Source: Opitutaceae bacterium | GTDB lineage: Bacteria > Verrucomicrobiota > Verrucomicrobiia > Opitutales > Opitutaceae | NCBI GenBank assembly: GCA_030648295.1 | Contig: JAUSID010000224.1 | Location: 1-34,342, forward strand | Direction: 5' to 3' | DNA length: 34,342 nt | Shown here: positions 1 through 34,342 of the stretch, piece after piece | How the letters are laid out: the number at the start of each line of letters is the position of its first letter | How positions within the stretch are numbered: position 1 is the stretch's first letter | Notes under the pieces: model-generated | The model's input: only the letters and a program-made list of their open reading frames with translations | The model's database searches: none | What the model was told of the DNA's origin: nothing | Made by a program: the position numbers and the translations under genes

Positions 1-1590
1 CTCGTGCGCGGCGCGGCGCAGTTCGGCGAGCCGGGTGTGATGATGGTTTTCGAAGAAACGGAAGCGGAGTTGAAGGCCAACGTCGCGTCGCTCGGCTTTG
101 ATCTGACGGGCCTGGTCCGGCGCAAAAAAATCGTCATCGACTACGTCCACATCGAGCCGGGTGAAATCCAGGAGACGGGCGAGTATGACCTGGAGGGCTT
201 GTTCGTCCGGCTGAATCACGCGATCGATTCCATCGGCGCCAAGCGCGTGGTGCTGGACACGCTGGAAGCGCTGTTTGCCGGCCTGCGCAACGAGGCGGTC
301 CTGCGCGCCGAACTGCGCCGGCTCTTCCGCTGGCTCAAGGGCAAGGGGGTGACCGCGGTCATCACGGCCGAGCGCGGACGCGACCAGCTGACCCGCCACG
401 GGCTGGAGGAATACGTCTCTGACTGCGTCATCCTGCTCGATCACCGGGTCGATGACCAGATTGCCACGCGGCATCTGCGGGTCGTAAAATATCGCGGCGC
501 GCTGCACGGCACCAACGAGTTTCCCTTTCTGATCGGCGAAGACGGGTTGAGCGTGCTGCCGATTACGTCGCTGGGGCTGAATCACAAGATCTCGATCGAG
601 CGGATTGGCACCGGCATCCCGCGGCTCGACGCGATGCTGGGCGGGCGGGGTTTTTTTCGCGGCAGCAGCATTCTGCTCTCGGGCACGGCCGGCACCGGCA
701 AGACCATCGTGGCGGCCAACTTTGCCCACGCCGCCGGCCGGCGCGGGGAGCGCACCCTCTTCTTCTCATTCGAGGAATCGCCCAACCAGATCATCCGCAA
801 CATGCATTCCATCGGGTTGCGCCTGGAGACTTTGGTCAAGCGCGGCCTGCTGCGATTTCACGCGGCGCGGCCCTCGCTCTACGGCTTGGAAATGCACCTG
901 GCCACGATGTTCAAGGAGATCACCGCGTTTCAACCCCACGTCGTCATCATGGACCCCATTACCAGCATGATGGATGCAGGCACCCCCTCCGAATGCAGAG
1001 GAATGGTGACGCGGCTGGTTGATTATTTGAAGGCCGGACAAGTCACCACGCTCTTCACCAGTCTGACACAGGGCGGCCACGCGCTGCAACAAAGTGAAGC
1101 CTCCATGTCCTCGCTCATGGACTCCTGGCTGTTGTTGCAGGACGTCGAAGGCAACGGCGAACGCAATCGCGTGCTTTACGTGCTCAAGGCGCGTGGCATG
1201 TCGCACTCGAACCAAATCCGCGAGTTCCTGATTTCGGACCGGGGCGTTGACCTCGTGGACACCTACATCGGGGTCAGCGGCGTGTTGACCGGCTCCGCCC
1301 GCGTGGCGCAAGCGGCCCTCGAAAAAGCCGACGTGCTGGCCAACCAGCAGGAAGCCGCCACGCTCAAGCGCGAAGTGGAGCGCAAACGCGCGGCGCTCGA
1401 ACAGAGGATCAGCGGGCTGCGCACCGATTACGAATCCGAAGCCTTGGAACTGCGGCGCATTGCCGAACAGGTCGGCACGCGCACTTCCGTGCTGGGCACC
1501 GAGCGGGCGGCATCGGGCCTCTTGCGCCAGGCGGATATCAAGGCGGCGGCCAGCACACGGGGCAGGTCCAGACATGGGAGGGAAAACTGA
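1..1590 (+). CDS. kaiC: KaiC-family circadian clock ATPase (5' end outside the window)
   Basis: RecA-superfamily ATPase with two KaiC domains; the reading frame is open at base 1, so the CI Walker A and the start codon lie upstream. Counting codons from base 1, CI keeps its catalytic Glu pair (18-19) and a Walker B strand ([11 protein letters not shown]). CII has Walker A GTAGTGKT (228-235), a Glu pair (258-259) and Walker B ending in Asp 318. The autophosphorylation dyad, Ser-Thr in cyanobacterial KaiC, aligns to Ser370-Ser371 before the conserved LLLQ strand. The last 80 or so residues are a charged helical, probably coiled-coil, tail found in many non-cyanobacterial KaiC homologues. The stop overlaps the kaiB start (TGATG), so the two are translationally coupled. 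The family is certain; whether it runs a true oscillator cannot be told. Confidence 0.95.
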
Positions 1591-1919
1591 TGAAAACCAA
1601 AACGGTGAAGCGACGTGCCTCCGCTTCGCGCCGCCGGCCCGGCAAACTCTGGCAACTGCGCCTCTACGTGATGGACGAGACGCCCAAATCGCAGACCGCG
1701 CTCTCGAATCTAAAGAAGATTTGCGAAACCCACCTCAAAGGCCGCTATCGGATCACGATAATCGATCTGTTGAAGCAGCCGCACCTGGCCAGGGGCGACC
1801 AAATCCTGGCCGTTCCCACGGTGGTGCGCAAATTGCCGGCACCCGTGCGAACCGTCATCGGCAACCTTTCCGACTTCGATCGCGTGCTCGTCGGCTTGGA
1901 TCTGCGCGCGGCCGATTAA
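1590..1919 (+). CDS. kaiB: KaiB-family clock protein, copy 1
   Basis: This 109-residue protein has a KaiB thioredoxin-like core ([16 protein letters not shown] at about 23-38, then the [19 protein letters not shown] block and [10 protein letters not shown]). KaiB binds KaiC by switching fold and recruits output kinases or phosphatases. A basic leader of about 20 residues precedes the core. The ATG overlaps the kaiC stop by one base, and a GGGAGGG Shine-Dalgarno-like run lies a few bases upstream, which fixes the start. It sits between kaiC and a second kaiB 13 bases downstream, consistent with one operon. Confidence 0.93.
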
Positions 1920-1932
1920 CCCGGACTCCCCG

Positions 1933-2286
1933 TTGAAAACAAACAAGACCAGCCGCGCCACCCGCGCCTTTGAAAAGGCCATGGCCGCCAGGCCCGAGGG
2001 AAGGCACTTCCTGCGACTCTACGTGGCGGGGGCCACCACCCGTTCGCGTCAAGCCCTCCGGCGTGTCTATCAACTGTGCGAAGCGGAACTGAAGGATAAG
2101 TACGACTTGGACGTGATCGACGTCTATCAGCAACCCGAGATGGCGCGCGACAACCAGATCGTCGCTACTCCGACGCTCGTTAAGGAATTTCCACTGCCGG
2201 CGCGCCGTTTCATCGGCAATCTGGCGAACATCACCCGGCTGTTCGGTGAGTTGGAGTTGGTGACAAAAGTTGAAACCGCATTGTGA
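1933..2286 (+). CDS. kaiB: KaiB-family protein, copy 2
   Basis: This is a second KaiB-fold protein of 117 residues: FLRLYVAGATTRSRQAL at about 26-42, QQPEMARDNQIVATPTLVK, then GNLANITRLFGELE. It is only moderately similar to copy 1, so the two probably have different partners or fold-switching behaviour. The chosen start is TTG at 1933, because the following K-T-N/K residues match the starts of copy 1 and of the downstream kinase; an ATG at 1981, just before the conserved core, is the alternative. Its stop overlaps the GTG start of the histidine kinase (GTGA), so the two are probably co-translated. Confidence 0.9.
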   Translation: MKTNKTSRATRAFEKAMAARPEGRHFLRLYVAGATTRSRQALRRVYQLCEAELKDKYDLDVIDVYQQPEMARDNQIVATPTLVKEFPLPARRFIGNLANITRLFGELELVTKVETAL

Positions 2287-3542
2287 AAACCAAGCGGGAA
2301 CAGCTCGCCTCCGGCCGCGCACCCTCCCGCTTGCCGGGCCGAGACCATTCTGGCGCGGCGAAGGCCGGCGAACTCGCCGAACTCCGCGTGCGCCTGGCTG
2401 AAGCGAAGGAAACGCTCCGCGCCATTCGCACCGGCGAAGTGGACGCGGTGGTGACCGCGGGCAAAGAGGGCCTCCGGGTGTTCACGCTGGAAGGCGCCGG
2501 GCACGCCTACCGCTTGCTCATCGAATCCATGAACGAAGGGGCGCTGACGCTGACGACGGACAAGCTGATCGTCTACGCCAACCAGTGCTTCGCCAAAATG
2601 GTCAGATGCCCGCTGGGGCAGGTGATGGGCAGTTCCTTTCGCCGCTTTCTCTCCGCCGAAGACCGGGCCACCCTCCGCTCACTCTTCAAACGGGCCGGCC
2701 ACTCCGGGTCCAAAATCCAGGTGCAGCTACACGCCAGCGACGGTTCGCAAATGGCCGTGCAAATCTCCATTCGCCGAACCGCAAAGGATGGCATCAACCG
2801 CGCAACCATCGGCATGGTGGTGACGGACCTGACGGAGGCCCGGCGGACCGAGGAACTGCTGCGGGCGTTGACGCATCGCGTGGTGCAAGTGCAGGTAGAC
2901 GAGCGCGGGCGCGTGGCCCTCGAATTACACGACGACATTACCCAGCTTCTTTGTGCCATCCTCTTTCGCAGCCAGGTGTTGGCGGACACACTTTCGGTGC
3001 GCGACGGGCCATCGAAAAGAGAGGCGATGCAGCTTCGCGAGTTGGCCGGCAAGGCGGCCGAAGAAGTGGAGCGCATCTCGCGCAATCTGCGGCCCAGTGT
3101 ATTGGGCCAGCTGGGTCTGGTCGCCGTCATGCACGCAACCAGCACGGAGTTCGCGGATCGGACGGGCGTGTCAGTCAAGCAGGCCTGCGTAGAGTTGACC
3201 GCGCGGCTGCCGGCCGACATCGAGTTGGCGCTTTACCGTATTCTTCAGGAAGCTTTGAGAAACGTGCAGAAGCACGCCCGCGCACGCCACGTGACGGTGC
3301 AACTGGCGACGCAGGACGACTTGGTGCTGCTGACGATCAAGGACGACGGGATCGGCTTCGACTCAGATCATTTTTCGGCCAGACGAAAAAGAAGGGGCGG
3401 CCTTGGTCTGCTCGGCATGCGCGAGCGAGCGACCTGCGTGGGCGGCACCCTCACGATCAAATCCGGTCGCCGCGCCGGCACGGAAATCGAGGTGCGCATT
3501 CCCTTGGCGCCAAGGGCCACGGCAGTCGGCCGAAGTCGATAA
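2283..3542 (+). CDS. PAS-domain sensor histidine kinase (HisKA_3/NarL type), likely Kai output or input
   Basis: This 419-residue protein has no membrane segment and is probably cytoplasmic. Residues 30-60 contain the LRAIRTGEVDAVV linker common ahead of PAS domains. PAS spans about 72-185. A HisKA_3 dimerisation/phosphoacceptor helix follows, with ELHDDITQ (His216). A HATPase_c domain lies at about 305-410 (LQEALRNVQKHA N-box, DDGIGF G1 box, GGLGLLGMRER G2 box). Kinases of this class normally phosphorylate NarL/LuxR-type regulators; none is in the window. Its GTG start overlaps the kaiB2 stop, which ties it to the Kai proteins. It converges on an XRE/pseudo-receiver gene 8 bp downstream. Confidence 0.93.
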   Translation: MKTKREQLASGRAPSRLPGRDHSGAAKAGELAELRVRLAEAKETLRAIRTGEVDAVVTAGKEGLRVFTLEGAGHAYRLLIESMNEGALTLTTDKLIVYANQCFAKMVRCPLGQVMGSSFRRFLSAEDRATLRSLFKRAGHSGSKIQVQLHASDGSQMAVQISIRRTAKDGINRATIGMVVTDLTEARRTEELLRALTHRVVQVQVDERGRVALELHDDITQLLCAILFRSQVLADTLSVRDGPSKREAMQLRELAGKAAEEVERISRNLRPSVLGQLGLVAVMHATSTEFADRTGVSVKQACVELTARLPADIELALYRILQEALRNVQKHARARHVTVQLATQDDLVLLTIKDDGIGFDSDHFSARRKRRGGLGLLGMRERATCVGGTLTIKSGRRAGTEIEVRIPLAPRATAVGRSR

Positions 3543-3550
3543 TGACGCGG

Positions 3551-4147
3551 TCATTCCGAAACCGTCAGAATCACGACGGGGATGTCGCGCGTGCGCTCGT
3601 CGGCCTTGACGCGTCGCAGGAACTCCAACCCCGACATCTGTGGCAGGTTGGGACCGAGCATAATCAACTGCGGCCGCACCGGCTTCCGCCTGGCATACCG
3701 GCCGGTGCCGAACAGGGAGTCCAACCCAGCCTCCGCGTCGTGGACGATCCTGAGTTTCGCCCACTTGAACGCGCGCGCCGTCATGGCCGCATCCCCCGCA
3801 TTGTGGTCCACCAGCAAAATGTCCTGCACCTCAGTTGGCGCCGTCGCCGCGCCGACGCGAAGCCGGGTTCCAGGCCGCGCGGTGGTATATGCGAACAGAT
3901 TTCCAACGGTGATTTGCAGTGCCTTCGCCAGATGCGCGACGGTCCGCAGCGTCACGTTACGCACCCCGCGCTCGATGTCCGCGATGTAGGTGCGGTGCAT
4001 GTCGGCCCGCCACGCCAGTTCCTCCTGCGTAATCCCCAACTGGCGCCGACACGCCCGAATGACTGAGCCGAGCCTCATTTGGATGTCTGCGTCAGTCTTT
4101 GGAACATGGTGTTTTTTTGCCACTCGGCCGAGTGTAACAGCCTGCAC
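3551..4147 (-). CDS. XRE helix-turn-helix fused to a truncated, degenerate receiver domain, copy A
   Basis: This 198-residue protein has an XRE-type HTH at about 25-82 (RLGSVIRACRRQLGITQEEL, HRTYIADIERG), then a linker and an Rcp1-like receiver from about 108. The receiver should carry Asp in the L-D-x-N-L-P strand; here residue 165 is Gly (LIMLGPNLP). The second residue of the acidic pair is His (VDHN, 113-116). The protein ends at VVILTVSE, directly after beta-4, so the conserved Lys and alpha4-beta5-alpha5 are missing. It therefore should not accept phosphate by the usual chemistry. The start is GTG at 4147, which matches the paralogue's length; GTG at 4123 is an alternative. It converges with the Kai-linked kinase. 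A DNA-binding output role is inferred. Confidence 0.88.
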   Translation of the reverse strand: MQAVTLGRVAKKHHVPKTDADIQMRLGSVIRACRRQLGITQEELAWRADMHRTYIADIERGVRNVTLRTVAHLAKALQITVGNLFAYTTARPGTRLRVGAATAPTEVQDILLVDHNAGDAAMTARAFKWAKLRIVHDAEAGLDSLFGTGRYARRKPVRPQLIMLGPNLPQMSGLEFLRRVKADERTRDIPVVILTVSE

Positions 4148-4369
4148 AATAGACTATAAGTGACAATCGAACGGCAGGGTTGTGATCCGAACGTTGCGCG
4201 CGCACACCGAATTGATGCGGTTGGCAAAGATGCCACCGCCCTTCATCGATGTCGCGGCACCGTCTCGAACAACCAGGCCCGCTGCGCTGCTGGCCTGCCC
4301 CTGAAGCAACTTGAAGTCCGTATTAGCGTGATGCCGATGTCGTTCTCTGCGCTCAGCCGGCCACAGGCG

Positions 4370-4993
4370 CTAGTGACGCCGTCGGTGAGAAACTGTCAGG
4401 ACCACGACGGGGATGTCGCGCGTGCGCTCGTCGGCCTTGACGCGTCGGAGGAACTCCGACCCCGGCATCCGGGGCAGGTCGAGAACGAGCATAATCAACT
4501 GCGGCCGCATCGGCTTCCGCTTTGCATACCGGCCGGTACCGAACAGGTAATCCAACCCGGCCTCTCCGTCGCGGACGATCCTGAGTGGATTCGCCAGCCC
4601 CGCCCGCTTGAACGCGCGCGCCGTCGCCGTTGCCGCCGCCGCGTGGTGCTCCACCAGTAAAATGTTCCGCACCTCCTCCGGCGCGGGTTCCTCGCCGCCG
4701 CGCGGTGCAGATCCAAACGGCGCAGTCACATGCGCGAACAGATGACCAATGGTGATCTCCAGCGCCTTCGCGACGTTCGCGACGCTCCGCAGCGTCATGT
4801 TGCGCGCACCGCGCTCGATGTCTGCAAGGTAGGTGCGATGCATGTCGGCCCGCCACGCCAGTTCCTCCTGCGTAACCCCCAACTTGTGCCGACACGCCCG
4901 AATGACTGCGCCGAGCCTGGTTTGGATGCCTGCGTCAGCAGCTAGTACATGATTCCTTTTTATCGCTTGGGTTTTGTTTGTCTTATCAGCCAT
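4370..4993 (-). CDS. XRE helix-turn-helix fused to a truncated, degenerate receiver domain, copy B
   Basis: This is a 207-residue tandem paralogue of the gene at 3551-4147, clearly similar also at the nucleotide level. The HTH lies at about 26-84 (TQEELAWRADMHRTYLADIE). The receiver-like part starts at NILLVEHH (110-117). The phosphoacceptor position is Val170 (LIMLVLDLP, with the only nearby Asp two residues later), and the acidic pair is Glu-His. The protein ends VVVLTVSHRRRH, truncated at the same place as copy A, so the truncation predates the duplication. The ATG at 4993 lies 42 bp from the left end of an IS element, so its native promoter has probably been displaced. The 222 bp between the two copies show no gene. 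Confidence 0.88.
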   Translation of the reverse strand: MADKTNKTQAIKRNHVLAADAGIQTRLGAVIRACRHKLGVTQEELAWRADMHRTYLADIERGARNMTLRSVANVAKALEITIGHLFAHVTAPFGSAPRGGEEPAPEEVRNILLVEHHAAAATATARAFKRAGLANPLRIVRDGEAGLDYLFGTGRYAKRKPMRPQLIMLVLDLPRMPGSEFLRRVKADERTRDIPVVVLTVSHRRRH

Positions 4994-5035
4994 TGCAATA
5001 ATTTCTGCAACTATGAGCGCTAATCGGAATCGTCG

Positions 5036-5057
5036 CTAGCCTGAATTTCACGGATGA
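5036..5057 (+). repeat. IS left terminal inverted repeat
   Basis: It begins ctagcctgaatttcacgg and ends at base 5057. It matches the reverse complement of 7071-7092 with a single difference (g against a at the eighth base). Confidence 0.88.
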
Positions 5058-5198
5058 GAGGCGATTTTCGCGGTTTTTCGATTTCTGTGCGACGTAACCC
5101 GCAGTCCCGCAAGCCGCGCGTTTTCCAAACGCCGCCAGTGGAGACCTGCTCTCTTCCCGACCGCGGCGCAGCGATGCTATTGTCGTCGGCGAGCTCGA

Positions 5199-7013
5199 AT
5201 GTTTCTGCGCTTCAACACCCGCAAGAAGGACGGCAAGGTGCACCGCTACTGGAGCATCGTCGAGAACCGCCGGCTGCGCAGCGAACGGGTCACGCAACGC
5301 ACCGTGTTTTACCTGGGCGAGATCAACGACACGCAGCAAGCGGCCTGGCGCAAGCAACTCGAAGCGTTCGACGAGACGACCCAGCGCCCCGAACAAATCG
5401 CGCTGTTCCCCGCAGACCGCGCGATTCCGTCCGACGTGCTCAACGGCCTGCACGTGAAGTTGTCGGAGCTCACGCTCGAGCACCCGCGCGTCTTCGGCGA
5501 TTGCTGGCTGGCCTGCCGCCTCTGGGATGAGCTGCGCCTGGGCGAGTTCTGGCGCGAGCGTCTGCCCGCGGGCAAAGCCGAGGTGCCGTGGGTCAAAGTG
5601 CTGGAGCTGCTCGCCGTGCGCCAGCTCGTCGCTCCCGGCAGCAAGTGGCACCTGCACCGCCGCTGGTTTCTGGCCAGTGCGATGGATGAACTGCTCGATG
5701 AGGACTTCGCCGTCGCCGCCAAGAACCGCCTCTACGAGTGTCTCGATATAATTGATCCGCACCGCGCCGCGCTCTTCACCCATCTGCAGGCGCGCTGGAA
5801 GGATCTGTTCGGCGCCACCCACGATCTGCTGCTGTACGACCTGACCAGCTCCTACTTTGAAGGCGAGATGGCCGGCGCGCCCAAAGCCCGGCACGGCCAC
5901 AGCCGCGATCACCGCCCCGACTGCCGCCAGATCGTCCTCGCCGTGGTGCTCACGCCGGAAGGCCTCCCGCTCGCCTACGAAATCATGCCGGGCAACACCA
6001 GCGACAAGACCACCCTGCACGCCTTCCTGCAAAAAATCGAAGCGCAGTATGGCAAGGCCGGCCGAATCTGGATCATGGATCGCGGCATTCCCACCGAAGA
6101 AACCCTCGAGCAGATGCGCCGCAGCGATCCGCCCGTCGGTTATCTCGTGGGCACGCCCCGCGCCCGCTGGGAGCAGTTTCGGGCCGACTTCGAAAAACTG
6201 CCCTGGCAAAAACTCCGCGCCACCATCGAGGTGAAACTGCTCGCCCGCGGCGACGAAGTCTACGTGTTGGCCAAGAGCAGCGGCCGCCACGCGAAGGAGC
6301 GCGCGATGCGCCGGCGCAAACTGGCCCGGCTGCTGCGCACCCTGCGGGCCCTGCGGCGCACGCGCGAGCGTCCATGGAAGCGTGATACGCTCCTGCACAA
6401 GCTCGGCGCCGCGCACAAAACCGCGGGCAAGGCGTGGAGTTTCGTCGCGATCACGCTCCCGGCCGCGGGTGAACCGGTGAGCCGCGCCACGTTTCGCTTC
6501 ACGCTGTTGAAAGACAAACTGCGCGAGGCCGAGCTGCGCGACGGCCATTACCTCCTGCGTGGCTTTCGTGCCGGCGACACGGCCGGCCCGCTCTGGGAGC
6601 GCTATATGGAGCTGGCCGAAATCGAGGCCGCGTTCAAAACGCTCAAAAGCGACCTGGAGCTGCGCCCCATCCGCCACCACCGCGAGCGACGGATCGAGGC
6701 GCACATCCTCGTGTGCTTCCTCGCCTATTGCCTGAGCGTGACGCTGCGCCGGCGGCTCATGGCCCACGCACCTGGCCTGACGCCGCGCGCCGTGCTCGAG
6801 TCGCTCGCCGGCATCCTCATGCTCGATGTGCACCTGCCCCTGGCCGATGGCCGCGAGCTGGTGCTGCCGCGCTACACGCAACCGGAGCGCGAGCATCGCT
6901 TGATCCTGGAAAAACTCGGCTGGGAGCTGCCGCCGCAACCGCCGCCGCGCATCCGCTCGGCCCAAGTGAACAAAACGGACCGCCCGCATCGCGATACAAA
7001 CTCAGAAATGTAG
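5199..7013 (+). CDS. IS1634-family DDE transposase
   Basis: This 604-residue, intact transposase has an N-terminal basic region and an RNase H-like catalytic domain. The first Asp is Asp214 in LLYDLTSSYFEGE, the second is Asp294 in WIMDRGIP, and the Glu is Glu476 in the Y-x2-L-x3-E-x6-K helix (IEAAFKTLKSDL), a variant of the IS4-superfamily YREK signature. The length fits the IS1634 family. The ATG at 5199 follows the left inverted repeat by 141 bp, and the stop is 57 bp before the right repeat. No frameshift is seen, so the element may still be active. A 667-residue antisense frame across it is a GC-rich shadow. Confidence 0.95.
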   Translation: MFLRFNTRKKDGKVHRYWSIVENRRLRSERVTQRTVFYLGEINDTQQAAWRKQLEAFDETTQRPEQIALFPADRAIPSDVLNGLHVKLSELTLEHPRVFGDCWLACRLWDELRLGEFWRERLPAGKAEVPWVKVLELLAVRQLVAPGSKWHLHRRWFLASAMDELLDEDFAVAAKNRLYECLDIIDPHRAALFTHLQARWKDLFGATHDLLLYDLTSSYFEGEMAGAPKARHGHSRDHRPDCRQIVLAVVLTPEGLPLAYEIMPGNTSDKTTLHAFLQKIEAQYGKAGRIWIMDRGIPTEETLEQMRRSDPPVGYLVGTPRARWEQFRADFEKLPWQKLRATIEVKLLARGDEVYVLAKSSGRHAKERAMRRRKLARLLRTLRALRRTRERPWKRDTLLHKLGAAHKTAGKAWSFVAITLPAAGEPVSRATFRFTLLKDKLREAELRDGHYLLRGFRAGDTAGPLWERYMELAEIEAAFKTLKSDLELRPIRHHRERRIEAHILVCFLAYCLSVTLRRRLMAHAPGLTPRAVLESLAGILMLDVHLPLADGRELVLPRYTQPEREHRLILEKLGWELPPQPPPRIRSAQVNKTDRPHRDTNSEM

Positions 7014-7070
7014 TGGAGACCTTTCCGGACGCTGGTCTGTCCACCAATAGCTTACCGATCCGCCCACCCC

Positions 7071-7092
7071 TCATCCGTGAAATTTAGGCTAG
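7071..7092 (+). repeat. IS right terminal inverted repeat
   Basis: It ends in gaaatttaggctag at 7092 and is complementary to the left repeat at 5036-5057. Confidence 0.88.
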
Positions 7093-7093
7093 G

Positions 7094-7117
7094 ACAAAAC
7101 CGCTTCTGCGGTTTTGT
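7094..7117. terminator. Perfect 10-bp hairpin, candidate bidirectional terminator just outside the IS
   Basis: Arms acaaaaccgc (7094-7103) and gcggttttgt (7108-7117) enclose a ttct loop. The ttttgt arm gives a U-rich end on either strand. It lies one base outside the IS right end and downstream of the - strand dehydrogenase gene, so it could stop transcription both from the transposase and from that gene. Confidence 0.6.
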
Positions 7118-7193
7118 GGAACTCCCGGACCTGCGGCACAAATGCGGGCCGGAGGCCCGCGCTCCCAGGGATACCAACGCGCAGCGCTGGCCA

Positions 7194-7276
7194 AGCAGCC
7201 TGTCGACGCGGGCTGCTCGTTCGCGCGAATAACTTCAGCTCGCGACAAGACTTCAAAGCGGGACCGACAGGCTGCT
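7194..7276. repeat. 83-bp segment bounded by perfect 12-bp inverted repeats (MITE-like or large hairpin)
   Basis: The arm agcagcctgtcg (7194-7205) is the exact reverse complement of 7265-7276. The right arm overlaps the stop codon of the dehydrogenase gene. A second GC-rich hairpin (gcgggcc/ggcccgc) lies about 40 bp to the left. No ORF is seen inside. It could be a small non-autonomous repeat or a large terminator; the sequence alone does not decide. Confidence 0.45.
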
Positions 7277-10200
7277 ACGGCGTCACCTGCATGATTCCGT
7301 TCATGATCACCCAGTGGCCCGGGAAGGTGCACACGTACGGATAATTTCCCGGGTCCTTCGGCGCGGTGAACCGCATCACCACGCTGGTGTTCGGATCGAT
7401 CAGCTTCGTCGCGTGCAGCACCTTTTCGGAATTCGGAACGAAATTTCTCTTAATTCCGTCCGGGTCCTTCGCCATTTCGTTGCCCGCCATTCCCACCTCC
7501 TCCAGCGCGCCCGGCCTCACGATGACGAGATTGTGCTGCATGGCGTCCGGGTTCCGGAACACGAGTTTCACCGGCTGACCGGCCTTCACCTCGAAGCGCG
7601 TGACATCGAAGAGCATTCGCTCCGGCACGGTCGCGATCTCAATCGTCTTCAGGTTGCGCTGCTGATCGAAACGCGTGTCGGCCGGGCTCGTGGTCTGGAC
7701 GCCCGATCGATTGCGCGCTGGTTGGGTCTGCGCCTTGATGAATTTCGGAATTTCCGGGTGCGCGGCCACGTAGGCCTCGTTGCCGTTCCAGTGCCGGGCA
7801 AGCGCCTCCGATTCAAGTGACGTGCGGATGGCATAACGCAGGTGCGAATCGGCCGGCTTTGCCAGCACACCGAGCACCGCGTCGAGCGCGCCCGCCGTGC
7901 CGATGTAGCTGGCGGCGATAACCGCTTCCATCCTCACCAATCCGCTCTCGTCGTTCGCCGCTGCGCGCAATCGTTCCAACGCTGACGGCATTTGCGCGTG
8001 CCAGTAACGCAGTTGCTGCGTCGCCGCGGCGCGCGCATCCGGCATTTCGCAGCCCAGCAACTCTTCGAGCAGCCGGGTGTTCAACGCGCCCATCGTCCGA
8101 TAGGTCCAGAGTGCCTCCAGCTGATGATGACGAAATCGCGGATCCTTGGGATCAAGGGCCGCGACCCAGGCGGTGAGCGCCCGCGCGACCTCCGCCCGAT
8201 CCCGCCCGGCCAGTTCACGCTTCGCCAGATCGCGATGCCGGTACGGCGCCGCCTTCAATAAATCGAGCAGCGTTGTGATGGACGCCCCACTGAACACCGG
8301 CGCCGCCGGCAGCGGCGCGCCCTTGGGCACCAAACGCCAGATCCGGCCCGATCGCCGATCGCGGCGCTCGTCGCGCAGCGAATACTGCATGTGTCCCTTG
8401 ATCGGATTGTACCAGTCGCAGATGTAGAGGTCGCCGCGCGGCCCGAATTTCACGTCGACGGGGATGAAGCTCAGGTTGGTCGAGAATATCATGTCCGTCA
8501 CATAGCGCTCCTCGAAGTGGTCGCCTTGCTGGACCCACTCATGGATTTCGATCCGGTTCGTCGGCTTGTAGCGCGCCTTGATCATTCCGCCCTGCATTTC
8601 CTTCGGCCAGATCGCCGCATCAACAAACTCATGTCCGCAGGTGCCGGAGTACGCCGGAAGCGCGCCCGCGCCGACGTGCTGTTTCGGGTACGGCGGATTG
8701 GTGGCGTGAAACGCGTTCGCATAAATCGGATGGCTCGCCACGTGGCGGCCCCAGTCGTCGAACGCCACGCCCCACGGATTCGTGTTCGGGTAGCTGCCGA
8801 ACGCCGTCAGCCGCTGCGTGTCGGTGCGCAGCCGGAACCACGACGAGTTGTCGGACCGCACCGGTCCGTACGCCGTCTCGACCTGCGAATGCAGGAAGAT
8901 CGATTCCCGGAAAAGCAGGTCGCCGTCCGGCGTGCGGATGAAATCGTGCAGCGAATGATGCGAGTCCTCGGTCCCGAAGCCGGTGAAAATCTGTCGGCGA
9001 AAATCCGCGCGGCCATCACCATCCGTATCCTTGAGAAACGTGAGATTCGGTTGCTCCGAAACGTACACGCCGTCGTCCGCGAGTTCGAAGCTCAGCGGGA
9101 TGTGCAGGTTCTCCGCAAACACCGAACATTTGTCGGCCCGCCCGTCCTGATCCGTGTCCTCGAGGATCACGATGCGATCGGCGGGTTCGCGGCCCGGATA
9201 GACGTGCGGGTAGGTCGTCGAGCAGCTGATCCACAGCCGGCCCTTCGTGTCCCAGCGCATCTGGATGGGTTTCGCCACCTCGGGGAACTCCTCCTCGGAC
9301 GCGAAGAGATTCACCTCGAACCGCGGATCGATCTTGAACGCCGCCAACTCGGCCGCCGGCGTCAGCCATTCGTTCGCGCCCCGGCTGGCGAGCGGCGGCG
9401 GCATCGGCGGGACATTCGAATCGTCAACGCGAGCGCCGCGGCTTGTCTTGCCCGCGGCCACTTCCCAGGTGCGTTCGTCGCGATTCTGCACCATCACATC
9501 GAAACCGCGCATCGCCGGCAGGAAATCGAGGTAACCATAATCCTTGTTGCGACCGCCGGTGTAATAGAAGCCATTGAGCGGCCGGTAGCGGCGGAAGAAC
9601 TGCCGGTTCTTGTCCGCCACAAGCGTGACGAGTCCGGGGTCGGCGTTCGGACGCTCGCGCCCGAACACGGCCCTGAACAGCCGGTCCGCGAACATGGCGT
9701 ACCCCGTGTCCTCCAGGTGCACGCCGTTGAACGTCAGGTCCGTTTTCGGATCGTCGAGCGCCGCCTTCGTCGCCTCGAAGACGTTCGCGAAACCGACCTT
9801 CTGCTCCGCCGCGACCTCGGCCATCGCCTCGGTGTAGGCGCGCAGCCTCGCATTGTTCATGTCCGCGGCGGGAACGCCCTTCACATTTTCATTGGCGATG
9901 GGTGACACCAGCACGATGCGCGGACCCGTGTGGCCGTTGTAGGCGCGTGTCTTCAGCCCGCCGAGAAACGTCGCGAGCCGGCGGCGGAAGTCCGGCAGCC
10001 GTTCGATGCCACCGAACGATTCGTTGAACCCGAACGCGGCGAAGATCACGTCCGCCTTCTGGACCGCAAGGTGTTGATGCAAATCGCCGAAATTCGCCGG
10101 CCGTGGCATCAGGTCCACCTCGTCCGCCGACCATGCGAGCGTGCGGACGACCAGCTTCAACTCGGGGTTCGCCACCTGGAGCGAGGCCTCGAAATGCGGA

Positions 10201-10484
10201 TAATCGGCGCCGCGATCGAACAGCGTGTTGCCGATGAACACCACCCGATCGCCGGGTCGGAGTGCGAGCGGCAGCTGCGTGACCACTGGTGTCGTGGTTT
10301 TCGGCTGCGGCGCCTTGTCGCCGTAAATGCCGAACTTCCAGAAATCCGATTCGGGCGCGACCGCGGTTGCCGTGGCGGTCGCCGCCGTGACGGCTAAATG
10401 GTCGTGCGCATTCGGCGGAGTGGCGGCGCGCGCCAGCGCCACCGCGCCGAGCGTCGCCACGAGGACGTGAACATTGCAGGTCAT
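7275..10484 (-). CDS. Secreted SGNH / PVC-type dehydrogenase-domain protein with C-terminal cupredoxin
   Basis: The ATG at 10484 is chosen because it begins a signal peptide (MTCNVHVLVATLGAVALARA); the frame stays open to 10598. This gives 1069 residues. Domain order: an SGNH-hydrolase-like domain at about 60-300 (GDRVVFIGNTLFDRG; the GDSL Ser is replaced; NGVHLEDTGY), then the beta-propeller 'putative membrane-bound dehydrogenase' domain of PVC bacteria at about 370-760 (DTDQDGRADK and DTDGDGRADF). HEAT-like helices follow, and a plastocyanin/azurin-like domain covers the last 120 residues (MQHNLVIV, then Cys1052, His1057 and Met1061 in CTFPGHWVIM), a complete type-1 copper set. It is probably periplasmic or surface-attached, oxidising a sugar or alcohol and passing electrons to copper. 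The substrate is unknown. It is divergent from a TonB receptor. Confidence 0.88.
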   Translation of the reverse strand: MTCNVHVLVATLGAVALARAATPPNAHDHLAVTAATATATAVAPESDFWKFGIYGDKAPQPKTTTPVVTQLPLALRPGDRVVFIGNTLFDRGADYPHFEASLQVANPELKLVVRTLAWSADEVDLMPRPANFGDLHQHLAVQKADVIFAAFGFNESFGGIERLPDFRRRLATFLGGLKTRAYNGHTGPRIVLVSPIANENVKGVPAADMNNARLRAYTEAMAEVAAEQKVGFANVFEATKAALDDPKTDLTFNGVHLEDTGYAMFADRLFRAVFGRERPNADPGLVTLVADKNRQFFRRYRPLNGFYYTGGRNKDYGYLDFLPAMRGFDVMVQNRDERTWEVAAGKTSRGARVDDSNVPPMPPPLASRGANEWLTPAAELAAFKIDPRFEVNLFASEEEFPEVAKPIQMRWDTKGRLWISCSTTYPHVYPGREPADRIVILEDTDQDGRADKCSVFAENLHIPLSFELADDGVYVSEQPNLTFLKDTDGDGRADFRRQIFTGFGTEDSHHSLHDFIRTPDGDLLFRESIFLHSQVETAYGPVRSDNSSWFRLRTDTQRLTAFGSYPNTNPWGVAFDDWGRHVASHPIYANAFHATNPPYPKQHVGAGALPAYSGTCGHEFVDAAIWPKEMQGGMIKARYKPTNRIEIHEWVQQGDHFEERYVTDMIFSTNLSFIPVDVKFGPRGDLYICDWYNPIKGHMQYSLRDERRDRRSGRIWRLVPKGAPLPAAPVFSGASITTLLDLLKAAPYRHRDLAKRELAGRDRAEVARALTAWVAALDPKDPRFRHHQLEALWTYRTMGALNTRLLEELLGCEMPDARAAATQQLRYWHAQMPSALERLRAAANDESGLVRMEAVIAASYIGTAGALDAVLGVLAKPADSHLRYAIRTSLESEALARHWNGNEAYVAAHPEIPKFIKAQTQPARNRSGVQTTSPADTRFDQQRNLKTIEIATVPERMLFDVTRFEVKAGQPVKLVFRNPDAMQHNLVIVRPGALEEVGMAGNEMAKDPDGIKRNFVPNSEKVLHATKLIDPNTSVVMRFTAPKDPGNYPYVCTFPGHWVIMNGIMQVTP

Positions 10485-10839
10485 GGAGGGGGAAAAGCTG
10501 CCGCCGGTTTTCGGGGCGCAGCCAAGGCAGGGAAGAACCCGCGCCGGGGCAAACCCGTTCTCCATCCAGCTGGCGCTTTCATTGCCCACGCTGGCCAACC
10601 ATCAGCCTCGAGCGGCGAGAGCAGGTTTTTCAGCGCGAAGCGGTTCGCTTCGAAGACATGCGCGGGCCGGGCGGGGTTATTATCTTGTCGCAGCGAGCGG
10701 TGCACCATTTCCTCACTGCGCCCCTCGGTGATATTGCGCCTCCAGCCCGATCACCGGACCAACCGAACCTCAACCTCGGCACTGCGTGCCTGCACGGCGC
10801 CGACGCCACCGCAAAGGCGCATGCCGGTAAGACTACCCC
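10485..10839. other. Divergent intergenic region between the dehydrogenase and TonB-receptor genes
   Basis: These 355 bp hold no convincing gene. The short frames on both strands have no recognisable product. The promoters of both flanking genes must lie here, but I see no clear -35/-10 pair; there is a weak AT-rich patch (ttattatctt) near 10676-10686. Confidence 0.5.
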
Positions 10840-13800
10840 ATGAAGACCAAGCGACCAATCGGCTCGTTGCTTACGCTCAGCCTCGCCCTGCTCACCACGT
10901 TGCCGTGCGCCGCCCAGGCGGTGGCAAATGGCACGATTGAAGGCCGGGTTTTGAACCTGCGGAACGGCGAGTACCTCGAAAATGCGCGCGTGACCGTGGA
11001 AGGCACCGGGCTCGAGGCCTTCACCGACACGACCGGCCAATATCGTCTTACGAACGTGCCGGCGGGTACGGCACGCGTCCGCGTTTTCTTCACCGGCCTC
11101 GATGTGCAGAGTGCGATCGTCGACGTTGGGCCGGGTGCGGTGGCGCAGCGCGATTTCAACCTGGAGACGGGCCAGCGCCCCGGCACGACCAGGGACGACG
11201 TGGTGAGGCTCTCGCAATTCGTGGTCGGCGCCTCCCGGGAAATGGACGGCGCCGCCATCGCGATCAACGAGCAGCGATTCGCGAACAGCATCAAGAACGT
11301 CGTCGCCGCCGATGAATTCGGCGCGGTGACGGACGGCAACGTCGGCGAGTTCCTGAAATTCCTCCCCGGGATGGCGATCAACTCCGTCGGCGGCGAGGCG
11401 CGCACGTTCATGCTCAACGGCGTCCCGCCGAACAACGTGCCGATTACGATTGGCGGCTTCAACCTGGCGGGCGGCGCCGGCTCGAGCACGTCGCGTCGCG
11501 TCGAGCTCGATCAGGTTTCGCTCAACAACATCTCGCGGATCGAGGTGCTGCACTCGCCCACCCCGGAATCGCCCGGCTCCGCACTCGCCGGCTCGATCAA
11601 CATGGTTCCGCGGAGCGCCTTCGAGCGCTCGCGCCCGGTGTTCAACGGCAGCGTTTACCTGCTCATGCGCGACAACGCTCGCGATTTCCACAAGACACCA
11701 GGCCCGATCACCGGCAAGACTCGGAAAATTTATCCCGGCTTCGACTTCTCATACGTCAAGCCGGTGAACGATCGTTTTGGTTTCACGCTTTCCGGCGGCA
11801 ACAGCACGCAATACACGCCGCTGGATTTCATGCAGAACACGTGGCGCGGAGCGGGCGCGACGACCAGCACGCCGTCGGCCGCGGGACCGGGAAATTTTCC
11901 CGACACCACTCCGGACCGCCCGTATTTGAGCGACTATCAGGTGCGTGATGGCGCGAAGCTGAGCCACCGGTCGTCGGCCGGCATGACGCTGGATTACAAG
12001 CTTACGCGCAACGACCGGATCGCGTTCTCGTTCCAATATGCGTTTTCCGACAAGCCGTTTCGCTATCGCAATCTGATCTTCATGACCAACCGGGTGCTGC
12101 CCGGCGATTTCACGCCGACGTCGACGCGCGGAGCGCCCGGCGCGGGCGAGATGCGGCTGCAGAACGAGGCGCGCCAAAAGGCCGGCACCACCTGGATGCC
12201 AACGCTCGTCTGGCGGCATGAGGGCCCAGTGTGGAAGGCGGAGGCCGGCGCCGGTTTGTCCCATGCGTCGAATGTCTACAGTGACAACGATAAGGGCTAC
12301 TTCAGCGCCAGCCAGGCCCGTCGCACCGGCGTCACCGTTTCGTTCGATGACATCTTCTATCTCCGGCCGCGGACCATCACGGTGACCGACACCAACGGCA
12401 ACGCCGTCGACCCGTACAAGCTCAGCAACTACACGCTGGCGTCGAGCAATGGGAACATGCGCCACACCGAGGACGTGCAGCGCAGCGCATATGGCAGCCT
12501 GCGCCGCGACTTCGACGTGCACGGGGTGCCGGTCACGCTCAAGTCCGGCGTCGATGTCCGCAATTCGATCCGCGATCTCCGGGGCGGCACCCCGACGTTT
12601 ACGTACCGCGGGGCAGACGGGCGCGCCACGACGACGCCACTCGATCCACTGGGCAGCGACGACAATGCGGCGATCGTCCTCGACGAAGTCGCCGCGCAGC
12701 GCACCGGCGGGTTCGGCTTCCCGCCGATTCAATGGGTGAGCAACGAGGAATACTGGGGGCTGTATCAGGCGCATCCCGACTACTTCGTTCTCAACCAGAA
12801 CAACGAATATCGGTCGGGCGTGAGCAACTCGAAGCGCGCGGAGGAAATCATCTCTTCGGCGTTCCTGCGCGGCGACGTCGCTTTCTTCGAGCGCCGGCTC
12901 CGGCTCGTGGGCGGGTTGCGCGCGGAGCAGACCAACCTGAAAGCGGAGGGCCCGTTGACGGATGCGACGCGAAATTTCCAGCGCGATGCCAGCGGCAGGG
13001 TCATCCTCGGCGCCAACGGCCGGCCGCTCACGATCCTGCCCTCGAGCGATGCGCTCGGCGTGTCGCAGCTGACCTACCTCGATCGCGGCACGCGCGCGGA
13101 AAAGGAATACCTGCGTTTGTTTCCCAGCATCAACGCGAGCTTCAACGTCCGCGAGAACCTGATCGCGCGTGCGGCGTATTACCAGTCGGTCGGCCGGCCG
13201 GATTTCAATCAATACGCGGGCGGGCTGACGCTGCCTGACACCGAGAACGCACCGAGCACGAATAATCGGATCTCGGTCAACAACGTGGCGATCAAGGCGT
13301 GGAGCGCGAAGACCGTGAAGGTGCGGCTGGAATATTACTTCGAACGCGTCGGCCAGCTCTCCCTCGGCGCGTTCCGGCGCGATTTCGAAAATTTCTTCGG
13401 CAACACCACCTTCGACGCCACGCCCGAGTTCCTCGCCCTGTATGGGCTGGATCCAGCGATTTACGACCCGTACCTCGTGTCGACCCAGCACAACATCACG
13501 AGCACCGTGCGCATGACCGGGCTGGAATTCGATTACAAGCAGGCGCTCACGTTCCTGCCCCACTGGGCGCGCGGGGTGCAGGTATTTGCCAATGCCAGCG
13601 CGTTGCGCGCGATCGGCGAGGCCAGCGCGAACTTCAACGGGTTCGTGCCGCGGGTCTACAACTGGGGCGCCAGCCTCACGCGTGAACGCTACAACCTGCG
13701 CATGAGCTGGAATTATCGCGGGCGCCAGCGCGACGGTCAGATCACCGGCCGCGGCATCGAGCCGGGCACATACGAGTACACCTCGAAGATTCTGAACATC

Positions 13801-13980
13801 GAGGTGCAGGGTGAGTATTACCTGCGCAAGAAAATCGCGGTGTTCGCCACCATCCGCAATCTGAACGCGGCCAGCGATGACTCGAAACGGTACGGCCCAA
13901 GCACGCCGCTGCACGCACGGTTTCGCGACCGCAACGACATCGGCGCCATGTGGTCGATGGGATTGAAGGGATCTTTCTAA
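10840..13980 (+). CDS. TonB-dependent receptor, Verrucomicrobiota/Opitutaceae type
   Basis: This 1046-residue outer-membrane receptor begins with a signal peptide ending near CAAQA (residue 27). A carboxypeptidase-regulatory-like beta-sandwich follows at about 30-110 (GTIEGRVLNLRNGEYLENAR). The plug is at about 125-260 (ASREMDGAAIAINEQRF, NSIKNVVAADEFG, a combination I associate with Opitutaceae receptors). The 22-stranded barrel ends in the aromatic GSF. Such proteins import large substrates using TonB energy; the ligand cannot be told. It is divergent from the secreted dehydrogenase, so the two may serve one substrate. The stop is 104 bp from a convergent gene. Confidence 0.95.
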   Translation: MKTKRPIGSLLTLSLALLTTLPCAAQAVANGTIEGRVLNLRNGEYLENARVTVEGTGLEAFTDTTGQYRLTNVPAGTARVRVFFTGLDVQSAIVDVGPGAVAQRDFNLETGQRPGTTRDDVVRLSQFVVGASREMDGAAIAINEQRFANSIKNVVAADEFGAVTDGNVGEFLKFLPGMAINSVGGEARTFMLNGVPPNNVPITIGGFNLAGGAGSSTSRRVELDQVSLNNISRIEVLHSPTPESPGSALAGSINMVPRSAFERSRPVFNGSVYLLMRDNARDFHKTPGPITGKTRKIYPGFDFSYVKPVNDRFGFTLSGGNSTQYTPLDFMQNTWRGAGATTSTPSAAGPGNFPDTTPDRPYLSDYQVRDGAKLSHRSSAGMTLDYKLTRNDRIAFSFQYAFSDKPFRYRNLIFMTNRVLPGDFTPTSTRGAPGAGEMRLQNEARQKAGTTWMPTLVWRHEGPVWKAEAGAGLSHASNVYSDNDKGYFSASQARRTGVTVSFDDIFYLRPRTITVTDTNGNAVDPYKLSNYTLASSNGNMRHTEDVQRSAYGSLRRDFDVHGVPVTLKSGVDVRNSIRDLRGGTPTFTYRGADGRATTTPLDPLGSDDNAAIVLDEVAAQRTGGFGFPPIQWVSNEEYWGLYQAHPDYFVLNQNNEYRSGVSNSKRAEEIISSAFLRGDVAFFERRLRLVGGLRAEQTNLKAEGPLTDATRNFQRDASGRVILGANGRPLTILPSSDALGVSQLTYLDRGTRAEKEYLRLFPSINASFNVRENLIARAAYYQSVGRPDFNQYAGGLTLPDTENAPSTNNRISVNNVAIKAWSAKTVKVRLEYYFERVGQLSLGAFRRDFENFFGNTTFDATPEFLALYGLDPAIYDPYLVSTQHNITSTVRMTGLEFDYKQALTFLPHWARGVQVFANASALRAIGEASANFNGFVPRVYNWGASLTRERYNLRMSWNYRGRQRDGQITGRGIEPGTYEYTSKILNIEVQGEYYLRKKIAVFATIRNLNAASDDSKRYGPSTPLHARFRDRNDIGAMWSMGLKGSF

Positions 13981-14084
13981 CGAGGCGAAAACATCCCCGA
14001 CGATGCCTTGATGAGTTTGCGCCGCTTTTCCTGCGTTAGTCGCCCGACGCAAAGTCCTACAGCTGCTGCGCACCCAAGCTCCCG

Positions 14085-16196
14085 CTACCCGAAGTGAACC
14101 TCCTCATGGAGAAGAAGCCGCCCGGTTTGATGCTGTTCCTCGACACGACCTTTCAATTGGCAAAGGGCGTGGTTCCAGATCACGTCGTGAACAAAGGCGG
14201 GAAACAGATGCCGAACCACCCACCACGCCGGACGGGACAAGAGGTTTCGTCCCCGCTGGAAATTGAAGGCCGCGTAGATGGAAAGGTGGCAGGTGTCCGG
14301 CCGCGACCGTTCCAATTCAAATACCAACACACCACCGCGCGCGAACCCGTTTTGGACACGATAGACGGCCAGGTGCTCGTCCACGAGACACTCGAGAAGC
14401 AAGCGGAAAGAGAAGCGCGGCAGAGCTACTTGGTATTCGATGGTGCAACCACGGGCGTTGGGAATTCCGGCCACGCGTTGAATCCGGATCCAACGTGGAT
14501 GCAGATACCCCCGATCCAGTTCGCCAAACCGACCCAATTCCTCGAACACTTCCGATTGCGGCGCTCGGATCTTGATGGTGTACATCCGCTCAAATTCGAA
14601 GTGGGACGGCACGGGCAGGTGGATCTCCGCCATCCGGGAAACAAACGCCGCCCGCTTTTCTTCCAGCCGTTCCCGTGCTACGCCAGTGGTGAAACGACCA
14701 AAGCCGTCCCAACACAAACCGAAGACCAATTCCGCGAGATAATTCCTCACGGTCACCGCAACTCCGCCGATCAGGACGGACCGCCAAACCGACGGTCGCA
14801 TCATGAGACGAAAGACCTGTTCGTAGCGATCGTCGCCGCTGGCGATCTTCCAGAGGATGCGCTCGAGCGTCCGCTCCGGCGCCGGCGTGTTCTTCCGTTC
14901 GGTGAGCACGGCTTGATAGAGCACCCGGCTGAGCACCGAAGAACCAAATACCAGCCGATGCAGCAGGAACACCAACGCCGCAAAACGATTATCCCGGCGG
15001 AACTGCCGCAACACGGAGCCGTAACCACGCCGGAGACTTGCCTCGTCCACCCCCCCCTCCAATACCGTGGCGGCCAGCGCGCGGGCGGTCTGTTGAGCCG
15101 AGAGAATTCCGTCCTTGTAAAGCCGCGCCGTGACCAGGTCGCCAATGACTGCCACCCGATGCCCGCATGGGTTGTGCGCCGAGCCGACCACCATGTTGGG
15201 GTTGCACATGCAGGCCAGCCGTAATTGCGTCCGCGGCGGCACCAGGGTGCGGATTTGTGGCAGATCGAAAAACTGTTTCATGATCCCCCGCAAGACATCC
15301 GGTTCCAGCGCCGCATCCACGCTTCGGCCCACCAGCACGGCGGTCAGAAATCCGCGCTTCGGCGCCAGCGAACACATCTCCAGGGGAAGGGCTTTCGAAC
15401 CGTATTCGACGAAATAGACTTCCTCGTCCAGCCACGGCGGTTTCCCCGGTTCCAACTCCATTTCAAAGATCAGCGCGCGGCGCAGACGTGGCGGTTTGAA
15501 ATCGGGCAGTAGCCGCTGGATTGACTGGAACAGCGGGCTGTCCTCCACGGGCTGGCCTGGTTTGCTGTTAACCCCCGCGGCAAACACCAACAGGTCCGCC
15601 TCCAGTTCCTTCTCGATGCCGTTCTGTAGATACGTGACCAGGGGTTTCTCGGTCGTCGAGCGTGCGGCTCCGGTGACCTCGGCGCCGACCAACTCGGCGC
15701 CGGCTCGCTGTGCGGCCTGCAAGAGAAACCCATCCAGATTCTGCTGCGGGTCGCGCCGCCGGCTCGGGCGCGATCCGCGATAGACGGAAAACATCTCCCG
15801 CCCCGCCGGCACCTCGAGCGTGATGTTCTTCCAGTAACCCTGAATCGTGAGGCTGCGAATGCGGCTTTGAATGACGCCTTCGGGCAGCTCCAAGCCCAGA
15901 GTGCGCAACACGTCACTGAGCCGGGGTGAAATCCAACCAGCGCAATGATTGCAGCCCTTCCAGCAATCCGGCCCAATGCCACCGCCAAGGAGCCCCGGCT
16001 GATGTCTCCGCTCGAAGATGACAACCTTGATTGCTCGCTCCAGCTTCCCCGCCCGCCGCAACAGTCGAATGGCAAAGAATGCGCCCGCTGGCCCACCACC
16101 GATCACCGCCACCGTCGCACCCGACTCCAACGCAATCCGGCCTTGGGTTGGGGAGTGATCTTCGACCGCAGTCGGTTTGTTCTGGGCTTGGTTCAC
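14085..16196 (-). CDS. FAD-dependent oxidoreductase (geranylgeranyl-reductase-like) with C-terminal SRPBCC-like domain
   Basis: This 703-residue protein has a Rossmann FAD site VAVIGGGPAGA at about 29-39, then a Cys-rich segment GPDCWKGCNHCAGWISP at about 75-91. FAD-domain motifs continue (YRGSRPSRRR; HRVAVIGDLVTARLYKDGI, the second FAD contact at about 345-365). The last 170 or so residues read like an SRPBCC/polyketide-cyclase-type lipid-binding fold (FEFERMYTIKIRAPQSEVFEE). The family's usual reaction is reduction of prenyl or other lipidic double bonds; the domain pairing suggests a hydrophobic substrate, which is inference. GTG at 16196 is the first start before the FAD motif, and no Shine-Dalgarno is seen. 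It lies 354 bp downstream of a cytochrome-porin gene on the same strand. Confidence 0.85.
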   Translation of the reverse strand: MNQAQNKPTAVEDHSPTQGRIALESGATVAVIGGGPAGAFFAIRLLRRAGKLERAIKVVIFERRHQPGLLGGGIGPDCWKGCNHCAGWISPRLSDVLRTLGLELPEGVIQSRIRSLTIQGYWKNITLEVPAGREMFSVYRGSRPSRRRDPQQNLDGFLLQAAQRAGAELVGAEVTGAARSTTEKPLVTYLQNGIEKELEADLLVFAAGVNSKPGQPVEDSPLFQSIQRLLPDFKPPRLRRALIFEMELEPGKPPWLDEEVYFVEYGSKALPLEMCSLAPKRGFLTAVLVGRSVDAALEPDVLRGIMKQFFDLPQIRTLVPPRTQLRLACMCNPNMVVGSAHNPCGHRVAVIGDLVTARLYKDGILSAQQTARALAATVLEGGVDEASLRRGYGSVLRQFRRDNRFAALVFLLHRLVFGSSVLSRVLYQAVLTERKNTPAPERTLERILWKIASGDDRYEQVFRLMMRPSVWRSVLIGGVAVTVRNYLAELVFGLCWDGFGRFTTGVARERLEEKRAAFVSRMAEIHLPVPSHFEFERMYTIKIRAPQSEVFEELGRFGELDRGYLHPRWIRIQRVAGIPNARGCTIEYQVALPRFSFRLLLECLVDEHLAVYRVQNGFARGGVLVFELERSRPDTCHLSIYAAFNFQRGRNLLSRPAWWVVRHLFPAFVHDVIWNHALCQLKGRVEEQHQTGRLLLHEEVHFG

Positions 16197-16344
16197 GGCC
16201 GGGCATCGGGTGGCAAGCTGCGCACTATGTCAGGAGCGCATTCGAGAATCAAACCGGAGCTCTCGCCCCGTTTTCTGCGGCATGAGTGGCGTTGAAACCG
16301 GCGGCGATTCCAGCCGGCGCAAATCGCTCACTTTACAATGAGTA

Positions 16345-16376
16345 TTCCGCGCATGCCTGCACGTGCATGCGCGGAA
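16345..16376. terminator. 12-bp perfect hairpin between the cytochrome-porin and oxidoreductase genes
   Basis: Arms 16345-16356 (ttccgcgcatgc) and 16365-16376 are exact reverse complements with an 8-base loop. No U-run follows on the - strand, so it could be a transcript-stabilising or attenuating hairpin rather than a classic terminator. The rest of the 354-bp gap (16197-16550) shows no gene. Confidence 0.4.
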
Positions 16377-16550
16377 CAGGAACATAAGAAGCGACGTGCC
16401 GGGCACAGCCGGGGAGTTGAACGTGGGGTCGCCGGTTTCTTTCGGCCCCATGTTGATGATCTTTGTTTCGGTTGGCTGCTGAACCGGGAACGGTGGAACG
16501 CGGCGGGGAACGGCCGCTGTCTTCCTTTGGAGGATATTACAATATCAGTA

Positions 16551-17777
16551 TCAGTACGCAAACATGAGCATCAGGGTGGTGAGTTGGTCGCCGTTTCCTG
16601 GCTTCGGACTAAACCTGTTGCCACTCATCATACGATGGCTTACCTCGATTTTCGTGTTCTGCACCAGTTTGTATTGGAAACCCAACGTGGTGGCATTGTC
16701 CCGATTCCTGGTTTTGGCGCCGGTGTCGGCGGAGCGATAGCCCAGCATGAGTGACAACCGATCCGGAATGACTCCAAGTTGACCCTGCAATGACCATGCG
16801 TTCTTGTCGTTTGGTCCGCTTTTATTGTAGATGCTCTTCGCATCGTAAGGTGCAAGAGCATAGACCGCGTAGAGGCCGAGGGGCATGGTGCCTACCTGAC
16901 CCTGTAGTTGCGCATCTACAGCCATCCCCTTGGTTACATAGTCCACCGGCGAGCCATCCTCGTTGCTGCTTGCAGTGCCGGATTGATACATCACGCCGAT
17001 GGCGGTGTCCCAGTCAGGAGACAAATGCGGCGTAACCGCCACGCGGAGGTAGGGGGCGAGTCCCCTGACTCCGAAGGTGCCAAATTTCGGCGCCCAGAAG
17101 CTGAGGTTGGCAAACCCCCATTCGTTACTGGCAGCGAAGGCCACGCCCTCGGCTGACCCGGCGCCAAGGCCCAGGTACTGCGCGGCCGAGTAGGCGCTGC
17201 GGTCTTCGCCCACCCGCTGCGGACGCAGGATGCCCGTATTGAGCAGTTCGAAACCCAGGCCGGGACCGGCGCTATCGCCAAGGAATGGAACGATGCTTAG
17301 CGTGGTGTTCTCAACCTTGTGAGTGAACGGAACCCTGAGCGCTCCAACACCGGCTTCGCCCGACAGGGCGGAGAATTCAAGCAGAAACCCAATGTGCTCA
17401 CCGGCCCGCCCACCAATCAGCAAGGCCAGTTCGTCCGGGAATTGGAGTTCGCCTTTATTTGTGTCTCTTGTTGGATCGTCGCCGTTCGTTTTCTGATAAC
17501 GCAACTTGGTCACCAAGCCTGCATTCAGCACAACGGGAAGCGACAGATTATCGCCCTTCACCGTTTCCTGTACGCCCATCAACGTATAGCCGTCAGCCTT
17601 GAACGAACGGCCGAAGGCGCTAAGGGCCGGGAAGGTCTGGAAGTGGCAGCTGGCGCATGCGAGGCCGGTCTGGCGGGCGAACGTCGAAACAGCATAGCTG
17701 TCGCTGCAGACCCCCAGTCCAAGGACGCCGGCCAACAGCGCCATCGTCGGGAATATGCGTGATGGTGAATTTTTCAT
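16551..17777 (-). CDS. Outer-membrane monohaem cytochrome-porin (Cyc2-like), copy 1
   Basis: From ATG 17777 this gives 408 residues; the frame is open to 17825, but this ATG begins the signal peptide (MKNSPSRIFPTMALLAGVLG, cleaved near DSYA). The mature N-terminus carries one c-type haem site, CASCH (41-45), in the context FARQTGLACASCH...FPALSAFGRSFKADGYTL. About 330 residues of alternating, aromatic-rich beta-strands follow, ending in MFAY with a C-terminal aromatic, as in outer-membrane barrels. A single haem plugged into a porin is the layout of Cyc2 iron oxidases, though relatives of unknown function share it. A small cytochrome c gene lies immediately upstream on the same strand. A TATAAT at 17785-17790, 7 bases before the ATG, would give an almost leaderless message. 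Confidence 0.8.
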   Translation of the reverse strand: MKNSPSRIFPTMALLAGVLGLGVCSDSYAVSTFARQTGLACASCHFQTFPALSAFGRSFKADGYTLMGVQETVKGDNLSLPVVLNAGLVTKLRYQKTNGDDPTRDTNKGELQFPDELALLIGGRAGEHIGFLLEFSALSGEAGVGALRVPFTHKVENTTLSIVPFLGDSAGPGLGFELLNTGILRPQRVGEDRSAYSAAQYLGLGAGSAEGVAFAASNEWGFANLSFWAPKFGTFGVRGLAPYLRVAVTPHLSPDWDTAIGVMYQSGTASSNEDGSPVDYVTKGMAVDAQLQGQVGTMPLGLYAVYALAPYDAKSIYNKSGPNDKNAWSLQGQLGVIPDRLSLMLGYRSADTGAKTRNRDNATTLGFQYKLVQNTKIEVSHRMMSGNRFSPKPGNGDQLTTLMLMFAY

Positions 17778-17824
17778 ATTTCTTATTATACTTGCATTTT
17801 GTAGTTTTGCGGAACGGCAAAGCA

Positions 17825-17840
17825 CGCATTATATAATGCG
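17825..17840. promoter_or_regulatory. 16-bp perfect palindrome containing TATAAT on both strands
   Basis: Centred at 17832/17833, cgcattat is followed by its exact reverse complement. It lies 47 bp upstream of the cytochrome-porin ATG and 110 bp downstream of the cytochrome c stop. It may be an operator or a -10 element; no good -35 hexamer is visible at the usual spacing. Confidence 0.4.
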
Positions 17841-17949
17841 CGAAGATACGACGGACGAACCGGCTTGGTGTTCTTTTTCACGGCGGACGATCCTTGGGTT
17901 TTCGACTTCCTACCGCCTTCACGGGACCGGGGAACCACCGTCCACCGGG

Positions 17950-18342
17950 CTACTTTTTTGCGACCACCGGGGCGCTGGCAACGGTCACCGGAGCGGCGCT
18001 GCCAAGAATCCAGGCGACGATGGTTTTGAGGTTCTCGTCCGGAACGTACATCGGCGGCATGGGTACCTGTCCCCAAACGCCTTGCCCGCCCTTCTTGATC
18101 TTGGCGATTAGCTTCGCCTGGGCGTCCGGAACCCCCCGGTACTTGTTGGCGACATCGCGGTACGCCGGCCCCACCAGCTTTCCCTCCAATTGGTGACAGG
18201 CCAGGCAGAGATGCTTTGTGGCCAGCGTCTTGGCGGCATCGGCATTGACCTGGGCATGGGCGGCGGGCAAAAGGACGGTCAGGCCGAGAGCCAAAAGGTA
18301 ATTTCGGATCAGGGTTATGCAGTAGCAACGATTGGTCTTCAC
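17950..18342 (-). CDS. Periplasmic monohaem class-I cytochrome c (c551/c552-like)
   Basis: This 130-residue protein has a signal peptide of about 30 residues (cleaved near PAAHA). The haem site is CLACH (46-50) with the usual upstream helix. The distal Met ligand is Met95 in VWGQVPMPPM, as in Pseudomonas c551. The C-terminus is an Ala/Val-rich tail. It would carry electrons in the periplasm. It is encoded upstream of the cytochrome-porin, separated by 172 bp, and is the natural partner to accept electrons from it. The ATG start follows the MKT pattern seen at several other genes here. Confidence 0.93.
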   Translation of the reverse strand: MKTNRCYCITLIRNYLLALGLTVLLPAAHAQVNADAAKTLATKHLCLACHQLEGKLVGPAYRDVANKYRGVPDAQAKLIAKIKKGGQGVWGQVPMPPMYVPDENLKTIVAWILGSAAPVTVASAPVVAKK

Positions 18343-18359
18343 CCCACAATCTTAGCCGA

Positions 18360-18487
18360 CCAAAGTGAAGAGACCTTGAAGAACGGCTTAATTTTTCTTA
18401 AGCCAGCGGCATTCACACGGTGAATGCGCTCCCTTTGCTCGGGGTGCTTTCAACGTCCATCGTGGCGCGATGGGACTCCACAACCCA
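18360..18487 (-). pseudogene. 3'-end relic of a sensor histidine kinase
   Basis: This 128-bp segment matches 20222 onwards, the end and downstream flank of the kinase at 20260-22143, at about 90% by eye. Read on the - strand it encodes the last HATPase residues (WVVESHRATMDVESTPSKG, then SAFTV), a premature stop (tga at 18413-18415) where the intact gene has Arg, and MPLA before the normal stop. The rest of the kinase is missing; similarity ends abruptly at 18487. It sits just upstream of the cytochrome c gene, implying that a kinase once preceded that gene. Confidence 0.85.
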
Positions 18488-18510
18488 CCAGCACGGGCAG
18501 GAGGTGGGGA

Positions 18511-18660
18511 ATGAAGATCAGTCTCTTTCGGTCCATGACCGGGGTTTTGGCTGGCGGGGCGAACTGGCGGCCGGCGACTTTTTCGGTGTATACCACGGCG
18601 GGGCGACGGCGGAGGACCGGGCTCTTGACCTCGCTCGCGACGGTGCTCTCGTGTCATTAA
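18511..18660 (+). CDS. Possible 49-residue protein of unknown function
   Basis: The ATG at 18511 is preceded by the strongest Shine-Dalgarno-like run in the region (caggaggtgggga). The product is basic, with no recognised motif or clear membrane segment, and ends 29 bp before the ATG of the downstream cytochrome-porin. It could be a short leader peptide coupled to that gene, or chance sequence at the deletion scar beside it. Confidence 0.25.
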   Translation: MKISLFRSMTGVLAGGANWRPATFSVYTTAGRRRRTGLLTSLATVLSCH

Positions 18661-18689
18661 CCCCAAGAAGAAAGAAAGGCGACCGTGTT

Positions 18690-20129
18690 ATGAAGACAAG
18701 ATTTCTGCTCAGTTGGCTGGCAGCGCTGGTTGGCGGCTCGTGGCTGTGCTCGGACGTCCAGGCAATCCCTCCGTTTTCACGCCGGTACGGAACGAGCTGC
18801 CAGACGTGCCACGTGATGATCCCCAAGTTGAATGCCATTGGCGAGGCGTTCCGCCTCAACGGATACAGGTTCGCGGATGCCGATGCATCCCTGGTCAAGG
18901 AAGCGCCGGCTGCCCTCGGTGCGCCTGCGTGGAAGGGGGTGTTTCCCAACGCAATGTGGCCGAGTTCAATGCCCGGGCTGCCGCCGGTGGGCTTTCGGAT
19001 CGTCAGTCATATCCAATGGTCGAGCGGCGAGGGGCCGGGTGGCGCAACAAGCAGAAGTCGCGCTAGCTTCGAGTTTCCGCACGAGTTGGAGTTGCTGCTG
19101 GGCGGACGTTTTGACGATCAGTTTGGATTCTTTGCGGAAGCCGAGTGGATGCAGGCCGGTGCCGCGGATATTGTGCAGGCCTGTTTGGTCGCGAACGACT
19201 TTATGTCGTGGGCAGGCGTGCCCGACCATCTTCTCTCGGGACGCATTGGCATCCTGGATCAGCAGTTTTTGCTGAGCTATAGCAACGCGACCCGCGTGAG
19301 CCGGTCGCACCCGCTTTGGGGCGACCGCAAGCTCAGCGACTGGCATTTGCTGGACGGGGCTGGAGTGAGAAAGTCGACGACCGGGTTTCGCCTGCAAGAC
19401 AATCAGCCCGCGATCGAGTTGAACGGGATTTTGGTCCGACGGCTCTATTGGGGCGCTGGCGTGGCCAACGGCACCGGCCCGAGCCGTTTTGACGTCGATA
19501 CGCACAAGGACGTTTACTATAAGCTGAAGTATAAACCGTTCGGAAGCGATTTTCTGGGCAAACTTGCCGCTAATGAAAAAGCAGAAGCCTCCACCGCGAC
19601 CAAGCCGAACGGCGACTCGGTGGACAATGGCCTGCTGCTGGAACATTTCGCCTACTTTGGCTCCTGGACGCCCGACACCGCCGATGCCACTAAAGACCAC
19701 TTCTCGTATCTAGGCGGGGCAGCCCGCTTCATATGGCAGGATTTGGATTTCGCAGTCGGTTATATCCACGGTCACCATGATCAGCCTTGGGGGACAATTG
19801 GTTCCACCGAGAGTACAAATGTCCGGACTTGGTTCATCAAGGCGGAGTATATGCTCTTCCCGTGGTTCATGGTCCGTGCCGTGTACGAGGATTTGGACGC
19901 GGACGAACCCGGCGGCAAGTTGAGGCCGGTCGGGCCGGCCGACTTCGCTGCAGTCGGGTACAACGGCTCGCTCGACGCTCGCAGATTGCTAGTCGGGCCT
20001 ATTTTTGCCCCGCGCGCTAACATCACCATCGCGCTGGAAGCGGAGGTCTTTCCCCAACACAGAGGCGCTGACTTGGTGGGCAAAGACGGTCCGAACAACT
20101 TCTGGATCCGCTTGGATTTTGCCTTTTAG
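18690..20129 (+). CDS. Outer-membrane monohaem cytochrome-porin (Cyc2-like), copy 2
   Basis: The ATG at 18690 is chosen because it begins a signal peptide (MKTRFLLSWLAALVGGSWLC, cleaved near DVQA); the frame is open upstream to 18420. This gives 479 residues. One haem site, CQTCH (37-41), lies in IPPFSRRYGTSCQTCH...PKLNAIGEAFRLNGYRF, the same N-terminal pattern as copy 1. A long barrel region follows, ending LDFAF with a terminal Phe. The two copies are diverged outside the haem motif, so they may bind different donors or partners. It is transcribed away from the cytochrome c gene and converges on a sensor kinase 130 bp downstream. Confidence 0.8.
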   Translation: MKTRFLLSWLAALVGGSWLCSDVQAIPPFSRRYGTSCQTCHVMIPKLNAIGEAFRLNGYRFADADASLVKEAPAALGAPAWKGVFPNAMWPSSMPGLPPVGFRIVSHIQWSSGEGPGGATSRSRASFEFPHELELLLGGRFDDQFGFFAEAEWMQAGAADIVQACLVANDFMSWAGVPDHLLSGRIGILDQQFLLSYSNATRVSRSHPLWGDRKLSDWHLLDGAGVRKSTTGFRLQDNQPAIELNGILVRRLYWGAGVANGTGPSRFDVDTHKDVYYKLKYKPFGSDFLGKLAANEKAEASTATKPNGDSVDNGLLLEHFAYFGSWTPDTADATKDHFSYLGGAARFIWQDLDFAVGYIHGHHDQPWGTIGSTESTNVRTWFIKAEYMLFPWFMVRAVYEDLDADEPGGKLRPVGPADFAAVGYNGSLDARRLLVGPIFAPRANITIALEAEVFPQHRGADLVGKDGPNNFWIRLDFAF

Positions 20130-20259
20130 GAATCACCCCAACCACCACCTGAAGCGTCACCACCGCAGAACTGATATGCGCCGAAGTCGGCCCAGCCACC
20201 GTCCGGCAACGAGGAACATGACCAATGTGAAGAGACCTTGAAGCACGGTTTAATCTTTC

Positions 20260-22143
20260 TTAAGCCAGCGGCAGGCGCACGGTGAATGTGCTCCCTTTGC
20301 CCGGGGTGCTTGCAACGTCCATCGTGCCGCGATGGGACTCCACAATCCATTTGCAGATCGTCAGTCCAAGCCCATAGCCGCTGCCAGCACCAGGACCGCT
20401 CCGGTTTGCCCGATAGAATCGGTCGAAAATATGCGGCAGGTCCTTCGGTTCGATGCCAGTGCCGGTATCACTCACGACGAACTCGGCTTGTCTGTCCACC
20501 GGCCGGCAACTCAACGAGATCCGGCCACCCGGCGGAGTGAATTTGACCGCGTTGTCAACGAGACTGAGGAGCAGTTGCCTGAGTCGCATCTCATCGGCCA
20601 GCAGGGCGACACCTTGCTCGTTCACGATCGTGACCTCGATGCCCTTGTCCTCAGCGAGGATTCGACCCTGTTCGGCCATCTCTTCCATCACCCGGGTGGG
20701 ATTAACCGGCTTGAAATCCAGGCCGGTTTTCTCCGCATCGGCATTGGACAACAGCAGGAGCGTGTCCACCAGGCGCGAAAGCCGCTCGATCTGGGTTGCG
20801 CACGACACCAAGGCTTCCTGGCAACGGCTCGGGCTGGGCTCGCCTTTCAAACCGAGCTCCACCTCGCCTCTGAGTACCGCCAGAGGGGTGCGCAGTTCGT
20901 GCGACGCGTCGGTGATGAACTGCCTCATCTTGTCTTCGATCCCGCGTTTCTCCCGCCAATGCGCCACCATGGCGTTGAAGCTGTCCACCAAGTCCTGAAT
21001 CTCGTCCCGGGTTTGCAGGACCAACGTGTAATTGAGGTTACCCTCCCGGAGAACGTTCGTGCCGACGATGAGCTGTTGGATGGGACGCAGGAACCGTCGC
21101 GCCATCCAGTGCCCGCACAGCACGGACAACACGCCGATGCCGAGCAAGCCCAGGATGAACAGGGTCTGCAGTGGACGAATCGCCTCGAACACCGTCGCGG
21201 TTGGCACGTCGGCAATAAAGAAATGACGGCTGCCACCGCCGTTGCCGACCGAGAACAGGGGAGCGTAAGCGATGACCCGGGACGGGACCTCCGTAATCGT
21301 GCCCGGCGAGCCCGATATAATGCGGCTGACGATCGCGGGCGGGTAGTTGTGGAGAAGGTTCTCCTCCTCTTGAAGGGCGAGCAGCCTGTTCCAGTCCGTC
21401 TTCTTCTGCGAGTGGTACAGGTAATGCCCCTCAGCACTGACGACCAGGACGACTCCGGACGGATAACGGCGCACGTTAAAAAGCTCGAAAAACTTCGCCG
21501 CATCGACGCTGGCCACCAGGATCGCCGTCGGCAAATTCTGCTGGTTGAACAACGGCAGGATGCAGTCGATCGCGGGAACGATTCTGCCGGTCCCGGGATG
21601 CCGGATTTCGCACGGGGAAAACTTGATCTGGCCCGGCTTCATCTCGGCGGTGGCGTACACGTAGAAATTGAAGGGGTGGGTCGCCAGCCGATCCGGCGGC
21701 ACGGCTTGCGGTTTGCCCCCCTCAAACACTACAGCCAACAGCTCCTGGCCGGTCGCATCCAGCAGGTTGACTCGCACGTAGGCCGACGTGTCCTTCAGCA
21801 GACCCAGGAGTTCCTGCGCGGCGGCGTGTGCCACCGGCTGGCGCACGGGGCTGTCCCATTGCAGGTTCTCCGCCAACCGTTGAATTTCCGTCGTGCGGGA
21901 CAGCAGGCGCGTTTCACCTTCGACGCGTGCCAAGAACGATGCCGCCTTTTCCCTCAACTCCGCCACGTCGTTTTTCAGATTCCTCAATTGCTCGGCCTTC
22001 AAGTTGTCGACCTGGGTGCGGATCACGTAACTGCCGATCGCCAGCAGCGGAATAGTGGACAACAGGACAAACAGGGAGGTGAGCTTTCCCTGGATTCCGA
22101 ATCGGCGCGCACGTCGTGGAGGGCTCGAGGTGTTGGCGCACAT
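20260..22143 (-). CDS. Membrane sensor histidine kinase with periplasmic Cache-like domain (HK1)
   Basis: This 627-residue protein has TM1 at about 20-42, a large periplasmic region of about 280 residues read as a dCache-type sensor, TM2 at about 326-345, and HAMP at about 347-398. HisKA follows with SHELRTPLA (His415), then HATPase_c with N-box DNAVKF, DTGTGIEP and GYGLGLTICKW. The kinase half is close to that of HK2 (22902-24347), while the sensor halves are unrelated. The ATG lies 9 bp after the stop of the cupredoxin gene, so the two are probably co-transcribed. The stop is earlier than in HK2 because a TAA replaces a sense codon. It probably signals to the regulator at 24344-25027. Confidence 0.95.
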   Translation of the reverse strand: MCANTSSPPRRARRFGIQGKLTSLFVLLSTIPLLAIGSYVIRTQVDNLKAEQLRNLKNDVAELREKAASFLARVEGETRLLSRTTEIQRLAENLQWDSPVRQPVAHAAAQELLGLLKDTSAYVRVNLLDATGQELLAVVFEGGKPQAVPPDRLATHPFNFYVYATAEMKPGQIKFSPCEIRHPGTGRIVPAIDCILPLFNQQNLPTAILVASVDAAKFFELFNVRRYPSGVVLVVSAEGHYLYHSQKKTDWNRLLALQEEENLLHNYPPAIVSRIISGSPGTITEVPSRVIAYAPLFSVGNGGGSRHFFIADVPTATVFEAIRPLQTLFILGLLGIGVLSVLCGHWMARRFLRPIQQLIVGTNVLREGNLNYTLVLQTRDEIQDLVDSFNAMVAHWREKRGIEDKMRQFITDASHELRTPLAVLRGEVELGLKGEPSPSRCQEALVSCATQIERLSRLVDTLLLLSNADAEKTGLDFKPVNPTRVMEEMAEQGRILAEDKGIEVTIVNEQGVALLADEMRLRQLLLSLVDNAVKFTPPGGRISLSCRPVDRQAEFVVSDTGTGIEPKDLPHIFDRFYRANRSGPGAGSGYGLGLTICKWIVESHRGTMDVASTPGKGSTFTVRLPLA

Positions 22144-22152
22144 GCTAAGGCG

Positions 22153-22737
22153 TTACCTCTTCATCAGGAAGTCCGCGGAAACCGCGCCGCGCTCTGGCAC
22201 GACGATATCCTCGGTCTTCAGGCGCGCGGCCTCATGCCAGGCGGCCAGGCGGTAACTGCCCGGCGGCACGCCCGTGATGCGGTAGGCGCCTTTTTCATTG
22301 GTCACGGCGTAGTAGGGGGTTGGCACCACCACGATGAACGCCGACATTTCGGGATGAACGCGACAGAGCAAAAGGAGCACGTCCGCGCTGTCACACAGTA
22401 TCGTCTTGGCCAACCCAGGCCGGTACGTGCCCAGATCGAACTTCTTGTCCTTCCGTGGAGAAAACACATTGTGCAACACCACATCGTTGTTCGGGAGACT
22501 GACCTTGGTACCGACCAGCACGGGCAGCACATGCGGCACAAAAGTGAGCCTGACCTGGTCCAGCACCGCAGGTTGTTGAGGCGCCGTGAAAGTCTTCCCT
22601 TCGATCTTCTCGATGTAGACCACGGCGTCAGACAGCGCCTGGTGGATGAACTTGACCGTGCCCGTGATCTCCCCGGCGTCCGCAGCCGGCAGACGCAACG
22701 CGCAAAAACCGATAACGAGCGTCACCGCTCTCGTCAT
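22153..22737 (-). CDS. Periplasmic cupredoxin-like protein (MauL/'methylamine utilization'-like) with carboxypeptidase-regulatory-like tail
   Basis: From ATG 22737 this gives 194 residues with a signal peptide (MTRAVTLVIGFCALRLPAAD); the frame is open to 22881. Type-1 copper ligands are visible: His89 (VVLHNVFSP), then Cys125, His128 and Met131 in LLCRVHPEM. The segment FVPHVLPVLVGTKVSLPNND is typical of the family annotated as methylamine-utilisation proteins in metal and one-carbon oxidisers. The last 60 residues (AVTNEKGAYRITGVPPGSYR) form a carboxypeptidase-regulatory-like strand set. The likely role is one-electron transfer in the periplasm or copper sensing for the adjacent kinases. It lies between HK2 and HK1 on the same strand. 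Confidence 0.85.
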   Translation of the reverse strand: MTRAVTLVIGFCALRLPAADAGEITGTVKFIHQALSDAVVYIEKIEGKTFTAPQQPAVLDQVRLTFVPHVLPVLVGTKVSLPNNDVVLHNVFSPRKDKKFDLGTYRPGLAKTILCDSADVLLLLCRVHPEMSAFIVVVPTPYYAVTNEKGAYRITGVPPGSYRLAAWHEAARLKTEDIVVPERGAVSADFLMKR

Positions 22738-22901
22738 TTCCCGTAAGCGCGGAGTCACTATGCCCCATGAGATGGCTCGCGGGCGCTGGTTGCACCCGGC
22801 GCTGGTGCCACCCCGCCACCTGGCCTTCACTACCGGGGACGACCCCGCCCCAGCGCAATGACGATAAGGGTGTTGTATCATGAGTGATGTGACACGAGGC
22901 G

Positions 22902-24347
22902 CTACCCTAGCGAGCCAAGGTGAAGGGTTCCTGAAGTCTGGCTTAATTTTTCATCAGCCAAAGGCAGGCGCACCGTGAACGCGCTGCCTTTGCCCGGTAC
23001 GCTTTCCACCTGGATGGTCCCCCGATGGGCCTCCACAATCCATCGGCAAATGGAAAGTCCAAGCCCGTAACCACCCCCAGCGCCAGGATCGCTCCTGTCT
23101 GCGCGATAGAATCGGTCAAAAACATGCGGCAGGTGCTTTGGTTCGATGCCAATGCCGGTGTCACGCACAACGAACTCCGCCTGTCCGTCCACGGACCGGC
23201 AACTCAAGGTAATCCGGCCACCTGGCGGGGTGAATTTAACCGCGTTGCCAACGAGGTTGAGCAGCAATTGCCTGACTCGCATCTCATCCGCCGGCATCAC
23301 GATCCCATGCCCGTTTACGAGAGTCACTTCAACGCCCTTGGCTTCGGCAAGAATCCGCGTCTGCTCGGCCATCTCGTCCATCACGCGCGTGAGGTTGACG
23401 GGCTTGAAATCCAGCGCGGCCTTCTCCGCGTCGGCGTTGGAAAGAAACAACAGCGTCTCGACCAAGCCGGACAGCCGGGCAATCTCAACGGCGCACAACC
23501 CCAGAATTTCCTGGCATCGGTTCGCGTCGAGCCGGGCTTTCAGACCCAGTTCCACTTCCCCCCTGAGCACCGCTAGCGGGCTGCGCAATTCATGCGAGGC
23601 GTCGGTGATGAACTGGCGCATTTGGGCAAACGACCGGTGCAGCCGCCCCACCATTTCATTGAAGGTTTCGGCCAGCCCTTGCATCTCGTCGTCCGTCTCA
23701 GGCACCCGCAATCGCAGGTCGAGTTCCTGGGCTTGAATCGCCCGGGCGGTCCGAATCATCTCGCGGAGCGGGCGCAGCGCCCGGTTTAGCACCAGCCACG
23801 CGCCGAAACTCGCCAGAATTAGCACGCCCGGCACGATGGCAATCAGGACGAACTGGAACTGCGTCAACGTCTGCTGCACTTCGCGGAGTGGCACGCCCAC
23901 CACGCCCACGTAGAGCAGCTTGCCCTCCTCACTCACCTCTCTCCGCAACATCCGCCACGTTCCGGAACCCGCGACTTGTAGGCTGAGCGGAAGATTGGGC
24001 GGCATCGCAAAGGCAGACCGAAGCGTGTCGGCCACCGCAGCCGGTGAACGGGTGGATTCAAAAATTACCTGCTGCGTTCCGTCCACCACGCGGACATATA
24101 GATCCGGTCCCAACGCGATTAGGGCGGCCCTCTCACTTCCGATTTCCGCTAATCTCGACGGGCGGTCTCTGGGCAACAGATCCACCAGGCAGGTCGCATA
24201 CGTGTTCAATCGTTCGTCCAACTCATGATGGAGCCTCGCCGAAACCGTCTGATATAGCCCCATCGCCACAAGGAAGTGAACGACGCCCAGACTGAGGACA
24301 TACCAGGCGATCAGTCGGAAGCGGATGCTTTTGGAATTGATCCTCAT
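22902..24347 (-). CDS. Sensor histidine kinase, heavy-metal-sensor (CusS-like) layout (HK2)
   Basis: This 481-residue protein has TM1 at about 12-32, a short periplasmic loop of about 130 residues, TM2 at about 164-188 and HAMP. HisKA follows with SHELRSPLA (His252), then HATPase_c (GNAVKF, DTGIGIEP, GYGLGLSICRW). The small loop and order match CusS/IrlS-type metal sensors, but no metal-binding cluster stands out. The ATG overlaps the stop of the response regulator by 4 bp (ATGA), the usual two-component arrangement. The C-terminus runs 17 residues past the point where HK1 stops, and that extension is still recognisable in frame downstream of the HK1 stop. Confidence 0.95.
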   Translation of the reverse strand: MRINSKSIRFRLIAWYVLSLGVVHFLVAMGLYQTVSARLHHELDERLNTYATCLVDLLPRDRPSRLAEIGSERAALIALGPDLYVRVVDGTQQVIFESTRSPAAVADTLRSAFAMPPNLPLSLQVAGSGTWRMLRREVSEEGKLLYVGVVGVPLREVQQTLTQFQFVLIAIVPGVLILASFGAWLVLNRALRPLREMIRTARAIQAQELDLRLRVPETDDEMQGLAETFNEMVGRLHRSFAQMRQFITDASHELRSPLAVLRGEVELGLKARLDANRCQEILGLCAVEIARLSGLVETLLFLSNADAEKAALDFKPVNLTRVMDEMAEQTRILAEAKGVEVTLVNGHGIVMPADEMRVRQLLLNLVGNAVKFTPPGGRITLSCRSVDGQAEFVVRDTGIGIEPKHLPHVFDRFYRADRSDPGAGGGYGLGLSICRWIVEAHRGTIQVESVPGKGSAFTVRLPLADEKLSQTSGTLHLGSLG

Positions 24348-25027
24348 CCAGGGTTGGCGCCCGTTTCCTGCAGGACATAGCCTACCCCCCGCACCGTCTG
24401 AATGAGGGAGGGCTCCACTCCTCTATCCACTTTGTTGCGGAGATGGCTCATGTGCACCTCCACCAAGTTCGTCCCGCTGTCGAAATTGTAGTTCCAGACG
24501 TGCTGCTCGATCATCGTTTTCGTGAGCACCTGCCCCACGTTGTGCATCAGGTACTCCAGCAACGCAAATTCCTTTGGAGTCAACTCGATGGCCCTTCCGC
24601 CGCGACTCACCCGACGTGTGGTCGCGTCCAGGACAAGATCACCGACTTGGAATCTGGGCGGCTGTGGCGTACCGCGGCGAAGCAACGAGCGCACCCGGGC
24701 GATGAATTCGGCCACCGCGAACGGTTTGACCAGGTAGTCATCGCATCCGGTATTCAATCCCGTCACCCGGTCGTGCACCGTGCCTTTGGCCGTCACCGCC
24801 AACACCGGCATCATTTTTCCGCGGTGCCGCAACGTCTTCACAACGGTCAGGCCGTCGCATTTGGGCAGCATCAGATCGACGACGATCACGTCGTAGTCGG
24901 TCGCGGACGCCAGCGCCAAGCCTTCTTCGCCGTCGTAGGCACAATCAACCGCGTAGCCAGTTTCTGCGAGGCTTCGCCTCATGAAACTCGCCACGCGTTG
25001 GTCGTCTTCAATAACTAGGATTCGCAT
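24344..25027 (-). CDS. OmpR/PhoB-family response regulator (CusR-like)
   Basis: This 227-residue protein has a receiver with acidic pair Asp8-Asp9, phosphoacceptor Asp51 (VVDLMLPKCDG) and the conserved Lys in DYLVKPF. A winged-helix DNA-binding domain follows from about 125 (RRVSRGGRAIELTPKEFALLE, then the recognition-helix region NLVEVHMSHLRNKV). It is the first gene of the - strand block regulator-HK2-cupredoxin-HK1 and the only canonical regulator in the window, so both kinases may converge on it. Its targets are probably the cytochrome, porin and cupredoxin genes, which is inference from position. Confidence 0.96.
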   Translation of the reverse strand: MRILVIEDDQRVASFMRRSLAETGYAVDCAYDGEEGLALASATDYDVIVVDLMLPKCDGLTVVKTLRHRGKMMPVLAVTAKGTVHDRVTGLNTGCDDYLVKPFAVAEFIARVRSLLRRGTPQPPRFQVGDLVLDATTRRVSRGGRAIELTPKEFALLEYLMHNVGQVLTKTMIEQHVWNYNFDSGTNLVEVHMSHLRNKVDRGVEPSLIQTVRGVGYVLQETGANPG

Positions 25028-25154
25028 TGCGATGCCCTCATGGCACGTGGATTAGAGATATATTCAAAAGCTGGTGACGGCCATGGCGGCGAAGAAGTGC
25101 GTGGTGCGGCCTCACTCGCGATGCAGTCGACCAAACGCCCGGCGTCCGCAACGC

Positions 25155-27863
25155 TCACGAGGTCTGGCGCACGACAAAGTACGGCTGGTTGGATAGGTCG
25201 GCGGCCAGTCCCGGGCTCAACCACACCTGTCCGTCGTTAGAGTGTAGTTCGAAGTAATACATCACCGCGTACGGCGAGTCCGTATACTCGGCCGGAATGG
25301 TCTGCCGGAACGTGTTGCCTTGCCGCGTCAGGTCGACGACCCGCGGCTCTTCGCCTTGGTTGACGCGCCGGTAATGCAACCGCACTTGTGCGATCGATTC
25401 GCGGGCCGGCACCCCCAGCTCGATCGCCAGCGGCTCTCCGCGCCGGAACGACGCCGGCGGCACATGCGCGAGTCGCGCCCGCTGGCCGGGTTTCGTCGCG
25501 GATGCGAGCGCGTTCGCGAACAGCGCCGCCGCCTTATCCGGCTGGGCGGGGACGTTCGCAGGCAACTGGCTGAATGCCTTTTCCATTGCCGCGAGGTCGC
25601 TTTGAATCGCCGGCAGCCGATCCGCCCAATGTCCGCGCAAGACCGGCTCGCGGCCATAGGTGAGATCATCGCGATAGGCCGTCCTACTGACGTCGATGAT
25701 TTTCTGCCACGTGTCCCGTGCGGCGCGATAATGCTTCACCGCCTGCTCGAGGGCGGCGCTCGATTTCTTCCGCTGAGACACCGCGTAAGCGACGCCGGCG
25801 CGCAGCTTCTGCGCGAGGAACCGGCCGGTTCCGCTCTGAATCGCCACGTCGATCGCCAGCCGCCGGAACGCCGCACTGGCCGGCCGCCTAATCGCGGCTT
25901 TCGCCTTGGCCAGATCAGCGTCGGCGCCATCGGCGAGTGCTTCGAGCCACCGGGCGACGTCGAGCGGAGAATATTTCCCGCTCCGCGTTGCCTTCACCAG
26001 CTCATCGGCGAATTCGTCGATGCTGGAGAACAGGTTGGGATCGATCGCGTGCACGGCGGTGAACCGCCCGCCGATGATCGGGATGTTGGTATAAATCTCC
26101 GGCCAGTAGCTGTTGTTCGACGCGGACGGCAGGTGCGCCGTCGTCACGAGCGGCAGGATCCGGCTGGCTTGCGCGAGCGCGCCTTCGCAGTCGCGCGCCG
26201 CCGGACCGAATTCCGCCCGCAGAAAACGGCGCCAGCCGTCGGCATCCGTTTTCGGGTTGTACAGGAGCCGGCCCCACACCCGGTAAGTGATGAGATGCTT
26301 CTGCCAGTCTCCCGCCGGCCGCAGTGCCGTATCCGCGTATCCATTTCGTTCACCCGGCAGGCCCGAGCCCATCCGACCTTTGAATGAGAGCGGCTCGCAC
26401 AACTCCAGCCCGAGCGAGCCGCAAAAATGCGATAGCTGGCCGTACCCCGCGGCCATCGCCGGATCGCCCCACAGGAGAAACCGCTGCGTACCCGGCCACA
26501 TCCGGTAAAGCACGCCGTAGCGGCGGTCCTCGCGCAGGTAATCGCCATAACCGTAGCGGGTGAAACGCCGCTCCTGCTCGATCGTCGCGGTCTTGCCCGC
26601 CACGCGCTGGAACTTCTCTCCTTTCTGGATGCCGGCCTGGTGATATGGCAGCCCCATGTGCTCGGCCCAATATTTCGGCGACACGTTGACCGGCATCCCC
26701 GTCTTAATCGCCATGTCGAGCAGCTTGTGCTCAATGCCCTTCGAGTGGATGTCGATCTCGACGCGGCGACCGCAGCGCGCCACGCCTTCGAAGATCATCG
26801 GCCAGAATTCATACGATCCCTGCGGGACCCCGCTCTCGGAATGGCAGCGGAACGTGACGCCGTCGATACTTGGGCACGCGCGCAGCAGCTGCTCGAGTGC
26901 GGCGCGACAATAAGGGCCGTGAGTCTCCGTCGTGAGTCCGTCGATCGGGTAATTGACCTTCGGACTATTGGCGAACTCATACGCGTGCGTCCAGAGCCCG
27001 AGCTGGAAATGCAAGCCGCGGCCGGTGGTTTCCGCGCCAATCCAGCGCAGCATCGCGAGGTTCCGCTCCCGTTCCGCGTCGGGCAGCCCGCGCGCCGTCA
27101 CGTTGAAACCCGGCACCGTCAGCAAAAATGGATACGCAAAATAGAAATAGGAATCCGGCACGTTGCGCGGCGCATTGTAGCCGAGCCCGAGGGTGAGACT
27201 GAACCGGTTGAACCGCTGCGCCACCAGCATGCCGAGATACTCGGTCCAGAACTTCTGGTCGTAGAACCACGCCTTGTCCTCGACATCGCTGCTGAAGAGC
27301 CGCGCCACACTCCGGATGGGATTGGCCGGCTGCTCCACGAGCCTGGCCGTTTTCAGCACGGTCAGCGGCGCGTCGCCATAATACACGCGATCCGCGAGCT
27401 CCAGCAGCGCGTAAACCAGTCCGCGCCCATCGGAGCCACACACGGCCAGCACGGCGTGGCCCGCCGCGCGCCCGCGCGCGAGGACCAATGCCTCGGCGGC
27501 TTCAGGCACCGGCACGCCCGCACTCGCGAGCGCCTGGGCGACGACGCTCGCACGGCGGCTCCCAACCAGGATGCACTCCGCGTCCGCCGGAACGTCCGCC
27601 AGCCGCGAAAATGGCCGCACGCTGACGCCGCGAGCCTCGAGCGCTGAGCGTAATTGTCCCACCGCCCACTGCACGGGCGGTGTCTTCGTCGTCGCGTCGC
27701 TTGTGTCCACCACCACGGCGACACCGCTGCCGGCACCCTGGCCGAACACCCGCGTTCCAAGCAGGGTTCCGCTCGCGACCAATGCCGTCGCCGCGGTGGT
27801 TTTTCTGATGAAATCGCGACGGCTTTCGCGAGCGCGGAATGAATTCGTTTCGCTGGAGGGCAT
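25155..27863 (-). CDS. Tat-exported large protein, glycoside-hydrolase-like (GH67-N/GH20b-type N-domain)
   Basis: This 902-residue protein has a twin-arginine signal (SRRDFIRKTTAATALV) ending near VFGQ. Residues 45-160 resemble the alpha/beta N-domain that precedes barrels in GH20, GH67 and GH84 enzymes (GVAVVVDTSDATT, AVCGSDGRGLVYALLELADRV). The middle looks like a TIM barrel (FNRFSLTLGLGYNAPR, GVTFRCHSESGVPQ). The C-terminal 300 residues are helical, followed by a beta-rich cap. I do not recognise a precise family or the catalytic acids. It probably acts on a periplasmic or surface polysaccharide. The stop is 127 bp from the start of the response regulator. Confidence 0.8.
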   Translation of the reverse strand: MPSSETNSFRARESRRDFIRKTTAATALVASGTLLGTRVFGQGAGSGVAVVVDTSDATTKTPPVQWAVGQLRSALEARGVSVRPFSRLADVPADAECILVGSRRASVVAQALASAGVPVPEAAEALVLARGRAAGHAVLAVCGSDGRGLVYALLELADRVYYGDAPLTVLKTARLVEQPANPIRSVARLFSSDVEDKAWFYDQKFWTEYLGMLVAQRFNRFSLTLGLGYNAPRNVPDSYFYFAYPFLLTVPGFNVTARGLPDAERERNLAMLRWIGAETTGRGLHFQLGLWTHAYEFANSPKVNYPIDGLTTETHGPYCRAALEQLLRACPSIDGVTFRCHSESGVPQGSYEFWPMIFEGVARCGRRVEIDIHSKGIEHKLLDMAIKTGMPVNVSPKYWAEHMGLPYHQAGIQKGEKFQRVAGKTATIEQERRFTRYGYGDYLREDRRYGVLYRMWPGTQRFLLWGDPAMAAGYGQLSHFCGSLGLELCEPLSFKGRMGSGLPGERNGYADTALRPAGDWQKHLITYRVWGRLLYNPKTDADGWRRFLRAEFGPAARDCEGALAQASRILPLVTTAHLPSASNNSYWPEIYTNIPIIGGRFTAVHAIDPNLFSSIDEFADELVKATRSGKYSPLDVARWLEALADGADADLAKAKAAIRRPASAAFRRLAIDVAIQSGTGRFLAQKLRAGVAYAVSQRKKSSAALEQAVKHYRAARDTWQKIIDVSRTAYRDDLTYGREPVLRGHWADRLPAIQSDLAAMEKAFSQLPANVPAQPDKAAALFANALASATKPGQRARLAHVPPASFRRGEPLAIELGVPARESIAQVRLHYRRVNQGEEPRVVDLTRQGNTFRQTIPAEYTDSPYAVMYYFELHSNDGQVWLSPGLAADLSNQPYFVVRQTS

Positions 27864-28100
27864 TTAGTTTGGGGGTAAGGGCGCAGGGGATTCAGGGGTC
27901 TGCACCACGCCGGCTCCGGCTGAAAATCGGCCGGAGCGGTTACGCGGCCAGATGAAGCCAGACGCGGCGGCATTTAACTACCGATATTTTGCGTACCATG
28001 ACGTGGATCTTGGCCAGGGCCGCGGCAGGCGAAACTCGGCGCGCCCGGACACCCTCGCCGCGACGACCGGCATCAAATTCCGAATACGTGTCAGGGAATC

Positions 28101-28289
28101 GCGTCCGGCCGCCCGGCAGTTTTCCTGCTTCCGACCCCCGAAGGGGCCCGGTGGCAACCTCGCGGCGCGCGCCGGACTCGGCAACATCCGCAGCTGACGC
28201 TGCAGTCGCCGGCCCCGCCGGCCGGATCATTCGACGCCGGGGCCGCCGCGCGTGGCCAGGCCATCTTCAACACGGAAGTCCGGGTCTAA
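28101..28289 (+). pseudogene. Fragment of a c-type cytochrome, cut off just before its CxxCH
   Basis: The frame reads ...QLTLQSPAPPAGSFDAGAAARGQAIFNT and then EVRV-stop. The SFDA-x-AAARG-x-A-x-FN pattern is what precedes the haem motif in a family of large secreted cytochromes c I know from Verrucomicrobiota and Acidobacteriota. No start codon fits. The haem and everything after it are missing, and the frame runs directly into the end of a gene relic on the opposite strand (stops overlap at 28286-28289). The 237 bp between 27864 and 28100 show nothing convincing. Confidence 0.4.
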
Positions 28290-28813
28290 GGCGATTCCTC
28301 CGCGGCTGGCGGCACCGAACTCGCAGCCGCGGCGATGATGCCGTCTTCCGCCGCCGGTTGCATTGCCGCCCGCAGATATGGCACGAGCCGGCGCGTGAAC
28401 TCGACCGAGTCCGGCGCGGAGAGATGCGAGTACTCCGGGCATTGGAATTCGCGCAGGTCCGCGTGGTCCGCGAAATGGATCGCCGGCGCCGCATTCTCCC
28501 GGACCAGCCGGTCCCATGTCGCGGCGCGAGGCGCAATTTTCTCCTCGTGCCCGGCCAGCGGCCCCGTCACGGGCAGCCGCAGGAAGGCGACGTGACCTTC
28601 GAGGGGTACGGCCAGCCCGTGGCTCCAGCGTTGTGCGTGGTTCCATGAGTGATACCGGCGGAGCGCCTTCTCCGAGGCCTCGACCGGCGGGCTGCCGGCG
28701 GGCGCGAGGTACATCGCGGGCACGATGTCGAGCAGCACGGTGCCGTGAAACGACTCGTCCGCCGCGAGGTGCGCGAGAATTGGATACGGCGAGCTGCCCA
28801 CGAGCGCGAGCTG
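28286..28813 (-). pseudogene. C-terminal fragment of an SGNH-like protein of the kind paired with MBOAT acyltransferases
   Basis: The open frame reads QLALVGSSPYPILAHLAADE, then FHGTVLLDIVPAMYL and, later, HSWNHAQRWSHGL and SHLSAPDSVEF. This is the tail of a secreted SGNH/AlgX-like protein; the N-terminal half with the nucleophile Ser is absent. There is no proper start (GTG 28801 is internal). It abuts the MBOAT fragment out of frame, as expected if one deletion removed the end of one gene and the beginning of the next. Confidence 0.6.
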
Positions 28814-28814
28814 A

Positions 28815-29075
28815 CGAGATGCCGATGGGCAGGAAAAGATCGAGATGGGGCGGCTGGTATTGGATGCCCGCCTGGGCGAGCAGCCAGGTGAAGTTCTCCA
28901 GCAGGAAGTTTCCGTATTTGAAGAACCCGAGCATGCTGAGGTTCGACGCGAGGCTCGCCACCAGCCAGCCGCGCCGGGCCCGCGCCGTCGTTGCCGAACT
29001 GATACGGGCGCCGAGGGCCCAATCGAGGGCGGTGGTGCCGAACAGCAGCGGCGCGAACGCGGCGTCCCTTTGCAC
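28815..29075 (-). pseudogene. Internal fragment of an MBOAT-family O-acyltransferase (AlgI-like)
   Basis: About 87 residues are readable: LLFGTTALDWALGARI, a basic loop, then LSMLGFFKYGNFLLENFTWL and LDLFLPIGIS, which match the early membrane segments of AlgI/DltB-type acyltransferases. The preceding 40-60 residues and the following 350 or more, including the catalytic His, are missing. The frame continues into unrelated residues after LPIGIS, marking a deletion junction near 28814. It follows the end of the gene at 29105 by 29 bp. Confidence 0.7.
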
Positions 29076-29104
29076 GGAAATTCGCTCGCGGTCCGGAACT
29101 CTAC

Positions 29105-31702
29105 TCAGCTCCCATGCCGTTTCACGTAAAGCGCGAGTTCGTTGCCGAGCTCGGCAGGTTTCTGCCAGGCGGCCTCGCCGCCGGAAACCGACACTTGGTC
29201 ACGCGTGACGGACTTGCCGGTCACGGTATCCAACCAGAGGAGCCGATAGTTGCCGGCGCGAAGTCCCTTGAGTCCCATCGCCCCTTCATAGGCGTAGGTG
29301 TAGGCGATATACGAATCGCGCCCGGCCAGCACCCACTTGGTCGATTGCGCCGCACGCGAATCTGACGGCTGCATCGTATGAAAATCCGTCTGCTCCATGA
29401 AACGCGCGATGTGGCCATCCGCGTCCAGCAGATTGCCGCGCCGCAGCACATCGTGGCCTGACTCCATCGTGTGCTGGCCCGTCATGACGCTGGACCACAT
29501 GTAAATCCGGCTCTGCGGCTGCGTCCGCGGGAAGCGCTCGGTTTCGTTTTTCATCATGATGAACCGGCCATAGCCAACGCGCGACCACCTCAGATACGCC
29601 TCGTGCTGTGCCTCGTAGTCATCACCGTGCGGCAGCACGTGCAGCCAAGTGATGAGATGGACGTTCGGATCCGAATAAAAGTCGCCGGGGTAGACAAAGT
29701 CTTTCCCGATGTCCTTTTCCCCGGTGTCCGGCGCGACGAAGCTCAGGATGATCGGGTGGTGGTGATTGTCCGTCTTGGCGATCAACTCCGTCGTCTTCAT
29801 GATGTGCGGAATCTGCGTGCGCGGCAGCTTGTTCACGCTTTCGCCGACGCTCCACACGATGTTCTTGAGTCGCTTCCAGCGATTGACGATCCCCTCGATG
29901 AAGCGGTGCTCGTCCGGGTGCAGGTTGCCGTCCTTGTCCAGGGTCCAACCGATTTTTTCGACGTCGGTCGCATCGTCGTAGAAGTCGACGTGCACCACGA
30001 CGCCGGCCGCCTCGAACTGGGCAATCCAGCCTTCCCATTGCGCCAGCACGGCGTCGTTGAGCGGCTTCGCCGGATCGTGGTCGACGAAGGGACAGTGCTT
30101 GTCGTCGCCTTCGTTCTTGATGTTGCTGCGATTCATCCGCCAGAGGATGACGTGGAACGCGTTCGCGCCCGACGCCACCAAGCGATCGATGATCCGCTGC
30201 TGTTCGCCCTTCGATCGCGTGCCGTCCTTGTTCAGCTCACCCAGAAAAAGGAATAGCTCCGGATTGTCGGGACCACAGAGAAACGCGGGCCCGCCACCAT
30301 TGTATTTCAGGTAGCCGGGGGTCTTTCCGGCCACGATGATTTGGCCGGGCAGCGCGTCCTTGACGTCGAGCGGTCCCGTCGCGGTAAAACGCGCGTGTGA
30401 CGGCCGGGAGTCGGAGCGCGTGGTGCCGGGCGCATTCCTCGCGGCGCTCGCCGCGTTGAACTGCACATAGTCGAGCTTCGGCGTTTCCGCGCCATCCGCT
30501 TTCACCACCACCTTGATCTCGTCACCGGCCTTGATCGCGAGACCCTTGAACATCCGGCTCTGCCAGCTATCCGTGTCGGCGGAGGCGGTCCACGTGTCCC
30601 CGCGCTGCGCGCCGCCGACCATCAGCTTGTATTCGGACCGTCCCTGTTTCCCGTCGAAATACCGCACCTCGACGTCGAACTGACCGCTACTCGGCGCGAA
30701 CGGCTGATTGAGCGCACCGGTGATGCTGCCCTGTTTAGCGCCGGAAAGCTGCACGGAAACGCGGTGCGACGCCGTGCGATCGTTGCGGCGCTCCGCCATG
30801 AAATTCTCCAGCCGCTGGAAATTCTCCGCTTCAATCCGGATCTCGTTCCGCGCGCTCACCGGCGTGGGTCGTTGTTTGTCGTCAAGCAGGGCCTTCAGTT
30901 TCTCCGTCGTGGCCTCCTCGTCGCCGGTCAGAAGAAAATAGGTCATCGTCGCGTCGGAGACATCGCAGCGACCCTCCACCTGCAGCCGCGAGAAGATCCA
31001 GCCGAGCCGCTGGTCGGCGGAGTCGCGCATCCACTGCCACTTCGCCCATTGTTCCGGCGTCGAGCTCGTGCGCGTGGAATCGGCGAGGAGGTTCCCCGGC
31101 TTCACCTGCACCCAGTTCACGCCGGTTTCGATGATGTCGCGCTTGGTATATTTGTGCAGGTGCAGCTTCTCCGGCTGCGCATAGCCGTCGTTCCACACGC
31201 TGTGTGAAATGCAGTAGATGTGCTTCCGTTTCGCCGGGTCGGAGCGCTTGATGCCGAGCAGCGGCACCTCCATCGGTCCGGCGAGGATGTAATAAAGCGG
31301 GTTGTCGGCAGACGATGCGTTGATCGCCTTCCTGATGCTCTCGATCGCGCCCTCGAGATCCTTCTGGCAGTCGAACATCACGCTCGCCGGCATCCGGTAG
31401 CGTTCAATGGATCCGCGGACGCTGTCGGTCATCTCGCGGTAGAACCGGTCATCCTTCGTCTGGAGGATATTGTTGTAGTCGACGTGAACGACGCGGTCCA
31501 TCAACCCGAAGGCATCGATCATCGCAAACGCGACGGGAAACGCGCCCCAATCGTCCTCGTCGTTCGCGTTGCCATCGGCGCTGTGCGCGATTCGTCCCTT
31601 GAAGTTCGCGCCGTCCCATGGCCCCGGACTGGCCGCGAGGGCAAGGCTGGGAAACGCGAGCAGCGTTATCAGGCAGGCGAGAGGAGAAAGGCAGTGTTTC
31701 AT
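29105..31702 (-). CDS. Large secreted multidomain protein: nucleoside-hydrolase-like, carbohydrate-binding and glycosidase-like parts
   Basis: From ATG 31702 this gives 865 residues with a signal peptide (MKHCLSPLACLITLLAFPSL); the frame is open to 31801 through a repeat, so the internal ATG is preferred. Residues 25-290 (GRIAHSADGNANDEDDWGAF; YYILAGPMEVPLLGI) resemble an Asp-rich, nucleoside-hydrolase-like fold. Residues 300-430 form a CBM6/35-like sandwich (RIEAENFQRLENF ... KLDYVQFNA). From about 450 the protein resembles a glycosidase TIM barrel of the apiosidase/DUF4038 sort (GYLKYNGGGPAFLCGPDNPE, ANAFHVILWRMN, NIVWSVGESVNK). It probably cleaves a plant or algal glycan outside the cell. 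The exact activity is unknown. Confidence 0.82.
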   Translation of the reverse strand: MKHCLSPLACLITLLAFPSLALAASPGPWDGANFKGRIAHSADGNANDEDDWGAFPVAFAMIDAFGLMDRVVHVDYNNILQTKDDRFYREMTDSVRGSIERYRMPASVMFDCQKDLEGAIESIRKAINASSADNPLYYILAGPMEVPLLGIKRSDPAKRKHIYCISHSVWNDGYAQPEKLHLHKYTKRDIIETGVNWVQVKPGNLLADSTRTSSTPEQWAKWQWMRDSADQRLGWIFSRLQVEGRCDVSDATMTYFLLTGDEEATTEKLKALLDDKQRPTPVSARNEIRIEAENFQRLENFMAERRNDRTASHRVSVQLSGAKQGSITGALNQPFAPSSGQFDVEVRYFDGKQGRSEYKLMVGGAQRGDTWTASADTDSWQSRMFKGLAIKAGDEIKVVVKADGAETPKLDYVQFNAASAARNAPGTTRSDSRPSHARFTATGPLDVKDALPGQIIVAGKTPGYLKYNGGGPAFLCGPDNPELFLFLGELNKDGTRSKGEQQRIIDRLVASGANAFHVILWRMNRSNIKNEGDDKHCPFVDHDPAKPLNDAVLAQWEGWIAQFEAAGVVVHVDFYDDATDVEKIGWTLDKDGNLHPDEHRFIEGIVNRWKRLKNIVWSVGESVNKLPRTQIPHIMKTTELIAKTDNHHHPIILSFVAPDTGEKDIGKDFVYPGDFYSDPNVHLITWLHVLPHGDDYEAQHEAYLRWSRVGYGRFIMMKNETERFPRTQPQSRIYMWSSVMTGQHTMESGHDVLRRGNLLDADGHIARFMEQTDFHTMQPSDSRAAQSTKWVLAGRDSYIAYTYAYEGAMGLKGLRAGNYRLLWLDTVTGKSVTRDQVSVSGGEAAWQKPAELGNELALYVKRHGS

Positions 31703-31728
31703 GGTGCTTGAAAAATAATTCGGGATTC

Positions 31729-31764
31729 GGTCTCTGGTCCCTAGTCTCTGGTCCCTGGTCTCTC
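31729..31764. repeat. 14-bp tandem repeat, about 2.5 copies
   Basis: Units ggtctctggtccct (31729-31742) and agtctctggtccct (31743-31756) are followed by a partial ggtctctc. On the - strand the unit reads agggaccagaga. It supplies the stop codon and last residues (ERPGTRD) of the hydrolase gene at 31741 and lies in the leader of the downstream gene. It looks like an intergenic repeat that has extended a coding end. Confidence 0.7.
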
Positions 31765-32694
31765 TGATGGCGCAATCAGGGCTGCCCCAATCCGATACCA
31801 CGGCTCCATCTGCGGATTGAGCGACGCGGGGCGGCGCTGAAAATGCGGATTCACCGTCGCCACCCGGCGCGTCGCGACGATGAGCGGCCGCTCGGCGGTC
31901 GTCGATGCCACGAGGTTGGCGGAGAACGGGGAGTCCACCTCGACCGGACCGTATTCCGGCTTCGGCGTGCCGCGGACGATGTGGCGCGACTCGAGCATGC
32001 CGGTGAGATCATCCCAAATCGTGCTGTCCACGGTGTTGGCCATGATCACCCAGACGTTGTTCCGCAGCGCGCGCGGCACGTTCCAATACCAGCCGAACGA
32101 CTCGACCCACTCGCACGCGAAGTTGTTCGACAGCTCGAACGTCACGCGCGCGCCCTGTTGGATCGGAATCTCCTCCACGCCGCGCAGCCAGCGGTCCGCG
32201 CAGATCATGCCGCTACACGGCACGCCATCGATGCGGAAGACGCCGGGCATCGGGGCACGCGGATTATTGAAGAGCTTGTCGTAGTGAAACACCTCCGCGC
32301 CGTCCGGCCCGAACACGCGCATCCAGTTGACCATCTTCTTCAGCGCGGCGGAGTGATTCACGCCGCCAAGCACGACGTAGACGCCATGACGTTTCGCCGC
32401 GCCGCGGACCTGCGCGAGGGCCGCCGCGACCGCGGCGGGCGGATCGCCGGCGCGCGCGTTCAACGCGCCCTCGGGAAACACCGCCACGCGCGCACCACGG
32501 GCGGCCGCGTCGCCGATGCCGGCGACAATCCGATCGCGGTTGCCGTCGAGCGTCGGCGCAAACGCCATCTGCACGACGGCGATTTTGAGCTTGGGCGAAT
32601 CGGCGGCATGGACGAACGGACACGCGAGCGCCAGGCACGCAGCCGTTCTGCCGGCCAGCCGAATGAGCGAGTGGAGGTGCCGGTGTGCGATCAT
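31741..32694 (-). CDS. Secreted carbon-nitrogen hydrolase (nitrilase superfamily)
   Basis: This 317-residue protein has a signal peptide (cleaved near PFVHA, about residue 30). The nitrilase triad is present: Glu75 (FPEGAL), Lys140 (YDKLF) and Cys165 (GMICADRW). Family members hydrolyse amides or nitriles, or condense amides. Export is unusual, since most nitrilase-family enzymes are cytosolic; the substrate may be a peptide or glycan amide. The start overlaps the upstream small ORF by 4 bp (ATGA). The last seven residues come from the 14-bp repeat, so the original end was probably slightly different. Confidence 0.88.
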   Translation of the reverse strand: MIAHRHLHSLIRLAGRTAACLALACPFVHAADSPKLKIAVVQMAFAPTLDGNRDRIVAGIGDAAARGARVAVFPEGALNARAGDPPAAVAAALAQVRGAAKRHGVYVVLGGVNHSAALKKMVNWMRVFGPDGAEVFHYDKLFNNPRAPMPGVFRIDGVPCSGMICADRWLRGVEEIPIQQGARVTFELSNNFACEWVESFGWYWNVPRALRNNVWVIMANTVDSTIWDDLTGMLESRHIVRGTPKPEYGPVEVDSPFSANLVASTTAERPLIVATRRVATVNPHFQRRPASLNPQMEPWYRIGAALIAPSERPGTRD

Positions 32695-33242
32695 CGGGCG
32701 GATCGATTCGGCGGTTTTCCGTCTTTGGCCGGCTGCGCGGCAATCACCAAGAACTCCGTCGGCGTATAGCGCCCGCCATATTGCTTCACGTGCGGATTCG
32801 TGCCCCAGAGGAGAATTCGGGCGTGGCGCGCTTCCTGGACTTGCGAGAACATGATCCGATGGATCCGGTGATTATCGCCGGACGCAATCTCCTCGGTGTC
32901 GACGGTGGCGTCAACGTCGCGCCACTCGCCGTCGCGCGTCGCGAGCTGCACTTCGAACCGCAACGGCGCCTTGCCGCTGCTCCATGCGGAGTCGTCGAAG
33001 TCCCGCTCCCGCCAGTTCGCCGGCGGCTCCTGCGTGCCCTTGAAATACCGCCAGCTCGAAATCTGCCACGCGCTGCTTGGATGGATGTAAACAGTGCCGG
33101 CGTGGGCGGTCCGCAATGAAAAGCAAGCAAGCACGAAGGCCCCCAGGCATAACCAAGCCTCGTGGCTACGAGCGCGCGCGAGTGGATGGATGTCCGCTCG
33201 CTCACGCTCGCTGCTCCGAACCAAGTCAGCTCGCGCAGCCAT
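32691..33242 (-). CDS. Small secreted protein that looks like two joined fragments of carbohydrate-binding domains
   Basis: This 183-residue protein has a hydrophobic signal-like segment at about 30-48 after a very basic N-terminus. Residues 55-95 (SSWRYFKGTQEPPANWRERD, FDDSAWSSGKAPLRF) match the short module found ahead of lamin-tail and CotH domains in Verrucomicrobiota. From residue 96 the text changes to a discoidin (F5/8 type C)-like end (EVQLATRDGEWRDV ... ARILLWGTNP). Each half is too short to be a whole domain set, suggesting an in-frame deletion near 32955. It is translated into the nitrilase gene by a 4-bp overlap. Whether it is functional is unclear. Confidence 0.5.
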   Translation of the reverse strand: MAARADLVRSSERERADIHPLARARSHEAWLCLGAFVLACFSLRTAHAGTVYIHPSSAWQISSWRYFKGTQEPPANWRERDFDDSAWSSGKAPLRFEVQLATRDGEWRDVDATVDTEEIASGDNHRIHRIMFSQVQEARHARILLWGTNPHVKQYGGRYTPTEFLVIAAQPAKDGKPPNRSAR

Positions 33243-33245
33243 TCC

Positions 33246-34121
33246 TCAAAACGCGAAGCGCATCGTGAGCGACGCATTGCGCGGCTCCTCGCGCCAGGCG
33301 CGAGCCACGTATCTCTCGCCGGTCACATTGTCGGTCACGTGCTTCCCCGCCGCCAGCCGCAGCCCGCAGTTGAGCAGCCGGTAGTACGATTCCATGTTCA
33401 GCTTCATCATCCCTTCCGGCGTGTCGTCATAAACCGGAAAACCGTCGACGCGGAGGAGATTTGAATTGCGGCTGCGCGGCTGGAAGCTGTGCAGTCCGAA
33501 ATTGTTGTTGCAGACGTTCACGGTGTGAACCACGCCGAGCAACGCGTCCAACAATACCTCGCGCGAATAGCCGCCTTGGTAGTGGACAATCGCGCCCGCC
33601 TTCACCCCCGCGCGCAGATAATCGAGATTCGGTCTTTCCGGTACCGGCTCGATCGACAGCGGGCGGATGGCGCCAGTGAGGTATGCAGCGCCCCAGGAAT
33701 ACTCGAGTTCGGCATCGTAAATCGACGTGGGTGATCTCCGGCCGGCAAACGTCAAAACTCGGACATGTCCGTCGCCGGGCGGAATGGGTCGCTTCGGATC
33801 GGGTCCCCGCCACCACGTCAGGGAGCTCCCGAAGTCCAGATCTTCACAAGCCAGCATCGCGGCCAGGCGTCGCGTATCGACGTGAACATGGTTCTCCGCG
33901 CTGCGATACCCGCGGGCGCGAAGGTCAATCCAACTTTCGATCACAGGCCTGCGCGTCAAACCTTCTGGTGGCACATCGAATGTCTGCTTGAAGCGGCGAT
34001 ATTCGAGTCCGCGTTCGATCCGCACCTCGACGGCACCGACCGGCACCTCGAGCGAAACCTCCCCGTCCGACATGAACCAGCGTTCGCTGAAAATCTCCAG
34101 CTCGACCGCATTGTTCGGCAC
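33246..34121 (-). CDS. CehA/McbA-like metallohydrolase body fused to the C-terminal tail of a TonB-dependent receptor (degenerate)
   Basis: The open frame of 291 residues starts at GTG 34121, probably not the real start, because a matching N-terminus lies in another frame upstream. Residues 1-260 resemble the CehA/McbA PHP-type hydrolases of PVC bacteria (WFMSDGEVSLEVPVGAVEV; YRSAENHVHVDTRRL with the metal-binding HxH; YYRLLNCGLRLAAG). After LAAG, where that family should continue, the sequence becomes VTGERYVARAWREEPRNASL, then TMRFAF, a textbook TonB-receptor last strand with terminal Phe. The junction is near 33345. This is most likely a deletion product and not a working enzyme. Confidence 0.6.
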   Translation of the reverse strand: MPNNAVELEIFSERWFMSDGEVSLEVPVGAVEVRIERGLEYRRFKQTFDVPPEGLTRRPVIESWIDLRARGYRSAENHVHVDTRRLAAMLACEDLDFGSSLTWWRGPDPKRPIPPGDGHVRVLTFAGRRSPTSIYDAELEYSWGAAYLTGAIRPLSIEPVPERPNLDYLRAGVKAGAIVHYQGGYSREVLLDALLGVVHTVNVCNNNFGLHSFQPRSRNSNLLRVDGFPVYDDTPEGMMKLNMESYYRLLNCGLRLAAGKHVTDNVTGERYVARAWREEPRNASLTMRFAF

Positions 34122-34136
34122 GAGGCAGTCCTGTTT

Positions 34137-34210
34137 GGGGGCCGAACCAGCACCCGGCAGGGCAGATTTTTTTCGTCTGCATCGAGGACGACGAGTCTTA
34201 GCCCGGACAT
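34137..34210 (-). pseudogene. N-terminus of the CehA-like gene, separated by a frameshift
   Basis: From ATG 34210 the frame reads MSGLRLVVLDADEKNLPCRV, the expected beta-sandwich start of this family. At a run of five G on the + strand (34137-34141) the frame must shift; adding one base would give RVLVRPPKQDCLVPNNAVEL and join it to the frame ending at 33246. Confidence 0.6.
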
Positions 34211-34240
34211 TTCACAGGCTGAATGAAAAAACCCTTTTGG

Positions 34241-34280
34241 TCACAGAGCGCACAGAGCTCCGACACAGAGTTCACAGAGG
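34241..34280. repeat. Cluster of four CACAGAG heptamers
   Basis: CACAGAG occurs at 34242, 34251, 34264 and 34273. The cluster is flanked by direct repeats aaaaccctt (34228-34236 and 34282-34290 or one base earlier). It resembles short intergenic repeats scattered in Verrucomicrobiota genomes. The final bases to 34342 hold no gene. Confidence 0.5.
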
Positions 34281-34342
34281 AAAACCCTTCGATCCAATTT
34301 GGAATGCCTGCCCATTCGCATCAGGCGCGTCCAAACACCTTG

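Follow-up and report, generated by a model that had tools for sequence, protein, structure and literature searches.

The window, a stretch of 34,342 nucleotides from contig JAUSID010000224.1 of an Opitutaceae bacterium (GCA_030648295.1), encodes a predicted Cyc2-type fused cytochrome-porin (gene A), a neighbouring small cytochrome c and a block of sensory genes, and its host might be capable of gaining energy from iron. With moderate confidence we propose that A admits electrons from Fe(II), that a c551-type cytochrome relays them to oxidases, that a cupredoxin, two histidine kinases (K1, K2) and a response regulator (RR) form a sensory block, and that the gene was gained laterally. This proposal draws on the family and phylogeny of A, its barrel model, the gene order, the oxidase genes of the host and the lack of a RuBisCO match in its genome.

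In mechanistic terms, A would be an outer-membrane electron-entry protein, consisting of a porin-type barrel and, fused to it at the N terminus, a segment bearing a single c-type haem. At the cell surface this haem would accept an electron from a reduced donor in solution, most likely Fe(II), and might hand it directly to the c551/552-type cytochrome, which would carry it across the periplasm; the electrons would end at cytochrome oxidases whose genes lie elsewhere in the genome. Two kinases, one regulator and one periplasmic copper protein would constitute the sensory block, through which the electron-entry genes probably respond to a metal or redox signal, the regulator presumably controlling them. 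The host would gain extra energy this way, i.e., by mixotrophy, and A would have come from Betaproteobacteria- or Nitrospirota-like bacteria.

Gene A (16551..17777, minus strand) belongs to an open frame that reaches 17825 with a GTG start; translation from the ATG at codon 17 yields 408 aa with a single CxxCH at residues 41-45 (17643..17657, minus strand) and a C-terminal tyrosine. The first-pass annotation had named two porins, A and B, with a haem site within the first 45 residues and an aromatic end. Both features are present (residue 41 and Tyr in A, residue 37 and Phe in B), all genes it named here are open frames at their positions, and both proteins begin, as judged by eye, with a hydrophobic, signal-peptide-like stretch. 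Cyc2 proteins carry the motif AXPXFAR[Q/K][T/Y] before the haem site, with PXFAR[Q/K][T/Y] as its screening form (PMC8406198, in the part of that text available). In A, six of seven fixed positions fit, and serine replaces a proline that is present in 16/16 aligned relatives, which speaks against our reading; through this substitution the published screen would discard A. The PxL element follows four residues past the haem site (CASCH-FQTF-PAL), and A has the one CxxCH and the length of at least 365 aa expected of Cyc2 (408 aa with leader). Its relatives are near full-length at 36-60% identity, which we take as more than chance; proteins of a Burkholderiales MAG and a Thiobacillus MAG reach 56-60%, two Nitrospirota proteins 45-47%. 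The haem ends of A and of B lie outside any Pfam or NCBIfam model; a PDB sequence search found nothing for A and, for B, a single match at E 0.87; and five plasmid records matched A, all weakly.

The AlphaFold model of A is a barrel (pLDDT 71) with 20 strand segments of at least three residues, a count that does not fix the exact strand number; it agrees with the fused porin, described as 16-stranded, that is expected of Cyc2. Foldseek aligned it with outer-membrane porins, OprO (4rjw) and OprP (2o4v) at E 5.6e-10 and a TM-score of 0.53, the same templates that are named for Cyc2 in the accessible part of PMC8406198. Since pLDDT falls below 50 at residues 1-51 and 65-81, covering most of the haem region, the haem position relative to the barrel is not readable from the model. 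A barrel had been suggested for both porins; the model of A bears this out, while that of B (pLDDT 38) supports a barrel weakly and is unusable as a structure.

In the tree, A groups with the homologues at loci L028 and L029 (Thiobacillus MAG UBA4768) at 100/100 support, within a larger clade (100/99, 29 rows) that includes 11 Zetaproteobacteria Cyc2s, Mariprofundus erugo among these. To our knowledge, the subclade closest to A has no tested member. The tree was computed without the Cyc2 of M. ferrooxydans PV-1, and Gallionella and Chlorobium are absent from it by name. We infer that A falls in Cyc2 Cluster 1, which comprises the Cyc2 of neutrophilic iron oxidisers such as M. ferrooxydans PV-1 (PMC8406198, PMC7029218, both in the parts available). 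For PV-1 Cyc2 a redox potential of 208 mV is published. With this cluster A shares the single CxxCH, FARQT, PxL at +4, the OprO/OprP-like barrel of the model and the clade with M. erugo and other Zetaproteobacteria; it differs in the serine of the motif, in a host that belongs to a different phylum and has no RuBisCO match, and in a locus with a c551/552 neighbour and a sensory block.

In a set of 387 genomes from the host's phylum, A is the sole Cyc2 placed in the Mariprofundus/Zetaproteobacteria clade. Four other genomes carry six Cyc2s that group apart, in a clade of another Cyc2 lineage, one weak match being left unplaced, and a topology that joins A to three of these six is rejected (AU p 3.8e-5). 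Cyc2 homologues of Verrucomicrobia are already in print from Trout Bog MAGs, as far as the available part of PMC6344600 goes; these share phylum and protein superfamily with A and lie outside our comparison. Consequently, the earlier remark that no iron oxidation of this type was known to be described in the phylum needs narrowing. The phylogenetic placement proposed for both porins puts A with Zetaproteobacteria Cyc2 and B with another cytochrome-porin family, mainly of Nitrospirota in our sample.

The gene next to A (17950..18342, minus strand, start codon uncertain) encodes a small cytochrome c of the c551/c552 family (Pfam PF00034) with its CxxCH at ORF residues 46-50 (18193..18207, minus strand). 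It matches 18 distinct PDB sequences at E 1e-5, mostly named c551 or c552, the best being 1ayg at E 4.9e-23, so that a c551-like cytochrome adjoining one porin is confirmed. Along this line, the Thiobacillus locus L029 carries a cytochrome one gene from its A homologue that is 57% identical over 84 aa, and a regulator-kinase pair 3' of the Cyc2 gene; at L032, genes resembling alternative complex III by eye lie about 2.3 kb from the Cyc2 gene. We regard the small cytochrome as the likely electron acceptor of A. The gap of 172 bp between the two genes, and the opposite strands of A and B, weigh against our proposal as far as co-transcription is concerned. A plasmid search with the small cytochrome matched 27 records; among the matches listed, identity reaches 54% (Thiothrix) and none covers more than 80% of the query.

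Several matches to haem-copper oxidase-type and NrfD-type genes were found in the host genome and none to RuBisCO (0/1). A check for terminal oxidases and CO2 fixation, as proposed earlier, is thus positive in its first half and, as regards RuBisCO, negative in its second. Because a RuBisCO match is lacking despite the oxidase genes, the gene content points to a mixotroph or heterotroph, without autotrophy by the RuBisCO pathway. The host lineage is known mainly for polysaccharide degraders.

The lack of a RuBisCO match also lends weight to the strongest competing explanation, in which A is a Cyc2 homologue with another donor or purpose, such as humic or reduced organics, Fe(II) detoxification or redox balancing, and iron yields no energy. 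A weak galacturonidase-model match of the right-flank gene, below cut-off, hints at a saccharide degrader, and Keffer et al. regard additional Cyc2 functions as possible (PMC8406198, available part). Against this stand the Zetaproteobacteria Cyc2s in the clade of A and the Cluster 1 protein of Mariprofundus, which oxidises Fe(II) according to the same portion of PMC8406198. We rate this explanation as possible but unlikely and favour electron entry from Fe(II). If A works in this manner, Cluster-1-type neutrophilic iron oxidation would extend by gene transfer to a lineage of polysaccharide degraders, Cyc2 would be used by a mixotroph or heterotroph, given the missing RuBisCO match, and cyc2 surveys would need to include the host lineage.

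Gene B (18690..20129, plus strand), translated from the ATG at ORF codon 91, has 479 aa with a single CxxCH at residues 37-41 (18798..18812, plus strand). Its sequence AIPPFSRRY agrees with the Cyc2 motif at 5/7 positions and PKL follows three residues past CxxCH; as the motif is not matched, B is not classed as Cyc2. Of the two porins initially called Cyc2-like, only A thus retains this label. B is a predicted, distant cytochrome-porin whose family is frequent in Nitrospirota and related to Cyc2; we call its members FARKY-type, and they would by inference correspond to Cyc2 Cluster 3. It is 31% identical to its relative at locus L163 across residues 12-409 and pairs with it at 100/99 within a 30-row group, on a long branch. 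The FARKY-type proteins, from Nitrospirota and one Mariprofundaceae genome, share with B the N-terminal haem motif and the length. In contrast, they read FARKY where B reads FSRRY, B is 28-31% identical to its nearest relative, and no tested member is in the tree. B gave no match in the plasmid search.

The remaining genes lie on the minus strand. A protein with two parts, a cupredoxin and a carboxypeptidase-regulatory domain (22153..22737, frame open to 22881), corrects an earlier reading of the copper protein and is a likely sensor component together with K1, which it precedes by 9 bp. K1 (20260..22143) matches Pfam HisKA, HATPase_c and HAMP; its Cache-like sensor half matches HK_sensor_dom_bact and dCache_1 below cut-off. 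K2 (22902..24347) is a CztS/CopS-like sensor kinase (TIGR01386, E 2.6e-77, below cut-off) and a K1 paralogue in its kinase half, the two halves being 62% identical over 320 aa, as in duplicated kinases. RR (24344..25027) is an OmpR/CztR-like response regulator (PF00072, PF00486; TIGR01387, E 1.2e-79, below cut-off). Pfam therefore corroborates the one OmpR-type regulator with two kinases claimed before, and the full type-1 copper set is indeed present as H...C-x2-H-x2-M, a pattern that fits 26/29 cupredoxin relatives, the other three showing the same four letters by eye. This cupredoxin-kinase block would offer a testable answer to the questions of donor sensing and cyc2 regulation. Two results weigh against our proposal: a simple scan of the promoter regions revealed no operator repeat common to them, and positions 14000-25400 yielded no sigma-70-like site.

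The cupredoxin relatives occur in 80/236 genomes of the host's class, with four copies in the host genome, and directly precede membrane sensors in 23 of the 29 loci checked: the downstream frames contain HisKA in 18 cases and a cyclase domain in five, all separated from the cupredoxin gene by -16 to +24 bases. In 4/29 loci an OmpR-type regulator lies directly upstream. On two plasmids a relative precedes a dCache-HAMP-GGDEF-EAL protein, a cupredoxin-EAL pairing that we did not find in print as judged by titles or the beginnings of abstracts. Such cupredoxins, named 'methylamine utilization protein' on Caballeronia and Comamonas plasmids and in the host's class, have the same copper letters and carboxypeptidase-regulatory (CpD-reg) domain and lie directly upstream of a HAMP membrane sensor. 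Here, in contrast to the plasmid loci, the partner, a histidine kinase, has a sensor half with no detectable similarity to those of the two EAL proteins and no match in a plasmid search, and a second, paralogous kinase and the cytochrome-porins lie nearby.

From these neighbourhoods one could construct an outer-membrane redox or metal sensor of B, cupredoxin and K1, in which the haem porin reports the external donor, or its redox state, via the copper protein to the Cache kinase, and induction of the acquired Cyc2-c551 genes falls to the shared regulator. We consider this distinctly unlikely; if true, iron oxidation would have its own redox-sensing circuit at the cell surface, derived from a broader barrel-cupredoxin-sensor module that occurs in the host's class.

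Doubtful to a still greater degree is the chain originally envisaged, from two Cyc2 porins via the small cytochrome to a rusticyanin-like cupredoxin. All its parts lie inside 8.5 kb, and some relatives suit an electron carrier: in genome G961 a B homologue directly adjoins a cupredoxin homologue, with genes for Rieske, cytochrome b and 8-haem proteins alongside, and COX1 or CtaA is near 2/29 cupredoxin relatives. However, B fails the Cyc2 motif, and judged by gene context, a measure of our own, the sensor-preceding relatives, the regulators upstream of four of them, the plasmid EAL partners and the short distance to K1 argue otherwise; an analogy of the cupredoxin with rusticyanin is improbable. 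The Acidithiobacillus rus operon (Cyc2, Cyc1, rusticyanin; PMC10654088, available part) likewise places a cytochrome-porin by a periplasmic cytochrome and a copper protein. The present cluster differs in that it lacks oxidase genes, has a monohaem c551-type rather than c4-type cytochrome, and takes its copper protein from a mostly sensor-linked family. Of the initial interpretation, the part played by A and c551 persists, B as Cyc2 is given up, and a rusticyanin-like role of the cupredoxin is unlikely. In a separate case, C49 was rejected as a porin-multihaem complex, the neighbour of its 13-haem gene being DUF2339, not a porin.

The right-flank gene (25155..27863, minus strand), outside the block, has matches in 15/61 genomes of the host's family, its own included. 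Because of these relatives, we read the A block as a horizontal acquisition rather than a contaminant. That the contig is a contaminant or chimera carrying genes of a groundwater betaproteobacterium or Nitrospirota is very improbable: the assembly has a contamination estimate of 4.0% and 294 contigs, A finds its nearest relatives outside the host's phylum and the block is lower in GC3 than its two immediate flanking genes, but the right-flank gene, 127 bp from RR, has relatives at 49-54% identity in 7 further genomes of the family, A differs from even its nearest relatives by about 40%, and the cupredoxin family is widespread in the class and in the host itself. No tRNA or Rfam match marks an integration site in the window. 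Downstream of A lies a gene for an FAD-dependent oxidoreductase (14085..16196, minus strand; Pfam FAD_binding_3, GC3 0.72) of uncertain membership in the system, with no homologue in the Cyc2 loci compared and no plasmid match. The left flank, outside the block, is a TonB-dependent receptor (10840..13980, plus strand) with Pfam Plug, TIGR01782 at E 6.4e-84 (below cut-off) and a GC3 of 0.84.

Gene A (16551–17777, minus strand) is a Cyc2 of known kind in a new lineage. According to excerpts of Keffer et al. (PMC8406198), Cyc2 is defined by AXPXFAR[Q/K][T/Y] ahead of the haem site, together with a PxL four residues beyond it. A, with a single CxxCH at residue 41, reads AVSTFARQT..CASCH-FQTF-PAL and thus retains six of the seven fixed positions and the PxL; the missing position is a Pro present in all 16 aligned relatives. 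The genome-contig scan confirmed 19 loci matching A among 46 stretches. Fourteen of these loci belong to Zetaproteobacteria, including Mariprofundus erugo, and the others to a Burkholderiales groundwater MAG (59% identity), the Thiobacillus MAG UBA4768 (56%), two Nitrospirae groundwater MAGs (46 and 45%) and a Nitrosomonadales MAG (38%). The alignment reaches the last or penultimate query residue in four of the five non-Zetaproteobacteria matches. Within the order of the Thiobacillus genome, A was matched in 25 of 200 genomes (E 1e-10).

In the 56-row tree, A and the Burkholderiales and Thiobacillus proteins form one group (100/100), which the two Nitrospirota proteins join next (99/99). The clade of A includes 11 Zetaproteobacteria rows (100/99), M. 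erugo among them, and 22 further Cyc2-like rows compose a separate clade (100/100). Cluster 1, in the consulted sections of McAllister et al. (PMC7029218), consists largely of Zetaproteobacteria, Gallionellaceae, and Chlorobium ferrooxidans. As the sequence set does not include the Cluster 1 Cyc2 of Mariprofundus ferrooxydans PV-1, we infer from the Zetaproteobacteria neighbours that A probably belongs to this cluster.

The AlphaFold model of A (17 sequences; pLDDT 71, pTM 0.74) displays 20 strand segments, and the best 50 of its 277 Foldseek matches in the PDB (E <=0.001) are outer-membrane barrels. OprO (4rjw) and OprP (2o4v), which excerpts of Keffer et al. name as structural kin of Cyc2, match at E 5.6e-10 and TM-score 0.53. 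A barrel is predicted; residues 1–51 and 65–81, which cover most of the haem region, are modeled at pLDDT below 50.

The first-pass annotation had regarded both porins as Cyc2-like, which was borne out for A only. B (18690–20129, plus strand; single CxxCH at residue 37) reads AIPPFSRRY, where many members of its family have AIPAFARKY and some AIPAFSRQT; because the Cyc2 motif failed, B was not filed as Cyc2. In the phylum that includes a Nitrospirae MAG, 55 of 198 genomes match B (E 1e-6), mainly in its N-terminal part. One match is long (genome G961, residues 12–409, 31%); it pairs with B on a long branch (100/99), inside a 30-row group split from A and other Cyc2s at 99/96. A-type and B-group proteins occur together in one Mariprofundaceae and two Nitrospirae genomes. 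According to the same sections of McAllister et al., of the Zetaproteobacteria genomes that carry a Cluster 3 cyc2 (n = 15), 65% have Cluster 1 as well. Leptospirillum Cyt572 is absent by name from the sequences and the tree, so we infer the family of B to be, presumably, Cluster 3. In G961, a B-type cytochrome-porin adjoins a cupredoxin, an FAD/FeS oxidoreductase, a Rieske protein, a split cytochrome b, and an 8-haem cytochrome, possibly a separate electron chain.

We take A to have been gained by transfer, without vertical descent, and the block around it, with the response regulator RR at its right edge, to be acquired. Among the 387 genomes in the host's phylum (Verrucomicrobiota by the first-pass annotation), the broad Cyc2 profile matched seven, including the host. 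Six Cyc2 sequences from four of them (G122 and G283, two each; G541; G257) form their own clade in another Cyc2 lineage (SH-aLRT 100), the G177 match is a B-family protein, and G585 is a weak match (E 4.6e-7) outside the placed set. Forcing A together with the three of these sequences included in the 56-row tree lowers the log-likelihood by 350 units (AU p 3.8e-5). GC3 of the block genes is 0.69–0.79, against 0.84 and 0.80 for the genes directly on either side; other window genes go down to 0.735, and composition is therefore weak evidence. The window is a complete contig of 34,342 bp, which we take to be genuine rather than a contaminant of the host genome (9.12 Mb, 294 contigs, completeness 96.6, contamination 4.0). 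The gene flanking the block on the right, at a distance of 127 bp from RR, was matched in 15 of 61 family genomes, including the host, at 49–54% identity in seven others (one covering residues 211–902 only); the same search did not find it in the other two genomes of the genus. A DDE transposase (PF01609) lies at 5199–7013, about 7 kb left of the block. In G283, a second Cyc2-type gene is broken by a stop codon.

Verrucomicrobia MAG Cyc2 homologues are already in print (PMC6344600, in part), so the first-pass view of the phylum as new ground has to be narrowed: in literature naming both, with most subscription papers outside the search, no text that we saw attributes a Cluster 1 Cyc2 to Verrucomicrobiota. 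The part most worth following up is the sensory block beside A.

A is flanked by an FAD-dependent oxidoreductase (14085–16196, minus) and a small cytochrome of the c551/c552 family (17950–18342, minus). In the Thiobacillus locus, a cytochrome 57% identical to the latter (84 aa) lies one ORF beyond the A homologue, followed by an OmpR-type regulator and a kinase; at another locus, about 2.3 kb separates the A homologue from alternative complex III-like genes (a 5-haem ORF and others, by eye). Six COX1 matches, one below cut-off, and four NrfD matches were found in the host, one of the latter sharing the same 6 kb with a COX1 match on C252. By eye, we read the ORFs at contigs C257, C72, and C252 as oxidase sets of the aa3 type, of the cbb3 type, and linked to alternative complex III. 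RuBisCO, the CO2 fixation gene searched for, was not found in the host genome (0/1). In Acidithiobacillus ferrooxidans, electrons pass from Cyc2 via rusticyanin and Cyc1 to an aa3 oxidase (PMC10654088, in part); by analogy, and given the host oxidase matches, a chain from A through c551 to an oxidase is possible. Elsewhere in the host (C49, 2000–21900), genes for a 13-haem cytochrome and a 4-haem protein lie inside 20 kb together with three NrfD matches.

The kinases K1 (20260–22143) and K2 (22902–24347) and RR (24344–25027) are all on the minus strand. The kinase halves of K1 and K2 are alike (62% across 320 aa and 78% across 670 bases), unlike their sensor halves, and both kinases may therefore feed the single RR. 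For K2 and RR, the top-scoring models are those of the metal-responsive CztS and CztR, with neither score reaching the cut-off. A simple repeat scan found no common operator among the promoter regions; that RR controls A and B is thus a guess based on where the genes lie.

The cupredoxin (22153–22737, minus) shows the type-1 copper letters H, C, H, M, includes a carboxypeptidase-regulatory domain, and ends 9 bp before K1. Relatives were detected in 80 of the 236 class genomes, with four in the host including the window copy. Among 29 fetched class loci, the downstream ORF carries HisKA in 18 and a cyclase domain in five (all 23 distinct by eye; gaps −16 to +24 bases). Of the remaining six ORFs, one ends past a HAMP-like stretch; another three encode COX1, CtaA, and a 2-oxoacid dehydrogenase subunit (gaps 94–294 bases); and two, by eye, are of neither kind. 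On Comamonas and Caballeronia plasmids, a relative ("methylamine utilization protein") directly precedes a dCache-HAMP-GGDEF-EAL protein. The copper set noted at first pass is confirmed, and a rusticyanin-like role is disfavoured by the 23 of 29 loci; our reading is a sensory protein paired with K1. The cupredoxin could still be an electron carrier, as in G961 a relative has the B homologue on one side and genes for FAD/FeS, Rieske, cytochrome b, and 8-haem proteins on the other; no CxxHxxM ORF was found within the fetched flanks of the other B-family loci scanned.

Apart from the paired sensory reading, the 29 loci outline a module recurring in the class, made up of a Phe-ending barrel-length ORF, a cupredoxin with CpD-reg domain, and a membrane sensor of varied output, of which a brief literature search found no published description. 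The upstream ORF is 399–483 aa long with C-terminal Phe in 15 loci (weak BBP2 porin match in one of four scanned, none in three) and an OmpR-type regulator in four, all confirmed by Pfam. At the contig start (1–3542), KaiC, truncated by the contig edge, two KaiB genes, and a PAS histidine kinase are consecutive. Next to them (3551–4993) lies a pair of similar-looking HTH genes, one of which (3554–4147) also matches a response-regulator receiver domain below cut-off.
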